Shown here: in pieces, positions 1 through 52,974 of the stretch
Position numbering within the stretch: the stretch's first letter is position 1
Layout of the letters: each line of letters opens with the position of its first letter
Notes under the pieces: model-generated
What the model was told of the DNA's origin: nothing
What the model saw: only the letters and a program-made list of their open reading frames with translations
The model's database searches: none
Translations under genes and position numbers: made by a program
DNA from: a virus
IMG/VR virus record: IMGVR_UViG_3300032073_000043
Location: 1 to 52,974 of that record
Length of the DNA stretch: 52,974 bases
Direction: 5' to 3' (one strand)

Positions 1-1
1 A

Positions 2-250
2 TCTGATAAGGCAGGGAGATTAAGTGCGGCTGATCCTCATAGTTGGCATTTACCTTGTTATGCAATGCAAAAATCTGCTCATGATAAAAATCTAGAACAA
101 GAGTATGTTTCTTTCTTAAAAAGAAGAGGAGATATTAATTGGCATTTGTTAAGCGACTTAGATACTAAGTTGTTAAAATATGATGGTTGGATGACAGATG
201 AGAAGCTAATTAGAAGCGCTCCTAAGTATTCTAAAATATCAAAAATTTAG
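2..250 (+). CDS. C-terminal part of an unidentified early-type protein (5' truncated)
   Basis: The reading frame is open from base 2 with no stop, so the gene begins outside the window and only its last 82 residues are seen. An internal ATG at 65 is not needed as a start. The fragment has a His/Trp/Cys-containing stretch (DPHSWHLPCY) followed by a charged helical tail. I do not recognise the family. It lies on the same strand as the early genes at the right edge of the window and converges tail-to-tail with the late block, overlapping the end of the 231-353 gene by 20 bases. This fits a circular or permuted genome whose early block closes around the ends. Confidence 0.6.
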   Translation, partial: SDKAGRLSAADPHSWHLPCYAMQKSAHDKNLEQEYVSFLKRRGDINWHLLSDLDTKLLKYDGWMTDEKLIRSAPKYSKISKI

Positions 251-353
251 CTATAACTTCAGCTACAACTTCAACACATAGTAGCAATATAATAGGTATT
301 ATATATTCCCACCAATCATATTTACCATTGTTATTTAAATCAAAAAACTTCAT
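231..353 (-). CDS. 40-aa EF-hand-like/transmembrane peptide
   Basis: This small last gene of the late block starts with MKFFDLNNNGKYDWWE, which fits a 12-residue EF-hand calcium loop (D, N, N, G, D and E at the expected positions). A hydrophobic segment of about 20 residues (YIIPIILLLCVEVVAEVI) follows. I place the start at 353 because the previous stop codon (355-357) is one base upstream. A longer reading from 419 would overlap that gene by 65 bases. The product is probably a single-pass membrane peptide. Its role is unknown, but the lysis cassette is upstream in the same operon. Confidence 0.5.
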   Translation of the reverse strand: MKFFDLNNNGKYDWWEYIIPIILLLCVEVVAEVIAKFLIF

Positions 354-354
354 A

Positions 355-639
355 TTAACACTTCCATCTACGTCTAGCAGCTTTACCTCTTTCACCTGTC
401 CAACCTTTTGATCTTGCACAAAAAGATTTTCTACGCTTAGCGGCTTTACTACCAGGTTTTACTTTACCTGTTACAGCCGTTTTTAGTTTACTGCCTGGGT
501 TTTTCTTTCTATATTCTTTGACACCTTTAGATGTCATACCCGCACCTTCTTCTTTTGTTCTGAAGTTACGGCCTTTGCCTTTAGTAGTTTTTCTTATTTT
601 ACCTTTCTTTAAAAAGGTTGATTCTGGTAAGTTAAACAT
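355..639 (-). CDS. Conserved small basic phage protein (DUF6321-like)
   Basis: A 94-aa, very Lys/Arg-rich protein containing GMTSKGVKEYRKKNPGSKL, SKAAKRRKSFCARSKGW and the C-terminal RGKAARRRWKC. I recognise this pattern as a small conserved protein common in marine phages, labelled DUF6321 from memory. Its function is unknown; nucleic-acid binding is likely from the charge. The two Cys near the C terminus may matter. Its start codon overlaps the stop of the upstream gene by one base (639), so the two are translationally coupled. Confidence 0.75.
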   Translation of the reverse strand: MFNLPESTFLKKGKIRKTTKGKGRNFRTKEEGAGMTSKGVKEYRKKNPGSKLKTAVTGKVKPGSKAAKRRKSFCARSKGWTGERGKAARRRWKC

Positions 640-959
640 TACTTCTTTATCTTAACACAGTTGTTAACCATTTTAACTTTACCACCCTTAGTTTTCTTAC
701 CGCTAGGTGATTTCTTTTTACCTACAGCTTTATAGCCTTTCCAGCAGTTAGCTTTCTTTTTATTAGAAGAGTCTGGAGCTTCATTATCAATCATAAACTT
801 TAAATAGTCAGGATCTTTTTTAGCATCCGCAGCTTCTTTTCTATAAGCTTGATCTATTTCTTTAGCTTTACTAGCAACTTTAGCTATCTTACTAATCATT
901 TTATTAGGTGAACCTAATGCTTGTGGTCCACATCCTTTTCCTTTGTATACACTTTCCAT
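639..959 (-). CDS. Lys-rich small hypothetical protein
   Basis: A 106-aa protein of two parts. The N-terminal half (KGCGPQALGSPNKM, then a helical KIAKVASKAKEIDQAYRKEA stretch) resembles short phage proteins that begin with a Gly/Cys/Pro motif. The basic tail (CWKGYKAVGKKKSPSGKKTKGGKVKMVNNCVKI) carries paired cysteines and may be a small DNA-binding or structural module. Its tail resembles the basic style of the next gene, with which it shares one base. Function unknown. Confidence 0.65.
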   Translation of the reverse strand: MESVYKGKGCGPQALGSPNKMISKIAKVASKAKEIDQAYRKEAADAKKDPDYLKFMIDNEAPDSSNKKKANCWKGYKAVGKKKSPSGKKTKGGKVKMVNNCVKIKK

Positions 960-965
960 AATTAA

Positions 966-1391
966 TTAATTACCACCTTTCTTTTTTAGAACATCACCAC
1001 TTGGTCTTACTATAATGTCTGGCGTTGGTCTAGGATCAGGCTTATTGTTATTATTGTTGTTGTTATTGTTATTATTATTATTATTATTGTTACTAGAACC
1101 TGAACCACTGCTAGGAGCGTATATAGGTCTGTAGTTGTTATAACTAGGTCGGTAATAACCATTGTACCAATTACCATAATATCTATTAGGATATGATATT
1201 ACGTTATAGTATACATTAGGTTTAATCATACTTATAGGTAATCTCAATGTATCACCTTGTTCAGTAACAGCTAGTACATGTGTTACTTGTATTTTAGGTT
1301 GGTTATTGTAAGTACCACAACCAAATAGTAGTGTTAAAAAAAATCCTAGTCCTACGCATCTAATAAAAATTCTTTTGTTTCTGTTTGTCAT
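966..1391 (-). CDS. Lipoprotein with poly-asparagine linker (possible outer spanin)
   Basis: A 141-aa protein starting with a positively charged N terminus, a hydrophobic segment (CVGLGFFLTLLFG) and a lipobox LFGC with Cys25, so it should be processed by signal peptidase II and lipidated. The mature part is Tyr/Asn/Pro-rich (NRYYGNWYNGYYRPSYNNYRP), followed by a run of 16 Asn and a Pro-rich tail. It sits directly after the endolysin gene, the usual place for an outer-membrane spanin. Small lipidated o-spanins are often low complexity and Pro-rich. A superinfection-exclusion lipoprotein is an alternative. No acidic residues follow the Cys, so the Bacteroidetes surface-export signal is not evident. 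Confidence 0.65.
   Translation of the reverse strand: MTNRNKRIFIRCVGLGFFLTLLFGCGTYNNQPKIQVTHVLAVTEQGDTLRLPISMIKPNVYYNVISYPNRYYGNWYNGYYRPSYNNYRPIYAPSSGSGSSNNNNNNNNNNNNNNNNKPDPRPTPDIIVRPSGDVLKKKGGN
1042..1090 (-). repeat. AAY trinucleotide microsatellite encoding poly-Asn
   Basis: Sixteen consecutive Asn codons (AAC/AAT mixed on the minus strand) make an in-frame trinucleotide tract in the lipoprotein gene. Length changes by slippage would keep the frame. Confidence 0.85.
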
Positions 1392-1392
1392 T

Positions 1393-1860
1393 TTATATAA
1401 TTTTATAATAAGTTTTTCTTGATCCCTCTTTTCTATAAGCTTTCAAGCATCTATTTCTATTCACTCCTTCGTTTACAAAGCTAACATGTACCCAGTCTGG
1501 GTTTTCATCAGTGCCAAACTCCCATATCATTTGATCGTAATCTAGGTTTTTCTTTATCCACTCATACATATAAGCATTAGTAGAGTTACCATAGCTATCG
1601 TCAATATCTATAGCTTGGCCTTTACAATGCTGTGACGAGTGACTTCCGCCAATAGCTTTGTTAAGTTGAGGTCCACGAAAGAACGAATTAATCTTTATAG
1701 GATGCGATACGTGCTCTCTAAGAGGTTCAAACACTTTTTCTGCAACTAGCTTCATATTTTCTAATTGCTCTTCTGTAGGATCATTTGCTAAACCAAGTCT
1801 ATTAGCTGTGTTACTATAAGTACCTTCTTTATAGGTTACATGTTTACTTATGTTTTTCAT
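1393..1860 (-). CDS. Endolysin, M15-family L,D/D,D-peptidase
   Basis: A 155-aa single-domain zinc peptidase that should cleave peptide cross-links in host peptidoglycan at lysis. The M15 signature SxHxxGxAxD is present as SSQHCKGQAID (His78, Asp85), and the third zinc ligand is His125 in WVHVS. The conserved RG of M15_3 enzymes is present in FFRGPQLN. There is no signal peptide, so release to the cell wall needs the holin, which is encoded about 39 kb upstream in the same late block. The gene sits between a secreted thioredoxin-like protein and a lipoprotein, forming a lysis/envelope cassette. Confidence 0.88.
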   Translation of the reverse strand: MKNISKHVTYKEGTYSNTANRLGLANDPTEEQLENMKLVAEKVFEPLREHVSHPIKINSFFRGPQLNKAIGGSHSSQHCKGQAIDIDDSYGNSTNAYMYEWIKKNLDYDQMIWEFGTDENPDWVHVSFVNEGVNRNRCLKAYRKEGSRKTYYKII

Positions 1861-2270
1861 TAAAATTTACTTGCTGTGTTAATCTCGTTTATTGTTTCTT
1901 GTATTTCATTTAGATCTGTTGGTAGCAACAAGTCTAGTCCAGCTTTAAACGTTGCTTGTTTTTCACCACCCTTAAATATTAGCAAAGTTGGCGCCATACG
2001 TATTCTATATTCTTTTTTAGCTTTAGCGGCTTTAGATATATCTACTCTATAATATAAAGCATCTTTTACTTGTTCCCATTCATTAAAGCAATTTTCTTTA
2101 TTAAAATCTGCCCAAAACTCTATAAGAATAGTTTGATCATCATCATCTCCAAAGGCAGAATTACCAGAAACTACATCTTCAAAATTATCATCAGTTAACC
2201 AGTATTTATCAGGAACATCTGATTGTGAAAAAGATAAAAATGGTATTAAAATTAAAATTAAATATTTCAT
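1860..2270 (-). CDS. Secreted thioredoxin-fold protein without a CxxC motif
   Basis: A 136-aa protein with a signal peptide (MKYLILILIPFLSFSQS, cleavage after about residue 16), so it acts in the periplasm. The mature part follows the thioredoxin pattern: beta strand ILIEFWADF, the active-site position NKENCF with a single Cys61 where CxxC is expected, then VDISKAAKAKKEYRIR and the cis-Pro motif MAPTLLIFKGG (Pro94). Redox activity through a disulfide is therefore unlikely, while a chaperone, mixed-disulfide or binding role is possible. It overlaps the endolysin start by one base and the preceding TM protein stop by one base, so it belongs to the lysis operon. Confidence 0.7.
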   Translation of the reverse strand: MKYLILILIPFLSFSQSDVPDKYWLTDDNFEDVVSGNSAFGDDDDQTILIEFWADFNKENCFNEWEQVKDALYYRVDISKAAKAKKEYRIRMAPTLLIFKGGEKQATFKAGLDLLLPTDLNEIQETINEINTASKF

Positions 2271-2590
2271 TATCTATTTTTTTGTATTTCGTATATTCTT
2301 TCGTCTAGCTTATCTAGTTTTTCTAATATCATTTCTACGTCATCTTGAGTGTCCATGATAGTGTTACGTATTAACTCGTCTTTCAACTCCCACTCTGTTT
2401 TAGATATAGTAGGCTCAGGCATTTCCATAGCTAAAGCTATATCTGCCTTTAAGCTAAACCAAACACCAGCTAGTGATACTATACCAAACACTAACGCTCC
2501 TATTGTTTTTATTGATAAACCAAAATCTGGTTTACCATCACCATCGATGTCTAAACCTATTTTATAATTTTCATCTAAATTCTTTGCCAT
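2270..2590 (-). CDS. Small membrane protein, TM plus coiled coil, paralogue A (spanin-like)
   Basis: A 106-aa protein. The N-terminal region contains a calcium-loop-like DIDGDGKPDF. A transmembrane segment (TIGALVFGIVSLAGVWFSL, about residues 29-48) and a long charged coiled-coil C terminus follow. The segment IKTIG..FGIVSLAGVWFSL closely matches IKTLIG..VGIVSVAGIWFDL in the next gene, so the two arose by tandem duplication. The topology (one TM, then a periplasmic coiled coil) is that of an inner-membrane spanin, and the location beside endolysin and lipoprotein supports it. The assignment is inference. Confidence 0.6.
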   Translation of the reverse strand: MAKNLDENYKIGLDIDGDGKPDFGLSIKTIGALVFGIVSLAGVWFSLKADIALAMEMPEPTISKTEWELKDELIRNTIMDTQDDVEMILEKLDKLDERIYEIQKNR

Positions 2591-2895
2591 TACTTTTTTT
2601 GTTTTAGTTCTTCAATTGTTGCTATAAGTTTTTCTACATCTTTCTGCAGGTATTCAATTCTTAAATCTTGCTTAGCATCATCTGGCAAAGCACCCATTTC
2701 ACCTCTGGGCCATTTTATTCTAAACTCATCATTTAAGGTTTGGTTATATTCTAATCTAACAAGCTGACTATCTATAGTGCTTATCTTTGCTGTTAGATCA
2801 AACCATATACCAGCTACAGATACAATACCTACGATTATACCTATTAATGTTTTTATGTCAAGTTTTACTTGTGACTTTTCTGATAACTCTTCCAT
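2590..2895 (-). CDS. Small membrane protein, TM plus coiled coil, paralogue B (spanin-like)
   Basis: A 101-aa protein with a short N terminus, a TM segment (LIGIIVGIVSVAGIWFDL, about residues 17-34) and a C-terminal coiled coil ending IATIEELKQKK. It is a clear paralogue of the downstream gene but lacks the Asp/Gly calcium-like loop. Start and stop codons are shared with both neighbours (2590, 2895), which indicates tightly coupled translation. The role is probably in the envelope: spanin subunit, antiholin-like or scaffold. I cannot distinguish these from sequence. Confidence 0.6.
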   Translation of the reverse strand: MEELSEKSQVKLDIKTLIGIIVGIVSVAGIWFDLTAKISTIDSQLVRLEYNQTLNDEFRIKWPRGEMGALPDDAKQDLRIEYLQKDVEKLIATIEELKQKK

Positions 2896-4100
2896 TATTT
2901 AAATGTAAAATTAAGTCCAACGCTACTGTTATATATTTCACTATCCCAAAACTTAGTATATTCACCTTCTATGAATACACCTATTGATTTACTAACTTTC
3001 CAACCAAACATTAAACCAGCTTGATAATCGTCCCATTGCTCTCCCGCAAGTTGATTGTTGTGACCACCTTTACCCCAACTATTACGATGTAAATAACTAA
3101 AATCTACATTACCTTTAACATACTTATGATAAGGTAATATGTAGTTAGCGTAAGCATGTAACCAAAAATTAGATTTATAGTGGTAAAAATCAATTCCGAC
3201 AATAGGGGCAATTTCTGCAAATGGCTCTAATTCGTCCCAAGCTTCATTGTTAAATCTGTTCATTAAATCACCAAATACTTCGTCTCTAAACTGTAAATCC
3301 GTATAAGCAACTATACTACCGTCACCATCAACCCAATACCAATCAGAAGTTGAGTTACCATTTTCGTCGTTAGACGAATAGTATATATCGTCATAACCAT
3401 ATAAAAAACCTAGCGAATACCAAGGGTTAGCTGGGTATTCAAATTCTTGACCCGTATTAGGATCCGTATACATTTCAGTTTCGTTTAACCATATTTCAAT
3501 TGGATTATATCCGTAAGGTTGTTGATGCGTTCTATATATTGCACCTGCGGATATACTTAATTTTTTACCAATAGGTAATCTAGCTCTTATCTCACCAGAA
3601 GTATACTCAAAACCTACGTTACCTGATTCTCTTGATTCAAATTTAGCGATGTGATATTTACCAGTATGTCTTACAAATAATCTTTTATTAGTAAACTCAT
3701 CACCGTTTTGTCTTTCTTTTTCCCAATGTAACAAATACTCTAAACCTTTAACAGCTGATGTTGGTGCTGATAAAGCTGTTTGTTTTTCAATGTCTGCATC
3801 ACCTGTCCAAAAATTACCTGGTTTATTTTCGTAACCAAATCTAGCTAATTTACGTATACCAAAACCAAACCTATAATCATAAGGGTGGTACGTTGTTTCG
3901 TCTATAACATCTGGTATACCATAAAAATCCTGAGGATCTGTTCTAACAAAATATTCTTTAACCTCCATTTGAGGATTATTTACGTCTCCAGCCACATACA
4001 CCGTACCGTATTTTAAAAAGTCTTTATAAACTTCTTTTAAAAACTGTCCGCTTATGTTGCTATACACAAGTAATGCTATTATAGTTATTAGTTTTCTCAT
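2895..4100 (-). CDS. Phage-encoded outer-membrane beta-barrel protein
   Basis: A 401-aa protein with a signal peptide (MRKLITIIALLVYSNISGQ). The body is aromatic-rich and amphipathic, with alternating strands such as YRFGFGIRKLARFGY, GKYHIAKFESRESGNVGFEY, ISAGAIYRTHQ, FWLHAYANYILPYHKY and DYQAGLMFGWKVSKSIGVFIEGEYTKFW. It ends in GLNFTFK, the typical aromatic-ended final strand of outer-membrane barrels. The product would be secreted and inserted in the host outer membrane. It lies between the giant internal protein and the lysis cassette. Receptor masking (superinfection exclusion), outer-membrane weakening at lysis, or an unusual virion component are all possible. Confidence 0.7.
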   Translation of the reverse strand: MRKLITIIALLVYSNISGQFLKEVYKDFLKYGTVYVAGDVNNPQMEVKEYFVRTDPQDFYGIPDVIDETTYHPYDYRFGFGIRKLARFGYENKPGNFWTGDADIEKQTALSAPTSAVKGLEYLLHWEKERQNGDEFTNKRLFVRHTGKYHIAKFESRESGNVGFEYTSGEIRARLPIGKKLSISAGAIYRTHQQPYGYNPIEIWLNETEMYTDPNTGQEFEYPANPWYSLGFLYGYDDIYYSSNDENGNSTSDWYWVDGDGSIVAYTDLQFRDEVFGDLMNRFNNEAWDELEPFAEIAPIVGIDFYHYKSNFWLHAYANYILPYHKYVKGNVDFSYLHRNSWGKGGHNNQLAGEQWDDYQAGLMFGWKVSKSIGVFIEGEYTKFWDSEIYNSSVGLNFTFK

Positions 4101-4102
4101 AG

Positions 4103-7100
4103 TTATTTTCTGTATTTAGTTTTTCGTTTACTAGATGATTTTTTATTTTTAGCTTTAGCTTTTTCAACAGCGGTGTTTTTAACACCAACATCCCAAGTGT
4201 TCCAACCTAAAAACGTAGCAACTCTTTGCCAAGCTTGATTTTGTGAATCAGCAGCAGCTCTTAAGTTGTTTAATTTCATTATAGCTCTATCTAAAGGTAC
4301 GTTTGTAGTAGCAGATACTATATTGGCTATAGCTAAATAAGCTGGGTTATCAATACCCATACCCATTTGAGGTATAATCTTTTTATTAAACTTATATGTT
4401 TGTGTAGCTGAGTAAATTTTTCTAATCTTACTACCAATCGGAGGAGACAAGTTGACAGCTTCAATCATTGTATAAGCGTGGTCTGCTCTATAACCTTTAT
4501 CATTTTGAGCATTAAATTGAAGTATCATGTTTTTTATAGTAGATATACCAGCGCCGTATACACCACCACCTCTTAGTAAACTATCAAGAGAAGTGTTTAA
4601 CGCTCTTAGCTTTTTGTTCTCTAGTTTTTGTGTTAGCTCTTCATCTTCTTCATCATCAAAAGCTAATGCAAATAAACCAGATTGTAAAGTGGAAAATATT
4701 ATATTTTGTAATACACCATAATATAGTATTTTGGATATATTAGTCTTTACATCTCCACGACCATTTTTAATGTCTAGAACAGCTTTTTTAATTAACCTAG
4801 CATACTGCATTGGTGTGTTTTGAAACGCAAGTACTAGTCTACCAAGCGGTCCAGCTTGTTGTTGTGATATTAAAGCAGGATCAGCAGATTGTTGTGATTC
4901 TTCAGATGTTTTAGCAAAATCAGCAAAAGCTTTATCTTTAGCTTGTGCTTCAGTCATACCTTGACTCTTATATGTATTAAATCTATTTCTATAAAAACTA
5001 GCACCACCCATTGATATTGCGAAGCTATCCGCCATCTGTGTAGGTAAGAAACCTTTTTTCAATAAATAAGATATAGCTGCAGAAGCTTTATCTGTTTTAC
5101 CAGCGACAGCTTGAGCTATCTCAGCCTCGTTAACATCACTCTGTAATCCAGCTCTTCTTTGTTTTAGCATGTCTGAATTAAATATCATACTAAAATCAGA
5201 CCAAAACTGTGGTTGATTAGCAAAAGCCATACCAGCTTTTAATGGATTATTATCAGACCAATTTATAAAGTTTATCATAGATATTGTCTGAAGTATAGCT
5301 GATCTACTGTTAAAGAACATTATAGCACCAACAGAATTATTAACCCAATTCATCCAACTATTAACTAGTTTGTTTTTACCGGTGGTTCTGTTCGTACCAT
5401 TTTCCATTCTCCATAATATATCTTCTAAAGCACTTCTATAATCTTCACCATATATAGCTTCAATTTTATTCATGTTCTTTTCAGAAAATATTTCATTTTT
5501 TCTTTCTATCCAATTAGCTAAATACTTTTTTCTATTTGTTTTTTGAGCTATACTAAAGTAATCATAAGCTATGGTACCACTAACCCAGTCTTGACCAGGT
5601 TTTATATAACCTTCTTCTAGTTTAGTTGTAGCGCCAACAAGATCAGCAAAACCTCTCATGTTGTGATTGTTTCTTACTATATCAGATAACTTCTCTATAT
5701 CAACTTTAGACATACCTGGTATTTCAAAACCAGCTTTATTCCATAAATAAACTCTTATGGCTTGTTCGTTTGAATATTGTTTATAGCCTACATCTTTTAA
5801 TAATGATCTGAAAGCTTTTGGAAATCTTTTCTTTAAAGCATAAAAGTCATTACCTAAAGCTTGCTTAGCCGCGTTTAATGATCTTACACCTGCCCAGTAT
5901 GGATCTATTAAAGCTTGTGTAAAGAATTTAAAAGATTTTTCTCCAGCTTTACCTTCAGGTAGCATATTGTACATTAGACCTACAAAGTCTTCAGCTGAAG
6001 GTGGCATCCAGAATTTATACTTACCTTTACCTAATCCAGCTGCTTTACCAGCTGCTCTACTATATTCTTCATTTTTATTAATACCAGATTTTCTTTCTAA
6101 TATAGTGTTAAAGTTTTCATCTAGTGTTTTACTAAATTTAACTTGAGCTAGCTTAACATCATTTTTAACATTAGCAGCTTCTAAAACTTCTTTTACAGCT
6201 TGTACGTTTTTTATTGCATCATCAGCAAATAATATGTTATTGTAACCACTGTTTATTTTATTTACAACCCAGTTGGCTTTAGCGGATGCTTTACCATCTT
6301 CTAAACCAGTTATATTTTCTATAGGTATATTTAATCCCATACCTTTTAAAAACGCATGTATTGCGTAAGCGGCTTCTTGTGGTCTTGCTGTTAGTACATA
6401 TATATCTTTATTACCAAACTTACTGTTTATTTGTTGAGCTAAGTCAAAGAAAGGTCCTTTCTTACCATCAATAACTTTATTAAACTCACTAAAATCAAAT
6501 GCAGCTCCAGCAGCTTCTAAGTCAGCAGATTCAACAGCAAACTCAGTGGCAGTGATTTTTCTCTTTTTACCGTTAGGCATCGTAACACCCACCTTACTAT
6601 TTGACTGAGCTAACGTGTCATCAAAATCAAATATGCTCATACCTTTTTCAACCTTAGAGAATTTAGCTATAACATTATCTTTAGCCATCATTAAAGCTCT
6701 CTCTTGTGGTGTAGCTATTTTAGAAGCTTGAGCATCTGTTAAAACCCAACCTTGACCAAGAACCTCTGGCTTTTTAGGATTTAATGATTTTATAGCAAAA
6801 ATATTTTTATAACCCCAAGTTGCTGGATTATAATATCTCTTATCTATAGGATCTTTAACTATATCAGCTATAGTACCTTGTCTGAACTGTATGTTTATAT
6901 TATCGTCCATAACCTTAGGTATAATAGCTACTTTGTATTTTGCTTTTAACTGATCTGGTGTAAGCTTACTTTTACCATCGTAAAACAATACTAATCTAGT
7001 TAATGCAAATTGAGTTGCCAGCATGTGTTCGTATGTTCTAGGACCCTTGTGTTTTCCCTCAAAGAAAAACTCTACAGGCGCAGCGGACTTAAATAATCCT

Positions 7101-10100
7101 TGCATATCTTGTTTCATAGTTGTCGCTAGCATTGCTTTAACTACTGGATCTATTTTTTTTGATTTAACTATATACTTAATGTAAGAATTTGCTTCATTCC
7201 AAGCTGGATCAGTGTATTCAAATTGTTTTTTGTAATTATCTTGAAACCTTTGTTTTGCTGTTTTTCTTTTACCATCAAGCGTAGATGTAGATGGAGCTGT
7301 TAAGGTTTGTATTTCTTTACCATCAAAAAAGTATTTAGTAACTACAGAATTAACTTCACCATCTTTTTTATATGAAATATTTTCAGCGTAAGTTATACCG
7401 TATTTTTCTAAAGGCTTAACAACAGTTTCGTTAAAATCTTGAGATCCATAAAAGAACTGATAGTATCTAGCCGCTCTTTGTTTATTTACACCAGCTGATG
7501 TATTATGTTTTCTATGTAAACCAAGGATTTTTATAGCTGCTTTAACTTCTGCTTCGCTCATATCAGGCTTAAACTTACTGTGTAAGTAGTCAACTGTTGC
7601 TGTTCTACCTTTAGTAACTGTTGCTGAACCTGGATCATAATAGGTTTGCATCTTACCGGTTTCACCTGTAAACAGCTTTAGCAAGCTATTCGAAAATTCT
7701 GCGTCAGTAATTTTTAACTGCTTATCAGCCTTTAAAAATTCATCTACATTTATGTTTACACCTTTGTCTTCTCCAATAACTTTTTCTATAAATCTTTTTA
7801 TAGGGTTATATATATCGTTTGTTAATCTCTGTATTTCTGCTTTTGTTTCGTCAGGTAACAAAGATGCGATAGTATTTTTTACATTAGCTTTAGTTACGTC
7901 AAGATTATCTTTATTTAACTTCTCAACAATTTTAGTACCATCAACCTTACTAAACTTTAAATCTGGGTCTCTACCTATTTGTTTACCTATAATAGATCTT
8001 AGTGCTTGATTTTTAAAGTTACCTTTATTAACTAGTACTTGCTCAGCTTTACTCATTATTTCTGGTTCAGCTAAAACTTCCATAGTAGCATCGTGAGCAA
8101 ACTCTATAGCTAGTACTTGAGCTAAACTTTCTTTTCTACCACGTTTTAAAAAATATTGTATTAATTCTTCTTTAGTTTTTGGTACTTTTTCAAATTTAGC
8201 ATTACCAGCTGTTTTGCTTTTAACTTTTTTATCTAATGATGATTGTTTTGAGCCTTGTCTATCAATAACTTTAACAACGAGATCTTTGTATCTATTGTTT
8301 ATTAAGTTTTGATCCATCATTTCAAAAGCTTCTTCTATAAATTGATCTAAAAAGTTAGTATAATCTACAGTACTTCTACCCATAACTTCATACATAGTTT
8401 CTTGTAAGTCTAAACCTAATGCTCTACTTATTTCTTTTTGCCATCTTAAATCTGTTATATCTACAGCTTCAGTTATTTTATCACCTTTCTTGTATTGACC
8501 AGTAGCTATATCTTTTTTCAATGCTGATCTTGTAACCATCATTTTTCTAAGAATATTTGTTTTAATAGCTTTTTTAATTCTATTGTGAACTTTACCATCT
8601 CTTTCAAAGCCCATCTTTCTTCTTAATGTTTCTTTGACTTTTACAGGAGCTTGTTTAGCTTTTCTTTCTTCTGCTAGTTTTAAATCTAGTATTTCATCAG
8701 GAGTTAACTCTGTGGTGTCTTCTATTTGAGTAGCAAAAGAATCACCCTCAGCGTTTTTCTTAGCTTGATCGATACTTTTAGTCTGTTTATCTTTTTTAGC
8801 TTCTATAGCTAAAGCTTTGTTAGCTTCTCTTTTAGCGTATACTATGTTACTACCAAACCATTTATATAAACTAGGTGTTTTAGATGGATCATAGTTAACT
8901 AATCTATTTGCTAATTCTTCTCTTGCTAAATCTTTTTGTTGCTTATTTAGACCAGATCCAAATAGCTTATCAAAGTCACCATCTATTATAGCTTCATACA
9001 CTTGTCCAAACCCACCGTTAGCACTTTGAAACTCAGCTTTTGTTTTAGCACCTTTAGTTAAAGCATCTACTATAGGACCAGGATCAGCATCTTGATCTAA
9101 GTTTACTTTACTAAATTTTCTCTTACCTGTCGTTGCTAGTTTTTCACTAGTGAACTTTTTAAATCTTTTATCTGCTTTTTTATTAGCGAAAGCTTTGTTG
9201 TGAGCTATCATAAAGTTTGTAACGTCATCTGCTGTTTCAAAGTTAAGCTCTGCTTTAGGTATACCTAATGCTTCTGATATAAGATCTTTAACATTGTCTA
9301 TAAAAGATTCTATTCTACCTTTGCCTTGTATTTTTCTAGCTATACTTTTATCCTTTGACATTAGATCTGCTAGCTGAGCCAAGTACTCATCTGAGTTTAC
9401 ACCAGTAACTTCTTCATTAGTGTATTTACGTTTTTTAAACTGGTCTAAAACTTGAGCGTGAATATCAGCGTTATTCTTAGACATGTTTTGTTTAAACTTT
9501 TCTATAGCTTTTTGTGCTACAGCGCTAGTTGCTTTGTTATTTAATCTAGCGTTTAAAGCTTGATGAATAAACTCGTGAGCAGCAACGTTTAACATACCAT
9601 TATTTAATGATACGTCTTTGTTTAATACAGCTTTACCATCTTCAGTTATAAAACCAGCACCATTAGATGCTTCATCTCCATATTTATTTTTAATTTCTTC
9701 TTGTGATAAAATTTCTGTTTTACCACCCATGCCTTCAGCTATGTCAGCACCTAACACTTGTTTAACTTGAGCTTGCTCTGTGGCTTTTTTATTTTCTTCT
9801 AATTGTTTGTTTCTTTCAAAATAACTATTAGTTATGTCTTTTATCTCAGCTTTCTTGTTGCTTATCTGATTTTTTTGAGATTGTGTTACTGAGCCTTTTG
9901 ATTCTAAACCTTGTAATTCTTTTTCTAATTCAAAAAGTTTTGTTCTATCACCTTCATCAGTAACTCTAGTATCTAGGTTATTTTTTATAACACCATCTTT
10001 TCTTCTAGCTTCTAAGCCTTCTAATATGGAACTGTTGTTTTTAACATCAAAAGTTATTTGAGCTAATTGTTCGTCTGTCATAGCACCTGTTAGATTCATG

Positions 10101-11296
10101 AAATCTGCTTGGCTATGTTCTTTACCGTTTAAAGTATATTGAGAAGTACCTATATCATTAAATGCTTGGCTTAATGCTATTGGTCCACCAACAACACCTT
10201 CACCTAAAAATTCACCAGCAAGTTCAACACCATCTATACTGCTTATGGCTTCATCTAATGTTTTACCAGCTATAACATCTTTAGCAACAGAACCAGTAGC
10301 TTCAGCAACAGCACCAAGTGTACCTTCAGTGCCAATAGCAGCTCCAAATCCAGCGCCGATACCTAACACTTTACTACCAGTTGCTTTTTGCACAGCCGTA
10401 TTTGCTTTACCAAATCTATTAACACTTAGTTTAACACCTAGCTTATCAACAGCTGCTGTAGTAGCACCTTTACCAAGAGCGGCTAATCTTAGTTGTTGAA
10501 ATCTATCTTTGTCCTCCATTAAAGCTTTTAAATCTTCGCCGCTATAACCTTGGCCCAACTCTTCAACTAGTAGTTCATCTAAAGCGTAAGCAGAATCAAC
10601 TTGACCTTGAGCAAGTGCATACATACTTCCAGCAAAACTACCAATTTTACCACTTAATGTTCTTTGTTTTCTCATAGCATTTGCCCCAGCAACAACAGCA
10701 CTCATTGTTAAAGCTCTTTTGTCACCAGAAAATAAAGATATAGGGTTTTGAATTAAAGACTCATACGTTGTTAACAAAGCTTGTTTTGGATTATTACCAA
10801 AAGCTTGAAAAGCCATAGCTGTGTCTTCAAACATATTTGGCTCTTCTCCGTTTTCTAATCTAAATTTTCTTCTTTTATCTTCTATATCTTTTTGAAAATC
10901 TTTAGTATAATCGGCTATAGGTCTATATTTATCGTTTTGAGCAATTATCTCATTTATTTCATTTTGATTATACTCACCATCTATGTCAATTAAAGCATCG
11001 TTCATAGATTTTATCTTATCAGCTTTTGAAAAAGGATTATAAAGATCCCAGAAGCTTGGCTCCTTTTCCATCTCTATAATTTTTTCCCTATTAGAAGGTT
11101 CTTCAGGTTGATTAATATAGTTCGATATGTAGTTTGCTTGTTCTTCGCTCGGACCTGAGCCTGTGTATTTTTGATAAAACGCATTAATAAACTCTCCTGG
11201 ATCTTGTTCAGAAGCATATTGAAGTTTAGAATTCAACTCTTCTTGACTTAGACCTGGACTATACTTAGCATATAGTTGTCTATAAAGTTCTTCCAT
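4103..11296 (-). CDS. Giant (2397-aa) polyvalent internal protein with zincin and HAD domains
   Basis: A zinc metallopeptidase motif AAHEFIHQAL places His574, Glu575 and His578, with a likely third ligand Glu637 in NSDEYLAQL (gluzincin arrangement). A HAD phosphatase/kinase-phosphatase-like domain follows at about 1550-1700: nucleophile motif FDFDDT (Asp1557, Asp1559), YVLTARP and ILFADDA (Asp1692, Asp1693). The N terminus is charged and helical. The C-terminal 500 residues are helical, with hydrophobic patches and the sequence AFQNTPMQYARLIKKA, which I associate with large polyvalent phage proteins ejected with DNA. The gene follows the internal-protein gene cluster, so it is probably packaged in the head and injected. 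The predicted activities are family inference. Confidence 0.7.
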   Translation of the reverse strand: MEELYRQLYAKYSPGLSQEELNSKLQYASEQDPGEFINAFYQKYTGSGPSEEQANYISNYINQPEEPSNREKIIEMEKEPSFWDLYNPFSKADKIKSMNDALIDIDGEYNQNEINEIIAQNDKYRPIADYTKDFQKDIEDKRRKFRLENGEEPNMFEDTAMAFQAFGNNPKQALLTTYESLIQNPISLFSGDKRALTMSAVVAGANAMRKQRTLSGKIGSFAGSMYALAQGQVDSAYALDELLVEELGQGYSGEDLKALMEDKDRFQQLRLAALGKGATTAAVDKLGVKLSVNRFGKANTAVQKATGSKVLGIGAGFGAAIGTEGTLGAVAEATGSVAKDVIAGKTLDEAISSIDGVELAGEFLGEGVVGGPIALSQAFNDIGTSQYTLNGKEHSQADFMNLTGAMTDEQLAQITFDVKNNSSILEGLEARRKDGVIKNNLDTRVTDEGDRTKLFELEKELQGLESKGSVTQSQKNQISNKKAEIKDITNSYFERNKQLEENKKATEQAQVKQVLGADIAEGMGGKTEILSQEEIKNKYGDEASNGAGFITEDGKAVLNKDVSLNNGMLNVAAHEFIHQALNARLNNKATSAVAQKAIEKFKQNMSKNNADIHAQVLDQFKKRKYTNEEVTGVNSDEYLAQLADLMSKDKSIARKIQGKGRIESFIDNVKDLISEALGIPKAELNFETADDVTNFMIAHNKAFANKKADKRFKKFTSEKLATTGKRKFSKVNLDQDADPGPIVDALTKGAKTKAEFQSANGGFGQVYEAIIDGDFDKLFGSGLNKQQKDLAREELANRLVNYDPSKTPSLYKWFGSNIVYAKREANKALAIEAKKDKQTKSIDQAKKNAEGDSFATQIEDTTELTPDEILDLKLAEERKAKQAPVKVKETLRRKMGFERDGKVHNRIKKAIKTNILRKMMVTRSALKKDIATGQYKKGDKITEAVDITDLRWQKEISRALGLDLQETMYEVMGRSTVDYTNFLDQFIEEAFEMMDQNLINNRYKDLVVKVIDRQGSKQSSLDKKVKSKTAGNAKFEKVPKTKEELIQYFLKRGRKESLAQVLAIEFAHDATMEVLAEPEIMSKAEQVLVNKGNFKNQALRSIIGKQIGRDPDLKFSKVDGTKIVEKLNKDNLDVTKANVKNTIASLLPDETKAEIQRLTNDIYNPIKRFIEKVIGEDKGVNINVDEFLKADKQLKITDAEFSNSLLKLFTGETGKMQTYYDPGSATVTKGRTATVDYLHSKFKPDMSEAEVKAAIKILGLHRKHNTSAGVNKQRAARYYQFFYGSQDFNETVVKPLEKYGITYAENISYKKDGEVNSVVTKYFFDGKEIQTLTAPSTSTLDGKRKTAKQRFQDNYKKQFEYTDPAWNEANSYIKYIVKSKKIDPVVKAMLATTMKQDMQGLFKSAAPVEFFFEGKHKGPRTYEHMLATQFALTRLVLFYDGKSKLTPDQLKAKYKVAIIPKVMDDNINIQFRQGTIADIVKDPIDKRYYNPATWGYKNIFAIKSLNPKKPEVLGQGWVLTDAQASKIATPQERALMMAKDNVIAKFSKVEKGMSIFDFDDTLAQSNSKVGVTMPNGKKRKITATEFAVESADLEAAGAAFDFSEFNKVIDGKKGPFFDLAQQINSKFGNKDIYVLTARPQEAAYAIHAFLKGMGLNIPIENITGLEDGKASAKANWVVNKINSGYNNILFADDAIKNVQAVKEVLEAANVKNDVKLAQVKFSKTLDENFNTILERKSGINKNEEYSRAAGKAAGLGKGKYKFWMPPSAEDFVGLMYNMLPEGKAGEKSFKFFTQALIDPYWAGVRSLNAAKQALGNDFYALKKRFPKAFRSLLKDVGYKQYSNEQAIRVYLWNKAGFEIPGMSKVDIEKLSDIVRNNHNMRGFADLVGATTKLEEGYIKPGQDWVSGTIAYDYFSIAQKTNRKKYLANWIERKNEIFSEKNMNKIEAIYGEDYRSALEDILWRMENGTNRTTGKNKLVNSWMNWVNNSVGAIMFFNSRSAILQTISMINFINWSDNNPLKAGMAFANQPQFWSDFSMIFNSDMLKQRRAGLQSDVNEAEIAQAVAGKTDKASAAISYLLKKGFLPTQMADSFAISMGGASFYRNRFNTYKSQGMTEAQAKDKAFADFAKTSEESQQSADPALISQQQAGPLGRLVLAFQNTPMQYARLIKKAVLDIKNGRGDVKTNISKILYYGVLQNIIFSTLQSGLFALAFDDEEDEELTQKLENKKLRALNTSLDSLLRGGGVYGAGISTIKNMILQFNAQNDKGYRADHAYTMIEAVNLSPPIGSKIRKIYSATQTYKFNKKIIPQMGMGIDNPAYLAIANIVSATTNVPLDRAIMKLNNLRAAADSQNQAWQRVATFLGWNTWDVGVKNTAVEKAKAKNKKSSSKRKTKYRK

Positions 11297-11297
11297 A

Positions 11298-12506
11298 TTA
11301 TATTGAGTTTGGATCTATACTAGATGATGATGCCGTGGTGTTTCCACCACCAATTATATTGTCCCAATATCTTTTATGATCTGGGTTTGTTGGGTCTAAA
11401 TTTTTTCCTAAAACTTTTATAGGTGCGTTATCTCTAGATCTATATACAACATCAAAAGTTCCATCTCCATTGTCAACAACCTCATGTGTAGTTGGCCAAC
11501 CTGGTTCATTTGTAATCATATTTAAATTACCACTTCCCCAGTATTGATCTCTATATTCTACAGAAGTTAAAGCTCCTTGAGCATTACCTCCGCCACTTGT
11601 CGATGTTTTTGATTTCTTTTTTTGATAACCATTGTTAGCAGCTTCCTCCATACCGTTAACATATTTGTCTATAACGTATTGTTGAAGTTGATCGTGATTT
11701 TCTTCTTGTAACAACCAACTTTCTGGCTGATCCTTACTTATTATAGGCTCATCTAAGAAGTTATCTGTTGCTAAAGATAGTAAACCCTCTCTACCTTTTT
11801 CTTGTACAATATTTCTAACTTTTCTTTCATACATTGATCTTTGATAATCGTCCCATTGTGTTCCAGAATTATAAGATGATTCGTTAAGTTGCATTAATTT
11901 ATTAGCGCCATCAGAATTTTTGTTAAAATACTTAGGTAGGTTATTGCCGTCTACCATGCTTCCGTCTTCAAGTTGATATTTTACTTGACCATTTATTAAA
12001 CTGTAGCTAGGCTGACCTGAATAAAGTAATTTTAATTGATCTGTGTTAGCTCCTTCTGATATTGTTTTACTATCATAGTCTTTTAAAAATTCTGTTTTAG
12101 AAGCTTTAAACTGATCTAAATTTGAGCTTATATTTTTAAATTGATTTTTTACATCATTAAACATAGAGTTAGCGTTTATATATTCAGCAGATCCAGGTTT
12201 TGTTTTCTTCATTAATCTAGCGAAATTACCAGCTTGTAACTGCATATCTTTAGACCAATTAGTAACACCTTGCCTCATGTACGCGGGTAGTTTTTCAACT
12301 TCATAACCAGGTGGTAAGTTGTCTATGTAAGTATCAACTTTTTTATTTAAGAATTTTTGCATAGCTCCGTATGGCACAGGTATATTACCACCATATCTAC
12401 CAGGCATCCTGCCTTGTTTCTTAGCTATGCTATTTAAATATAAGTCAGCTATACCCGCGTTTTGCGGTCCCATATATGCTCCTTTAATTAAGTTTTGATT
12501 TGCCAT
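11298..12506 (-). CDS. Putative internal virion/ejection protein (402 aa)
   Basis: A soluble, Asn/Gln/Lys-rich, mainly helical protein with no transmembrane segment. It starts MANQNLIKGAYMGPQNAGIADLY and contains a tyrosine/proline-rich N terminus followed by coiled helices. The C terminus has a Ser/Gly linker and a small beta-rich end (VDNGDGTFDVVYRSRDNAPIKVLG). I do not recognise the family. It sits between the gp14-like protein and the giant protein, with gaps of only 1-12 bases. By analogy with T7-type gene order it may be an ejected core protein. Confidence 0.6.
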   Translation of the reverse strand: MANQNLIKGAYMGPQNAGIADLYLNSIAKKQGRMPGRYGGNIPVPYGAMQKFLNKKVDTYIDNLPPGYEVEKLPAYMRQGVTNWSKDMQLQAGNFARLMKKTKPGSAEYINANSMFNDVKNQFKNISSNLDQFKASKTEFLKDYDSKTISEGANTDQLKLLYSGQPSYSLINGQVKYQLEDGSMVDGNNLPKYFNKNSDGANKLMQLNESSYNSGTQWDDYQRSMYERKVRNIVQEKGREGLLSLATDNFLDEPIISKDQPESWLLQEENHDQLQQYVIDKYVNGMEEAANNGYQKKKSKTSTSGGGNAQGALTSVEYRDQYWGSGNLNMITNEPGWPTTHEVVDNGDGTFDVVYRSRDNAPIKVLGKNLDPTNPDHKRYWDNIIGGGNTTASSSSIDPNSI

Positions 12507-12518
12507 GTTTTTTTTATA

Positions 12519-13172
12519 TTAAAATCCTAATCCTGATGTTAATTTACCCATAAAACTATCTCCTTCTCCTCCTGCAACCGCACTTCCAACTCCACCCGCA
12601 AGACTACCTATACCAGACACTAAAGACTGTGTTGCTTTATCTCTAGCTTGATTAGCAGCGCCAAGTCTTTGTTGTGACATACCTAGTAATGTTTCTGTTT
12701 TATCTAACTCTGCAGCTCTAGATTGTTGAGCACCTTGTAGTTCCATGCTTTGAACAGTCATATCTCCTTGAGCTGCTTTCATCTGGTTTGATGATTCTTG
12801 CATACCAATACTAGCTGAAGCTTTTTGTAAGTTTTGTGATTGTTGACCAGCCATAGCTTGTGCTAAAGCAGCAATACCACTACCACCAGCTGCACCTTGC
12901 ATACTACCCATTGTGTTGGCTAACGCTTGCTGTTGTTGTTGAGCTGCAAAATCTGCAGCTTGTGTGTTAACTGTTAAGTCTTCATATGCGTTTTCTAGAC
13001 CAGTAGCTAAATTGCTAGTGTCTAAGTTTTCATATCTTGCTTTGTTGCGGTTAAATTCTTGTTGAGCTGCTCTTTGTTCTCTTCTTCGTTTTCCTCCACC
13101 AATTAACCCACCGGCTATACCAGTAAGTCCTCCAATTATGCCCTGTGCTGCACCCATTGCTGCGCCTATCAT
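12519..13172 (-). CDS. Internal virion protein, T7 gp14-like (217 aa)
   Basis: The N terminus is a glycine-zipper hydrophobic segment (MIGAAMGAAQGIIGGLTGIAGGLIGGGK) followed by RRREQRAAQQEFNR. The long Ala/Gln/Met-rich helical middle (QQQQQALANTMGSMQGAAGGSGIAAL) leads to a second glycine-rich hydrophobic end (LVSGIGSLAGGVGSAVAGG). This is the architecture of small podoviral ejection proteins that cross host membranes during DNA entry (T7 gp14 class). Location after the nozzle gene and before larger internal proteins agrees. The family match is by architecture rather than alignment. Confidence 0.65.
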   Translation of the reverse strand: MIGAAMGAAQGIIGGLTGIAGGLIGGGKRRREQRAAQQEFNRNKARYENLDTSNLATGLENAYEDLTVNTQAADFAAQQQQQALANTMGSMQGAAGGSGIAALAQAMAGQQSQNLQKASASIGMQESSNQMKAAQGDMTVQSMELQGAQQSRAAELDKTETLLGMSQQRLGAANQARDKATQSLVSGIGSLAGGVGSAVAGGEGDSFMGKLTSGLGF

Positions 13173-13209
13173 ATTTTTATTAGTTTTAAGTTATTATTAT
13201 AATTACACA

Positions 13210-13527
13210 TTATTTGCTTGATTCAAAGATTTCACTACCAACATCATATAGTTCACAAGCTGTGGTAGCATCGTTTTTCATTTTAACCTCAGCAAAGTAA
13301 CCTCTTATTGAGGAAGTGTTACCTCTACTATCTTTACTAAATAGTATAAAGTCACTGGAAGTAGGTCTAGTAACTAAACCACCTATATTACAACTCACGC
13401 TAGTTTCAGTAACGGCTGTAACCGCACCCATTTGCACTATAGTACCACTAGTGTTTTGATAATAAGCCGTATCACCAGTTTGTACTGAATCTTGTATGTG
13501 CGGAAATGTCATTGTTATATTTGGCAT
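13210..13527 (-). CDS. Small beta-rich virion protein (105 aa)
   Basis: A beta-strand-rich protein with alternating hydrophobic and Thr/Ser residues (MPNITMTFPHIQDSVQTGDTAYYQ, GTIVQMGAVTAVTETSVSCNIGG, SSIRGYFAEVKMKND). There is no membrane segment or motif I can name. It lies 10 bases after the nozzle gene and before the gp14-like gene, so a tail or neck accessory role is plausible. Confidence 0.6.
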   Translation of the reverse strand: MPNITMTFPHIQDSVQTGDTAYYQNTSGTIVQMGAVTAVTETSVSCNIGGLVTRPTSSDFILFSKDSRGNTSSIRGYFAEVKMKNDATTACELYDVGSEIFESSK

Positions 13528-13537
13528 ATTTTATCTA

Positions 13538-16500
13538 TTAAGGTTCTTGAGCAAGTGATACTGCTATATTGAAAGTCATATCAGACGCAGAGTCGATCAC
13601 TTCGTCTAGTTGAGCTGTCCAACTATAATGTAAATCTTGTGACGGCGCAACACCTACTAAACTTGTTTTAGTTATTGTTAATCCACTTACTTGATGGAAC
13701 GCTGATGCTTGTGTAGCCGATATTGATAACGATATATCATTGTATCCGTTATTATAGAAGTTACCGTACATAACACCAGTACCACTAGTTAAGTTAGTTC
13801 CACTTGCTGTTCCGATTAATACGTTTTTAGCTGCTGTTCCACTATTTCCGTTACCATCGTTATACGTTGCTCTGTGTGCTCCTAGTATTAATCCACCACC
13901 TGCTCCAGTAACTGTAGGTGTATATAACCTTGAACCACCACCACCAGATCCACCAGTTATAGAGGCAAAGTTATTAATAGCTAGGTTAGATGTTAAGTCG
14001 TCACTACCGTATTTATTAACACGCATGTCACTAGTTATACTTATTGTTTTAGGTGATGCAGTGTTATTTATAGCTATTATAGGTGTTTGATAGTCTAACT
14101 CAAAACCATTTGAAAACAAGTCTATATCATCAGAATTTGTAGATAAGTAGTTAGACCAGTCTTCTATTTCTGGATCTCTTAATTTTGTAATATTTCCAGT
14201 AGCTGTTGCTGTTAAGCTTAAGCTAAAACTAGCAACGTCAGAGTCTTCGTCTGTGTGCAAATTAGCTATATATGTTTTTGTAATATTACTAGATGTTACA
14301 GTGAAATCAGCAGTTGCTGCCATACCTAGCGTTAAATCTACATTCGCAAGTTGATTTATGTAAAATGGGTTTTGAACAACATTAGAAGAGCTGTATACAT
14401 TTCCTTGTAAAACAGGATCTCCAGTGCTTGATGGTGTTATAGGTAGCAAAGTTGTTGGACTTATAGCTTCAATAAGTATATAATATCTTTTAGAAACAGT
14501 AGTTTCAAAGAAAGGTATTGATACTAAAGAAAACCCAGTTGAAGGTATTTCTAAATCAGTCTCAGATCCAACAAACGTTGTTCCATTCCACCATTCAGAA
14601 AATGTTATAGTAGTACTACTAATTGTTTGTGCTGTGTTTAGTGTTATAGACGTGCCATTTACACCGGCCACAGTTACAGTACCACTTATACCAGTACCAG
14701 TAACCAACATACCTACTTTAATGTCGTTGTTTACAGCTGTTAAAGTTAAAGTTGTGCTAGATCCCGATGTACTAGCTGTTGATGTTGTAAAGTTTTTAAC
14801 TCTAAAGTCAGCACCTATAGCTCCAAATATTTTTAATTCTTTTGTTTGAGCAAATCTACCCACGGTGTTACCACCAACTAAATCATATCCACTTATTTTG
14901 TTTACATCAGCAGCATTTTCCAATACAGACTTACTGTGGAATATTATTTCGTTTTTATTTGTATCTTGTGCAGGGAATTTATAAGCTACAGTATACACTC
15001 TTTTGTCTACATCAGCTAAAACTTTACCACCAACACCAATAGTTATATTATTGTTACTAACATCCTTATCTTGATGTGTTATAACATAATAGCTTTCAGG
15101 ATCGTTATCCTCTACGGTTATTTTAAAACTAGGTTGTTCGTTAAAGTTATAACCGGTAGCTAAATCTATAGTTACAGTAGCAACTGTATTTTGTGTAGTG
15201 TAGTTAGCTTGATAACCTAGTTGATTACCACTTGGATTAGCTGTTTCGTTATTTCCTGAACCAGCATAACTAACTGTTTGTGTTATGTTACCGTCACTTT
15301 GATCTATTATAACTAAGTTTTCTAGCTTGTACTTATTTAAAGCGCCATCACCTGTTACAGCTAAATTAATAGCTAAGTTACTAGATGGCATGTTAACACC
15401 ATCTGTAAAGCTTACTTTTGCTTTAACATTAAGACCATCTTGAACAAATACTACACTGCTAACATAAGTACCTGTAGAACTTACACTTAAGTCACTAGCG
15501 GTTAATGTAGAACCAGTATCAGGAGTTATAGTTATAAACACATGTGTGTTAGTACTATGTATTTCAGTACCAACCTCAACGTCAAATGTAGAACCTGGAT
15601 TAGTTGTGTTAGCTATACCAGTTAAGCTTACTGTAACTGTTTTATCACTAAGAGCTAGATCACCAGATATAGCTGTTAATTGACCTATACCTTGTACGTT
15701 AAATTCTTTTGAATCTAAATTCTCTAACGTTGTAGCTTCACCTTTAATGTGATTATAGAACCTACCTTCTTTTTTCTTGAACTCTTTTATAAAACCTTGT
15801 TGAGTGTCCGTGTGTATATGATCACAGTACCAACCCTTAGTGTTAGTAGAGGTAGCATTGTCATAATTATTTGTATAAACTCTTGATAAGGATCCACCAT
15901 AGTTTAATGTTTTAAAACCTTTAATAGTTTCTGGCATTTCATTTATTAAAAGAGTAACAGATGATTCATACTGTACTCCATAGAAATTATTTCTAATATC
16001 ATTTTCATGTACAAATAATTCTCCTGTTTTAAAAGAATAGTACTTGTTGTTTAAAGACAAAGCACCCTCAGGTACAAAAGATTTAAAACTAGGGAAACCT
16101 TTTACTTTTTCATCAAAAGAAACCGTTTGACCATCTAAAGTTAAATTGTATAAACCTTTACTGCCATCGTAACTACCTAGTATTAATGTTGAACCTGGTA
16201 AAGTATCTTTAAAGAAATCTTCCATACCAGCATCTGATATAGCCGTTAAACCATCTCTTGATAATCTAATAACAGCGCCTCTTGATTTATCTGTAAAATA
16301 ACACCTATAAGCATATGAAGCAAAAGACTCTGGGTTTTTTGATATACCGTATTCACCTATAAAAGGTACTGCTTGCCCTAAAACTTTATTAGTAGCTGTT
16401 AATTGTGGGTTGCCGTTTGCTTCAAATATTGCGTCTTTATTAGCTAAAACTTTTAAACACTTATCTTCGCAAAGTACTATTAAGTCTGTATTTCTAGCGT

Positions 16501-19500
16501 GTAACTTTTGTATACCACCATAATGTGGGTTTAAATCTTTGGTTATAGCTTCACCTTGTATAAATTGATTAAGCCTATTAATACCACTAGTTGAATTAAA
16601 TATACCTGAGTATATTAAACCATTCTTTCTTCTTTCTTCTTCGTAAGGTTCATCTAAAACAGCTGAAACCTTAACACCTTTACCCATTCTAGGCGCGTTA
16701 AAGTCATCATTTATTCTATCAGACTCAACGCCGTTACCAAACGAATAACAATTTTTAAAGTCTAAAACATGTGTTGAACCATGTTGTGATATTGGTCTAG
16801 ACAAACCAGTTTCGTAATAAATATCTAACTCAGCTGATTCCTTAGGTTCTGTTTCCCAAATTGCTGGATTACTTGATGTTAAAACTTCTACATCAGCACT
16901 AACAACATTTTGCATTATTTGTATTTCACTAATATAATTAGTTGGATTACCGCTAGTTGGATATGTAAAAGGATCAGTATAACCATCAGTACTGTCTTTC
17001 TTTTTAAACTCTAAGTTGTATTGTCTTCTTTTTGCTGATTGATACCTTTTTCCAGATGTTCTTCTATATTTATACTTTCTATCTTCTTGCGCGTTTTTAG
17101 TTATTTCATATATTGGACTTAACGCATCCGATTGACTACCTTTAAATCTAAAAAGAGTACCTTGTAGTTCTATTAATTTTAAAAAGTTATTTATAGTGTT
17201 TGATTTATCAAATGATGTTGATCTACTTTTTGGTGATCCGCAAAAATAAAACGTCATTTTCTTTTGACCAAGCTTTGGATGGCCATTGTTGTCTTGTGTA
17301 ACCCATCTACTTCGTCTTCTGTCTGCTGTATCAAACCAAGAAGCCTCTTGTCTAGAGGAGCCAGCACCCGTGTTTTGTGCGTTACCAAAAATAGTTCTAG
17401 TTTCTATTATACCAAATTGCTCATCTTCTTCTGGAAAAGAAGCTATAATATTAGTATCAAAATTACTATCTCTATTTATTTTTACAAAAAATCTACCGTA
17501 AAACTCAGCTTTTCTTTCAAATTTTTCTTCAAATAATATAATTTCAAAGCTATCACCAGCGGATATACCAGAAACCATAGTATCACCAGTTTTAATAGGT
17601 TCTTCTAAAGTTACTTTATATATATGTTCTTTAGACTCATTTGATCCTGTATCGTCTGTATCACCAGTTGGACCACCACTAACAACCTTGTATTTATCTG
17701 ATTTAACACCACCATTAGCAATTTGTATAACAGCGTCTGATGAAAAACCTTCACCAAAGCTAGGATTAGTTTGAGGATTTGGACCTCTAAACTCAAACGA
17801 CACACTACCTATTTGAGGTATACCTGAAGTTCTAGCTTCTACATCACCAGTTGCTATGGCTCTTTCTTTTAACTTTAAAAAATCAGGTGCATCGTTAGAT
17901 ATATCTAGTATTTTATATCTAGACTTTGTTGCAACAAAATCATCAGAGTCATGTTTTTTCTTTAATATTAAATAAGTTTCTTCATCTACTTTGTTTCTTT
18001 CAGATGAAGGAAAGCTTAACCAAACATTACCATCTTCAGCTAGATAATATCTATCCATAGCTAAATTGTAATATTCATTAGAAGTTTCTTTTATGTAGTA
18101 TTTAAAATGCGTAGCCCAGTCTGGTGGTTGATTACTTAAACTAACGTTTATGCTATTTACTGTTTTAGCATAATCTTTACTTGTTTGCTTAGAAGCATTT
18201 GCACTAGTAAAAACAGGTGATTGTCTGTTGTATTTATCTAAATAAACAACACCAACTTGATAAGTTCTAAGTGATTTTATTGATAACTGAGGTTCTTTAA
18301 CCGTTGTAATAGCAGCTTGTGAAATGCTCATGCTGATATTCGGTAAGTTAAAATCAGGTATATCGTAGTTTTGTAAGTAGTTAGCGTATATAAGTCTATT
18401 TGCTGTAACCTCTTGAGCGGTAGCTTTTCTTGGAACGTTATCCCAAGGGCGAAGTGTTTGATTAGACTCTACAACTTTACTTATTATTTCTGACTCTAAC
18501 TTATACTCTGTTGGAAAAGTGCCATCAGAAGCGTACTTAAGCGTGTCTACGACATATACATTACTATTGTTTGTCTCTTTATATAGTATATCAACCTCTT
18601 CTACGTCAATAGGTCTTGATTCTGTTATGTTTATTGATAATTGTCTTAAGTTGTTTATCATACCATCGTTATAACCGTTGGTAGATAAATATTCAAAAGT
18701 GTCAGGTAAGAAAGCTAATTCGCTAAAAGGTGAAAACGTAGAATATTCACCAGAGTAATATTTCCATCTATAAGCAAAGCTTACAAATTTCTTTTCAAAA
18801 AGTACACCCTCTTCACTTAGTATAGCTTCCCATGTTAATGGTATATAAGGTATTTCAACTGGTATACTTTGTATTGTACAATTAAAAACGTTAGATGCAC
18901 TTATACTATTTATTAATAGTTTTATTTCAAGATTTTCTTGTTGTCCTAATTCTTCATATATAGACGTACAAGTTATTATATCACCTGCTTGCCAATTTGG
19001 TAGTGGTGAAAAAGTTAAGTTTAAAACAGTCCCAGCATCTTTAGCAACACCTTCTGTATCTGTGAAAGTTGTATTAACAGCATTACTTATAACAACTGTA
19101 GATGTGCCTGTACCAATACCACCTCTTGTAGAAGAGCTCATTACTAATGTTGGTTTACCCATCGGCGCTTTTTTAGCTACTGTTATATGTTCTTCTGTAA
19201 AACTAGAAGAAGAAGCTAGATCTGAAGAAGCTATTATTTGACCAGTGTATTTAGTGTGTGTTGTAAAATTAGAACTACAACCAGATTTAAAAACACTTAT
19301 ATCTATTTTTTTAGGTTCTTTTTCACCATCCGTCCACATTAACATACCATCTAGAACGTTTATACCTGTTATATATGTACTTGCTTTAAAATCAAGTATG
19401 TTATTTGTATCTACCAACACCGGTGATATTACACCGCTAGCATCATCATACTCGGCTATGCAATCGGCTTCGTCAGCTTTTATAAACCAGTATATTCTAT

Positions 19501-19777
19501 CGTGCTCGTTATTTAGTTTAGTACCAACACAAATAGCGTTAGTTAAACCAAAGCTATCTGTATTCCAATTATCAGTTATAACTTTTTTATTCGAGTCATA
19601 CGCTTTACCTAATATTTGCGTTGTACCTTTAATGTTTTGAACACTACCAACATTGCTACCTTCAGATGTAGAAATCTCAATGTTAAGAGCGTCTCTATAC
19701 TCTCCATTAGGTACTAATCTTTCGTCCAGGTCTTTATTCATTTTACCTAAACGGAAGTGATGTTTAATATCTGGCAT
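13538..19777 (-). CDS. Tail nozzle/stabilisation protein (P22 gp10-like) with long C-terminal extension (2079 aa)
   Basis: The N terminus (GKMNKDLDERLVPNGEYRDALNIEIS, then EGSNVGSVQNIKGT) is the hallmark of podoviral tail nozzle or DNA-stabilisation proteins (P22 gp10/T7 gp12/crAss muzzle type). Around residue 1150 the sequence YRCYFTDKSRGAVIRLSRDGLTAISDAGM is the conserved propeller segment of the same group. The last 700 or so residues are extra: Thr/Ser/Gly-rich beta domains resembling Ig-like or adhesin modules, which suggests a surface-exposed or decorated tail tip. At over twice the usual length it is an unusually large family member. Confidence 0.75.
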   Translation of the reverse strand: MPDIKHHFRLGKMNKDLDERLVPNGEYRDALNIEISTSEGSNVGSVQNIKGTTQILGKAYDSNKKVITDNWNTDSFGLTNAICVGTKLNNEHDRIYWFIKADEADCIAEYDDASGVISPVLVDTNNILDFKASTYITGINVLDGMLMWTDGEKEPKKIDISVFKSGCSSNFTTHTKYTGQIIASSDLASSSSFTEEHITVAKKAPMGKPTLVMSSSTRGGIGTGTSTVVISNAVNTTFTDTEGVAKDAGTVLNLTFSPLPNWQAGDIITCTSIYEELGQQENLEIKLLINSISASNVFNCTIQSIPVEIPYIPLTWEAILSEEGVLFEKKFVSFAYRWKYYSGEYSTFSPFSELAFLPDTFEYLSTNGYNDGMINNLRQLSINITESRPIDVEEVDILYKETNNSNVYVVDTLKYASDGTFPTEYKLESEIISKVVESNQTLRPWDNVPRKATAQEVTANRLIYANYLQNYDIPDFNLPNISMSISQAAITTVKEPQLSIKSLRTYQVGVVYLDKYNRQSPVFTSANASKQTSKDYAKTVNSINVSLSNQPPDWATHFKYYIKETSNEYYNLAMDRYYLAEDGNVWLSFPSSERNKVDEETYLILKKKHDSDDFVATKSRYKILDISNDAPDFLKLKERAIATGDVEARTSGIPQIGSVSFEFRGPNPQTNPSFGEGFSSDAVIQIANGGVKSDKYKVVSGGPTGDTDDTGSNESKEHIYKVTLEEPIKTGDTMVSGISAGDSFEIILFEEKFERKAEFYGRFFVKINRDSNFDTNIIASFPEEDEQFGIIETRTIFGNAQNTGAGSSRQEASWFDTADRRRSRWVTQDNNGHPKLGQKKMTFYFCGSPKSRSTSFDKSNTINNFLKLIELQGTLFRFKGSQSDALSPIYEITKNAQEDRKYKYRRTSGKRYQSAKRRQYNLEFKKKDSTDGYTDPFTYPTSGNPTNYISEIQIMQNVVSADVEVLTSSNPAIWETEPKESAELDIYYETGLSRPISQHGSTHVLDFKNCYSFGNGVESDRINDDFNAPRMGKGVKVSAVLDEPYEEERRKNGLIYSGIFNSTSGINRLNQFIQGEAITKDLNPHYGGIQKLHARNTDLIVLCEDKCLKVLANKDAIFEANGNPQLTATNKVLGQAVPFIGEYGISKNPESFASYAYRCYFTDKSRGAVIRLSRDGLTAISDAGMEDFFKDTLPGSTLILGSYDGSKGLYNLTLDGQTVSFDEKVKGFPSFKSFVPEGALSLNNKYYSFKTGELFVHENDIRNNFYGVQYESSVTLLINEMPETIKGFKTLNYGGSLSRVYTNNYDNATSTNTKGWYCDHIHTDTQQGFIKEFKKKEGRFYNHIKGEATTLENLDSKEFNVQGIGQLTAISGDLALSDKTVTVSLTGIANTTNPGSTFDVEVGTEIHSTNTHVFITITPDTGSTLTASDLSVSSTGTYVSSVVFVQDGLNVKAKVSFTDGVNMPSSNLAINLAVTGDGALNKYKLENLVIIDQSDGNITQTVSYAGSGNNETANPSGNQLGYQANYTTQNTVATVTIDLATGYNFNEQPSFKITVEDNDPESYYVITHQDKDVSNNNITIGVGGKVLADVDKRVYTVAYKFPAQDTNKNEIIFHSKSVLENAADVNKISGYDLVGGNTVGRFAQTKELKIFGAIGADFRVKNFTTSTASTSGSSTTLTLTAVNNDIKVGMLVTGTGISGTVTVAGVNGTSITLNTAQTISSTTITFSEWWNGTTFVGSETDLEIPSTGFSLVSIPFFETTVSKRYYILIEAISPTTLLPITPSSTGDPVLQGNVYSSSNVVQNPFYINQLANVDLTLGMAATADFTVTSSNITKTYIANLHTDEDSDVASFSLSLTATATGNITKLRDPEIEDWSNYLSTNSDDIDLFSNGFELDYQTPIIAINNTASPKTISITSDMRVNKYGSDDLTSNLAINNFASITGGSGGGGSRLYTPTVTGAGGGLILGAHRATYNDGNGNSGTAAKNVLIGTASGTNLTSGTGVMYGNFYNNGYNDISLSISATQASAFHQVSGLTITKTSLVGVAPSQDLHYSWTAQLDEVIDSASDMTFNIAVSLAQEP

Positions 19778-19782
19778 ATGTG

Positions 19783-20886
19783 TTAGTGTTTTATTTGCTT
19801 AGATTTATTTCTTAATACTTGAGAAATTTCTTCAGCTTTTATATTACTTAATCTTATTTTTGCTTTTCTTATAGCGGCAAACTTTTCTTTTTTAAATCTT
19901 GCTACTAAATACTCAGGAACTAATGTTCTAGCCGCTAACATAGCGTGTATCATGTATTTGTATATTGCATCTTCAGCAAATTTATGTACAACTGAATCTC
20001 CATCAACAGCTAATCCATCACTTATGTATTTTAGTGTTATTATTTTGTCATTTAAATCAGAGCTAAAATGTATAAAACCTTTAGCGTGATCTATGTAATA
20101 TACACCATTTGCTTGCGCATACTCAGGTGTTAAACCATATCTTCTACCCTGCGCTAAAGTAGCGTCGTATTGATCATCATCTCTAGGGTTGTCTGAAGTA
20201 TTTGAAGAGCTTGTTAATTTAAATTGTTTCCAAGTTTCTGATTCAAATGATTGTAGTATTTCACCACCGTCTGTAAAAACATATTCAAAATCATTGCTTT
20301 GAAGTATTGCAGTTGGGTTACCTGTTTTATAAGCAGGATATATTATTCTTTCAATACCAGAGCCATCTCTCCAGCTTACCTTAACGTAATTAACATAATC
20401 GTGAGGTAACTTCATTTTAAGGGATGGTGGTATTTCTATTTCTTGTGATTTTTCACATCTTAATGTATCGTAGTTTAACTCTTGAATACCTCTTTGAGCG
20501 TGAAACATTACATCTGTTCTTCTTGCTTTTGGCAACAGCTTGTCTTCACCTACATATGTTATTATGAAATTTTGAACAATATCTTTTAACGTTATATGCT
20601 CGTAATTACCTAAACTCTCCTCTAGTGATTTTTGTTTAACTATTACAACCGCACCAACAGCAGGATTAGCACTAGACACAAATGTAACTCTACCATTAGA
20701 GCTGTTATATGAATATAAACTTTCGTTTAATTGATCTCCGTTAATAAATACATCAAAATCACCTTCAGCTGTTGGTAAAGGGTTAAACGTTAATGTAACA
20801 TAACTGTTTGAGTTTATAGTAGAATCTACCGTAAACTGATTTGCGTTGTTGTAATATTGCTGTTGTGTTCCTGTGAATAAAGGCAT
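19783..20886 (-). CDS. Head-tail connector/tail tubular A-like protein (367 aa)
   Basis: An N-terminal beta domain of about 85 residues (MPLFTGTQQQYYNNANQF...VIVKQ) precedes the connector core. That core has LKDIVQNFIITYVGEDKLLPKARRTDVMFHAQRGIQELNYDTLR and then DYVNYVKVSWRDGSGIERIIYP, a pattern I associate with adaptor/ring proteins of Bacteroidetes podoviruses. The C terminus is helical and basic. It lies between the other connector gene and the nozzle gene, as expected for an adaptor between portal and nozzle. Confidence 0.6.
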   Translation of the reverse strand: MPLFTGTQQQYYNNANQFTVDSTINSNSYVTLTFNPLPTAEGDFDVFINGDQLNESLYSYNSSNGRVTFVSSANPAVGAVVIVKQKSLEESLGNYEHITLKDIVQNFIITYVGEDKLLPKARRTDVMFHAQRGIQELNYDTLRCEKSQEIEIPPSLKMKLPHDYVNYVKVSWRDGSGIERIIYPAYKTGNPTAILQSNDFEYVFTDGGEILQSFESETWKQFKLTSSSNTSDNPRDDDQYDATLAQGRRYGLTPEYAQANGVYYIDHAKGFIHFSSDLNDKIITLKYISDGLAVDGDSVVHKFAEDAIYKYMIHAMLAARTLVPEYLVARFKKEKFAAIRKAKIRLSNIKAEEISQVLRNKSKQIKH

Positions 20887-20892
20887 GTTCTG

Positions 20893-21618
20893 TTATTTTT
20901 CTTGTTGGACGTTTTGTGCTTCTTCTTGAGCGGCTATTGGATAAAGCTGAGGATCTTTTATCGTTATACCAGCTAGTTCTAATATCTTTATAACTAATTC
21001 AGACTCTTCAGACTCATGTAGCTCAAAATCTACAGCAAGTGTAGCATTGTAAAGAGCTTCATCTAAAACAGTAGTATAAGCCCATTGTACTTTAATTGGC
21101 TTAGCTATATAGTTACACACAACTGTGTCACTTGCACCTATTGTTGTTGGATAAATTTGTATTAATCTTTTTCTATTTATAGCTGTTGATCCTGAGTTTC
21201 TAACATAAACAGGATATGTTGTTGTTGGGTTTGTTAATGGGGATGCTAATATGTGATGTATTTCGTTTTGATTTATTTTTTCAATCTCAACATAACTACC
21301 ACATTTATTAGTATATAATTCTCCCATACGATAATGATCTGGTAAAGTACCTACACCACCGTCTGCCATAACTACGGCTGCTCTGTATTTTTCAAATATA
21401 TCTATTTTTTCTTGAATAATATCTACCATGTCTGCATGAACCGAATCATTACCAGGCATTTTTAAAAATTGATCCAAGTCATAAAAGTATTGTTCGAATA
21501 TATCTAATTGAGCTTGATTAGCAAACAAGTTAAACTCTTGAGGTGTTATATAACCTCTTTGTTCTTTGTTAGCTATTGCTAAAACTCTTTGATAAACTGT
21601 ATCTACACTAACTGCCAT
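20893..21618 (-). CDS. Head-tail adaptor/ring protein (241 aa)
   Basis: The conserved opening VYQRVLAIANKEQRGYITPQEFNLFANQAQLDIFEQYFYDL is widespread in connector proteins of Bacteroidetes-infecting podoviruses, as I recall. A beta-rich middle and a helical C terminus ending in Gln/Glu-rich sequence follow. I choose the ATG at 21618 (MAVSVDTVYQ) rather than 21651. The extra 11 residues of the longer form would begin inside the intergenic hairpin, while the shorter one has an A-rich leader like its neighbours. Confidence 0.65.
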   Translation of the reverse strand: MAVSVDTVYQRVLAIANKEQRGYITPQEFNLFANQAQLDIFEQYFYDLDQFLKMPGNDSVHADMVDIIQEKIDIFEKYRAAVVMADGGVGTLPDHYRMGELYTNKCGSYVEIEKINQNEIHHILASPLTNPTTTYPVYVRNSGSTAINRKRLIQIYPTTIGASDTVVCNYIAKPIKVQWAYTTVLDEALYNATLAVDFELHESEESELVIKILELAGITIKDPQLYPIAAQEEAQNVQQEK

Positions 21619-21638
21619 ATTTATTTTTTTTATAGTAA

Positions 21639-21663
21639 GTAACCACCTCACAGAGATGGTTAC
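21639..21663 (-). promoter_or_regulatory. Intergenic stem-loop between the 258-aa and ring-protein genes
   Basis: GTAACCA (21639-21645) pairs with TGGTTAC (21657-21663), then CTC pairs with GAG around a 3-base loop. The one C/A mismatch on the plus strand becomes a U-G pair in minus-strand RNA, so the structure belongs to the late transcript. No U tract follows, so it is more likely a processing or stability element than a terminator. Confidence 0.5.
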
Positions 21664-21678
21664 CTCTATAAGTGATTG

Positions 21679-22455
21679 TTATTTTAATCTTTTTTCTAAA
21701 TTACTAAAGACTTCTAAACCTTCATCTGTTTGAAACCACGCAGCTAATGCTGAATATGGGTGCTCATCAAATGGCACTGTCATTAGTTTTCTGCCGTTGC
21801 TAGCCCAAGTAAACTGTCTATTATCAGGCGACAATTTAATCAAGTTTGCTTCCGCTGCTTTGATACCAAAGTTTCTTAGCTGTACATTTTCATCTTGTGC
21901 TAAGCTTATAAATAAAGCTGGATTTCTTTTAGCAAATAAAAGTAAATCTCTCTTTAGTTCTTTGGATGTCATTTTTGTGACTTTACTTCCAAGCTCTACT
22001 CTTAATATACCTTCAGCTATATCTAAATCTAAATCTTTAGCTATAGTTAAAGCTTCTATTTCAAGCTCCATGTAATCTAAGTCATCACTTGCTATCTCAA
22101 CCTCGTTATGTTCTTGATATATAACATTTTTAAGAGGGTGATAAATTGAAAGCATTTTTTGTAAAGATTGCTCTCTTGCAGGTACTGTTAAAGCACCATC
22201 TCTAAAAACTATACGACCTAAAGTGGCCATACCTTTTTGTTCATCTACCAATGGTGATGGTTGATTAGTAGCGTATCTTAATTCTTTTTGAAAACCCGCT
22301 TCTGTATCGAACCATAATAATGGTTTTCTTCTAGTATGTTTACTAGGCAAAGAAAAAACTAATGGTTGTTCCTTTGTTGTTAGATAGTAAATTCTATCTT
22401 TTATTTCCCATTGTGTACCTACTGGTACTCCAACGGCTTGTTTTACTTGTGACAT
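21679..22455 (-). CDS. Conserved virion-module protein downstream of capsid (258 aa)
   Basis: A mixed alpha/beta protein beginning MSQVKQAVGVPVGTQWEIKDRIYYLTTKEQPLVFSLPSKH. The middle carries acidic helices (VEIASDDLDYMELEIEALTIAKDLDLDIAEGIL), and the C terminus is helical (SALAAWFQTDEGLEVFSNLEKRLK). I know similar proteins only as hypotheticals in capsid modules. It follows the capsid terminator, so its expression is probably lower than that of the capsid protein. Head decoration, completion or adaptor roles are possible. Confidence 0.6.
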   Translation of the reverse strand: MSQVKQAVGVPVGTQWEIKDRIYYLTTKEQPLVFSLPSKHTRRKPLLWFDTEAGFQKELRYATNQPSPLVDEQKGMATLGRIVFRDGALTVPAREQSLQKMLSIYHPLKNVIYQEHNEVEIASDDLDYMELEIEALTIAKDLDLDIAEGILRVELGSKVTKMTSKELKRDLLLFAKRNPALFISLAQDENVQLRNFGIKAAEANLIKLSPDNRQFTWASNGRKLMTVPFDEHPYSALAAWFQTDEGLEVFSNLEKRLK

Positions 22456-22477
22456 AATATAATATAATTAAAAAGTT

Positions 22478-22521
22478 TATAAAAAAAATAAAAGGGTTGG
22501 GTGCCGAAGCACCCTTACCTT
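22478..22521 (-). terminator. Rho-independent terminator after the capsid gene
   Basis: On the minus strand, GGGTGC-TTCG-GCACCC forms a 6-bp stem with a UUCG tetraloop closed by C-G. It is extended by AAGG/CCTT across a symmetric internal loop and followed by a T-rich tract (TTTTATTTTTTTT). It lies between the capsid stop (22536) and the next start (22455). The structure would make the capsid mRNA end here with partial read-through to the connector genes. Confidence 0.85.
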
Positions 22522-22535
22522 TTAAGTACTATTGA

Positions 22536-23957
22536 TTATCCTTGGATACCATCAGTAGATTTTAACAATACAAAGTTGTTAGCTGCTTGAACACATAAAC
22601 ATCTCTCAGATAAGAAATGTACGTTCATTGCATCTTCGTCGCTTGTATAGTTACCTCCAACTGAACCAGTGATCCATGATTTCATTCTTCTGTCGTCAGC
22701 TTCAGAAGCTCTGTATCTAACGTGTAAGAATGGTCTTTGGATGTTTTTACCCATAATCTGATCGTAAACTGTTGAAGTTCCAGCAGGAACGATAACACCT
22801 TCAATATCAGCTACAAGTCCTCTAGTAGTTGAATCATTTAAGTATTTCCAGTCAGTTTTGTAGAAGTCATAAGAACCTCTTCTGAAACCAGAGAAACCTA
22901 AATTTAACGCCATTTCCTCAGAGTTGTTGAATACTCCGTAAGAAGTACCACCAGTTCCGTAAGAATTTTGAGCAGCAAGCATGTTATCAATAGATAGAGA
23001 CGTAGCTCTGTCTAAGAACATCATGTTTTCTTCAATTGATCCTTGCTTGTCAAGCTCTTGTAAGATGCTATCAAATTCAGCAAGTCCAACGTGAACTCCA
23101 CTAGAAATAGGGTCATCAAAATCAGCGTTGTTGTATACTAATCCTCTTGAGCTAATAGCAGCAAAAAGACCTTCAGATCCAGAAATACCTGCAGCAGAGA
23201 TAGCAGATGATCCTGCTTTTTTCTCAGCTTCAATCATAGCCATTTCTAATTGATCTTCAAATCTAATTCTTGCTTCGTGCTCAGATTTTAAGTACCATAA
23301 GTATCCAGAAGTACCAGCTTCAGTAGCAACTTCGACCCACCCAATTTGAGCAGTGTCAGATCCATTTACACTGTACTTGTCTCTTAGAATAATTGGCTTA
23401 TTCGAGAAAGAAGTAAATGTTGCATCTTTTTTGTTACCAGCGTTGCTTGATCCTTTTGCATATTCTGAACCGTAAACAAATACTTTTACAGCAGCAACAC
23501 CATCAGAACCGATACTTGAAATATCAGCAGCAGTATAAGGTTGCGCAGTAATTGTAGTTGCAGCAGGTACAGCAGATACGTAACATTTTAATGTTGCACC
23601 ACCTTTGCTAACGATAATAGTATCGCCAATGTTTAGTAAGTGAGCAGCAGAAAATGTTAGTAAGTTTGCAGAAACGTCAGTACCTACGACATCGTCGTAA
23701 GCTACGTGGATTCTACCTTGTTCAGACCATACGACCTCGTCAGAAGCCATAGGCATTTCAGCACCGACCATAGATAAGAAACCAGAAATAGTTCTGTTTC
23801 CGTATCTTTCAACTTCTTTTTCATAAACTTCCGGTAGGAATTGTTTTGTGAAATTAAAGTCGTTGCCAGCGATTGATAAATAATTTGAACCAAATAAAGT
23901 TTTATTCGGTCTCGGCGTTAAGTGCGATAACTCCGCGCCTGTTCCAGCTAATGCCAT
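22536..23957 (-). CDS. Major capsid protein
   Basis: A 473-aa protein positioned after portal and scaffold. It begins MALAGTGAELSHLTPRPN and continues with ITKQFLPEVYEKEVERYGNRTISGFLSM-like helical and loop segments of capsid proteins. It has beta-rich P-domain-like stretches, an internal helical region (EDQLEMAMIEAEKKAG) and the C-terminal ERCLCVQAANNFVLLKSTDG. Codons are less AT-biased than in neighbours, as is usual for a very highly expressed gene. The gene is followed by a strong terminator. The HK97 fold is expected from the family but not shown here. Confidence 0.85.
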   Translation of the reverse strand: MALAGTGAELSHLTPRPNKTLFGSNYLSIAGNDFNFTKQFLPEVYEKEVERYGNRTISGFLSMVGAEMPMASDEVVWSEQGRIHVAYDDVVGTDVSANLLTFSAAHLLNIGDTIIVSKGGATLKCYVSAVPAATTITAQPYTAADISSIGSDGVAAVKVFVYGSEYAKGSSNAGNKKDATFTSFSNKPIILRDKYSVNGSDTAQIGWVEVATEAGTSGYLWYLKSEHEARIRFEDQLEMAMIEAEKKAGSSAISAAGISGSEGLFAAISSRGLVYNNADFDDPISSGVHVGLAEFDSILQELDKQGSIEENMMFLDRATSLSIDNMLAAQNSYGTGGTSYGVFNNSEEMALNLGFSGFRRGSYDFYKTDWKYLNDSTTRGLVADIEGVIVPAGTSTVYDQIMGKNIQRPFLHVRYRASEADDRRMKSWITGSVGGNYTSDEDAMNVHFLSERCLCVQAANNFVLLKSTDGIQG

Positions 23958-23983
23958 AATTTTTAATTTTTAAATTGTTAATG

Positions 23984-25216
23984 TTATTTTCTAATCTTAA
24001 TCTTAAAATCAGAAACTGTATCACCAGGAACAGCTTTTACAGACCAACCAGAAGTAGGTATCACATTTGACTGTGCTTCCCTAGGATCCATGTTGATGTT
24101 TTTAGACTTAGCTATACTATCCTTGATAGCATCTGCTTTGCCCTGTTCGTAAAAGTGTTTCGCTACAGCGTCAGGATTATTAGCAGTAAATAAAGATTTA
24201 TGATAACCTTTAGCATCACTCATATTTTCATTTTTATCAAGAAACTTCTTAATAAAATTGTTAATATCGCTTTGGTCATTTTTAACCTTGTCACTATCTT
24301 TTACATTAAACCTAAACTTTTTTTCACCAATATTATATTCAAAACCTTTGAATTTATCGTTAAAAACCTCGTTGGTTTTATTTAAAAAGTTGGTTTGTTG
24401 TTCCTGAACTACCTTTTGTGTAGTTTCTGCTTCTTGATTGTAACGGTTGAAAAAATCAATTGCTTTCTTTTGCTCAGGCGCTAACCTGCTTCCAGCTTTA
24501 ATTTCTTCGTAATATTTAGACTTTAGCCCGTCTAAGTGGCTTTTAGCACTGGCAACTTGCTCTTTTAGCGCTAATTTTTTTCTTTTAATATCTCTATCCT
24601 CATCAACTTCTTCATCATATTCAAAATTGTCTTCCATTAAGAAACCAATTTCATCATCATTTAAATGAGGTTTTGTTTGCTTGTAGTATTCCTTAAGTAA
24701 AGATTTATCATCTTTTTTAGAGTAATCTTGATTTAATCTAACATACTCTTCTAAGCTACCGCCAGTTTCATTCATAAAGTCCACGACTTTTTGTATGTTT
24801 TCTGGTAATGGTTCAGATGTGTCTTGAGCTTCTTGTACAGCTTCTTCTACTTGTTCTTGTAGCTCCTCTGTTTGCTCTTCAACTTCTTCATTTGTAATCT
24901 CTTCAACTACTGAAGTTTGCTCTTCTTCTTTAACCTCTTGCTCGACAACAGGTGTATCTTTTACCTCTGTTTCTTCTACAGGAGTAACTTCTTCTTTTTT
25001 TGAAAGATCAACCTTAATAGCATCGTTGTCTTCATTTTGATTGACTAATTGCTTTGGTCTTTTAGGTTTTTCTTTCATTTTCATATCTCCACCCTCTTTT
25101 ATAGGAGCTTCGATTTTAGCATCAGTTATAGTTTCACTATCTTTGATTGCTGCTTGTTCTTGTGCAACTGGTTGAATTTCTTCTACAACCTCTTGCGGCT
25201 TTTCTTTTTCTGCCAT
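23984..25216 (-). CDS. Head scaffold protein
   Basis: A 410-aa, strongly charged protein. The first 140 residues are Glu/Val/Lys repeats of low complexity (EVVEEIQPVAQEQ, EVTPVEETEVKDTPVVEQEV) and should be disordered. Coiled-coil helices fill the middle (RDIKRKKLALKEQVASAKSHLDGLKSKYYEEI), with a basic end. Composition and position between portal and capsid genes are those of phage scaffolds. There is no visible protease domain. Confidence 0.75.
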   Translation of the reverse strand: MAEKEKPQEVVEEIQPVAQEQAAIKDSETITDAKIEAPIKEGGDMKMKEKPKRPKQLVNQNEDNDAIKVDLSKKEEVTPVEETEVKDTPVVEQEVKEEEQTSVVEEITNEEVEEQTEELQEQVEEAVQEAQDTSEPLPENIQKVVDFMNETGGSLEEYVRLNQDYSKKDDKSLLKEYYKQTKPHLNDDEIGFLMEDNFEYDEEVDEDRDIKRKKLALKEQVASAKSHLDGLKSKYYEEIKAGSRLAPEQKKAIDFFNRYNQEAETTQKVVQEQQTNFLNKTNEVFNDKFKGFEYNIGEKKFRFNVKDSDKVKNDQSDINNFIKKFLDKNENMSDAKGYHKSLFTANNPDAVAKHFYEQGKADAIKDSIAKSKNINMDPREAQSNVIPTSGWSVKAVPGDTVSDFKIKIRK

Positions 25217-25244
25217 AATATAATATTATAAAATTAAACGATTA

Positions 25245-27671
25245 TTATCTTGGGTCAAAACTACCTAGATTACCTAGGTTACCTAAACTATCATTACCCA
25301 TTGATTCAAACTTTTTAGGTGCTTTATTGTTATTTCTTTGATCTATTAGCTCAGATTGTTGACTAGCTTGTATTCTAGTTCTTTCATCTTTACGATCTTC
25401 TTTATTTGTTTCTTTTTGTTTGCCTATGTTAAGCTCCATGTTTTTAAGTCTCATATTAATCATAAACTCATGATTCATAAGATCTTTCTTGATTATAGCT
25501 TCTTGTTGCATTTTCTTTTGATCTAGCATCATTTTGGCTTCTTCAAGTTGCATAGTGCTTTGCATTAAAGCTTGGTTTTTTTGTACCTCAGCTTCTGCAG
25601 CTATCTTTTGAGCTTGTGCATTAGCGTTTGCTTGAGTTTCTATATTTTTTTGTTGTAGCAACTCGTCTCTTTCTCTTTTCTTTTTTCTTCTTACTTTTAG
25701 TAATTGATTAGCAAGCTTGACATTTTTAATATTTCTTAAATCAATAGCATCTTCAAGATCTATCATTTGCTGACCTAAAGCAACTTGTATATTGTTTTCA
25801 AGTAATGATTTTTCTTCTTCATCAGGAGATACGTCTAAAAATATACCAAAATCATATAGATGTAAACTAGCTATATCTTCTAACGTACCAACATTATGAC
25901 CACCTATTTTTTGTATAAATGCTTCTTTTGTTGGAGAGTATTCTAATATATCAGATATTCTTAATGATATTGATTCAGCTAATTCAGCTGTAAGATATAA
26001 GCCAGAGTTCAATATATGTCTAGTAGCGGTGTTACTATTAGCAGCGGCTAGTTTTTGAACACCAACTAAAGCTCTAGAATCAGGAGTACTACCATCTCTA
26101 GCTTCGTTTAAGCCGGTTGTATCTCTAATCATCTGCATGTAGTAGTTGTAATTCTGTATTAACACAGGTATTTTACCACCACCATTACCACTTGTTATTT
26201 CTTGAATAGGTATTTTACCAGGATTCATATCTCCTTCTGACGTAAACGATCTACCTATTACGGAACCAGTTTGAAAAAACATATTCAACGCTTCTTGTGG
26301 ATTATAATTAGTTCCGTTACCTAAATCTATTTCAGCTAAACCGTCAGCGTCTAGATAAATACCATCTGGCACCATTCTTGATAATACTTGTTGTATTTTT
26401 AAATGAGTTAATTGAATCATGTCAGCAAAACCAGTTATACGCTTTACTAAAGACTCAATTTTACCTTTATACATTCTAGGAGCCACTAAATTATAATTCA
26501 TTTTAACCTTAGTGTAATCACTTTTAGGTCTCATCATGTTTTTAGACATTTCCCATTTAAGCAATTTATCTGTTCCTAAAACCAAAGCTCCTTCATATAA
26601 AACCTCTAAAGATCTTTCAATTTTCTCAAATTGACCAACCATTTCTTGTATTGGTGGATCAAAAGTATCATCTCTTAATATAACTTTGCTACCACCACTC
26701 ATAGTATCTTTAACTTTATAAACTTCATTCATGTAAGTTTTATAATTAAAGTATAATACCTCTACAGTGTTATTATCGTTGTTATCGTTAGTGCTAGCTG
26801 TAGTATACCTAAAGTTAGATTTTTGATTAGGTTGCTTTTTTATTTTTAAAAGTTGCTCTTCATCTAAATTAGGAAACTCTTTTTTTAATTCATTTATAGG
26901 TATTGTTTTTACCTCGCCAATGTAATATATATCTTCAAAATAAGGATTTTCAGTATAAGAGTAAACTATATTTGCAGGATCCACGTATTCAACTTTAATA
27001 CCTTCAGCTGTTGTAAATTTATCTTTTACACAAGCTATACCAATAGTTGTTAAATCATAAAATAATCTTTTTCTTGTTTCTTCAAACTTATTACCATTTA
27101 ATATAGTTGTTATGGCTTGTTCCTCTGCTAGTTCAACTTCTTGCTTGTAACTAAGTTGCATATGTAAACTTAACTCTTCTTCACTATCGGGTAGTTTTTC
27201 AGGTGGATTTTCCTGTAAGTTTATACCTAAAGAGTCTTGAGCAAACTTTATAAGCTCTTGAGTTTCTATGTCTCTCATTACAGATTCCATATACTCTGTT
27301 CTCTTACTCATACCGTAAGGATCTTGAGAATATGCTTTTATATCGTATGTTCTTTCGGCCATACCATTAACTACAATATCAACAAACTTAGGTATTATAG
27401 GAACTGGTTTCCAGTCTAAATTAAGATAAGACAAATCACCATTTATAGATAATTCATCTTTATATTTTTGTATCGATTGTTCTCCTCTAGCATATAACCT
27501 TAACTTATGAAACTCGTTTTGGTTGTTATAAAATCTATTAGTACCAGAATCACGTTTAAACCATTCCGCTTCTATAGCTTTGGCAACCTTTAAACCGTAG
27601 TCAAGCCCGATCTTCTCAGAGTCGCTAACAACCTGACTTGGGAAATAACCTTTTGATATTGATTCTGCCAT
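25245..27671 (-). CDS. Portal protein (808 aa)
   Basis: The large portal lies between TerL and the scaffold. The N-terminal region contains WFKRDSGTNRFYNNQNEFHKLRLYARGEQ and DWKPVPIIPKFVDIVVNGMAERTYDIKAYSQDPYG, and the central region LLKWEMSKNMMRP and GFADMIQLTHLKIQQVLSRMVPDGIYLD. A DTTGLNEARDGSTPD loop follows. The C terminus is a long Gln/Lys-rich coiled coil. Size and pattern match portals of the Bacteroidetes podovirus/crAss-like type more than classical small portals. A dodecamer at the head vertex is expected. Confidence 0.8.
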   Translation of the reverse strand: MAESISKGYFPSQVVSDSEKIGLDYGLKVAKAIEAEWFKRDSGTNRFYNNQNEFHKLRLYARGEQSIQKYKDELSINGDLSYLNLDWKPVPIIPKFVDIVVNGMAERTYDIKAYSQDPYGMSKRTEYMESVMRDIETQELIKFAQDSLGINLQENPPEKLPDSEEELSLHMQLSYKQEVELAEEQAITTILNGNKFEETRKRLFYDLTTIGIACVKDKFTTAEGIKVEYVDPANIVYSYTENPYFEDIYYIGEVKTIPINELKKEFPNLDEEQLLKIKKQPNQKSNFRYTTASTNDNNDNNTVEVLYFNYKTYMNEVYKVKDTMSGGSKVILRDDTFDPPIQEMVGQFEKIERSLEVLYEGALVLGTDKLLKWEMSKNMMRPKSDYTKVKMNYNLVAPRMYKGKIESLVKRITGFADMIQLTHLKIQQVLSRMVPDGIYLDADGLAEIDLGNGTNYNPQEALNMFFQTGSVIGRSFTSEGDMNPGKIPIQEITSGNGGGKIPVLIQNYNYYMQMIRDTTGLNEARDGSTPDSRALVGVQKLAAANSNTATRHILNSGLYLTAELAESISLRISDILEYSPTKEAFIQKIGGHNVGTLEDIASLHLYDFGIFLDVSPDEEEKSLLENNIQVALGQQMIDLEDAIDLRNIKNVKLANQLLKVRRKKKRERDELLQQKNIETQANANAQAQKIAAEAEVQKNQALMQSTMQLEEAKMMLDQKKMQQEAIIKKDLMNHEFMINMRLKNMELNIGKQKETNKEDRKDERTRIQASQQSELIDQRNNNKAPKKFESMGNDSLGNLGNLGSFDPR

Positions 27672-27674
27672 TTT

Positions 27675-29879
27675 TTAATCTATTAGTTTTGAGTGCATAC
27701 CTTTGTTTTTATATCTTGATATGTTTATGTTTAGTTTTTGTTTTTTTATGTCTGCATGCGGTCTATATAAATGTCTGTTACAAGCCATTATAGCTAATCC
27801 CGAACTTATTGCAGCATCGTATTTTGTTCTGTTATTTATATCAAACTTAGCCCAGTCTTGCAATGTTTCATTAAAATATAAATCACCGTGGGATCCATCT
27901 CTCTTTTTACCAACGTGATCTTGTATATACATTTCAATAGCAGCAGCGTGAGCTTGCTTAATATCTTCACTTGAGTTTGGTATACCACCTACTTCTTTTT
28001 CAGCTGTGGACAACTTGTTCCAAGTTCTATCAGGTCTATTCATAGAATAACCTCTGTAACCTCGCCTTTTTAAATAATACAATAGACGTGGTTTATTATT
28101 TTCTGCTAGTATAGGCATCCCGTAAAACACAAGTGCCATTAGAACGTCCTCAAAGAAGATCTCAGCAGTCTGAGGTCTAGCTATATACTCTAAAAAGAAA
28201 GAGTTTGGAGGACAATCTTCCATACTAAATTTTGTTAACCCGTGCAAAGCACCTTTAGATCCTCTACCATCAACAGTACCAGATATATCATAAGAGTCAC
28301 ATCCAAATGAACCCATGTGTTCGTTAGCAGGGTATTTAATTCCATTTTTTATTATATGTCTATTCTGTAATTCAAACTTAGGTGTCCAGCTAACCTTAAA
28401 CCTACCTTTTGAATCTGGGTAAAATATAACTTTAGTATCTTTAATACCGTTAACCCATTGAAAATTACCTTTAGTTAATGGCGCATTTAGCTCTTCGTTA
28501 TAATCTATTTGCTCGTATATTTTCGCTAAATTAAATATACTGTTTTGTGTTTCATCTCTAAAAGCGTGCTCTTCAGTTCTAGGAAATTGCCTATAAAATT
28601 CATTTAAAGCATCTCCATCATTTTTTAAGCCGTCGACTTCGTTTTGCCAGTGTTCGATGATACCTGTATCGATATATTCTCCATAAGGCCCTTTAACTTC
28701 TTCTTCTGGTGTGTCAAATACAGGTAGTCCATAAGAATCAATGAATCCTTCGTAGTTCCATTCCATAGGAATGAACAGACTATAGAGTCCTGTACTTGTT
28801 TGTCCATTTCTGTTTCTTTTTGTAACATCTGACCCATTATACAGTTTTTTAAAGTTATCACCTCCTTTGTCAAGAGCGTTGCTCGTTGATCCCATCATGC
28901 ACTTACCAATAATTCTACTACCTAACCTAAGACATGTTTTTGTAACACGCCAATTGTTTAATATATTATTAGGTCTTTCCCATTTACCACTTTCATCGTG
29001 AGCTAATAGTTTTAACTTTTCACCATCATAACTATTGTCACCTGTATTTTTCCAGTCAATAGTAGTGTCTAATCCTTGTAAATCATGATCGTCACTACCT
29101 GCTTCTATCTTTCTTCTAGTTAATTTAGAAGCTGGAACTCTGTATGCTAATTCTGTTTTAGGTCGATCCATACCATCTTGAATCGGTTTAAAAAAGAAAG
29201 GGTAGTTGACTGATATAGGTACAACCTTGTCAGTAAACATTTTTTTAGCATCTGGTCCAGTTTTAGATAATATTCCTAATCTAGCATCACTTGATATTGT
29301 AGCCATATTTACTAGCTCTCCTGATGCCATAAATGAAAACCCAGATCTTCTATTTTTAAGATAACACATACCATAACATCTAGTATCAGCTTTGCAAGCT
29401 TCCCAAAACAAATAAAATAATCTATTTGCTTCTCTAAAATCAGGTTGACCAACATCAATTTTTGACCACTGTAGATACATATAGTGAGTACCGGTTATGT
29501 AAGTAGCTTTTCCTTTGTTATAAAACCAAAAACCTTCTTCTCTTCTTTTAAACTCTTTTTCTATGTAATCTATATGTTTTTCCTTAAAATCTTTTGGTAT
29601 ATCTTTCCAGTCAAATATAGTTTTTAAACGAGATAAAGCTTTAGGTTGTGGTGTAACCTCCCACTTATCACTTTTAAATTTATTAATATCAGTTGCCTGC
29701 GGCAATGCTATTTTCAAATTCTGTATGCTATACACCTCACCGATCTTACCGGTTTTACTTATAACAACTAGATCATGCTCTTTGTTATAACCATACTTCC
29801 AGGCTTTTTTTTTGTTAAGCCTTTTTATGGTGTTTATTTTAATAGGTTCTATAACCTTATATAAACTTTGCTCGTACAT
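27675..29879 (-). CDS. terL: Terminase large subunit
   Basis: A 734-aa packaging motor. The ATPase has a Walker A-like KNRRSGFS (175-182), Walker B LKLLAHDE (Asp295, Glu296) and coupling motif GSTSN (330-334). The RuvC-like nuclease follows with GSFGCDSYD (Asp528, Asp531) and the acidic segment YIARPQTAEIFFED. The stop is 4 bases before the portal start. The start (29879) shares one base with the stop of the TerS candidate, so the two are coupled. No split, intein or frameshift is seen. Confidence 0.9.
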   Translation of the reverse strand: MYEQSLYKVIEPIKINTIKRLNKKKAWKYGYNKEHDLVVISKTGKIGEVYSIQNLKIALPQATDINKFKSDKWEVTPQPKALSRLKTIFDWKDIPKDFKEKHIDYIEKEFKRREEGFWFYNKGKATYITGTHYMYLQWSKIDVGQPDFREANRLFYLFWEACKADTRCYGMCYLKNRRSGFSFMASGELVNMATISSDARLGILSKTGPDAKKMFTDKVVPISVNYPFFFKPIQDGMDRPKTELAYRVPASKLTRRKIEAGSDDHDLQGLDTTIDWKNTGDNSYDGEKLKLLAHDESGKWERPNNILNNWRVTKTCLRLGSRIIGKCMMGSTSNALDKGGDNFKKLYNGSDVTKRNRNGQTSTGLYSLFIPMEWNYEGFIDSYGLPVFDTPEEEVKGPYGEYIDTGIIEHWQNEVDGLKNDGDALNEFYRQFPRTEEHAFRDETQNSIFNLAKIYEQIDYNEELNAPLTKGNFQWVNGIKDTKVIFYPDSKGRFKVSWTPKFELQNRHIIKNGIKYPANEHMGSFGCDSYDISGTVDGRGSKGALHGLTKFSMEDCPPNSFFLEYIARPQTAEIFFEDVLMALVFYGMPILAENNKPRLLYYLKRRGYRGYSMNRPDRTWNKLSTAEKEVGGIPNSSEDIKQAHAAAIEMYIQDHVGKKRDGSHGDLYFNETLQDWAKFDINNRTKYDAAISSGLAIMACNRHLYRPHADIKKQKLNINISRYKNKGMHSKLID

Positions 29880-30154
29880 TATTTAGATCTTCTTTCTGCA
29901 AAACCACCAAAAGTAGACTTTTCCTCTTCCTTTTTAGGTTTATTATCTAACATGTCTTGCTCATCTTGTATTCTATTTAATATCTCAAAAGCATCAAATA
30001 TAGCTAGCTTTTTAGTTGCAGCCGCGTTTTTTAATCTATCAGCTGATATATCGTCGTCTGTTTCTACTATAGGCTCTTTTGCAACCTTTATTAATTCATC
30101 AACAGCTCTATGTCCAGCTTGGATTATATTCTTTTTCGTTTCCTTGATATTCAT
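29879..30154 (-). CDS. Terminase small-subunit candidate
   Basis: A 91-aa helical protein immediately upstream of TerL (one-base overlap). The middle, ADRLKNAAATKKLAIFDAFEILNRIQDEQ, is a pattern I associate with small proteins preceding TerL in Bacteroidetes phages. The C terminus is basic and disordered (STFGGFAERRSK). I choose the ATG at 30154 (MNIKETKKNI), since the longer start at 30199 overlaps the previous gene by 92 bases rather than 47. DNA-binding ability is not evident in the sequence, so TerS is inferred mainly from position. Confidence 0.55.
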   Translation of the reverse strand: MNIKETKKNIIQAGHRAVDELIKVAKEPIVETDDDISADRLKNAAATKKLAIFDAFEILNRIQDEQDMLDNKPKKEEEKSTFGGFAERRSK

Positions 30155-30692
30155 ATTTGATTGTAATAAATTTAGATAAAACCCTATATAATCTCTCACC
30201 GTTAATTACAAACTCGTATTCACTATTAGGTGTGAAACCTATTAAATCTCCTTCGTTTATATTTAAATGCTTGTTAGTATATTTAACAACGCCTATCAAT
30301 GGTTTTTCTTTATCGTCATATATATTGTCTGACTGTAAAGGTTTTACAAAGCAATAATCAGTTTGACTTGACCATTTACCTTTTTGTTTGTATAAAAATA
30401 TTTGATCTGTATTAACAAAATATTTATCTTCTTTAAAATAAGATCTGCTGTTTTTTTCTACACCTTGTTGATCGTGCCATCTTCTAAAAACATTGTGGTG
30501 TATAATAACAGTGTCACCTACTTTTATATCTGTTTTAACAATTTTAGGCAAAGAAACAACTATAGCTTCTCTGTTAACGTACTGATGACTAAATATCTCG
30601 GCGTTTAATATGAGCTCTTTATCACCTATTTTTTTTACGTTATTGTATCTTGATCCTTTTGGTTTAACTACAAAGTTAAATAATCCTTGCAT
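30108..30692 (-). CDS. Tandem GroES-like (Cpn10-fold) protein candidate
   Basis: A 194-aa all-beta protein that reads as two similar halves. Residues 6-103 contain VVKPKG, then TDIKVGDTVIIHHNVFRRW and FVNTDQIFLY. Residues 113-182 contain CFVKPLQ, GVVKYTN, NINEGDLIGFTPNSEYEFVINGERLYRV. Both copies follow the Cpn10 order (xxKPxx, VGDxVxxxx, xxxINGxxYxxVxxxxI). The sequence similarity to true GroES is weak, and the mobile loop is not obvious. It lies in the TerS/TerL operon, 14 kb from the real groES-groEL pair. A small structural beta protein is an alternative. Confidence 0.45.
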   Translation of the reverse strand: MQGLFNFVVKPKGSRYNNVKKIGDKELILNAEIFSHQYVNREAIVVSLPKIVKTDIKVGDTVIIHHNVFRRWHDQQGVEKNSRSYFKEDKYFVNTDQIFLYKQKGKWSSQTDYCFVKPLQSDNIYDDKEKPLIGVVKYTNKHLNINEGDLIGFTPNSEYEFVINGERLYRVLSKFITIKYEYQGNEKEYNPSWT

Positions 30693-30913
30693 TAATATTC
30701 TAAATTGTATTCTACGGCTATTGCCATATTTTTATTAAAATCTTTCCAAGGCAAAACCTCTTCTTTTTTCATAATGTAAATACTAAACTTTTCATCTTCT
30801 TCTATTATATCACAAATCGTATGACCACCGTAGACCTCTTGGCCTACGGAATAGTGCATAGCTTCGTTTTTATAGTCTTTACCTATACTTATTTTTCTAA
30901 TTAGATTTTTCAT
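30692..30913 (-). CDS. Conserved small phage protein (73 aa)
   Basis: Starts MKNLIRKISIGKDYKNEAMHYSVGQEVYGG and ends KDFNKNMAIAVEYNLEY. I know this type only as a conserved hypothetical of Bacteroidetes phages, located near TerL. It has an alpha/beta pattern, no membrane segment and no catalytic motif. Its start overlaps the stop of the next gene upstream by 17 bases, and its stop overlaps the next start by one base, so it is co-translated with its neighbours. Confidence 0.65.
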   Translation of the reverse strand: MKNLIRKISIGKDYKNEAMHYSVGQEVYGGHTICDIIEEDEKFSIYIMKKEEVLPWKDFNKNMAIAVEYNLEY

Positions 30914-31181
30914 CTTTAGGTAACTCTTTTATAGTTCCGTCCTGAATATTAACAGAAACGTCACCGTATTTTTCTTTCAGCTTATCATTGTTCTTGTAAA
31001 GGTTAGCTTGGGTTTTTGCAACTTCCACTACTAACGCATTTTTTTGAACTTCTAAACCTCCAACTTTCATTTGTAGTTGGTTTAACGTGTCTACAAAAGT
31101 TCTTATAACTTTTAACTCTTCTTCTGTTATAGACTTAGGTTTTAAATCTACTGCTTTTGGTTTTTTCTTATATGTTGCCAT
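30897..31181 (-). CDS. Small coiled-coil protein (94 aa)
   Basis: A basic N terminus (MATYKKKPKAVDLKPKS) is followed by a coiled-coil region of about 55 residues (EEELKVIRTFVDTLNQLQMKVGGLEVQKNALVVEVAKTQANLYKNNDKLKEKYG) and a short acidic end. I do not recognise a family. Co-transcribed with the TerL operon, with 23 bases between it and the glycosyltransferase gene upstream. Confidence 0.6.
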   Translation of the reverse strand: MATYKKKPKAVDLKPKSITEEELKVIRTFVDTLNQLQMKVGGLEVQKNALVVEVAKTQANLYKNNDKLKEKYGDVSVNIQDGTIKELPKDEKSN

Positions 31182-31204
31182 AATATTATTATTTAATTAA
31201 AATT

Positions 31205-32104
31205 TTACTTCTTTTTTGCTGGTGAAGATATGTACCAGTTTTTGTATCTATCTCTTTTTTCACACACGTAGCTAATATATTTATCAACTTTAGTTTTCCA
31301 GTCTTTATCTACGTTTGGATTTATTATACCAGACTTGTAACTAGAAAATGTCTTGTTTACGTATTCTACTATGTTTTTTTGATTGTGATAAAGGAAACTA
31401 TTTATGCAGTAGAATGAGCCTCTCTGTATATCGTTCCAAACATCCACAGGTTCTATATTTTTACCTAATACACCAGCAAACAAAGGGCTTTCACTTATAT
31501 GAGTTGAATAAACGCCTTTAGCTTTCTGCATGTAGTAGTACATGTCTACATTTTTAGGAAGAATATTCTCTTCACCAAAAAAGTCTTTTAACTCACCAAT
31601 TATTTGGTGTGTAGTTATAGGGTGTGGTTTGAATAAAACATTATTACCGTGGGTGTTTACAATGTGCTTTAATCTATTTAAGCAAACATTTTCTCTAAGT
31701 TTGTTAGAACCCGGTAAAATTATTAAATAGTCCTTAGGAGGAAATCTGTCCAATTCTTCTTTTCTGTATTTATACTTGTTAGCGTTGCTATCAACAACTT
31801 TTTTTACTAACCAAGAAGAATAGTCTAGCACTTCACTTTCGTTATCGTGCCAAGCGTCGATCATTTGTTCGTTACGCATTTTAAAATTTAAAGGTTGAAG
31901 GTAAAAATTACCTGCATACTCGGTATACGCCATTGTTTTAAAGTATGGCATTTCTTCTGCCATTACATCATAGCTAGTTTCTAAGCCATTTTCTTGGCAC
32001 TTTCTAATGACATATCCTTCAACTTGTTCTAAGTCATAAAGACTGTCAGCTTTTTTAAGAGGACCTATTCTTTTCTTAAGCTCCTGCTCGTTAAACATTT
32101 CCAT
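31205..32104 (-). CDS. Putative GT-B glycosyl/glycerophosphotransferase
   Basis: A 299-aa protein whose C-terminal half reads like the nucleotide-binding half of CDP-glycerol/sialyl or capsule-type GT-B transferases: YLIILPGSNKLREN (126-139), NNVLFKPHPITTHQI (KPHP at 159-162), and STHISESPLFAGVLGKNIEPVDVW (200-223). The Lys-Pro-His-Pro and the Ser-Thr-x-x-Ser-Glu-Ser motif are typical for activated-donor binding. The N-terminal half is helical and shows no signal peptide, so it acts in the cytoplasm. It lies directly downstream of the Thr/Ser-rich fibre, with a late-promoter-like element in front. The substrate is unknown, and modification of the fibre is a hypothesis. Confidence 0.5.
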   Translation of the reverse strand: MEMFNEQELKKRIGPLKKADSLYDLEQVEGYVIRKCQENGLETSYDVMAEEMPYFKTMAYTEYAGNFYLQPLNFKMRNEQMIDAWHDNESEVLDYSSWLVKKVVDSNANKYKYRKEELDRFPPKDYLIILPGSNKLRENVCLNRLKHIVNTHGNNVLFKPHPITTHQIIGELKDFFGEENILPKNVDMYYYMQKAKGVYSTHISESPLFAGVLGKNIEPVDVWNDIQRGSFYCINSFLYHNQKNIVEYVNKTFSSYKSGIINPNVDKDWKTKVDKYISYVCEKRDRYKNWYISSPAKKK

Positions 32105-32117
32105 ATAATTAAATTTA

Positions 32118-32143
32118 ATTTGTTATAGTACTATAGTCACATA
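32118..32143 (-). promoter_or_regulatory. Late promoter-like element upstream of the glycosyltransferase
   Basis: On the minus strand, TATGTGACTATAGTACTAT is followed by AACAAAT, ending 14 bases before the ATG at 32104. It matches the element at 47496-47522 almost base for base. Both lie just before the first gene of a leftward operon. CTATAG also recalls T7-type promoters. Confidence 0.5.
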
Positions 32144-32160
32144 TTATTACGCTTTTCTAA

Positions 32161-34302
32161 CTACTCGTTATTATCTTGAAACGGATTAGTACCTAATTGC
32201 CCAAATTGATTAAAGTTAACATAGTTACCAGTGTTAGTTGTATACGTAGTCGTATACGTAGTTGTTGTATTAAAACCAGTGCTTGTAGCTGTAGACGTAT
32301 TAAAAACTGTTGACGTTGATGTGTTATAAACAGTAACGTGATTTGTATTAGTTGTAGTACTTGTGTTAAAAGTAGTAGTCGTGTTAAACGTAGTTACTGT
32401 AGCTGTAGTAGTGTTGTAAACAGTACTTGTCGATCTAGTTGTTGCTGTATTTGTACTAGTGTTATAAACTGTTGTTGTCGCTCTAGTTGTTGCTGTGTTT
32501 GTAGACGTGTTAAAAGCTGTTATAGTTATTGTTTGCGTTGTTGTAGATGTATTGTAAACAGTTGTATAAACAGTAGTCGTATCTCTTGCTGTACTTTTTA
32601 GAACTGTGTTTCTAGATGTACTAACAGTTGTGTTTCTAGATGTAGTAGTGCTAGTATTATAAGTTGTTGTATAAGTAGTGTTTGTACTAAATACAGTTGA
32701 TGTACTAGTATTAAACACAGTACTAGTTGCTCTACTTGTAGATACAACCGTTGTTGTACTAGTATTATAATGAGTTATTGTTATAGTACTAGTTGATCTA
32801 GTTGTATTTCTATACGTAGCGGCTTGAACATCAGTTAACCTCATTGTTTGTTGAGACGTAGTGTATACTGTATTAGTACTAGTATTAAACGTAGTTGTTG
32901 TGGATTTACTGGTATTAAAAGTTGTAGTCGTACTGTACGTAGTTAAAGTAGACGTATTATAAACTGTAGTAGTTGCTCTAGACGTTGATATTGTAGTTGC
33001 TCTACTAGTTAATGTAGCAGTACTAGTATTAAAAGTAGTACTTGTTGTGTATACCGTAGTTGTAGATCTAGATTCTATTGTAGCTCTACTAGTTGCAAAT
33101 GTAGTTACAGTTGATCTAGTGGTAGACACAGTAGTGGTTCTTTGTTCTGTTGTTACCGTGCTAGTATTAAAAGTGGTTGTAGTAGAGTATGCTGTTGTTG
33201 TAGCTCTTTGCTCTGTTGTTGATCTACTTGTAGCAAAAGTAGTCGTTGTCGAGAATACTGTAGTTGTGCTAGTGTTAAACACAGTTATAGTAGCTGTACT
33301 AGTGTTAAAAGCTGTGTTAGTAGTATATGTCGTAGTGGTAGACCTTGAGGTTGCTGTACTTCTAGTTGTAGTAAATGTTGTTGTAGTTGACTTACTAGTT
33401 ATAGTACTTGTGTTAAATGTTGTGCTAGTAGTGTATACTGTTACTGTACTTCTTTGCTCAATTGTAGCTCTTGATGTAGCAAAGGTAGTTGTAGTTGACT
33501 TAGTAGTTACAGTTGATGTATTGAAAGCCGTATTAGTAGTATATACCGTGGTTGTACTTCTAGATTCAATTGTAACTCTATCCGTAGCGAAAGTAGTAGT
33601 TGTAGCTCTAGACGTTAGCGTCGAAGTATTAAAAGCAGTTGTAGTCGTAAACGTCGTAGTAGTAGACCTACTTTCTATAGTGTTTCTGCTAGTAGCAAAA
33701 GTAGTAGTTGTAGCTCTAGTAGTATTAAATGTTGTTGTTGTTGTATACAGTGTAGTAGTACTAAACGCGGTAATTGTATTACGGCTAGTTGCTATTACTG
33801 TTGCTCTACTCGTTGATGTAGTTCTACTAGTAGCAAAAGTTGTTGTAGTAGCTCTAGATGTGGCAAACGTAGTTGTAGTAGACCTAGTAGTGTTAAATGT
33901 AGTTGTTGTATTAAATACAGTCGTGGTACTAGTATTAAATAATGTAGTTGTACTTTTACTAGTATTAAACGTAGTTAAAGTTGTGTAGGTAGTGGTAGTA
34001 GACCTACTTTCAGTTGTAGCTCTAGACGTATTAAAAGTAGTAGTCGTAGTATACGTAGTCGTAGTAGATCTACTTTCAGTCGTAGCTCTAGACGTATTAA
34101 ACGTCGTAGCTGTAGTGTATGTAGTAGTAGTATTTCTAGACTCAAGTGTGCTTCTACTTGTAGAAAAATAAGAAATATAAGTAGTGTTAAAAGACGTTGT
34201 AGTGTTTCTACTTTCAGCGGTGCTTCTTGACGTACCTCTACTCGTGTTTCTTATAGTAGATTGTGATGTGCTTCTTGATGTGCTTCTTGTAGTATTAGGC
34301 AT
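32161..34302 (-). CDS. Thr/Ser-rich repeat fibre protein B (713 aa)
   Basis: Apart from a short N-terminal leader and the last 25 residues, the protein is built of short units such as FNTSRATTESRS, TTTTYTTTTT, FATSRNTI and YNTSTATV. Thr and Ser make up most residues, with Asn/Arg/Ala at fixed places, aromatic Phe/Tyr about every 8-12 residues, almost no Asp, and no Cys, Trp or Gly. Units of 22 residues repeat at DNA level (66 nt). The C terminus is NYVNFNQFGQLGTNPFQDN. There is no signal peptide. It is probably a long thin tail fibre or beta-solenoid, paralogous to the 871-aa fibre upstream but lacking its S74 end. The repeats may be heavily modified. Confidence 0.7.
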   Translation of the reverse strand: MPNTTRSTSRSTSQSTIRNTSRGTSRSTAESRNTTTSFNTTYISYFSTSRSTLESRNTTTTYTTATTFNTSRATTESRSTTTTYTTTTTFNTSRATTESRSTTTTYTTLTTFNTSKSTTTLFNTSTTTVFNTTTTFNTTRSTTTTFATSRATTTTFATSRTTSTSRATVIATSRNTITAFSTTTLYTTTTTFNTTRATTTTFATSRNTIESRSTTTTFTTTTAFNTSTLTSRATTTTFATDRVTIESRSTTTVYTTNTAFNTSTVTTKSTTTTFATSRATIEQRSTVTVYTTSTTFNTSTITSKSTTTTFTTTRSTATSRSTTTTYTTNTAFNTSTATITVFNTSTTTVFSTTTTFATSRSTTEQRATTTAYSTTTTFNTSTVTTEQRTTTVSTTRSTVTTFATSRATIESRSTTTVYTTSTTFNTSTATLTSRATTISTSRATTTVYNTSTLTTYSTTTTFNTSKSTTTTFNTSTNTVYTTSQQTMRLTDVQAATYRNTTRSTSTITITHYNTSTTTVVSTSRATSTVFNTSTSTVFSTNTTYTTTYNTSTTTSRNTTVSTSRNTVLKSTARDTTTVYTTVYNTSTTTQTITITAFNTSTNTATTRATTTVYNTSTNTATTRSTSTVYNTTTATVTTFNTTTTFNTSTTTNTNHVTVYNTSTSTVFNTSTATSTGFNTTTTYTTTYTTNTGNYVNFNQFGQLGTNPFQDNNE
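34001..34132 (-). repeat. 66-nt tandem duplication in fibre B
   Basis: Blocks starting at 34001 and 34067 are almost the same (GACCTACTTTCAG / GATCTACTTTCAG and onward) with few, mainly synonymous changes. They encode the 22-residue unit [YF]T..TTFNTSRATTESRS. This is one of the clearer recent duplications in the repeat shaft. Confidence 0.7.
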
Positions 34303-34304
34303 AG

Positions 34305-34868
34305 TTAAGTTATTATATCGCCAGATATTTGTATTAGTAATTTACCATCTGTCTTTAAGTTATTAATATAATTATTTCTTAACGCTGTCTTATGATCGTC
34401 AGATACATCGTTTGGTTCTGCAAAAATATCTACCAATATTAAATCATATAGCTTTGTTGTTGAGTAAGTCCACTCGTCATGTGTTATTACATTTATATCA
34501 CTATGCATCCAGTTTACAATAGAAACTATCTCAGAGTCTTGTTCAACAACGTCCACACTTGTTGGTGATTTAGTATTTTTTACATATTCAGGAAAAGAAC
34601 CTAAACCAAGTCCTAATATTAAAACATCACCCCAAACTGCATTATCAAAAATACTGTTATCAAAACCACAACTATTACAATCACCTGCTTTTATTTTAGC
34701 AGTATACAAAGAGTTATAATATCTATGGTAAACATCAGATTTATATTTTAAATGTGACATCACAAATTGTGTTGTACCATCTTCTACAGAGGTTTTAGTT
34801 TCTTTTATTATTTCAAATTTAGTACCATCGTGGGTACTTATTAGGTTTTCGTTTATATATGCACTCAT
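34305..34868 (-). CDS. SAM-dependent methyltransferase, spermidine-synthase-like
   Basis: A 187-aa Rossmann-type protein. Motif I is GDVLILGLGLGS (GLGLG at 86-90), the acidic residue of motif II is in VDVVEQDSEI (Glu109) and motif IV-like is YDLILVDIFAEPND (146-147 VD). This layout matches the spermidine synthase/methyltransferase superfamily. The protein ends soon after GKLLIQISGD, so the last beta strand of the fold appears shortened. The gene lies between the two Thr/Ser-rich fibre genes and overlaps the upstream one by four bases. Methylation of the fibre, or of a small molecule, is inference. Confidence 0.65.
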   Translation of the reverse strand: MSAYINENLISTHDGTKFEIIKETKTSVEDGTTQFVMSHLKYKSDVYHRYYNSLYTAKIKAGDCNSCGFDNSIFDNAVWGDVLILGLGLGSFPEYVKNTKSPTSVDVVEQDSEIVSIVNWMHSDINVITHDEWTYSTTKLYDLILVDIFAEPNDVSDDHKTALRNNYINNLKTDGKLLIQISGDIIT

Positions 34869-37480
34869 GATTTAATTGTTTTAAATTCTACATCTAACAT
34901 ACTATAGTCAACCCACTTACTGTTTCTGTGGTTTAGTACAGCTCCATCAATATGTTCAACTTCATCAGCCATAACACCTTGCCATACACCAGCAAATTTA
35001 TCAGCATATATACCTTTTTTAAATTCAAAGCTATATATATTTATACCTTTATTAGATTTGCCTATTAACTTAATATGTTTTTTCAATTTTCTGTCTGAAG
35101 GAAAACCACCACCACCGCCACATGAGGTAGGAGCTCCCGCAACCTGACCACCACTGATTATTTTATATTTATGTGTTGGACTAAATGCAATAGCATCTTG
35201 AGCTCCATACCATGCTCCAGCCAATGCTGATGTACCAGCAGAGTTTGTATACACATAGCTATTTGCTTGGGGTAATCCACTAGAAACGTTTGTTCCATAA
35301 TATGTAGCTCCCATAAACGCATTACACGCACCATTAAAATTACTTGCAGCTGTTGAGCTAAAAGCCGTAACGCTAGCCGCTGTGTTAAACGTTGTTATAT
35401 ACGTTGTGTTAAATGTTGTTGTATATGTTGTAGCGTAAGTTGTGTTAAACGATGTTGTAGTATTGTAAGCTGTTGTTGTTGACTTGCTAGTTCCTCTAGT
35501 TGTTGATATACCAGTTGTAAACGTAGTTGTAGTGCTATAAGTTGTAGTTGTACTTCTACTTTCAGTTGTGTTTCTACTAGTGTTAAACGTCGTGGTAGTT
35601 GTATAAGTAGTCGTAGTAGATCTGCTCTCTGTTGTTGCTCTACTTGTATTAAATGTAGTTGTTGTCGTATATGTTGTCGTTGTACTCCTAGATTCAGTAG
35701 TGTTTCTTGAAGTAGCAAATGTAGTAGTTGTTGATCTACTAGTTGCTATTGTAGTTACCCTAGATGTTGATGTTGATCTAGATGTAGCAAACGTTGTAGT
35801 TGTTGATCTAGTAGTGTTAAACGTAGTCGTCGTGCTTCTACTAGTGTTAAACGTAGTAGATGTATTAAATACAGTTATAGTAGATGTGTTAAACGCGGTA
35901 GTTGTTGATCTACTTGTTGTTGTGCTTCTACTTTCAGCTGTTGATCTACTTGTAGCAAAAGTAGTTGTTGTAGTTGTACTAGTGTTAAATACTGTGTTTG
36001 TTGTGTATGTTGTAGTTGTAGATCTATTTGTTGTAGTTGTTCTAGACGTAGCAATAGTAGTTGTAAATATAGTAGTTGTTGATTTACTAGTATTAAACAC
36101 TGTGATAGTTGCATAAACTGTATTTGTTGTTCTACTCTCTGTGGTATTTTTTGATGTCGCAAATGTTGTTGTAAAAGCGGTAGTCGTAGTTTTAGTAGTA
36201 TTAAAAACAGTACTAGTGGAATATGCGGTTGTCGTACTTCTAGATTCTGTAGTGTTTCTACTAGTGGCAAATGTAGTTGTGTATACGGTTGTAGTAGTTC
36301 TAGATGTATTAAATACTGTCGTAGTAGCAAACACTGTAGTTGTACTTCGACTTTCAGTAGTATTTCTTGACGTTGCAAAAGTTGTCGTAGTTGATCTACT
36401 AGTTGATATAGTAGTAGCTCTACTTGTTGTAGTTGCTTTACTAGTGTTGAAAGTAGTAGTCGTAGTATAAACAGTTGTAGTAGACCTTTGCTCTATTGTT
36501 GCTCTAGACGTGTTAAAAGTTGTTGTCGTTGAATAAACTGTAGTAGTACTGGTGTTGAATGTTGTTGTTGTACTTTTAGTAGTATTAAAAACAGTAGTAG
36601 TAGAATACGCGGTAGTAGTGTTTCTTGATTCAGTAGTATTTCTGCTCGTTGCAAAAGTTGTTGTAGTACTAAATATAGTTGTTGTAGACGTATTAAATAC
36701 TGTAGTTGTACTTTTACTAGTGCTAACTGTTGTATTTCTACTTTCTAAAGTTGTTTTACTAGTAGCGAAAGTTGTTGTTGTGCTTCTGCTAGTGCTAATA
36801 GTTGTATTTCTATTAGTAGTTGTACTAGTGTTGTATATAGTAGCTGTTGATTTTAACGTATTTCCTAAAAACGTGTTGTATGTAGTTGTGTAAGTAGTAG
36901 TAGTGTTTCTAGCCGTATCTACAGTTGTAACAGTAGATGTATTAAAAGTAGTAGTAGTATTTCTACTAGTGCTAACAACTGTACTTCTTGATGTAGATGT
37001 GGTTTTAACCGTTACGGTAGACGTATTAAACGCTGTGTTAAAAGAAGTTAACGTACTAGTATTAAAAGTTGTAGTCGTGCTAGTATTAAATACAGTTATA
37101 GTAATTGTTGACGTTATTGTCGACGTATTGTAATTTGTAGTATAAACTGTAGTTGTATTTCTACTAGTTGCAATTGTAGTTGATGTTAAAAAAGTAGTAG
37201 TAGTATTTTTACTTGTTGAAACAACTGTTGATGTAGAAAATGTTGTTGTTGTAGATCTATTAGTAGATATAGTAGTGTTTGTACTTCTACTAGTAGCTGT
37301 AGCTCTAGAAGTGCTGTAAGCAGTAGTTGTAGACTTAACTGTTGTTGTACTAGTATTATAAGCTGTTGTTGTACTAGTGTTATACGTAGTAGTCGTACTC
37401 TTACTGGTTCCTGTAGATTTTGTTGTTGATCTACTGGTTGACTTACTGAAAAAATTAATTTTACTCCAGAGAAAGTTCAT
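34865..37480 (-). CDS. Thr/Ser-rich repeat tail fibre with S74 chaperone domain (871 aa)
   Basis: Residues 13-700 are Thr/Ser-dominated short units (RSTTTTFATS, TSRATTESRS, TTTYTTTTTFN) with regular aromatic residues and Arg or Asn spacing. Residues 700-795 form a different small domain (CNAFMGATYYG, VYTNSAGTSALAGAWYG), with a glycine-rich loop. The C terminus is an intramolecular chaperone of the peptidase S74 type: SDRKLKKHIKLIG, with Ser795 and Lys800 in the catalytic S-x4-K spacing, then IYSFEFK, GVMADEVEHIDGAVLNH. The S74 domain directs trimerisation and cleaves itself off in endosialidases and fibres. The protein should therefore be a trimeric tail fibre, very unusual in its shaft. Confidence 0.82.
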   Translation of the reverse strand: MNFLWSKINFFSKSTSRSTTKSTGTSKSTTTTYNTSTTTAYNTSTTTVKSTTTAYSTSRATATSRSTNTTISTNRSTTTTFSTSTVVSTSKNTTTTFLTSTTIATSRNTTTVYTTNYNTSTITSTITITVFNTSTTTTFNTSTLTSFNTAFNTSTVTVKTTSTSRSTVVSTSRNTTTTFNTSTVTTVDTARNTTTTYTTTYNTFLGNTLKSTATIYNTSTTTNRNTTISTSRSTTTTFATSKTTLESRNTTVSTSKSTTTVFNTSTTTIFSTTTTFATSRNTTESRNTTTAYSTTTVFNTTKSTTTTFNTSTTTVYSTTTTFNTSRATIEQRSTTTVYTTTTTFNTSKATTTSRATTISTSRSTTTTFATSRNTTESRSTTTVFATTTVFNTSRTTTTVYTTTFATSRNTTESRSTTTAYSTSTVFNTTKTTTTAFTTTFATSKNTTESRTTNTVYATITVFNTSKSTTTIFTTTIATSRTTTTNRSTTTTYTTNTVFNTSTTTTTTFATSRSTAESRSTTTSRSTTTAFNTSTITVFNTSTTFNTSRSTTTTFNTTRSTTTTFATSRSTSTSRVTTIATSRSTTTTFATSRNTTESRSTTTTYTTTTTFNTSRATTESRSTTTTYTTTTTFNTSRNTTESRSTTTTYSTTTTFTTGISTTRGTSKSTTTAYNTTTSFNTTYATTYTTTFNTTYITTFNTAASVTAFSSTAASNFNGACNAFMGATYYGTNVSSGLPQANSYVYTNSAGTSALAGAWYGAQDAIAFSPTHKYKIISGGQVAGAPTSCGGGGGFPSDRKLKKHIKLIGKSNKGINIYSFEFKKGIYADKFAGVWQGVMADEVEHIDGAVLNHRNSKWVDYSMLDVEFKTIKS

Positions 37481-37489
37481 ACGCTAATT

Positions 37490-37927
37490 TTATTGTGGGT
37501 ATGAGGAGAAACCTGATACGTAGTTAACTAATACTTTTGTGGATGAAACTATAAAATAAGTCATTACAGCTATTGTTTGGCTACCTGATCCAAATGTTAT
37601 AGCGCTTCCACCTGGTGTGTAAGCTGTACTTGGTAAAGCCGGACTGTCCCAACTAATAAAATTTGTAGATACTATATTGGGGTTATTTATTATAATAGTA
37701 CCAGACTGACCAACATTACCACTAATGTTTGAAAAACTAATACTGTGATCAACAAATGATTCATTAACAACTGTGCATATATAATAATTAGCATCATCAC
37801 TAAAGTCAATAGCAAAAACACCACTACTGTGAGTTATTGATTTTGAACCTTGCCTTTGAAAACTAAAGTCTCCGTCTATAGTAAGACTGCCTTTTATTCC
37901 AACGTCAGATAGAATTGGTATTGCCAT
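37490..37927 (-). CDS. Small virion protein, MAIPIL-type N terminus (145 aa)
   Basis: Starts MAIPILSDVGIKGSLTIDGDFSFQRQGSKS and continues as beta-rich, Ser/Asn-rich sequence (GTIIINNPNIVSTNFISW, TIAVMTYFIVSSTKVLVNYV). The first six residues equal those of the 679-aa fibre upstream, suggesting a shared anchoring peptide. It lies after the fibre terminator and directly before the 871-aa fibre gene. A short fibre or fibre-attachment protein is likely. Confidence 0.6.
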   Translation of the reverse strand: MAIPILSDVGIKGSLTIDGDFSFQRQGSKSITHSSGVFAIDFSDDANYYICTVVNESFVDHSISFSNISGNVGQSGTIIINNPNIVSTNFISWDSPALPSTAYTPGGSAITFGSGSQTIAVMTYFIVSSTKVLVNYVSGFSSYPQ

Positions 37928-37939
37928 ATTGTTTATTTA

Positions 37940-37975
37940 AATTAAATACAAACGGCACCCGAAGGTACCGTCTAT
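37940..37975 (-). terminator. Terminator with UUCG loop after the 679-aa fibre gene
   Basis: On the minus strand ACGG-T-ACC pairs with GGT-G-CCGT across a UUCG loop (37952-37971), the T-G being a wobble pair in that strand's RNA. A weak T-rich tract (TTGTATTTAATTT) follows. It uses the same UUCG loop as the terminator after the capsid gene. Confidence 0.65.
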
Positions 37976-37988
37976 ATTATTTGTATTA

Positions 37989-40028
37989 TTAAGATGTTGG
38001 ATACGTTATACCTGTTGCAGTTGCAGCGTTTTCTTTACTGTGTATTTGAACAGTTACATCATACTCAGGAACTTTTGCAAATTGCACTAAAATGTGGTTA
38101 TCACTGTCTGTGCCACTAGTATCTGAGTTTGTAGTCCAATCAATTATAACTTGTCGATAATCTGCAGCAGCACCTTTATATTGAGCCGTTACCTGTAGTG
38201 CTTTAGTACCTAAATCATGTTGTATTACAGCGTTTAGTTGAGTAGCATGTAGAGATGAAACATCAATAACTTGAACAACATTTTTAGCTTGAGCTAATCT
38301 AAGAGGTGTTACAACTTTTGTATTATCAGAACCTGTTTGTACCTCAGCAACTGAAGCTACAGATCTTTGAGTGTTGTTTGTTGTTATTGAACCACCTAAT
38401 GAAATAGCAGAACCATCTATTGTTATAGCAGAGTTTGCTAATTTAGCATTTTCAATTGTAGCATCTGCAATGTGAGCGTTGTCAATAGAACCATCTGTAT
38501 AATGTTCTGAATCAATTGCGTTATCAGCAATTTTAGCTTTAGTTACAGCATCAGCGTTTATTTTAGCAGTAGTTACCGCGTTAGAATCAATTTGTCCCGC
38601 AGCTACAGTGCCTAATAATGCTAATGCACCTAAAGCTGTTCCGTTAAGAGTTATTGCGTCAGCTTCTAAAGTTCCATCAACATCAACGTTTCCAGATATA
38701 TCTAATGAAGCAGCGATTAACTGATCAACTTGTAAGTCTTCATAACTTGATCCAAGTTTTAATTCAAACTTAGGTCCTGTTGTACTGTATGTAAATGTTG
38801 CATCATCTCCAGAACCACCTTCAAGTGTAATACCAGCGCCGTTAACAACAGCTGCTGTACTGTTTCCACTATCAAGTACTATATTGTGATCGTTAAGACT
38901 TACTGTGGTTGAATTTACAGTTGTAGTAGTACCTGAAACTTGTAAGTTACCAGTTATTACTATTGTATCACCACTATCAGTACCTATAACTATATTTTCA
39001 TCAGCAGCACCACTTGCAGATTGTAACGCAGCTAATCTGGTTAATAAGTTAGCGTTAGATACATCTACGTCACTATTAGTTGTATAAGATGGAGTACCAA
39101 ATGTACCATCATGTTTTAAGAACTCTCCGTTTGATCCAGCAGCTGGTACAAAGTTATTATTACCAGTTCCAACTAAAGTTCTTATTTCTGCAGCTGTTTG
39201 ATCTGTAGTTGCACCATCTTCATAACCGAGTGCCGTTGCCATTTCAGCTTGTGTTATTCCACTCTTTAAAGTTGGCGTTCCACTATTGTCATAAATAGCA
39301 GCATTACCAGAATCACCAGAAACATTTACTTGTGCACCATCAGCTACATTAAGTATTGCTAATGCTTCAGCTTTTGATAAAGCTTTTGGAACACCAGCGC
39401 TAGCAGCAGTTCTACCTATGAAAGTATCTGTAGCTATATTAGCTAGCTTAGCCATTGTTATATTAGCATCAGCTATTTTAGCTGTAGTAACATTTGCATC
39501 AACTATACTAGCTGTAACAACAGCGTCTGAAGCTAAGTTATCAGCATCAACCGCATCATCAGCAAGCATTGAGTGAACAATATCACCAGCTCCAATTACA
39601 AAGTCTAAGTTGCCATTTGTATCGTCATAAGATACAGATATACCAGTTTCAGTACCATCAAGCATTCCACCAACATAGTCTTCAACTTGTTCTTGTGTTA
39701 ATGTGCTGTTAGCTGATATTGTAACTACACCACCAACTTCTGCTAGTGTAACGCCAGATCCTTTTTTAAGAACTAAGTTTTCTGATGTTTCTAATGTGTT
39801 GTTTACAGATCCATCACCGTTAGTGTCTATCTGCACTGTTCTAGTACCACCGCCAGAAGCTAGTGATAACCATGCAGATCCATTATACACTTTTACCGTG
39901 CCTGAATCATAAATAATTTGCCCCGTACCAGGCGACGTGACATCACCAGAACCAGTTGTGTGGAGCAGTACGTTTTGAATTTCGGCTGCATTGCCGAAGT
40001 CCATGTGATTTAAAATAGGTATTGCCAT
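37989..40028 (-). CDS. Tail fibre with repeated AIADANIxxAKL motifs (679 aa)
   Basis: The N terminus MAIPILNHMDFGNAAEIQNVLLHTT is followed by beta-rich segments and repeats of the type ADANITMAKLANIA, IADATIENAKLANSAI and ADAVTKAKIADNAID (two clusters, about residues 150-220 and 480-560). The C terminus is a beta domain with LRLAQAKNVVQVIDVSSLHA, VIQHDLGTKALQVTAQYKGAAADYRQVIIDWT. This is the common marine phage fibre style. The gene is followed by a terminator. No S74 domain is present. Confidence 0.75.
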   Translation of the reverse strand: MAIPILNHMDFGNAAEIQNVLLHTTGSGDVTSPGTGQIIYDSGTVKVYNGSAWLSLASGGGTRTVQIDTNGDGSVNNTLETSENLVLKKGSGVTLAEVGGVVTISANSTLTQEQVEDYVGGMLDGTETGISVSYDDTNGNLDFVIGAGDIVHSMLADDAVDADNLASDAVVTASIVDANVTTAKIADANITMAKLANIATDTFIGRTAASAGVPKALSKAEALAILNVADGAQVNVSGDSGNAAIYDNSGTPTLKSGITQAEMATALGYEDGATTDQTAAEIRTLVGTGNNNFVPAAGSNGEFLKHDGTFGTPSYTTNSDVDVSNANLLTRLAALQSASGAADENIVIGTDSGDTIVITGNLQVSGTTTTVNSTTVSLNDHNIVLDSGNSTAAVVNGAGITLEGGSGDDATFTYSTTGPKFELKLGSSYEDLQVDQLIAASLDISGNVDVDGTLEADAITLNGTALGALALLGTVAAGQIDSNAVTTAKINADAVTKAKIADNAIDSEHYTDGSIDNAHIADATIENAKLANSAITIDGSAISLGGSITTNNTQRSVASVAEVQTGSDNTKVVTPLRLAQAKNVVQVIDVSSLHATQLNAVIQHDLGTKALQVTAQYKGAAADYRQVIIDWTTNSDTSGTDSDNHILVQFAKVPEYDVTVQIHSKENAATATGITYPTS

Positions 40029-40068
40029 TGTTGTTGTTTAAGTTATTTATTAATTATTAGTTGTTGTT

Positions 40069-40419
40069 TTATTTTTTTAAGTATGCATATCCGCTTTTTG
40101 CGTTCAAAAAATTAATTCTTAATGAATCCTTTGTTAAATAAGTAACAATGCCCATAGCTTGAACATTGTTAAAAGTTCCTCCACCCGATAACTTGACATT
40201 AATACAAGGTAGGTAATCTACTAAGTCTAGATTATGTGTTATGGTCCAAGTGGCGGATGCATTGTTTTGATGATGTTTTTTTACACCTACGTTGCTAGCA
40301 AAAAAAGCACTAAGACTTGATAAACTAAAGTTTTTAGTATTTCCATTTTCGTCAGATCCTAAGAGTTTATCATTATCAGTAACACTGGCGTCTTGTGCAT
40401 AGTTATTTATTCTAGCCAT
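40069..40419 (-). CDS. Small fibre-associated protein (116 aa)
   Basis: Starts MARINNYAQDASVTDNDKLLGSDENGNTKNFSLSSLSAFF, a pattern seen at the start of phage fibre proteins that use a small N-terminal domain. The rest (HNLDLVDYLPCINVKLSGGGTFNNVQAMGIVTYLTKDSLRINF) is beta-rich and like fibre-tip domains. It sits between the holin and the large fibre. A collar, chaperone or short fibre role is possible. Confidence 0.6.
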   Translation of the reverse strand: MARINNYAQDASVTDNDKLLGSDENGNTKNFSLSSLSAFFASNVGVKKHHQNNASATWTITHNLDLVDYLPCINVKLSGGGTFNNVQAMGIVTYLTKDSLRINFLNAKSGYAYLKK

Positions 40420-40422
40420 TAT

Positions 40423-40821
40423 TTATTTCTTTTTTAGTTTTTCAAAACTTCGTCCACCGAAATAAGCACCTATAACGGTGATTAAAACAAGCTGTAGAAG
40501 ATCTGTCCATTTTTGTTCTACATTAAAACCAATTGCTCCACTATCGATAAAAACTAACAATACTGTAGAAACAATTAAAAATATAAGTACCAACGGTCTC
40601 ACTGATCTAGTTAGCCAGTTACCGTGTTGTAAATCAGCCTGCCATCGATCAGTTACATTTTTCTGCATCTCAGCTTCAGCTTTTATCATTATCTCAGTCA
40701 TCTCTTTTTCAAACTGAGCTTTTTCTTCTTTAGTTTGTATAAACTTATCGGCAACGCCTGATAATTTTTCTAATATACTTCCACCGGCTCCGCCGAATAA
40801 TTTAGCTAATAACTTACTCAT
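40423..40821 (-). CDS. Holin, 2-3 TM type
   Basis: A 132-aa protein. An N-terminal amphipathic start (MSKLLAKLFGGAGGSILEKLSG) and a charged helix precede RWQADLQHGNWLTRSVRP, which is the typical entry of phage holins of the 3TM type. It then has TM segments at about 76-92 (LVLIFLIVSTVLLVFI) and 108-122 (LLQLVLITVIGAYFG), and a basic C terminus. Its partner M15 endolysin is at the other end of the late block. Confidence 0.75.
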   Translation of the reverse strand: MSKLLAKLFGGAGGSILEKLSGVADKFIQTKEEKAQFEKEMTEIMIKAEAEMQKNVTDRWQADLQHGNWLTRSVRPLVLIFLIVSTVLLVFIDSGAIGFNVEQKWTDLLQLVLITVIGAYFGGRSFEKLKKK

Positions 40822-40825
40822 CTAT

Positions 40826-42670
40826 TTATTTTTGATAACCTGACCAGCCTTTTTGTCTAAATCCACTAGCCGATTTTAATTGATCTTCTAATCCTTGTAT
40901 TGTTACCTTACCACTTGTTACAGCGTCTATAGCACTTCCATTACCTAATTTCTTAACTTGGTTGTATTGTGCACCAGTCATTACTCTTGGCATAGATATT
41001 GATGATTGAGATTCAGAAGGCATGTTACCAGCTTTTCTCATTAGCTTGTTTTTTCTAACTTCTCCTCTACTTAATCCCGCGGCTTTATCTTGTTGTTTAG
41101 CTATCCTGTTTTGACGTCTTGGTGTTACTTTTCTACCTTGTAATCTTTCTAACTTATTATTAGCTTTTTCTTGTTTATTACTAATAATAGGTTTTTTTCT
41201 TTCTGGTTGAGATATTTTATCTAAATTCACAGGAGCTTTAACCTCAAGTGCACCACTTGATACTGGTGCTACTTTAGAAGGTTTAATAGAACTTACTGGT
41301 CCTGGATCCTTAGGAGCGTTCTTATAATCCCATTTGCCAGTCTTAGCAAATACATCGTTTTGTCTTTTAGCTTCTTTTATATAGTTAGATTTATTCATAT
41401 GACCATATGTCTTTCTATCTCTATTTTTGTAAGCTTCATCGTAAGACACTTTAGGTTTTGAAGGCTCAGGGCTTGGATTCGGATTGTTATCTGGTTTGTT
41501 AGTAGAACCTAATAACATTTTAGCCGCACCATATCCAAGTGTAGCACCTAAACCGATTTGACCAATGGTTTTCAAAGCACCTCCAATTGAACCTCCCGTT
41601 GCTCCACCACCAGAGGATGGTTTTGGTTTTTTAATATCTGGTAAGTTTCTACCATCTCCAATTTGTTTAGGATCTTTACTTAACTTAGTGTTTGTAGATT
41701 TAAAATCTATTTTTTTCTTCTTAGAAAATTTACCAACAATTCCACCTATAGCTTCACCAATCTTACCATAAATCTTATTTTTTTTAGGTGAAGGCGCGTT
41801 TTGATAACCACTATAACCTTTTTGTGAATATCCACTTTTAGCATTTTGCTTTTGGAAACTAATATTACCATCTACTATTGTTGGCTCAACACCGTATTCT
41901 TTCTTATATCTTTCTATATTTGCAAGTGTAGCTTGTGTTTGACCACCTTTTCCAGTACCAGAGGTTTGCTCTGTCCAACCAATAGGGTTATTCAAGCTAG
42001 AACTACCATCTTGCAGTTTATTACCAGTTATATTACCACTAGAATCTTTGTTATAGTCATTCATTTGACCACCTGTAAATCTATTTTTTTCTAAGTAATC
42101 AAATTGCTTTTGTTGCTCAGGTGTTAAAGAACCAACTTTTCTTTTTGTTTTCTTTAATAGTCTGTAGTTTCTTTTATTATCTCTTTTAGTAGATCTATCA
42201 AGCATGTTTTCTCTTCTTCTTTGATTAGCAGCTTGGCTTCTACTTAAGTTAGTTTTAAACTGAGGATCTAAATAAGCGTCTACACCAGGTTTACCTTCTG
42301 ACCCTTTAATTATTTGTTCTTCTTCTCTATTACCATATTCAACATCTTGGTTGCTCCACTGTGTAGCATCTACGTTTTCACCATTTTCGGTACCTTGAAA
42401 TCCAACAGAACCAGACTGAGCATTTTGTCTGTCTTTTAACTTCATATAATCTTGAAGAGGCATATTAGGTTGTCTTCTGTCTCTTTCAGCTGTTATGTCT
42501 TTTACGTACTGATCTCCACCGTCTTCTCCAGTGAATGTGACACCTAGATCTTTATTTATTTTAGTAACTACATCTTCTACTCCAGGTGTACCTCCTATTT
42601 TAAGTTTGTCTTGATCGATTACTACTTGTTTAGCGTACGATTTTACTCTTTGTGTTATTGGTGATGCCAT
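40826..42670 (-). CDS. Large basic, disordered late protein (614 aa)
   Basis: Start chosen at 42670 (MASPITQRVKSYAKQ), because the longer form overlaps the neighbour. The first 200 residues are hydrophilic, and the rest Lys/Arg/Ser/Gly-rich, with repeated GYSQKGYSGYQN-like and FRQKGWSGYQK motifs at about 295-305 and at the end. One hydrophobic glycine-rich segment (IGGALKTIGQIGLGATLGYGAAKMLLG) is near residue 385. It may be a virion or ejection protein: a membrane-active glycine-rich helix in a long charged protein. No known family. Confidence 0.55.
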   Translation of the reverse strand: MASPITQRVKSYAKQVVIDQDKLKIGGTPGVEDVVTKINKDLGVTFTGEDGGDQYVKDITAERDRRQPNMPLQDYMKLKDRQNAQSGSVGFQGTENGENVDATQWSNQDVEYGNREEEQIIKGSEGKPGVDAYLDPQFKTNLSRSQAANQRRRENMLDRSTKRDNKRNYRLLKKTKRKVGSLTPEQQKQFDYLEKNRFTGGQMNDYNKDSSGNITGNKLQDGSSSLNNPIGWTEQTSGTGKGGQTQATLANIERYKKEYGVEPTIVDGNISFQKQNAKSGYSQKGYSGYQNAPSPKKNKIYGKIGEAIGGIVGKFSKKKKIDFKSTNTKLSKDPKQIGDGRNLPDIKKPKPSSGGGATGGSIGGALKTIGQIGLGATLGYGAAKMLLGSTNKPDNNPNPSPEPSKPKVSYDEAYKNRDRKTYGHMNKSNYIKEAKRQNDVFAKTGKWDYKNAPKDPGPVSSIKPSKVAPVSSGALEVKAPVNLDKISQPERKKPIISNKQEKANNKLERLQGRKVTPRRQNRIAKQQDKAAGLSRGEVRKNKLMRKAGNMPSESQSSISMPRVMTGAQYNQVKKLGNGSAIDAVTSGKVTIQGLEDQLKSASGFRQKGWSGYQK

Positions 42671-42674
42671 AATA

Positions 42675-42995
42675 TTATTTTGTTTGTTCTTTAGCTGCAA
42701 TTGAAACTTCAAGTGCATTTATTTGTTCTTGGATTTTAGCTTTTTTAGCTTCGTCTGTTTCATTTAATAAACTATCTTTTAAAGCTTTTAAAGCAACAGC
42801 GTCTGTGTCTTCACCTTCGTTTTGGTCTTGACCAGGCGGATTATAATTATTTGATTTTTGAGATTTTGGCTTTAGCTCTGCAGCAGAGTCTGCTATAGGC
42901 ACACCTCTACCAATGCTAGCAGCTCCATCAATTAATGCAGCTGATGCTCTATAAGGTGAATTAGCTTTTTGCCTTTGAAACCATGTCTTGTACAT
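42675..42995 (-). CDS. Hypothetical protein (106 aa), overlaps upstream gene
   Basis: An N-terminal basic region (MYKTWFQRQKANSPYRASAALIDGAASIGRG) is followed by a charged helix (ALKALKDSLLNETDEAKKAKIQEQINALEVSIAAK). The start overlaps the previous gene by 35 bases. The RQKANSPYR part resembles the FRQKG motifs in the 614-aa neighbour, which hints at a shared complex. Confidence 0.5.
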   Translation of the reverse strand: MYKTWFQRQKANSPYRASAALIDGAASIGRGVPIADSAAELKPKSQKSNNYNPPGQDQNEGEDTDAVALKALKDSLLNETDEAKKAKIQEQINALEVSIAAKEQTK

Positions 42996-43392
42996 TGTTT
43001 ATATTGTTTTTAGCGTTAGCTTTAGCTTCTGCTTCCCATGATGCACCTGCATCTCCTTCTTGAAAAGACTTACCAGCTTTGTTAGTAATAGGTATCATTT
43101 TAGTACCTTCTCTTTTATATATATTAAATTCAGATGGTGTGTTTTCAATAATATGTTCATTAGTATATTGATTACCACGTTTCATCTGGTATATATGCTC
43201 CATCTCCTCTTCTAAAGTAAGATTAGCATTTAAATAACTATCAGGAGCTTCTTCAGCTACAAATATAGTATTATCTCTATTTGCTTCAGCAACTACACCT
43301 GGATCTAGTTTTTTGTTAAAAACAGGTATGTTACCATTGACAATAGTTCTTAAACCAAATAATTCTGCTTTACTCTTTAATTTAAAACTCAT
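42961..43392 (-). CDS. Hypothetical late protein with degenerate peptidase-like motif (143 aa)
   Basis: Contains EEEMEHIYQMKRGNQ (residues about 59-73), which looks like a HExxH peptidase helix in which the first His is replaced by Glu. Otherwise it is unremarkable, with a Lys/Ala-rich C-terminal helix. It begins in a 4-base ATGA overlap with the 236-aa gene and ends inside the 106-aa gene. It may be a structural relic of a peptidase, but this is weak. Confidence 0.5.
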   Translation of the reverse strand: MSFKLKSKAELFGLRTIVNGNIPVFNKKLDPGVVAEANRDNTIFVAEEAPDSYLNANLTLEEEMEHIYQMKRGNQYTNEHIIENTPSEFNIYKREGTKMIPITNKAGKSFQEGDAGASWEAEAKANAKNNINNVQDMVSKAKS

Positions 43393-44099
43393 TGTTTATA
43401 AGATTTTAAGCTTTGTCTATTAGATGATGCAACACCACCCATATATCTTTGTTTTTTATAACTACCAGGTTCTATAGGTTCTGTTTGACCAGTTGCTCCT
43501 CTATAAACACCATCCACAAAACCATAACCGGGAGCACCATATTCTAAAACTTTATCTGCTTTAGTTAGTTTAACAGGTCTATTTCCAAATATGTTAAACT
43601 TACTACCTTCTTTAAAATTCTTTTTTATATTTTTTGGTACTTGCCTTATATTATCTTTAACTACTTCTGGTAAAGCATTTACTATTTTTTTACCACCACT
43701 TGAATAAAGTTTTGAAGCTATCTTAACTGCTGAAGGATCTGTATGTTTAGCTACTTTTCTAGCTTTATTAATATCATTCATAGCACCCGCAGCTTTCATA
43801 CTTAATTTTGCTCCACCACCAAGTAATCCAAGACCTGGTATTGCGGCAGCACCTGATAAACCAGCATTCTTTAAATCACCCTCTGCTAAGTACCAAGCTG
43901 CATTTATACCATCTGCTATGTTACCAAAAGCAGGTACCATACCTAAAACATCTAAAGCACCGTGTCCCCAACTTTTCCAGTCAGTCTGTTTATTAATAGA
44001 TATAGGTCCACCACTACCATCGGCGTTCATAGTTACCTCTTGGTTTGGTGGAAACTTTAAGCCTTGTGCAGCTTTTACTCTATTTATAATGTTACCCAC
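43389..44099 (-). CDS. Protein with pretoxin-like hydrophobic helical domain (236 aa)
   Basis: Residues about 47-102 (GALDVLGMVPAFGNIADGINAAWYLAEGDLKNAGLSGAAAIPGLGLLGGGAKL) form a glycine/alanine-rich helical hairpin of the kind found before toxin domains in polymorphic toxins and in some phage membrane-active proteins. The C-terminal part (KKIVNALPEVVKDNIRQVPKNIKKNFKEGSKF) is basic. There is no recognisable nuclease motif. In a phage late block it may be an ejected, membrane-penetrating protein. Confidence 0.5.
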   Translation of the reverse strand: MGNIINRVKAAQGLKFPPNQEVTMNADGSGGPISINKQTDWKSWGHGALDVLGMVPAFGNIADGINAAWYLAEGDLKNAGLSGAAAIPGLGLLGGGAKLSMKAAGAMNDINKARKVAKHTDPSAVKIASKLYSSGGKKIVNALPEVVKDNIRQVPKNIKKNFKEGSKFNIFGNRPVKLTKADKVLEYGAPGYGFVDGVYRGATGQTEPIEPGSYKKQRYMGGVASSNRQSLKSYKQ

Positions 44100-44625
44100 A
44101 GTTACAGTTGTCTAATTTTTTTGCACAATTGCAAGGTTTTTGGTTATCTTGACTTTGTAAAGTATTAATACCTCTTCCCATTGGGTTTTTAAATACCTGC
44201 TTATTGTTGCTTTTTATACCGTTAAATATATTTGCAGCTTTAGCAGGATTTTCTTTTGCTAGTTTAGAACCTGGGCCAAACGCATTAACTTGAGACGCTG
44301 TTTGCTTATTGTTACTTTTTTGTGACTCTCTATCTGATTTCTCACTTTGATCGGTAATTAATTTATTTGGATCAAATTTAGGATTATATTCTAAAGGTTT
44401 ACCACCAACAGTAAGAGTTGGGTGTTTTACATGATTGCGTCTACCCTCTTCTTGATAGTCATCTTCTACGGTCGCTGGCATGGTTCCTTTTGGACTCACT
44501 TGCTTGTATGATGATTTACAACCTCTTTTATTGTAAGGTGAACCCATTCCTGGAATAATAGGATCTGAGTATCTACCTTTTTCTGGGTTGTTTTTAATTC
44601 CCGGGTTTTGGAATATGTTTGCCAT
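44092..44625 (-). CDS. Hydrophilic protein with C-terminal Cys cluster (177 aa)
   Basis: A Pro/Asn/Lys-rich, probably disordered protein (MANIFQNPGIKNNPEKGRYSDPIIPGMGSPYNKRGCKSSYKQ) that ends in CNCAKKLDNCNCG, five cysteines in 13 residues that may bind metal. Family unknown. It sits within the small-gene string between the winged-helix gene and the 236-aa gene, with an 8-base overlap. Confidence 0.55.
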   Translation of the reverse strand: MANIFQNPGIKNNPEKGRYSDPIIPGMGSPYNKRGCKSSYKQVSPKGTMPATVEDDYQEEGRRNHVKHPTLTVGGKPLEYNPKFDPNKLITDQSEKSDRESQKSNNKQTASQVNAFGPGSKLAKENPAKAANIFNGIKSNNKQVFKNPMGRGINTLQSQDNQKPCNCAKKLDNCNCG

Positions 44626-44627
44626 AA

Positions 44628-45068
44628 TTATCTGTTTTTGTCTTTTATCATATCATCTATAGCTTTGTTATAAACTTTATCAGTATATGATTTATTGTTA
44701 AAAAATATGTTTCTTTCTGAAGTGGGTATATCCTCTTCCCCTAATAGAATTCTGTATATACGGGATATAAGTTGAGAGCATTTAAATGATGTTTTGTATA
44801 TACTATATTTAATTGTAGTGCGGTTACGATGCCTCCAAACTTCTATCCAACCTTGTTGCCTTAGACGTTCCCAGCGGTTTTTATCCCAACTGTAAGTATA
44901 AGAGCCATCTATAAAGCTATTACGTGTAAATCGCGATTTGCAATCTAAATACACTAAAAGTTCTAAATCAGCATCATTTAGCTTATAAGTTTTACAGGCC
45001 CATTTACGAACGAGCCTGTAATACTTTAGTAAGCCAATATCTCTTAAATCTTGTGGACTTAGTTTCAT
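44628..45068 (-). CDS. Winged-helix DNA-binding protein candidate (146 aa)
   Basis: Sequence MKLSPQDLRDIGLLKYYRLVRKWACKTYKLNDADLELLVYLDCKSRFTRNSF, then WDKNRWERLRQQGWIEVWRHRNRTTIKYSIYKTSFKCSQLISRIYRILLGEEDIP fits a MarR-type order: dimer helix, helix-turn-helix, beta-wing with basic residues, C-terminal helix. The Trp-Arg-Arg-Gln-Gly-Trp stretch may be the wing entry. It shares a four-base overlap with groES, so it is expressed together with the chaperonin. A late-gene transcription regulator is a plausible role, not shown. Confidence 0.55.
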   Translation of the reverse strand: MKLSPQDLRDIGLLKYYRLVRKWACKTYKLNDADLELLVYLDCKSRFTRNSFIDGSYTYSWDKNRWERLRQQGWIEVWRHRNRTTIKYSIYKTSFKCSQLISRIYRILLGEEDIPTSERNIFFNNKSYTDKVYNKAIDDMIKDKNR

Positions 45069-45322
45069 TCTACTAAAACTACATCTTGTATTTTTATAAC
45101 TTGCAATAGTTTATTTTTCCAGTGTATACCGTGTCCAGCGTGTTTATCATAGTATATAATGCTATTGTCATTAATACCCTCGACTAAGTTACCTTTTGTT
45201 ACAACTTTTGCTTTTATATACCTATTGTCACTGTCTGTTTTTTCTGTTAAAATTAAACCAGCAACTTTCTTAGGCTTTTCTTTGATCTTTTCTACTACTA
45301 TGTAATAATTAACTGCTTGCAT
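45065..45322 (-). CDS. groES: GroES co-chaperonin (85 aa)
   Basis: A Cpn10-family protein: MQAVNYYIVVEKIKEKPKKVAGLILTEKTD, with the hydrophobic tripeptide LIL of the mobile loop, then AKVVTKG, DNSIIYYDKHAGHGI and the C-terminal IQDVVLVE. It is short (85 against about 95-97 aa). It follows groEL, with 14 bases of overlap, the reverse order to bacterial groES-groEL operons. With groEL the phage therefore has a complete chaperonin pair of its own. Confidence 0.88.
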   Translation of the reverse strand: MQAVNYYIVVEKIKEKPKKVAGLILTEKTDSDNRYIKAKVVTKGNLVEGINDNSIIYYDKHAGHGIHWKNKLLQVIKIQDVVLVE

Positions 45323-46880
45323 TTGGTATTCTTATATTAGAGATTACACAATCTGCAGAAATTATAGTAGAAACAACACTAACTGCATTCTTTAGTGCTG
45401 TCTTTGTGACTAAGACTGGGTCTATTATGCCACTTTTTATCATATCAACCTCTTTTCCGGTTGTTACATCTATACCATACCCTATTTTTGTAGGAGTTTT
45501 TATTAAAACTATACCAGCATTGTCTAAAATAGTTTTAAAAGGTGCTAAAATAGCAGTTTTTAGTATTTTTTCGCCAGTATTATCTGGTTTTATTGAATTA
45601 GCAGCGTTTAATAGTGCTATTCCACCTCCAGAAACAATACCTTCTTGTAATGCAGCCTTAACTGCATAGATAGCATCTTCAACTCTATCCTTTTTTTCCT
45701 TTAATTCTACTTTAGAATCAGCACCTACGTTAATTATACCAACAGAACCGCTTAACATAGCTAATCTGTCTTGTAATCTTTTCTTAAAATAAGGTTTTTT
45801 CTCTTTTTTAATCTTATTTTTAACATCTTTTATCCTTTCTTCGAGGTCTACCGCTTTTAAACCAGTTGTAAGGACTGTAGTTCTGTTATCTGTGACAGAT
45901 TTTACTACTTCACCCAAACAATCTGGCTGGATCAGATCTAAATCGTCTCCAAGCTCTTCGTTCATAACTTGCGCTCCAGTTAAAAATGCTAAATCTTCTA
46001 TTGTATCTGCTTTACTAGGGCCAAAACCAGGTGGATCTATGATATTAACATTGATATTACCCTTAACTTTGTTCATTAGTAACGCTGATTTGACCTGTTG
46101 GTCAACCTCTGCTATAATAAGTAGAGGTTTTCTTTTCTTTATAACATATTCTAATACACTTTGTATCTTTCTTATGTTAGGTATAGGTGATGAAACTATT
46201 AAAACCGCTGGGTTTTCTAGTTCTGACACCATTTTATCTTTATTTGTAGCAAAGTGAGGTGATGTTAAGCTACTATCGAACTGTACACCCTCTACTATCT
46301 CTGTGTAGGTTTCATCGCTTTCGCTCTCCTCCATCAGCACTACACCGTCCTTACCTACTTTTTTGTAAGCTTCTGCAATAATTTGCCCCAAAGCTTTGTC
46401 ATTGTTGCAGCTAATTGCTGAAACGCTTGTAAGCTGATCGCCAGATACTGCTTTGCTGTGTTCTGAAAGGTATTCCACAACCTTTTTATATCCTGTTTCA
46501 ATGCCATGTTTTATATCTCTTATACTATCGTTAGACTTTACTTGTGAGTTGACCTCTTTTAATAGTGATTCAGCAAGGACGATAGCCGTAGTGGTACCGT
46601 CACCTGCTTCCTTCACTGTGTTTTTCGATGCTTCTTTAATAAGTGTTGCACCTATATTTTCTACAGGATCCATTAGTACTACTGAATCAGCTACAGTTAC
46701 ACCATCTTTAGTTATAACTGGTCTGCCTAATCCATCTTCGTATACTACGCACTTACCTGAGGCACCTAGAGTAGATTTAACAGCTTTCGCTAGTTTATCT
46801 ACACCATTCATAATTTTTGATTTAGCTTCATCACCAAAGTAAAGATCTTTGACAATTTCGCTAGGTTGATTAAATTCCAT
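45309..46880 (-). CDS. groEL: GroEL-like chaperonin (523 aa)
   Basis: The family is plain: GVDKLAKAVKSTLGASGKCVVYEDG, ITKDGVTVADSVVLMDPVENIGATLIKEAS, GDGTTTA (Asp94), and RVEDAIYAVKAALQEGIVSGGGIALL with the catalytic Asp of the EDA motif. ATPase and fold residues are retained. The length is about 25 residues less than E. coli GroEL, and the C-terminal Gly-Gly-Met tail is missing (ends IRIPNASS). It is early in the leftward block, so it is likely made before or with virion proteins and helps fold large capsid, tail and fibre proteins. Confidence 0.95.
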   Translation of the reverse strand: MEFNQPSEIVKDLYFGDEAKSKIMNGVDKLAKAVKSTLGASGKCVVYEDGLGRPVITKDGVTVADSVVLMDPVENIGATLIKEASKNTVKEAGDGTTTAIVLAESLLKEVNSQVKSNDSIRDIKHGIETGYKKVVEYLSEHSKAVSGDQLTSVSAISCNNDKALGQIIAEAYKKVGKDGVVLMEESESDETYTEIVEGVQFDSSLTSPHFATNKDKMVSELENPAVLIVSSPIPNIRKIQSVLEYVIKKRKPLLIIAEVDQQVKSALLMNKVKGNINVNIIDPPGFGPSKADTIEDLAFLTGAQVMNEELGDDLDLIQPDCLGEVVKSVTDNRTTVLTTGLKAVDLEERIKDVKNKIKKEKKPYFKKRLQDRLAMLSGSVGIINVGADSKVELKEKKDRVEDAIYAVKAALQEGIVSGGGIALLNAANSIKPDNTGEKILKTAILAPFKTILDNAGIVLIKTPTKIGYGIDVTTGKEVDMIKSGIIDPVLVTKTALKNAVSVVSTIISADCVISNIRIPNASS

Positions 46881-46899
46881 TAAATTTGATTTTAATTAA

Positions 46900-47220
46900 T
46901 TACTTAAATGTCTTAACTACTTTTGGTCCTTTTAAGAAGTCTACTTTCTTAGCATAGTGCTCGATGCTTCCATCAATTGCAGCTTCTGCTCCGTCCATAG
47001 TTTCTCTTCTTGTAACATCATGCCATTTTTCACAGCATGTATCATCTTCAGGATTACAAGGACAATCGATGTCTTTGTACTCTGTTTGATAAAAACCATT
47101 TGGTAATTGTACTATCCTCCAGTTTTTCTTTTCTGAAAGGTGTTTCCAAAGTTTTATTTGTTCTTCGGAGATTTGTGGTTGACTATTCCACGTATTAGTC
47201 TTGTAATAAAAATACGTCAT
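46900..47220 (-). CDS. Hypothetical protein with Cys-rich loop (106 aa)
   Basis: A small alpha/beta protein with CPCNPEDDTCCEKWHDVT (four Cys and a His) that could bind metal. A helical N terminus and a basic C terminus (VDFLKGPKVVKTFK) flank it. It precedes groEL in the operon. The WRIVQLPNGFYQTEYKD part resembles small phage proteins of unknown function. Confidence 0.6.
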   Translation of the reverse strand: MTYFYYKTNTWNSQPQISEEQIKLWKHLSEKKNWRIVQLPNGFYQTEYKDIDCPCNPEDDTCCEKWHDVTRRETMDGAEAAIDGSIEHYAKKVDFLKGPKVVKTFK

Positions 47221-47252
47221 GTTTATGGTATTTTAGGTTAGCAGAGGTTTGG

Positions 47253-47486
47253 TTACTCTTTCTTCGTACCGTGTCCTCTGTTTCCACGGTTCGCTTTTAT
47301 ACTGGTAAATCTTCTGGTTTTGTGGTCATAGTCTTTACCTTTTATGTTTTTACCTGCTTTCTTAGCTGCTCTTCTCTTACGTTGGTTTTCAGCTCTCATC
47401 TTCTCTCTTCTTCGTGTGTTGGCAGCTGCTAGGTCTCTTTTCTTTTTAGCCGCTGCAGCTCTTGCGGACAATTTCTGCTTAGGCAT
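47253..47486 (-). CDS. Basic Lys/Arg/Ala-rich small protein (77 aa)
   Basis: The first gene of the leftward block. The sequence is almost all basic or Ala (MPKQKLSARAAAAKKKRDLAAANTRRREKMRAENQRKRRAAKKAGKNIKG) and ends NRGNRGHGTKKE. There is a promoter-like element 10 bases before the start. It may be DNA-binding or head-associated. The general style recurs in small conserved proteins of marine phages. Confidence 0.65.
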   Translation of the reverse strand: MPKQKLSARAAAAKKKRDLAAANTRRREKMRAENQRKRRAAKKAGKNIKGKDYDHKTRRFTSIKANRGNRGHGTKKE

Positions 47487-47495
47487 AGTTTATGT

Positions 47496-47522
47496 ATTTG
47501 TTGATACTAGTATAATCACATA
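47496..47522 (-). promoter_or_regulatory. Late promoter-like element upstream of the first leftward gene
   Basis: On the minus strand TATGTGATTATACTAGTAT-C-AACAAAT, ending 10 bases before the ATG at 47486. It matches the 32118-32143 element in nearly every position. A related, partly palindromic TAGTATACTA lies further upstream (about 47560-47575). It probably drives the whole leftward block. Confidence 0.55.
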
Positions 47523-47778
47523 AAGTAAAGTAAAGTTAAAAGTGACACTTGCCTGTTACTAGTATACTATTAGAGGCTAATGTCATAAAAAAAAATGTAA
47601 GATATTTTGGGGAGTTGTGTTGCCCCCCTCCCCTATACCACCCTGCCAAAATGGAAAGTCCTTTTATTTTACCGGGCCCCACCTGTATAATCCGTTTGCC
47701 GCCGTATTTCCTATGCTAACCGTGTACAACCAGACAACTAAACTCGCTTCGCTACATAGTTTTCTATATACATTTCAC
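47523..47778. other. Intergenic region, left part, with hairpin
   Basis: No gene is visible here. A hairpin GGGGAG (47609-47614)/CTCCCC (47628-47633) with a 13-base loop sits in a C/G-rich patch unlike the AT-rich flanks. The unusual CCCCCC and ACCGGGCCCC runs suggest a structural role (replication, packaging or termination), which I cannot assign. Confidence 0.45.
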
Positions 47779-47874
47779 GTATGACACAATGACATATGTA
47801 TGACACAATGACATGACAAACTTATTTATTATTGTATGACAACGTGACACAGTGCGCAATGACATAATGACATA
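47779..47874 (+). repeat. TGACA iteron-like direct repeats
   Basis: GTATGACACAATGACAT occurs perfectly at 47779-47795 and 47798-47814 (19-base period). Related units follow at 47834-47850 and 47858-47874. At least eight TGACA pentamers lie on the plus strand in under 100 bases. Such closely spaced repeats between divergent blocks suit a replication origin (initiator sites) or an operator. Confidence 0.7.
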
Positions 47875-47910
47875 TTCATTTACTAAACAATACATATACT
47901 TTTACAAACC

Positions 47911-47934
47911 AAATACGATACACATTCGATTATA
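47911..47934 (+). promoter_or_regulatory. AAATACGA-N8-CGATWATA motif, copy 1
   Basis: The motif's halves (AAATACGA and CGATTATA) are separated by exactly eight bases. It starts 62 bases before the ATG of the first rightward gene (47973), the longest leader among the copies. All six copies are on the plus strand and have the same spacing. I read them as phage-specific promoters. Confidence 0.75.
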
Positions 47935-47972
47935 CTTATGTAACTAATTAATAATAAATAAATATAATAACT

Positions 47973-48200
47973 ATGAGTAATTTAATCACTAAAAGATTTG
48001 TTGTAAGACAATCACTAATCGGAAAAAATGTAACATTCGAATTCACTAACAAAAAAGGTGACAAGATAATTTACAATCACGACAAAGTATTTTCAATAAT
48101 GAAAGATACACTAACTAACTTACCATGTTGGTTAAAGTACAAGTCGTACACTGCTACTAATAACATTCCGTTAATAGTAAGAGGTAAAGAGTTAGTATAA
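47973..48200 (+). CDS. First rightward gene, 75-aa basic protein
   Basis: MSNLITKRFVVRQSLIGKNVTFEFTNKKGDKIIYNHDKVFSIMKDTLTNLPCWLKYKSYTATNNIPLIVRGKELV. A small basic alpha/beta protein with no motif I recognise and no signal peptide. It is followed by non-coding, hairpin-rich sequence. Small early genes of this type often act on the host (inference). Confidence 0.6.
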   Translation: MSNLITKRFVVRQSLIGKNVTFEFTNKKGDKIIYNHDKVFSIMKDTLTNLPCWLKYKSYTATNNIPLIVRGKELV

Positions 48201-48346
48201 CTTTAACTTCACTGTGAGTTCCACTTGTTTCTAACAGTATAAATTGCGAACAAGTAAAGACATAATGGTTAACGTGAGTTCGATTCTCACCATGTCTACT
48301 AACTAAGGTAACAGAGTGTTATCAGTAACTAATTAAATATAATAAT
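48201..48346 (+). ncRNA. Structured non-coding stretch with tRNA-like minihelix
   Basis: No ORF is found. A 7-bp stem ACTTGTT (48223-48229)/AACAAGT (48249-48255) comes first. Three bases later a minihelix begins: AGACAT (48258-48263) pairs with ATGTCT (48292-48297), enclosing GTGAG-TTCGATT-CTCAC, which is a complete T-arm with TTCGATT loop. The linker between acceptor-like and T-arm-like stems is only 10 bases, so D and anticodon arms are missing. It reads as a tRNA acceptor/T-arm half rather than a tRNA. Confidence 0.5.
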
Positions 48347-48466
48347 ATGGCACATAGAAATACATATCTACTAAAAATCTCTTTCAGATTATACAAAAAG
48401 CATTGGAATGAACTAACTTATGATGAGCGAGCTCACGTAACTGATATCTACTATGACTTCTACTAA
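48347..48466 (+). CDS. Small hypothetical protein (39 aa)
   Basis: ATG at 48347 reads MAHRNTYLLKISFRLYKKHWNELTYDERAHVTDIYYDFY and stops at 48466. It has an A/T-rich leader (AATAAT) like the other early genes and sits between the structured stretch and motif copy 2. A helical, charged protein of unknown function. Confidence 0.5.
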   Translation: MAHRNTYLLKISFRLYKKHWNELTYDERAHVTDIYYDFY

Positions 48467-48472
48467 CAAACT

Positions 48473-48496
48473 AAATACGACAACTAATCGATAATA
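48473..48496 (+). promoter_or_regulatory. AAATACGA-N8-CGATWATA motif, copy 2
   Basis: AAATACGA-CAACTAAT-CGATAATA, followed after 22 bases by the ATG at 48519 of the 64-aa membrane protein. It is intergenic here and does not overlap the preceding stop codon. Confidence 0.75.
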
Positions 48497-48518
48497 TAAA
48501 CGTAATAAATAAATAACT

Positions 48519-48713
48519 ATGAGTAAAATTAAATTCGTACAGAATAAAGTGTACAACTATGTAAAAGGTAAATCAGTAACAGAACTAGCTTTTGAGCTAT
48601 TAGCCTTCGGAGTATTAATGCCAATGGCGGTTTCAGGAATACTATTCATGATAGTAGGTTTACTAACAGGTGAGATCGATGCTTCTAATGCTAACTTCGG
48701 AATATATAACTAA
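48519..48713 (+). CDS. Small membrane protein (64 aa)
   Basis: The N terminus MSKIKFVQNKVYNYVKGKSVTELAFELLAFGVLMPMAVSGILFMIVGLLTGEIDASNANFGIYN has one long hydrophobic segment (AFELLAFGVLMPMAVSGILFMIVGLL). A single or double-pass inner-membrane peptide, perhaps affecting host membrane functions. Its stop TAA overlaps the next start in TAATG. Confidence 0.6.
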   Translation: MSKIKFVQNKVYNYVKGKSVTELAFELLAFGVLMPMAVSGILFMIVGLLTGEIDASNANFGIYN

Positions 48714-48850
48714 TGAAGTGGGTATTGACGTGTGAAAACGGTAAAGAAATCGATATGACTTACTATATCGGTAAACAAATGGAAAATAAAATAACTAGAC
48801 AAGATGTTCTTGACAGAATAAAGTTCTACAAATCAACTAATAAACTATGA
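48713..48850 (+). CDS. Small hypothetical protein (45 aa)
   Basis: ATG at 48713, inside TAATG with the preceding stop, reads MKWVLTCENGKEIDMTYYIGKQMENKITRQDVLDRIKFYKSTNKL and stops at 48850. The stop overlaps the next ATG as ATGA. The tight chain of overlaps supports real translation. Confidence 0.55.
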   Translation: MKWVLTCENGKEIDMTYYIGKQMENKITRQDVLDRIKFYKSTNKL

Positions 48851-48981
48851 GAAAATTTAAACACGAAAAAGTATGGTCATTCAGTGACGAGCATGTGATT
48901 GATGGTATGATATACTCTCACGATCTACAAAAATATGTAACAATTGAAGAATATACTGATGTACACTATGGCACGCTCTAG
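48847..48981 (+). CDS. Small hypothetical protein (44 aa)
   Basis: ATGA overlap with the preceding gene at 48847. Reads MRKFKHEKVWSFSDEHVIDGMIYSHDLQKYVTIEEYTDVHYGTL and stops at a TAG (48979-48981). The TAG stop shows that amber is not recoded here. The gene ends inside the next gene (14-base overlap). Confidence 0.5.
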   Translation: MRKFKHEKVWSFSDEHVIDGMIYSHDLQKYVTIEEYTDVHYGTL

Positions 48982-49087
48982 AAAACATACAAGTAAAAAA
49001 ATACTAAAGCTAACTCGTCAAGAAATAATGATGATAGAAGATAATTGGTATAGAAAATACAATATAAATACGAATAAAGCACGATAA
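48968..49087 (+). CDS. Small basic hypothetical protein (39 aa)
   Basis: Starts 48968 and reads MARSRKHTSKKILKLTRQEIMMIEDNWYRKYNINTNKAR, ending in a TAA that is itself part of motif copy 3. Short and basic, and the least certain of the small gene chain, but the overlap pattern and the shared NTNKAR ending support it. Confidence 0.5.
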   Translation: MARSRKHTSKKILKLTRQEIMMIEDNWYRKYNINTNKAR

Positions 49088-49089
49088 TA
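49066..49089 (+). promoter_or_regulatory. AAATACGA-N8-CGATWATA motif, copy 3
   Basis: AAATACGA-ATAAAGCA-CGATAATA overlaps the end of the 39-aa gene (its CGA-TAA is the last codon plus stop). The next ATG is at 49104, 14 bases further on. Confidence 0.75.
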
Positions 49090-49103
49090 TAATAAATTAA
49101 AAT

Positions 49104-49244
49104 ATGAAATCATTAAAAATACTTACTTATGACGTCTTTGATCAACCTAAAAATATAAGGCTAGGTGACAAAGTAGTAACAAGAATACCTTACGTAAAAG
49201 AATATACTAACTACTGTAAAATCGGCGATCACTACTATGCATAA
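49104..49244 (+). CDS. Small hypothetical protein (46 aa)
   Basis: ATG at 49104 reads MKSLKILTYDVFDQPKNIRLGDKVVTRIPYVKEYTNYCKIGDHYYA and stops at 49244. Overlaps the next ATG (49237). Has a phage-like beta/helical pattern, but no recognised function. Confidence 0.5.
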   Translation: MKSLKILTYDVFDQPKNIRLGDKVVTRIPYVKEYTNYCKIGDHYYA

Positions 49245-49467
49245 TTCAGAATTTAAAGATTATCCAGCAGATCAAATTGCTGCTAAACTCAAAGAAGTAA
49301 CAGATTTCGAAACTAAGTACGGTGAATCTACACGCACTATTGCATACAAAAAATGGTGTACAGACTATGATTATCGTAAAAGAGAATGGCAGTTCAGACA
49401 AAGTGTCGCTGCATCTATAAAACCTAATGTAAACTATACTAAACCTTACTACAATGACCAAATCTAA
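49237..49467 (+). CDS. Hypothetical protein (76 aa)
   Basis: Reads MHNSEFKDYPADQIAAKLKEVTDFETKYGESTRTIAYKKWCTDYDYRKREWQFRQSVAASIKPNVNYTKPYYNDQI, a charged helical protein with a Trp/Arg-rich middle. It overlaps the next gene by 14 bases (49454), so translation is coupled. Unknown function. Confidence 0.6.
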   Translation: MHNSEFKDYPADQIAAKLKEVTDFETKYGESTRTIAYKKWCTDYDYRKREWQFRQSVAASIKPNVNYTKPYYNDQI

Positions 49468-49876
49468 ATACACTTGGAGACAAGAACAACAAATGTTAGA
49501 AGACTCGTTTGCAAGAGCATTACTAGTCGAGTATAATATTAAAGAAATAACTACACAAAGACAAGCAATAAATGGCACAAGAGAGTTTGAATTTCCTGTA
49601 CCATCAAGAAGAAGATATAAAAACGGTGAAAATTTAAGACTTGCTGTGTTTAAAACTGGCTATGTTAGAAACCAAAACTCTTGTTCATCTAATTATCAAC
49701 TAAATCCTACATATAAACGTGAGAAAAGGTGGGTATTTTTAGAAGGTGACAAAACTATAACTAAAAAATATACAACTATATCAAGAGCTAAAATATATAG
49801 CGGTATGGCAAGACTTAAATTTATGTTAGAATTTTATTTAAGAAATTACAAAACAAATACGAAAATAGCACGATAA
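49454..49876 (+). CDS. Hypothetical basic protein (140 aa)
   Basis: The sequence MTKSKYTWRQEQQMLEDSFARALLVEYNIKEITTQRQ begins with a helical region, then REFEFPVPSRRRYKNGENLRLAVFKTGYVRNQNSCSSNYQLNPTYKREKRWVFLEGDKTITKKY. It is basic and beta-rich, with no known motif. The C terminus is a helix ending NTKIAR, with the stop codon in motif copy 4. Confidence 0.6.
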   Translation: MTKSKYTWRQEQQMLEDSFARALLVEYNIKEITTQRQAINGTREFEFPVPSRRRYKNGENLRLAVFKTGYVRNQNSCSSNYQLNPTYKREKRWVFLEGDKTITKKYTTISRAKIYSGMARLKFMLEFYLRNYKTNTKIAR

Positions 49877-49878
49877 TA
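49855..49878 (+). promoter_or_regulatory. AAATACGA-N8-CGATWATA motif, copy 4
   Basis: AAATACGA-AAATAGCA-CGATAATA overlaps the end of the 140-aa gene in the same frame as copy 3 (CGA-TAA). The ATG of the zinc-finger gene lies only 7 bases after the motif, so a promoter reading predicts a leaderless or near-leaderless message. Confidence 0.75.
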
Positions 49879-49885
49879 TATTTGT

Positions 49886-50098
49886 ATGAAAAAATGTAAA
49901 TGTAATAATACAATACCTCCACAGCGTTTAGCACTAGGTTATACCTCTTGCGTCGAATGTAGCACTACCGAGCCATATGGCTGTATTGCTGTCACTTACC
50001 ACAAAACCGGTAATACCATTCAGATTATGCCGAAAGAACAGGCGAAACGTATCAGAAAGCTAGGCGCTCGCAGAGGTTATGGCACATGTCTAAAATAA
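49886..50098 (+). CDS. DksA/TraR-like zinc-finger small protein (70 aa)
   Basis: MKKCKCNNTIPPQRLALGYTSCVECSTTEPYGCIAVTYHKTGNTIQIMPKEQAKRIRKLGARRGYGTCLK has CKC...CVEC, four cysteines of a C4 zinc finger as in the DksA/TraR family, then a YHKTGNTIQIM segment that I know from other phages. TraR-type proteins bind RNA polymerase and change its promoter selectivity, so it may help shift host transcription. The family name is by motif; there is no coiled-coil domain as in DksA. Confidence 0.65.
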   Translation: MKKCKCNNTIPPQRLALGYTSCVECSTTEPYGCIAVTYHKTGNTIQIMPKEQAKRIRKLGARRGYGTCLK

Positions 50099-50111
50099 TA
50101 AATATAAAACT

Positions 50112-50321
50112 ATGAGTAAAACTAAAGAATTTGATATGTTAGCTGATAAAGCTACACATGAAGCAGTAGAAGAAATATACAGAATATGCGAGTGGACATT
50201 AACCGGTAGCGATGCTAAGTCATTACTAAGCTCTACACCAGATATAAACGAAGCTCATAGTTACTTGATGAAGCTCGTTATCGGTAAACTCGCTAATAAA
50301 TACTTAAATATATATGAGTGA
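50112..50321 (+). CDS. Small acidic helical protein (69 aa)
   Basis: MSKTKEFDMLADKATHEAVEEIYRICEWTLTGSDAKSLLSSTPDINEAHSYLMKLVIGKLANKYLNIYE, a helical protein with no known motif. It starts 13 bases after the zinc-finger gene and overlaps the next gene by 8 bases. Confidence 0.6.
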   Translation: MSKTKEFDMLADKATHEAVEEIYRICEWTLTGSDAKSLLSSTPDINEAHSYLMKLVIGKLANKYLNIYE

Positions 50322-50490
50322 TTCAGTAAAAAAATGGTTTGAGATGCAAGAAGAAAAAGAGCACAAAGACGTGCTATACACACATGCGCCAAACAGAAAA
50401 GCATACAGAATACTAATAGATTATGATATAAAAGATATTAGAGAAGCTGTAAAGCTATATGATAAAACAAGAAACCCGCTAGACGAGTAA
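50314..50490 (+). CDS. Small charged protein (58 aa)
   Basis: ATG at 50314 overlaps the stop of the previous gene. Reads MSDSVKKWFEMQEEKEHKDVLYTHAPNRKAYRILIDYDIKDIREAVKLYDKTRNPLDE and stops at 50490. Unknown function. It is followed by more than 600 bases with no gene. Confidence 0.55.
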   Translation: MSDSVKKWFEMQEEKEHKDVLYTHAPNRKAYRILIDYDIKDIREAVKLYDKTRNPLDE

Positions 50491-50743
50491 CTTAATTAGG
50501 TATGATTAAAGGCGTAATTCCTTAGCGGGATGTGAGAAACGGCTCGATGATTACACATAAGTGAATAGCTAGCAATCGAGGTGGCGGCATACAGGTCACG
50601 TTAGTTGAAGGGTAAGAACAAACGGTTGGAACGGTTGAAAGAGTACCGGATGGCTCCGTGAAGTTTATAACTTCAACAAAACAGAAAGTGTGGATAAATG
50701 ACAATACTAGTTAACTACCTGTCCACAACTGGTGCCTCGAAAT
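50491..50743 (+). ncRNA. Gene-free, GC-richer stretch with hairpins (left part of RNA array)
   Basis: No ORF with a good start is found on either strand. Hairpins include CTCGAT (50543-50548)/ATCGAG (50575-50580), CGGA-TGGC-TCCG, GAAGTT-TAT-AACTTC and TGTGGA (50689-50694)/TCCACA (50722-50727), the last enclosing the palindrome TAGTTAACTA. The higher GC against AT-rich neighbours and the many complementary segments suggest a structured transcript. No known RNA family is recognised. Confidence 0.5.
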
Positions 50744-50829
50744 GGGAGTGATAAGGTAAGTGAGACAGTATCTTCGCCGACTATGGCAAGACAGTATCTC
50801 AAACGGCGGTTCGACTCCGCCCACTTCCA
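50744..50829 (+). ncRNA. tRNA-like unit 1 (acceptor stem and T-arm, non-canonical core)
   Basis: GGGAGTG (50744-50750) pairs with CACTTCC (50822-50828) as a 7-bp acceptor with one G-U pair, and GGCGG-TTCGACT-CCGCC is a perfect T-arm. The 54 bases between do not form a D or anticodon arm. They hold an 11-base direct repeat AGACAGTATCT (50763 and 50789) and a hairpin CTT-GCC/GGC-AAG. At 86 nt with its single-base 3' discriminator it has a class II tRNA length, but I could not place an anticodon. Confidence 0.55.
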
Positions 50830-50834
50830 CTAAC

Positions 50835-50922
50835 AGAGAGATGGCAGATATGCAGAGATATACTTGTCGACAAAACAACGGCGGATTTACGTAAGCGAAG
50901 TACTTCGTGGGCACATCTCTCT
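50835..50922 (+). ncRNA. Structured RNA unit 2 (9-bp closing stem)
   Basis: AGAGAGATG (50835-50843) pairs fully with CATCTCTCT (50914-50922). Inside are palindromes TTGTCGACAA and CGAAGTACTTCG. No TTCGA-type T-loop is present, so it is not a tRNA. It is 88 nt and separated from unit 1 by only 5 bases. Confidence 0.5.
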
Positions 50923-50930
50923 TAATATAA

Positions 50931-51009
50931 TACCGGCTTAACAGTAAATCGACGTCTCGGCTTCCTTGAGGTATCAGTTGTACAAAGCCAGTTGTAGTGA
51001 CAGCCGGTA
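50931..51009 (+). ncRNA. Structured RNA unit 3 (8-bp closing stem)
   Basis: TACCGGCT (50931-50938) pairs exactly with AGCCGGTA (51002-51009). Inside GGCTT and AAGCC form a second stem. It is 79 nt and ends 7 bases before the tRNA-Met. The spacing between consecutive units is 5, 8 and 7 bases, as in a processed array. Confidence 0.5.
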
Positions 51010-51016
51010 ACTTATT

Positions 51017-51089
51017 TGCGGTATAGAGCAGTGGTCAGCTCGCATGGCTCATAACCATGAGGTCGTTGGTTCGAATCCTTCTGCCGCAA
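51017..51089 (+). tRNA. tRNA-Met (anticodon CAT)
   Basis: Acceptor TGCGGTA/TGCCGCA (7 bp, one G-U), D-arm GAGC...GCTC, anticodon arm CATGG-CTCATAA-CCATG with CAT at 51050-51052, and T-loop TTCGAAT. The T-stem GTTGG/CCTTC has two mismatches, which is unusual. No CCA is encoded. The C-A-T anticodon could also be an elongator Met, initiator, or Ile after modification. It ends the RNA array and is followed by motif copy 5. Confidence 0.75.
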
Positions 51090-51095
51090 CAAAAC

Positions 51096-51119
51096 AAATA
51101 CGAATGCTAAACGATTATA
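51096..51119 (+). promoter_or_regulatory. AAATACGA-N8-CGATWATA motif, copy 5
   Basis: AAATACGA-ATGCTAAA-CGATTATA, 6 bases after the tRNA and 27 bases before the ATG at 51147. It lies wholly in non-coding DNA, so the motif does not depend on the coding overlap seen at copies 3, 4 and 6. Confidence 0.75.
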
Positions 51120-51146
51120 TAAATGTAATTAAAAATAAATAAAACT

Positions 51147-51386
51147 ATGACAAAAATTAAAACCGTCTACGACAAACTATTGCCCGACGTTAAAACAAGT
51201 TTAAAAGCTAGTGCTAGAAAATACGATAGCGCTAAAAGACTAAAGTATACGCTTATGTCAAAAATGATGTGGTCGGAACTAAATGTCTATGAAGTTAGAG
51301 ATATATTAACCTACGGTGACTTAAACAGTTGGGAACTAGATTGCTACAGCTTTATGTACGGTGAAAAAATAATTGATAAATCATGA
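51147..51386 (+). CDS. Small basic hypothetical protein (79 aa)
   Basis: MTKIKTVYDKLLPDVKTSLKASARKYDSAKRLKYTLMSKMMWSELNVYEVRDILTYGDLNSWELDCYSFMYGEKIIDKS, with a basic N-terminal half and a more acidic, aromatic C-terminal half. No motif is recognised. Its stop overlaps the next start (ATGA at 51383). Confidence 0.6.
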   Translation: MTKIKTVYDKLLPDVKTSLKASARKYDSAKRLKYTLMSKMMWSELNVYEVRDILTYGDLNSWELDCYSFMYGEKIIDKS

Positions 51387-51844
51387 AAAAATATATAACA
51401 GACGAGATCATAGAAAAAGAAATGATCAAAAGAGGTTTACCAACTGACGGTGACAAGATACAAGATGAAGAGTTTGTGCAACAAGCAGTATTAAAATACT
51501 ATGATGTAGAAATTACTAATGACTACACACAAAACGCAGACTATTATGTTTACCCTGAATCAACGGCAGATGGCTACGAAGTTTATATTGCTACGTATGA
51601 TGATAGAAATATATGCGTAGGTGAACATGTACATTACTATGATAGTAATTTAGCTACAGAATTAGAAGATGCAATAAGAGGTATGGGTCGTATAGATTCT
51701 GTTATATATGTAGCGGATGATTTTATAGATGAGTACTGGTACTCAGATATGTTCAGCGAAATATACCAAGGTATTTGTGAAATAACAGAACAAGAAATTA
51801 AAGATATACTTATAGATGAAGGATACGAAGAGCAACCAATCTAA
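51383..51844 (+). CDS. Highly acidic protein (153 aa), possible DNA mimic
   Basis: Asp and Glu number about 38, against about 10 Lys/Arg (for example YDDRNICVGEHVHYYDSNLATELEDAIRGMG and VADDFIDEYWYSDMFSEIYQGICEITEQEIKD). Such strong acidity in a small early protein is typical of anti-restriction DNA mimics such as T7 Ocr, though no sequence similarity to them is visible to me. It overlaps the previous gene by four bases and the next by 29. Confidence 0.6.
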   Translation: MKKYITDEIIEKEMIKRGLPTDGDKIQDEEFVQQAVLKYYDVEITNDYTQNADYYVYPESTADGYEVYIATYDDRNICVGEHVHYYDSNLATELEDAIRGMGRIDSVIYVADDFIDEYWYSDMFSEIYQGICEITEQEIKDILIDEGYEEQPI

Positions 51845-52106
51845 ACCAAAATGGTTTAACGGCGCCTGGTACAGCTCACCAGAAGAGGTAACAAATCCAT
51901 TTAGTGGTGAAAGTTGCCTATTAACCGGAGCAGAAGCTAGTATGTATGACTTTATAATGGGTGCTACTTATACTATAGAAGTAACGTTTGATAACGACTC
52001 AGATGTAGAAGATCCATATATAACTAAACTAAGAAAAGAATTAATTAAAGGTATGGACTGGTTTAGATCAGAAAATCCTAAAGCTTATATGAAATTACTA
52101 GATTAA
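51816..52106 (+). CDS. Conserved phage hypothetical protein (96 aa)
   Basis: Starts MKDTKSNQSKPKWFNGAWYSSPEEVTNPFSGESCLLTGAEASMYDFIMGATY; the FSGESCLLTGAEASMYDFIMG part is a pattern I know from small phage proteins with no assigned role. The C terminus is helical (ITKLRKELIKGMDWFRSENPKAYMKLLD). The start overlaps the acidic gene by 29 bases. Confidence 0.6.
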   Translation: MKDTKSNQSKPKWFNGAWYSSPEEVTNPFSGESCLLTGAEASMYDFIMGATYTIEVTFDNDSDVEDPYITKLRKELIKGMDWFRSENPKAYMKLLD

Positions 52107-52107
52107 T

Positions 52108-52575
52108 ATGGCAACAAGAAATGTAACAATGGTAGTACCAAGGTCGACTGCGGAAGACAATGACCTAGGCTTTGCTTGTAACCCAAGTGTAGTCAGTGAC
52201 GATAGCTATGTAAATATGTATTTACATCACGATGGTTACCCTGAGTATAGAGCTGTAGAGCTTGCTAACTGGGTTAAGCATATGCAAGAGGTAAAAGGTT
52301 TTACAAGCTTTGGTGATGGATCAAGAATAGCATCACACTTAGTAAAAGACTTTCATTACAATAGCCAATACTTATATCCTTCTCATGACAGAATAGATCA
52401 TCATTATACTTATATTATATGGACAGGTAAACCTGACGTGTTTATAACTTGTTGGAATCAATATACTAATGAGTGTGTATTTGTAAACAAAGTAGATGAT
52501 GTGATCAAAAAATGGTCTAGAGATGAATATGAATATACTAACTATAACAAATTAAATACGAATGAAGTACGATAA
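52108..52575 (+). CDS. Conserved phage hypothetical protein (155 aa)
   Basis: MATRNVTMVVPRSTAEDNDLGFACNPSVVSDDSYVNMYLHHDGYPEYRAVELANWVKHMQ..., with the YLHHDGYPEY segment and GDGSRIASHLVKDFHYNSQYLYPSHDRIDHHYTYIIWTGKPDVFITCWN. The HHDGYPEY motif is widely seen in phage hypotheticals. The C terminus ends NTNEVR, in the same position and frame as the other two motif-linked stops. Function unknown. Confidence 0.65.
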   Translation: MATRNVTMVVPRSTAEDNDLGFACNPSVVSDDSYVNMYLHHDGYPEYRAVELANWVKHMQEVKGFTSFGDGSRIASHLVKDFHYNSQYLYPSHDRIDHHYTYIIWTGKPDVFITCWNQYTNECVFVNKVDDVIKKWSRDEYEYTNYNKLNTNEVR

Positions 52576-52577
52576 TA
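52554..52577 (+). promoter_or_regulatory. AAATACGA-N8-CGATWATA motif, copy 6
   Basis: AAATACGA-ATGAAGTA-CGATAATA. The last part encodes the end of the 155-aa gene (CGA-TAA) and the N8 holds the ATG (52562) of the next gene. A promoter reading would need a downstream start for it, for example the ATG at 52589. Confidence 0.7.
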
Positions 52578-52852
52578 TAGATGACGATATGTTAGATACA
52601 ATTGCAGACTTAGTACTAGATAAACTTCTTTACAGAATGAAGAACGAGGTTCATGCTATGTCTCCTATGTCTATTAACGAAATAATAAAAGGTCAAATAC
52701 CTTTTAAAGAAACAGACGAAGAGTTTCTTATATCTGAGTTAGCTAGGCTAATGACACTATTAAATTTGTACGAAGACAAAGAGCAGTACAGAAAAGCTGC
52801 AATAATAAAAAACAAACTAAATATAATACAAAAAAAACTAGACAACCTATGA
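52562..52852 (+). CDS. Hypothetical protein (96 aa; or 87 aa from 52589)
   Basis: MKYDNIDDDMLDTIADLVLDKLLYRMKNEVHAMSPMSINEIIKGQIPFKETDEEFLISELARLMTLLNLYEDKEQYRKAAIIKNKLNIIQKKLDNL, a helical protein with UVR/EF-like C-terminal helix LARLMTLLNLYEDKEQYRKAAIIKNKL, as in small phage-encoded subunits. The start at 52562 overlaps the upstream gene by 14 bases. The stop overlaps the ligase start (ATGA). Confidence 0.6.
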   Translation: MKYDNIDDDMLDTIADLVLDKLLYRMKNEVHAMSPMSINEIIKGQIPFKETDEEFLISELARLMTLLNLYEDKEQYRKAAIIKNKLNIIQKKLDNL

Positions 52853-52974
52853 AAAAACCAATGTTAGCCCATAAGTTCAGCGAAAAACGCTGTGACTTTA
52901 ACCAACCAACCTATATACAACCAAAGCTTGACGGCGTGCGTTGTAATATATACCTAAACGATAATAAAGATATT
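52849..52974 (+). CDS. ATP-dependent DNA ligase, N-terminal fragment
   Basis: Cut by the right edge after 42 residues. QPKLDGVRC contains the catalytic KxDG-R motif, with Lys26 as the adenylation site, after an MLAHKFSEKR N terminus typical of phage ligases. It would seal nicks in replication. Overlap with the previous gene (ATGA) shows coupling. Confidence 0.85.
   Translation, partial: MKKPMLAHKFSEKRCDFNQPTYIQPKLDGVRCNIYLNDNKDI

Follow-up and report, generated by a model that had tools for sequence, protein, structure and literature searches.

Two neighbouring threonine-rich phage genes appear to encode the antiparallel strands of a single tail-fibre shaft

Two threonine-rich genes of an IMG/VR virus (record IMGVR_UViG_3300032073_000043), here called A and B, very probably build a single tail-fibre shaft between them, each supplying one of two antiparallel strands that would be joined as a beta zipper by a cation-pi pairing code. 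The window, meaning the whole 52,974-nucleotide stretch that was analysed, represents a genome of podovirus type, and its terminase comes nearest to those of a spring-water podovirus and of Flavobacterium and Cellulophaga phages. That A and B are strands of the same shaft follows from the equal length of their shafts together with an antiparallel complementarity between them. The pairing and its register are strongly supported by the sequences themselves, and the beta geometry, the three-fold symmetry and the virion location are predicted features of the zipper. We know of no natural protein pair in which partner and register are set by antiparallel residue complementarity over hundreds of residues, and a full-text search of open-access PMC papers found no description of pairing of the A/B type.

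Both genes lie on the minus strand, where the initial annotation had correctly placed an 871 amino acid ORF (A, 34865-37480) and a 713 amino acid ORF (B, 32161-34302). Residues 1-703 of A (35372..37480), including the N-terminal MNFLWSKINFF, form a shaft strand that is delimited by its pairing with residues 703-1 of B and by a two-residue alternation. It is followed by a globular, putatively receptor-binding tip domain (residues 704-794, 35099..35371) and by an S74-type intramolecular chaperone that ends with the stop codon (residues 795-871, 34865..35098). The shaft strand of B (residues 1-703, 32194..34302) is complementary to that of A and runs in the opposite direction to it, ending in a GQLGTNPF-type tail and the stop codon (residues 704-713, 32161..32193). 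Tails of the form FGQLGxxPF close the B C-terminus in several loci, at the end of the zipper where A has its N-terminus, and A proteins share a conserved N-terminal motif resembling MRWLWNRIDFW. Between the two genes lies a methyltransferase-like protein of 187 amino acids (34305..34868, minus strand), and directly downstream of B, also on the minus strand, lies a companion protein of 299 amino acids (phrog_26179, 31205..32104). Searching IMG/VR with A gave 34 loci, most of which, where sufficiently long, show the order A, an ORF of 182-189 amino acids, B and companion. Upstream of A, the window holds another tail-fibre-like protein of 679 amino acids (37989-40028) that matches phrog_892.

The composition of both chains is as lopsided as had been noted, with 38% Thr and 14% Ser in A, 45% Thr and 13% Ser in B, a sum of about 55% for the two residues, and only about 1.5% Glu in either protein. 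The regular placing of Phe and Tyr that the initial annotation described turned out to be stricter than it claimed, since the spacings from aromatic to aromatic and from Arg/Lys to Arg/Lys are nearly always even (6, 16, 10, 4, 8, 14, 22 and 24 residues). A two-phase model exceeds a model of composition alone by 203 and 224 nats, whereas shuffled sequences gain about 12 at most, and the alternation slips its phase once in 220-670 residues. One phase forms a big face with 56-61% Thr together with Phe, Tyr, Arg, Lys and Glu; the other forms a small face of Ser, Thr, Asn, Ala and Val. Pooling 44 related proteins shows Arg to be some 300 times commoner in one phase than in the other. A two-residue alternation is the side-chain pattern of an extended beta strand, which is the geometry that the sequences would predict for these chains. 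Apart from these two proteins, long Val/Leu-rich ORFs occur on the plus strand antisense to A and B (33047-33988 and others); these are shadow ORFs of Thr codons and not genes.

When A is compared residue by residue with the reversed B, mutual information peaks at 278-316 over a background of about 80 and does so at one register. Parallel pairing was rejected, as it produced no such peak. Under leave-one-out scoring, the proper register was recovered in all 16 loci scored; matched A and B proteins scored 101-235, mismatched loci had a median of 37 with high values only for relatives, and dipeptide-shuffled B scored at most 19. In the window, the register is i+j=702 (0-based) and gapless, pairing A 1-703 with B 703-1 and thereby taking in all 703 shaft residues, with a score of 245 and a runner-up at 53. 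At this ungapped register 92 Arg/Lys residues face Phe or Tyr (12.7±3.1 in parity-preserving permutations, with a maximum of 27 in 20,000), the registers two residues to either side yield 1 such pair each, and all 20 of the Glu residues face Thr. Allowing two one-residue bulges raises the matching of Arg/Lys to aromatics to 100/104, a figure that comes from a score rewarding such pairs, while the ungapped figures are independent of gaps; gapped matching in other loci is 86-99%. On the pooled big face, Arg stands opposite Thr 2 times where 524 are expected, Arg opposite Arg 0 times versus 35, and Phe opposite Phe once versus 64. The small face contributes little to the pairing signal (0.095 versus 0.577 nats of information), and no volume complementarity was seen on it.

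The lengths of the two proteins are locked together. Across 18 loci, in which B ranges from 439 to 1191 amino acids, the length of A follows that of B with r=0.9993 and a slope of 1.013, and A has a constant surplus of 144-171 amino acids. This surplus of about 150 is the size of the C-terminal head of A with its S74 domain and is explained by it, so that the shafts in these 18 loci are equal in length once the head is removed. Consistent with this, in L116, where A has neither head nor chaperone, A and B measure 722 and 717 amino acids, and in L119, which has no S74 domain, the difference is 94. The initial annotation had pictured two separate fibres of different length and had overlooked the complementarity of the chains; equal and complementary antiparallel shafts do not support its picture.

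Since side chains of A and B would recognize each other along the whole length, an insertion or deletion in one gene would have to be mirrored in the other. Relative to L019, the locus L020 has lost 68 amino acids at A126-193 and 68 at B304-371, and the mates predicted from the register of L019 are B303-370. Between L008 and L009, five of five A/B indels are mirrored. Other pairs of loci are less clean in this respect because their repeats leave the alignments ambiguous.

Further evidence comes from single-chain relatives, which were left out of the derivation of the pairing code. Each is complementary to itself in an ungapped register, with a non-repeat tip between its halves: residues 7-438 of L029 pair with 897-466 (67/67 Arg/Lys matched), residues 7-346 of L047 with 709-370 (52/52), and residues 64-494 of L039 with 1043-613 (45/46). 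An AlphaFold2 (AF2) model of the L047 chain, built from 6 sequences, had a pLDDT of 27 and was uninformative. Using the companion protein as bait retrieved 315 and 179 relatives and, with them, new two-gene zippers, for example of 417/404, 457/444, 576/577, 750/753 and 366/171 amino acids, and single chains, one of them 1297 amino acids long with 49/51 residues matched, all in keeping with the pairing code. The Arg/Lys matching in new loci was 61/61 for L080, 74/74 for L116, 46/48 for L145, 53/57 for L162 and 49/51 for L172. For 14 of the second set, no Thr-rich ORF was found nearby, in some cases because the contig is cut. Taken together, it is quite probable that these proteins represent a duplex of chains 116-1172 residues long that are matched to each other by a pairing code, a duplex which occurs in two-gene or giant-hairpin form in unrelated tailed phages and usually has a glycosyltransferase-like companion. 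In cultured T7-like Caulobacter phages, a Thr-rich protein of 215-217 amino acids lies upstream of a companion homolog. At the best register, 10 of 13 basic residues are paired in gp41 of phage Lullwater (L051 8327-8974) and 8 of 11 in gp46 of phage BL198 (L052 8300-8953), both annotated as hypothetical and suggestive of a short form of the zipper; Quill gp41 gave no clear register. Family scans with whole A and B, PDB sequence searches with A and the A head, and tblastn of phage records with A, the A head and the 187-residue protein (low-complexity masking on) found no match, and a genome-contig scan with B found no confirmed relative.

The initial annotation had assigned a receptor-like head and an S74 chaperone with Ser795 and Lys800 to A only, and the assignment holds. 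The motif SDRKLKK begins at residue 795 of A with the Ser/Lys dyad five residues apart; B has no such domain. On the A protein of the window alone, PF13884 scores 18.7 bits, below its cut-off of 22, and it passes the cut-off in four homologs (L008, L009, L017 and L033). BFVD matches of the A C-terminus are to intramolecular chaperone auto-processing domains. The head is non-repetitive and conserved among homologs, and in an AF2 model of A 602-871 the head and S74 domain had pLDDT values mostly of 70-86 (in the head chiefly 72-86 as far as residue 780 or so) and the shaft part was below 40. Comparison of this model with PDB structures gave only Z scores below 3.4. The N-terminus of the single-chain L039 matches PHROG tail-fibre and virion proteins, which together with the S74 domain argues for a fibre identity of A and B. 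Elsewhere in the family, the A chains of L178 (902-2608), L180 (3166-4263), L161 and L201 finish with a sequence like DVFYANGILTHN that resembles the terminal part of a Hint/intein-type autoprocessing domain replacing S74; Pfam gave no confirmation of it for L178 and L180.

From these observations an assembly may be proposed. Each chain, about 700 residues long, would be extended in the manner of a beta strand, its side chains alternating between the big and the small face, and on the big face Arg/Lys would stand opposite Phe/Tyr in cation-pi pairs, Glu opposite Thr and Thr opposite Thr. Since this code would fix both partner and register, the N-terminus of A and the C-terminus of B should be proximal, and the N-terminus of B and the head of A distal. 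Fibres with an S74 domain whose structures are known form trimers, and for this reason three A and three B strands are envisaged; these would close into a six-stranded needle, as the up-tip-down topology of the T4 gp37 stem suggests, with the small residues inside and the Thr, aromatic and basic residues outside. At 0.30-0.34 nm for each of 702 steps, the fibre of the window would measure an estimated 210-240 nm. Nucleation may occur at the C-terminus of A, trimerized by S74, with B zipping on from its own N-terminus, and the gene order, in which A comes first and the N-terminus of B meets the C-terminus of A, suits nucleation at that end. The head of A would then bind the receptor.

The stoichiometry and symmetry of this assembly are predictions, and an antiparallel zipper assembled otherwise, as one A:B ribbon, as two ribbons face to face or with a different copy number, is a possibility to be taken seriously, though we think it the less probable one. 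The single register seen would not be expected of a sheared closed barrel, and three two-gene loci (L116, L145 and L146) have no S74 head. On the other hand, a closed tube with zero shear gives one register too: the same B residue would flank each A residue on both sides, in keeping with the single pairs counted two residues to either side of the register. The trimeric state of known S74 fibres also speaks against these arrangements, and a bare two-stranded ribbon of 700 residues is unlikely to be stable. In-sheet neighbours and strands facing each other across two layers look alike in sequence.

The remaining explanations dispense with the A:B zipper altogether. Two genes, one of them with an S74 head, could encode two independent homotrimeric fibres that need an equal reach by coincidence. 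It is very improbable that they do, as equal reach leaves unexplained the complementarity in reverse order, the partner specificity of each locus, the mirrored indels and the self-complementary fusions among relatives; nor does either chain of the window pair with itself in a comparable register (AxA 39 and BxB 38 versus 245 for A:B). Just as improbable is a large beta-solenoid within each chain, monomeric or trimeric. Although alternating Thr-rich sequence recalls the TxT faces of such folds, the only strict period is 2, the aromatic spacings have only that factor in common, leaving no sign of a constant coil, and the complementarity is between chains with no fixed offset within one. The beta-solenoid suggested at the outset is not supported as one with a fixed coil, and the accompanying suggestion of a mucin-like chain is disfavoured. 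A disordered, heavily glycosylated chain would suit a Thr and Ser content of over half, an ever-adjoining protein with glycosyltransferase-like motifs and a methyltransferase-like protein between A and B, but disorder requires neither strict alternation nor one-to-one pairing, the shafts of A and B together hold 1 Pro in 1406 residues, and we regard such a chain as improbable; a putative modification of a folded zipper would be compatible with the same neighbours. Finally, nucleic acids typically show antiparallel complementarity, and the protein pattern might be a by-product of complementarity between the genes. This was rejected as extremely improbable: with the genes aligned by the register of their proteins, base complementarity amounts to 0.347 over a background of 0.334±0.012 (rank 92), and Arg-Tyr and Thr-Thr pairs do not have complementary codons.

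Returning to the A:B zipper, its closest likeness in topology is the D11 needle of T4 gp37 (PDB 2XGF), a thin fibre tip of six antiparallel strands, as both have two antiparallel arms around a distal tip, here by sequence complementarity. In D11 the chain runs up through residues 882-931, forms an inserted tip at 932-959 and returns through 960-1009, as a trimer (PMC6957217). Its arms are thus about 50 residues long, compared with 116-1172 in the zipper family, and it contains 7 HxH iron motifs and many glycines, whereas the shafts of A and B contain no HxH. Unlike gp37, the zipper arms carry an Arg/Lys-aromatic code and are often split over two genes; scoring D11 with the zipper pairing matrix found no register. 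The zipper may therefore work like the gp37 needle without belonging to the gp37-type needles, since the HxH motifs and glycines are absent and the pairing code is silent on gp37. The Ser795/Lys800 S74 end of A resembles that of endosialidase-type (Peptidase S74) tail fibres. Known shafts chaperoned by S74 are triple beta-helices or coiled coils encoded by a single gene, unlike a complementary shaft from two genes in which B has no S74. An extended, beta-rich, trimeric shaft, as predicted here, would also recall the intertwined beta-helix of T4 gp5/VgrG and the triple beta-spiral of adenovirus. The former is built of VxGxxxxx octapeptides and the latter of 15-residue repeats with a turn glycine or proline; A and B have a two-residue period only, no VxG and no aromatic spacing fixed at 8. 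With no collagen-like G-X-Y runs in the shafts either, the initial annotation was right to set them apart from collagen-like, coiled-coil and ordinary beta-helix fibres. In using a simple residue code to set partner and register, A and B are reminiscent of heterodimeric leucine zippers, but those are helical and short, and here extended antiparallel strands would be joined by aromatic-cation pairs over hundreds of residues.

Turning to the neighbouring genes, the companion lies directly 3' of B, or of the hairpin gene where there is a single chain, in 29 of 29 examined loci, which span different phage types, and its homolog likewise follows the Thr-rich gene in the cultured Caulobacter T7-like phages; a 299 amino acid companion follows B in 23 loci. 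Its motifs (LPGSNK, FKPHP, SES and LGK) suggest a GT-B glycosyltransferase and, with it, a putative enzymatic role. The companion is likely to be a glycosyltransferase or a fibre assembly factor; its assignment to a known glycosyltransferase was rejected, as it matched nothing in Pfam, the PDB or NCBIfam. The ORF of 182-189 amino acids sits between A and B in all 20 two-gene loci, and its representative in the window matches the methyltransferase family phrog_15480 (E 1e-4) and a polyamine aminopropyltransferase profile (E 6e-6, far under the profile cut-off). Both proteins could be modifiers of the Thr-rich surface. The single-chain loci have a different methyltransferase, located a few genes 3' of the fibre gene. 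In the window, a phage-borne GroEL (phrog_5725) and a GroES-annotated protein (phrog_13932) are found at 45309-46880 and 30108-30692.

If the zipper is real, phages would possess a fibre whose length can be tuned through a simple code, from an estimated 35 nm or so to 400 nm, and mirrored indels would explain how host-range fibres are lengthened or shortened. It would also constitute a designable antiparallel protein duplex, and the zipper is open to testing now through its short natural forms in Caulobacter phages that are in culture. The very long zippers of L033 and L038 contain recurring bulge islands about every 100 residues, TFIGNSISTLITAFN in A and DTLSTSQILRTT in B, which carry register steps of one or two residues and are perhaps hinges.

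Follow-up and report, generated by a model that had tools for sequence, protein, structure and literature searches.

A directional element that occurs six times in the analysed DNA is very probably the on-switch of the first genes of a group of marine phages, i.e., an early promoter, hereafter class 1. The phage from which the window (the whole stretch analysed) derives, as a 53-kb fragment, is related to Elemovirus, Pervagoviridae, and Pachyviridae. We read the element as a promoter because it lies on one strand and in the early block only, has a fixed geometry, sits upstream of genes, is followed by a fixed purine, and is conserved across the clade. With good confidence, class 1 can further be placed at the start of a cascade in which early promoters would be followed by a phage sigma factor, and then by a second set of promoters (class 2) for later genes. 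The resulting map would serve as a sequence-level guide to gene timing in a widespread, mostly uncultured phage group.

The class-1 element and its phages

The terminase large subunit was used to place the window phage and to orient its relatives, and a related terminase is encoded in 42 of 45 motif contigs. This clade is marine, with probable hosts among the Bacteroidetes, and the window phage carries a crAss-type muzzle domain (PF25729). Class 1 was found again in about 40 related contigs examined, each time mainly on the early strand, and exact copies occur in at least 119 viral stretches. The group carrying the motif is large, widespread, and mostly uncultured, and the open-access literature searched yielded no description of the motif.

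As the initial annotation had reported, the window holds six copies, all exact and all on the plus strand (Table 1). ACAA stands exactly three bases 5' of AAATACGA in all six, so that the element extends beyond the 24 bp originally described. In full it spans about 40 bp, TTACAAAC(T)-AAATACGA-N8-CGATAATATAA, followed by a purine at position 30, counted from the first A of AAATACGA. This purine, present in 96% of class-1 sites even though sites were picked by the core alone, is likely the transcription start, and with +1 set there ACAAAC falls at about -35, AAATACGA occupies -29 to -22, and CGATAATATA extends from -13 to -4. The eight-base gap noticed in the window proved invariant: across 16 genomes, ACGA and GATAATA were found 9 bases apart 99 times on the plus strand and once on the minus strand, and never at any other gap from 4 to 14. 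At positions 17 and 7, class-1 variants of one genome change together, and since the N8 spacer drifts in the same way, this concerted drift is not specific to contact positions.

A distance of 31–62 bases from copy to next ATG had been noted for all copies but the sixth. This holds for copies 1–5, and copy 6 is no genuine exception: the listed ORF start (52562) falls within the motif, while an in-frame ATG at 52590, 7 bases past the predicted start, is probably where the gene begins. That gene has relatives in 14 genomes. The copy-4 transcript would be nearly leaderless, given the predicted start at G49884 and the ORF start at 49886. A tRNA-Met gene lies directly 5' of copy 5, and the DNA ligase gene that ends the early block is incomplete, running off the contig end.

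Table 1 Features of the window discussed in the text.
Feature	Position	Strand	Remarks
Class-1 copy 1	47903..47940	+	Core 47911-47934; predicted start G47940; exact match; score 33.9
Early gene downstream of copy 1	start 47973	+	First early gene
Class-1 copy 2	48465..48502	+	Core 48473-48496; predicted start G48502; exact match; score 48.5
ORF downstream of copy 2	start 48519	+	
Class-1 copy 3	49058..49095	+	Core 49066-49089; predicted start A49095; exact match; score 35.7
ORF downstream of copy 3	start 49105	+	46 aa; close homologue at G049 54271-54411
Class-1 copy 4	49847..49884	+	Core 49855-49878; predicted start G49884; exact match; score 40.2
ORF downstream of copy 4	start 49886	+	Conserved
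Class-1 copy 5	51088..51125	+	Core 51096-51119; predicted start G51125; exact match; score 35.7
ORF downstream of copy 5	start 51147	+	Relatives in 15 genomes
Class-1 copy 6	52546..52583	+	Core 52554-52577; predicted start G52583; exact match; score 38.2
Early gene block, probably served by class-1 promoters	47973..52852	+	Small proteins of unknown function, then DNA ligase
Candidate class-2 promoter	47503..47544 (approximate)	-	Score 16.6; intergenic; 33 bases 5' of first late gene 47253-47486
Candidate class-2 promoter	32124..32165 (approximate)	-	Score 11.9, weakest of three; 5' of late gene 31205-32104
Candidate class-2 promoter	13190..13231 (approximate)	-	Score 23.1; 5' of late gene 12519-13172
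Terminase large subunit	27675..29879	-	phrog_6681, E 8.7e-170
Giant virion-type protein, 2397 aa	4103..11296	-	Candidate virion RNA polymerase, no support

Strand and placement of class-1 sites

Under a first-order Markov model, 1.3e-5 exact matches were expected on the plus strand of the window, where six were found, and 6.5e-5 on the minus strand, where there were none. When up to 3 mismatches were allowed, the window contained 10 matches against 2.1 ± 1.5 in shuffles, no shuffle reaching 10. We then scanned the window and 15 long relatives with a 41-position weight matrix at a cut-off of 8 bits (the training set overlaps the contigs scanned): matches above 8 bits lay on the early strand only and were missing from the late strand, in agreement with the earlier remark that the late block lacks the motif; the position-reversed matrix gave no match. 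A minus-strand copy with 2 mismatches (47686-47709) resembled a late promoter, but its score under the full matrix was too low to pass the threshold. Contigs with several copies had, without exception, almost all of their class-1 sites on one strand. Only 12 of 126 sites fell within plus-strand ORFs, compared to 64% of random positions, and 55% lay at most 40 bases from an ORF start, compared to 10% at random. Equal frequencies within genes and on the other strand, which would have spoken against the original proposal, were thus not seen in the window or related phages; class 1 shuns both, and is a directional element shortly upstream of gene starts, as expected of a promoter.

The initial annotation had named either a promoter or an operator, and it is the promoter that we retain. 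Repeated sites with fixed half-site spacing, including a CGA...CGA pair 11 bp (one helical turn) apart, could also be repressor or activator operators or replication iterons, and a palindrome resembling an operator does occur in the early region of the related phage MW202828. However, class 1 occurs in a single orientation with no palindrome and no dyad in its consensus, its copies are scattered over several kilobases, mostly just 5' of a gene, and the downstream purine is fixed in position, all of which makes an operator or iteron function very improbable. Repeat searches in named relatives (phi14:2 and others) returned no class-1 equivalent, only the palindrome in MW202828.

A phage sigma factor and a second motif

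A sigma-70-family factor is encoded in 14 of the 15 long relatives; the gene is known from relatives only, its place lying beyond the window's end. The protein matches Pfam Sigma70_r2 and r4, and phrog_351 in 14/14 cases, and its nearest solved relative is sigma-28/FliA, with which it has a region 4 stretch, RVSQLK, in common. For a helix-turn-helix protein encoded just 5' of the sigma gene, a structural search gave no clear relative.

Spaced-word counts and inspection brought out a second motif, class 2 (TAAA-N15-GTAATTATA), directly 3' of the sigma gene and 5' of late genes, and at three places in the window. With a matrix trained exclusively on sites following the sigma gene (threshold 14), we obtained 18 late-strand intergenic sites versus 3 with the reversed matrix, although many of these late sites are orthologous, so that conservation by descent counts towards the total. 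Seven class-2 sites, the window's included, precede members of the gene family of 12519-13172. The evidence for class 2 is far thinner than that for class 1. Unseeded expectation-maximisation and an unseeded matrix iteration, tried for the late motif as well, converged on hairpin-like and A-rich sequence instead.

Class 2 is distinct from the early promoters and suitably placed before later genes, which makes it a candidate sigma target. In the cascade that we propose from these positions, class-1 promoters would fire first, driving the small early genes where the plus-strand block begins and, in several of the relatives, also the sigma gene. Sigma factor made from the early region would then direct host core RNA polymerase to class 2, and class-2 promoters would drive the recombination/replication operon as well as the oppositely oriented late genes.

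The original suggestion of a phage-encoded sigma factor or polymerase therefore stands in part: relatives do encode a sigma-70-family factor, but class 2 is its likelier target, and no polymerase was recognised. We consider it more likely that sigma reads class 2 rather than class 1 because the sigma gene is downstream of 118 of 123 class-1 sites, while class 2 follows sigma and precedes late genes. Reading of class 1 by sigma itself, in a self-activating loop or after delivery in the virion, with class 2 left to something else, seems unlikely. All 14 long sigma-bearing relatives have class-1 sites, eight named phages tested have neither, and three relatives carry a class-1 site 29–31 bp 5' of the sigma gene, a fourth one at 125 bp. 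The CGATAA box, which we take to be similar to the sigma-28 -10 element, would also suit a FliA-like factor. However, with nearly all class-1 sites 5' of the sigma gene, something else must start transcription first, and the FliA -35 element, TAAA, occurs in class 2 and not in class 1. With class 2, the phage sigma factor gains a likely target.

Candidate readers of class 1

This raises a sharp question, namely what initiates at promoters which should escape recognition by the host main sigma. The sigma-A promoter of the likely host phylum (TTG / TAnnTTTG) has no counterpart in class 1, which contains neither element; as the initial annotation had observed, TTTG / TAnnTTTG does not match, and these phages show no enrichment of such sites. 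Taking position 30 as +1, the interval from -12 to -5 holds GATAATAT instead of TAnnTTTG. Because class 1 is unlike a host sigma-A promoter, we lean towards a phage-supplied specificity factor as the reader at time zero, closely followed by the host holoenzyme in unusual use.

Reading by the unmodified host holoenzyme, through an alternative or as yet uncharacterised host sigma, would be the simplest early strategy, one common to most phages. Phages phiEco32 and 7-11 use it (PMC8948821). The geometry, with boxes at about -35 and -10 and a start 6–7 bp downstream, is sigma-70-like, but spacing in sigma-70 promoters can vary by one base either way, whereas class-1 spacing is invariant. Moreover, class 1 matches none of the flavobacterial promoter classes, i.e., TAnnTTTG, TAnnTTGY, sigma-54, and the ECF CGT box (PMC9723704). 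It is also all but missing from 84,980 cellular genomes, in which no exact 21-base match was found and a 19-base pattern hit nothing but one chance site and a contig of phage origin that had been binned with a Bacteroidetes genome. We thus regard this reading as doubtful.

A virion-borne phage initiation factor or RNA polymerase is a tentative possibility; if true, immediate-early transcription would bypass host sigma and then pass to host core with the phage sigma-28-like factor. The narrower version, a virion-delivered RNA polymerase as in N4 or crAss-like phi14:2, appears rather improbable. Promoters of dedicated phage polymerases typically combine rigid spacing, high conservation, and an immediate-early location, all seen in class 1, and the early block holds no conserved host-type promoters. 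However, phmmer matched no relative of phi14:2 gp66/gp65 in 17 genomes, although remote homologues may escape such a search, and the six class-1 copies showed no single-strand hairpin of the N4 type (z-scores -1.4 to 1.2). The giant 2397-aa protein found no support as a virion polymerase, its conserved part being predicted to form a HAD-like domain and helices with no polymerase match (moderate model, pLDDT 67).

Comparison with known transcription systems

T7-type promoters, which carry an AATACGA string at rigid spacing and no second box, have both the string and the rigidity in common with class 1; class 1 is longer and does have a second box, and no T7-like polymerase was seen here. T4 middle promoters, where MotA binds its box and acts with host sigma-70, similarly combine a conserved box near -30 with a -10-like element, although class 1 would belong to the earliest and not to the middle stage, and no MotA-like protein was identified. 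Likeness to N4 and phi14:2 lies in podovirus immediate-early transcription from dedicated sites and in the crAss-type muzzle domain; on the side of differences, the searches above recognised no such virion RNA polymerase here, and no hairpin of the N4 kind.

Thermus phage P23-45 has AT-rich virion-polymerase promoters and transcribes in both stages with RNA polymerases of its own (PMC10770324). Here too an AT-rich motif lies 5' of pre-early genes, in related phages as well, with two proposed promoter classes for two stages, but the second stage would probably rely on phage sigma and host core. The podoviruses phiEco32 and 7-11 have opposed early and late blocks and a phage sigma that works with host core; their sigma-specific middle/late promoters (tAATGTAtA; GTAAtg-N16-aCTA) are separate from the early ones (PMC8948821). 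The podovirus type, opposed blocks, and a phage sigma-70-family gene (in relatives) recur in our phages, as does a second motif, a candidate promoter class, beside the early one. phiEco32 and 7-11 have a small number of early promoters, placed at one end and of the ordinary host sigma-70 type, whereas class-1 sites are many, spread through the block, and not host-like, and in the sigma factor found here, whose closest relative is FliA, regions 2 and 4 can be recognised. Within this phage group, the presence of class 1 on one strand provides a usable marker for early regions and clade members.

Distribution and anatomy of the class-1 motif

The window, 52,974 bases of linear sequence that make up one complete but fragmentary IMG/VR record, carries on its minus strand the late block, including portal (phrog_6547), terminase (phrog_6681), and a crAss-type muzzle domain (PF25729), and on its plus strand the beginning of the early block, broken off within a DNA ligase gene. 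All six exact copies of the class-1 two-box motif reported in the initial annotation were recovered on the plus strand at the coordinates given there, and none on the minus strand; a first-order model predicts about 1e-5 per strand. By terminase, the named relatives are MW202828 (64%) and the elemo phages (45%), followed more distantly by Panino, phi38:1, Calle, phi13:2, and Gundel.

Across viral contigs, at least 119 stretches contained exact class-1 copies, many of them several, and 42 of the 45 motif contigs tested encoded a terminase like that of the window (71–92% identity for full-length matches). In a looser search, copies lay nearly all on a single strand per contig, opposite to the terminase, and a reversed-pattern control returned near zero. 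Apart from isolated weak matches, the motif was not found in MW202828, elemoA, phi38:1, Panino, phi13:2, Gundel, Calle, or phi14:2. We then scanned 15 long relative contigs, with pieces merged and oriented alike, using a 41-position class-1 matrix. Above 8 bits, all matches in the window and these relatives fell on the early strand; the late strand had none, and neither MW202828 nor a backwards reading of the matrix gave any. Some of the scanned contigs had also served as training data, so that scores are not independent, but the strand and region bias was not built in. Plus-strand ORFs contained 12 of 126 sites, versus 64% of random positions, and sites were concentrated immediately before ORF starts. 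Judged from sequence, class-1 sites are very probably an early promoter family, and the observation is genuine and tells us something about this phage group.

For sites chosen on the 24-base core alone, from contigs with at least two copies, conserved flanks comprised TT-ACAAA(C)(T) in front and ATATAA at the core end. A purine occupied position 30, counted from the first A of the core, in 96% of these sites, and transcription would start there. The ACGA-to-GATAATA gap was 9 in 100 sites, with no other gap among 4 to 14, and the 11 bp between the two CG steps correspond to one helical turn; no hairpin was found on the class-1 strand. Variants tended to be shared within genomes (G at position 17 in 6/6 copies of one relative, G001; A at position 7 in 4/5 copies of another, G035), which fits a reader co-evolving with the copies, a soft point since the spacer also shows some within-genome sharing.

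A phage sigma factor and class-2 sites

Of the 15 long relatives, 14 encoded a sigma-70-family protein of ~250–260 aa on the early strand, at least 53% identical to the sequence heading the alignment, with regions 2 and 4 recognized by Pfam and phrog_351 in 14/14. Its closest solved structure was sigma-28/FliA (1rp3), and the RVSQLK stretch of its region 4 is common to FliA. The protein was not detectable in the eight named phages tested. Relative to its gene, 118 class-1 sites in these relatives lay upstream and 5 downstream. From the relatives, we infer a sigma gene in the window phage as well, positioned beyond the window end and thus predicted rather than seen. In one relative (G049), the sigma gene start is overlapped by the gene for a 202-aa protein that carries a helix-turn-helix at its C-terminus; this protein is conserved in 14 genomes and is a candidate partner regulator.

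Immediately 3′ of the sigma gene, 13 of 14 genomes carried a TAAA-N15-GTAATTATA element (class 2), which differs from class 1. Above 14 bits, a matrix trained solely on these 13 sites yielded 18 intergenic late-strand sites, versus 3 when the matrix was reversed. Promoters of sigma-28 have this TAAA-N15 spacing. Because of this spacing and the RVSQLK stretch, we infer that the phage sigma would read class 2. Class 1 and class 2 are probably parts of a two-step cascade. The phages phiEco32 and 7-11 follow a two-step cascade like that proposed here, from which the window clade would differ in having early promoters that are not host-like (PMC8948821).

Candidate readers of class 1

Flavobacterial promoter classes are TAnnTTTG variants, TAnnTTGY, sigma-54, and an ECF CGT box (PMC9723704); class 1 fits none of these, in agreement with the initial annotation that it does not match the known Bacteroidetes promoter (TTTG and TAnnTTTG). 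Host-type promoters showed no enrichment between genes, and within the early block their positions were not conserved. The reader may be a host holoenzyme working in an unfamiliar mode. In its 21-base form the motif matched none of 84,980 bacterial and archaeal genomes; a 19-base form gave two matches, one a chance site and the other a phage contig of the same clade with eight sites in 8 kb. This contig was binned with a Bacteroidetes genome, which hints at Bacteroidetes as hosts of the clade.

Alternatively, the reader may be a virion-borne phage factor. In a giant virion-type protein, relatives share a conserved C-terminus of ~820 aa but differ widely in the N-terminal part (whole length ~2300–4000 aa); modelled with moderate confidence, the conserved 800-aa part comprises a HAD-like domain, then helices, with no polymerase match. 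The phage sigma may itself read class 1; sites lay 29–31 bp upstream of its gene in three relatives. Of the initial proposal of a promoter for a phage polymerase or sigma factor, the promoter reading stands; a sigma is encoded in the relatives but more likely reads class 2, and a search for relatives of the phi14:2 virion polymerase gave none.

Coordinates of features in the window and related genomes
Feature	Sequence	Position	Strand
Class-1 cores, 24 bases	Window	47911, 48473, 49066, 49855, 51096, 52554	plus
Class-2 matrix site	Window	47519	
Class-2 matrix site	Window	13206	
Class-2 matrix site, weaker	Window	32140	
Giant virion-type protein	Window	4103-11296	minus
Thr/Ser-rich repeat protein, 713 aa	Window	32161-34302	minus
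Thr/Ser-rich repeat protein, 871 aa	Window	34865-37480	minus
TGACACAATGACAT-type repeats	Window	47776-47880	
tRNA-like stretch	Window	48222-48304	plus
tRNA-like stretch	Window	50734-50830	plus
Helix-turn-helix protein, 202 aa	G049 (locus L216)	59964-60572 oriented (7386-7994)	(minus)
GTGTCGTTAACGACAC palindromes, early region	MW202828 (loci L009/L010)	43745-55154	

Other features

Two minus-strand proteins are built of Thr/Ser-rich repeats, the larger with a weak C-terminal match to an S74 chaperone domain (E 0.22). Between early genes, two tRNA-like stretches with T-arm sequences, without a tRNA call by ARAGORN or Rfam, are perhaps decayed tRNA genes. Immediately 5′ of the first class-1 site, the TGACACAATGACAT-type repeats are a possible origin or operator. 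MW202828, the nearest named relative and one without sigma or class-1 sites, carries the perfect 16-bp palindrome GTGTCGTTAACGACAC about 15 times (14 with listed positions), several times directly upstream of genes; it seems operator-like. Finally, a 70.7-kb relative contig (G030) has largely the same early region, with small differences, close to both ends, which may reflect overlapping assembly or duplication of that region.

Follow-up and report, generated by a model that had tools for sequence, protein, structure and literature searches.

A phage-encoded tmRNA with little beyond its tRNA-like domain (TLD) and no tag reading frame has been reported from mycobacteriophage DS6A (PMC4131195, PMC11915505). 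The portion of PMC4131195 drawn on here, citing Mao et al. 2009, states that a similar TLD-only molecule strongly inhibits tmRNA whether or not it can be charged, perhaps by titrating SmpB. The corresponding portion of a 2025 tmRNA census (PMC11915505) gives DS6A, mitochondrial tmRNAs and two plastid cases as tag-less and adds that two bacterial groups may lack a tag frame. DS6A was the only TLD-only phage tmRNA that we found in the open-licence literature, where absence is no proof, and these portions of PMC4131195 and PMC11915505 contain no mention of a family of mini-tmRNAs with modular inserts. The mitochondrial tmRNA of jakobids and oomycetes (RF02544) also has lost the message-like part and kept the tRNA-like domain. 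Other structured phage RNAs of unassigned function lie beside tRNA genes: GOLLD and ROOL are large, often occur near tRNAs, and in one marine case GOLLD adjoins a Met-tRNA (PMC12286853). Organellar t-elements and tRNA punctuation place tRNA-like elements between genes, possibly for RNA cutting.

The locus described here resembles each of these systems and differs from all of them. It lies in a 52,974-nt stretch of viral DNA (the window; the entire IMG/VR record IMGVR_UViG_3300032073_000043). DS6A, as described in the portions cited, is a single case from an actinobacterial phage, whereas the family found here is large, its inserts can be exchanged and nested, and an array of further modules surrounds it. 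The RF02544 tmRNA is organellar, and what our sources hold on it does not describe exchangeable modules. In contrast to GOLLD and ROOL, with which there is no sequence match, the modules here are small and separable and change their order. Unlike organellar t-elements, the tRNA-like unit bears an aminoacylation signal, and cutting here is putative. A message-less tmRNA is already known; what appears to be new is its modular, widespread form, along with a pool of modules for which no relatives were found in Rfam.

A message-less tmRNA domain in an RNA array

Four units follow one another on the + strand: unit 1 (50744-50829, 86 nt), unit 2 (50835-50922, 88 nt), unit 3 (50931-51009, 79 nt) and a tRNA-Met with anticodon CAU (51017-51089), with spacers of 5, 8 and 7 nt. 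This layout, proposed in an earlier sequence-only reading of the window, was reproduced exactly. That reading also placed the start of the array at 50744; the structured stretch instead opens near 50482, with four modules designated A, T, C and D. In bracket notation, the order in the window is A(T) C(hairpin, D) mini-tmRNA(insert) U2 U3 tRNA-Met. The structure and modularity of 50482-51089 as an array of RNAs are well supported by the sequence comparisons below; its function we infer.

ARAGORN and Rfam at its gathering threshold called only the tRNA-Met, an ordinary tRNA (RF00005, 62.9 bits), among the four units. Neither unit 1 nor units 2 and 3 has the anticodon arm with a 7-nt loop and the D-arm of RF00005 members, and ordinary tRNAs were rejected for all three by both programs. 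A protein-coding reading also appears unlikely, as module lengths and order vary freely among relatives. A promoter and terminator scan of 50300-51300 found none on the + strand, using an E. coli-type consensus that may not suit this host.

At a relaxed threshold, Rfam matched unit 1 to tmRNA. RF00023 aligned to 50744-50832 with 35.7 bits (E = 1.3e-12; gathering cut-off, 47) and outscored tRNA within the clan; the alignment runs from model position 1 to 374, with ~300 positions deleted. The predicted fold (z = -3.0) comprises an acceptor, an insert hairpin and a T-arm (50805-50821). The acceptor (50744-50750/50822-50828, GGGAGUG/CACUUCC) holds G3.U70 and is followed by A73 (50829), which together form the signal of alanine identity on which tmRNA also relies. 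Next to the acceptor lies the D segment ATAAGGTAAG (50751-50760), without the UUGAC part that in tmRNA may matter for SmpB binding. The full T-arm and the missing anticodon, both pointed out in the sequence-only reading, were borne out by sequence and fold, and neither an anticodon arm nor a D stem is present in either. An exchangeable insert (GAGACAGTATCT-hairpin-AGACAGTATCTC, 50761-50801) takes up the position that belongs to the anticodon arm in a tRNA and to the message domain in a tmRNA.

Unit 1 therefore shares with RF00023 the acceptor with G3.U70, A73, a D-loop-like GG segment and the T-arm, but lacks ~300 nt, including the tag frame and all pseudoknots. Because it has neither of the latter and holds only a 41-nt hairpin insert, we term it a message-less derivative (mini-tmRNA) rather than a tmRNA proper. 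Its architecture is that of the TLD-only type, in comparison with the published description of DS6A and not with its sequence. Judged by sequence and predicted fold, unit 1 is a tmRNA-type tRNA-like domain from which the message and pseudoknot part is gone and in which an exchangeable RNA module stands in their place. A full or permuted tmRNA with its message part upstream was rejected, as 50482-50743 shows no sign of a message domain and unit 1 is self-closed; an attachment-site remnant was rejected because both acceptor halves are retained.

The mini-tmRNA class and its G3.U70 pair

IMG/VR was searched with a pattern for the 3' half of the unit (GTTCGANTCNNNCCACNTCCACTAA, with U70 imposed), which matched at least 120 stretches. 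Among the matches listed, a few were ordinary tRNAs or complete tmRNAs that include a tag frame, and most were units of 68 to 177 nt built on the plan of unit 1. Three cousins of ~77 to 80 nt have a tmRNA-like D segment (e.g., GGUUUUGACG) and score 66.1, 65.0 and 53.1 bits with RF00023, above the gathering score of 47. Intermediate D segments (GAUAAGGUAUUGACCG in locus L094 and GACUUGGUAUUGACGU in L014; the tmRNA-like form is GGUAUUGAC) bridge these cousins to the GAUAAGGUAAG (GGUAAG) of the window. Like nearly all members of its class, unit 1 is rejected by ARAGORN.

A blastn search of cultured phages returned only T-arm, tRNA-Met or short chance pieces, and an RF00023 search of whole cultured relatives returned no mini-tmRNA. 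GTDB contigs gave five matches, apparently phage contigs inside MAGs; in one Bacteroidetes MAG carrying such a contig, the host tmRNA also has G3.U70. The search of cultured relatives did yield a full tmRNA in Cellulophaga phage phi38:1 (L185; NC_021796.1, 26803-27164, - strand; RF00023, 87.6 bits). It is absent from the annotation of that record, and its predicted tag, AQIEANMEAVNAILNLEVAVGV, is unusual; tags related to it occur in the phage contigs L058, L064 and L129. Another phage contig (L044, 228-1135) carries a tRNA run with a permuted tmRNA (RF04321, 56.8 bits).

The wobble pair is nearly fixed in the class. Pair 3-70 was G.U in 39 of 39 distinct cores among the matches listed, in a tabulation for which the pattern imposed U70, a later scan imposed pairing and units starting with GGG were taken. 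In the same cores, again among the matches listed, pair 4-69 took all four Watson-Crick types (CG, 24; GC, 11; AU, 3; UA, 1), as did pair 50-64. An acceptor scan that demanded only GG and pairing, and would admit A3-U70, found GGG in nearly all 5' acceptors among the matches listed. The C70 version of the pattern had two matches in IMG/VR, both tRNA-Tyr genes, compared with the at least 120 stretches obtained with U70. In 37 loci fetched via neighbouring proteins, 15 of 16 units of the class had G3.U70, the other being A3-U70 (L031); with a unit in L171, this makes two A3-U70 exceptions. A descriptor of a 7-bp acceptor, GG and a T-arm found 20 distinct units in these 37 loci, compared with 0.12 on average when the loop motifs were permuted.

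A natural control for G3.U70 is provided by a micro tRNA-like element that the sequence-only reading had missed (48258-48298, + strand, 41 nt). It consists of a 6-bp acceptor, AAUGGUU and a T-arm, without anticodon or insert, and ends in A73 followed by CUAA. Its 18 distinct relatives (~40 to 41 nt) were found with full pairing required, whereas permuted loop motifs found none. They show 42 two-sided changes over 11 pairs, 9 of which are so changed, and the covariation score was 0.645, compared with 0.226 ± 0.029 after shuffling. These elements share the T-arm and GG with the mini-tmRNAs, but their third acceptor pair is variable (A-U, U-A and one G-U), in contrast to the near-fixed G3.U70.

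Directly 5' of the micro element is a conserved hairpin, ACTTGTTTCTA...GCGAACAAGT (the two span 48223-48298 of the window), and the duo recurs in L033, L062, L066 and L105. A second anticodon-free tRNA-like class has the acceptor AACUAG...CUAGUU and a covarying hairpin, UACYGACGRGUA, before its T-arm; it is carried by L014 (~2850-2940), L018, L023, L031, L040, L080, L117 and L154. L021 (3922-4001) holds a tRNA-like unit without an anticodon that has G-1 and C73, the histidine identity pair.

Exchangeable and nested modules

Units 2 and 3 (both + strand) lack a T-loop, in agreement with the sequence-only reading. Unit 2 (fold z = -2.3) has a 9-bp closing helix, AGAGAGATG/CATCTCTCT, and an inner hairpin, GCGAAGTACTTCGT. 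It has eight to ten distinct copies in relatives and is more conserved than unit 3; in its closing helix, AGAGAGAT/ATCTCTCT gives way to AGAGGGGT/ACCTCTCT, and its inner hairpin has a variable tip. In L014 and L015, unit 2 lies ahead of tRNA-Met and lacks a unit 1 immediately 5' of it. Unit 3 is closed by an 8-bp helix, TACCGGCT/AGCCGGTA, and its folding energy alone is not significant (z = -0.95). Its closing helix covaries: over positions 2 to 7 of 12 distinct sequences, that of the window included, 71 of 72 pairs are kept and each position shows two to four types of pair, compared with a mean of 45 and a maximum of 62 when partners were swapped (2000 trials). The inner helix, CGAC/GTTG in the window, reads CGAC/GTYG, CGCG/CGCG or CGAG/CTCG in relatives, and the unit 3 core is the mini-tmRNA insert in L143 and L146. 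By these comparisons, each of units 2 and 3 is a structured module in its own right, with helices that covary.

The upstream modules, also on the + strand, are nested in the window. Module A (GACGAGTARCTTAATTAGGT...ACACATAAGTGAATAGCTAGC, 50482-50573), whose 5' end overlaps the stop codon of the ORF at 50314-50490, has both halves conserved in ~65 fetched loci (pattern counts, not deduplicated), where it encloses differing inserts (T, M1, B and J). The insert in the window, module T (GATTAAAGGCG...CGGCTCGATG, 50504-50549), recurs with varied inner loops and flanks in L031, L083, L092, L097, L123, L128, L179 and others. Module C (CGAGG..GGCGGCATACAGGTCA ... ACTGGTGCCTCG, 50577-50739; ~43 fetched loci, not deduplicated) encloses a 74-nt hairpin unit (50604-50677, z = -2.7), replaced or absent in relatives, and module D (GTGTGGATAAATGACAATACTAGTTAACTACCTGTCCAC, 50688-50726), in which the core is conserved and the flanking pairs change (GTGGA/TCCAC; GCGGA/TCCGC). 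No module of the array matched GOLLD, ROOL or another Rfam family at gathering or relaxed E-values, the tmRNA match of unit 1 aside.

Many unrelated inserts occupy the anticodon-arm place of the mini-tmRNA class. The two ends of an insert pair with each other over a mean run of 5.9, compared with 4.2 ± 0.13 when ends were taken from other phages (200 shuffles). The insert of the window (GAGACAGUAUCU...AGACAGUAUCUC) also is present in L104 and L145, beneath a different acceptor (GGGCGTG), and many inserts are found outside mini-tmRNAs as well. Module B (GAAAUAGGA...CACACUAAC), for example, is the mini-tmRNA insert in L008, L017, L022 and L083, lies inside module A in L135 and stands alone, enclosing module M1, in L026. 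Orders in relatives include A(M1) C mini-tmRNA U2 U3; C mini-tmRNA(H) U2 U3; C mini-tmRNA(B) U2 U3; A(B(M1)) C mini-tmRNA; and mini-tmRNA(S(M1)), among others. The patterns behind these orders were made by hand, and overlapping loci of one contig were partly retained, so that the module counts are approximate; direct reading of the sequences gave several of the quoted orders as well.

In many related phage contigs, then, modules recur standing alone, as mini-tmRNA inserts or nested in one another. As far as sequence can tell, phages recombine and nest modules from a shared pool, to which units 2 and 3 belong, as do the upstream units. The sequence-only reading had allowed that the units might be degenerated tRNAs. 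This does not hold, in that unit 1 fits tmRNA better than tRNA, whereas neither unit 2 nor unit 3 shows signs of tRNA ancestry, both being mobile modules; its view that units 1 to 3 are genuine structured RNAs and not ordinary tRNAs, agrees with the ARAGORN and Rfam results and with the covariation present in related phages. A broader reading, which we offer tentatively and consider less likely than not, is a combinatorial system in which small structured RNA modules slot into the helices of one another or into a tRNA-like scaffold, shuffling into new composite decoy RNAs as an RNA counterpart of a modular effector arsenal. Besides the message-less tmRNAs, two or more further tRNA-like classes without an anticodon would serve as such scaffolds.

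Possible roles of the array

The explanation of the whole array that we favor, and consider evenly poised between right and wrong, is that unit 1 acts on trans-translation as an alanine-chargeable decoy or scaffold. This suggestion derives from the TLD-only tmRNA of DS6A and from the inhibition exerted by a similar RNA. The array would be cotranscribed with the surrounding + strand genes, and RNase P and a 3' tRNase would mature unit 1 and tRNA-Met, freeing the RNA with units 2 and 3 that lies between them. The layout, in which T-arm elements flank units 2 and 3, makes it plausible that tRNA-processing enzymes would cut in this way. Host enzymes would add CCA, and AlaRS would charge unit 1 via G3.U70. 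In its charged form the unit could draw SmpB, EF-Tu and stalled ribosomes away from the tmRNA of the host, so that trans-translation would be damped or redirected during infection; the inserted modules might tune the decoy or ride along as stabilised cargo. Against the decoy are the score of unit 1 in the window, which falls under the Rfam gathering score, its D segment without UUGAC and the two A3-U70 members of the class. In addition, a pure decoy would need no G3.U70, since inhibition was reported irrespective of charging (Mao et al., as cited in the portion of PMC4131195 used here), and units 2 and 3 and modules A, C and D show no connection with trans-translation.

The main rivals are processing punctuation and a cargo scaffold. 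If unit 1 and the micro element at 48258 served only as cut signals for RNase P and 3' tRNase, freeing the polycistronic RNA and the modules between, as in organellar t-elements and tRNA punctuation, then the close spacing of the units and the position of units 2 and 3 between two T-arm elements would be accounted for. The micro element fits this notion well: it retains only what tRNA processing needs (acceptor, T-arm and GG), and its acceptor drifts freely with full covariation. Cutting alone, however, needs no destabilising G3.U70 wobble, and this is what 39 of 39 distinct cores among the matches listed have while neighbouring pairs vary; nor does punctuation alone give a reason for exchangeable inserts. 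The near-fixed wobble thus speaks against punctuation by itself, which we regard as possible but rather unlikely.

The other main rival is a natural tRNA scaffold. Unit 1 would stabilise and display the inserted module, the modules would be functional decoys binding proteins or nucleic acids (for example, against host defence) and the array would be a decoy cassette. That the same modules stand alone, sit in mini-tmRNAs and nest in others is consistent with this idea, as are an insert turnover far faster than that of the tRNA-like core and module cores that look like conserved internal-loop motifs between sequence-free helices. A scaffold alone leaves the near-invariant G3.U70 unexplained, and no module matches a known Rfam family; we judge it, too, a doubtful candidate for the full explanation.

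Far less probable is a single large ornate RNA, formed by the modules and tRNA-Met in the manner of GOLLD or ROOL and seen here with a variable periphery. The resemblance lies in those RNAs being large, phage-encoded and often near tRNAs, the marine GOLLD beside a Met-tRNA included (PMC12286853), but neither family is matched in Rfam, and a single fold would not tolerate modules that occur alone and differ in order and presence among phages. Functionless decay, as of tRNAs or of attachment-site remnants of tmRNA-integrating phages, would suit the rejection of unit 1 and nearly all its class by ARAGORN, but is scarcely credible given that the acceptor, the T-stem, the base of the insert and the module helices all show compensatory changes, that both acceptor halves are retained and that the class is spread across many phage contigs.

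What was a single curiosity, the TLD-only tmRNA of DS6A, becomes a widespread and evolutionarily active class, which suggests that phages widely target or reuse trans-translation. The class opens to direct testing whether a message-less tRNA-like domain is charged, enters ribosomes and blocks rescue. No fewer than a dozen RNA modules without prior description make up the surrounding pool. They nest in one another and trade places at the ends of helices, a form of RNA evolution of which we found no description in the open-licence literature, and covariation in the modules is sufficient for structure work.

The terminase encoded in the window has 64% identity to that of an uncultured podovirus and 32 to 45% identity to those of Flavobacterium, Cellulophaga and Tenacibaculum phages. 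On these similarities the host probably belongs to the Flavobacteriia, and the related array-bearing phages probably infect this class likewise. A Pfam search of ten window proteins, nine of them near the array, gave zero matches. Two long proteins with NTST/RST-type low-complexity repeats are encoded beside the structural genes (32161-34302 and 34865-37480, - strand), and the C terminus of the second looks, by eye, like an endosialidase chaperone. The translation of 45309-46880 (- strand), also judged by eye, resembles a GroEL-like chaperonin, and the annotations of three related phages, elemo, phi38:1 and MW202828, likewise list GroEL.
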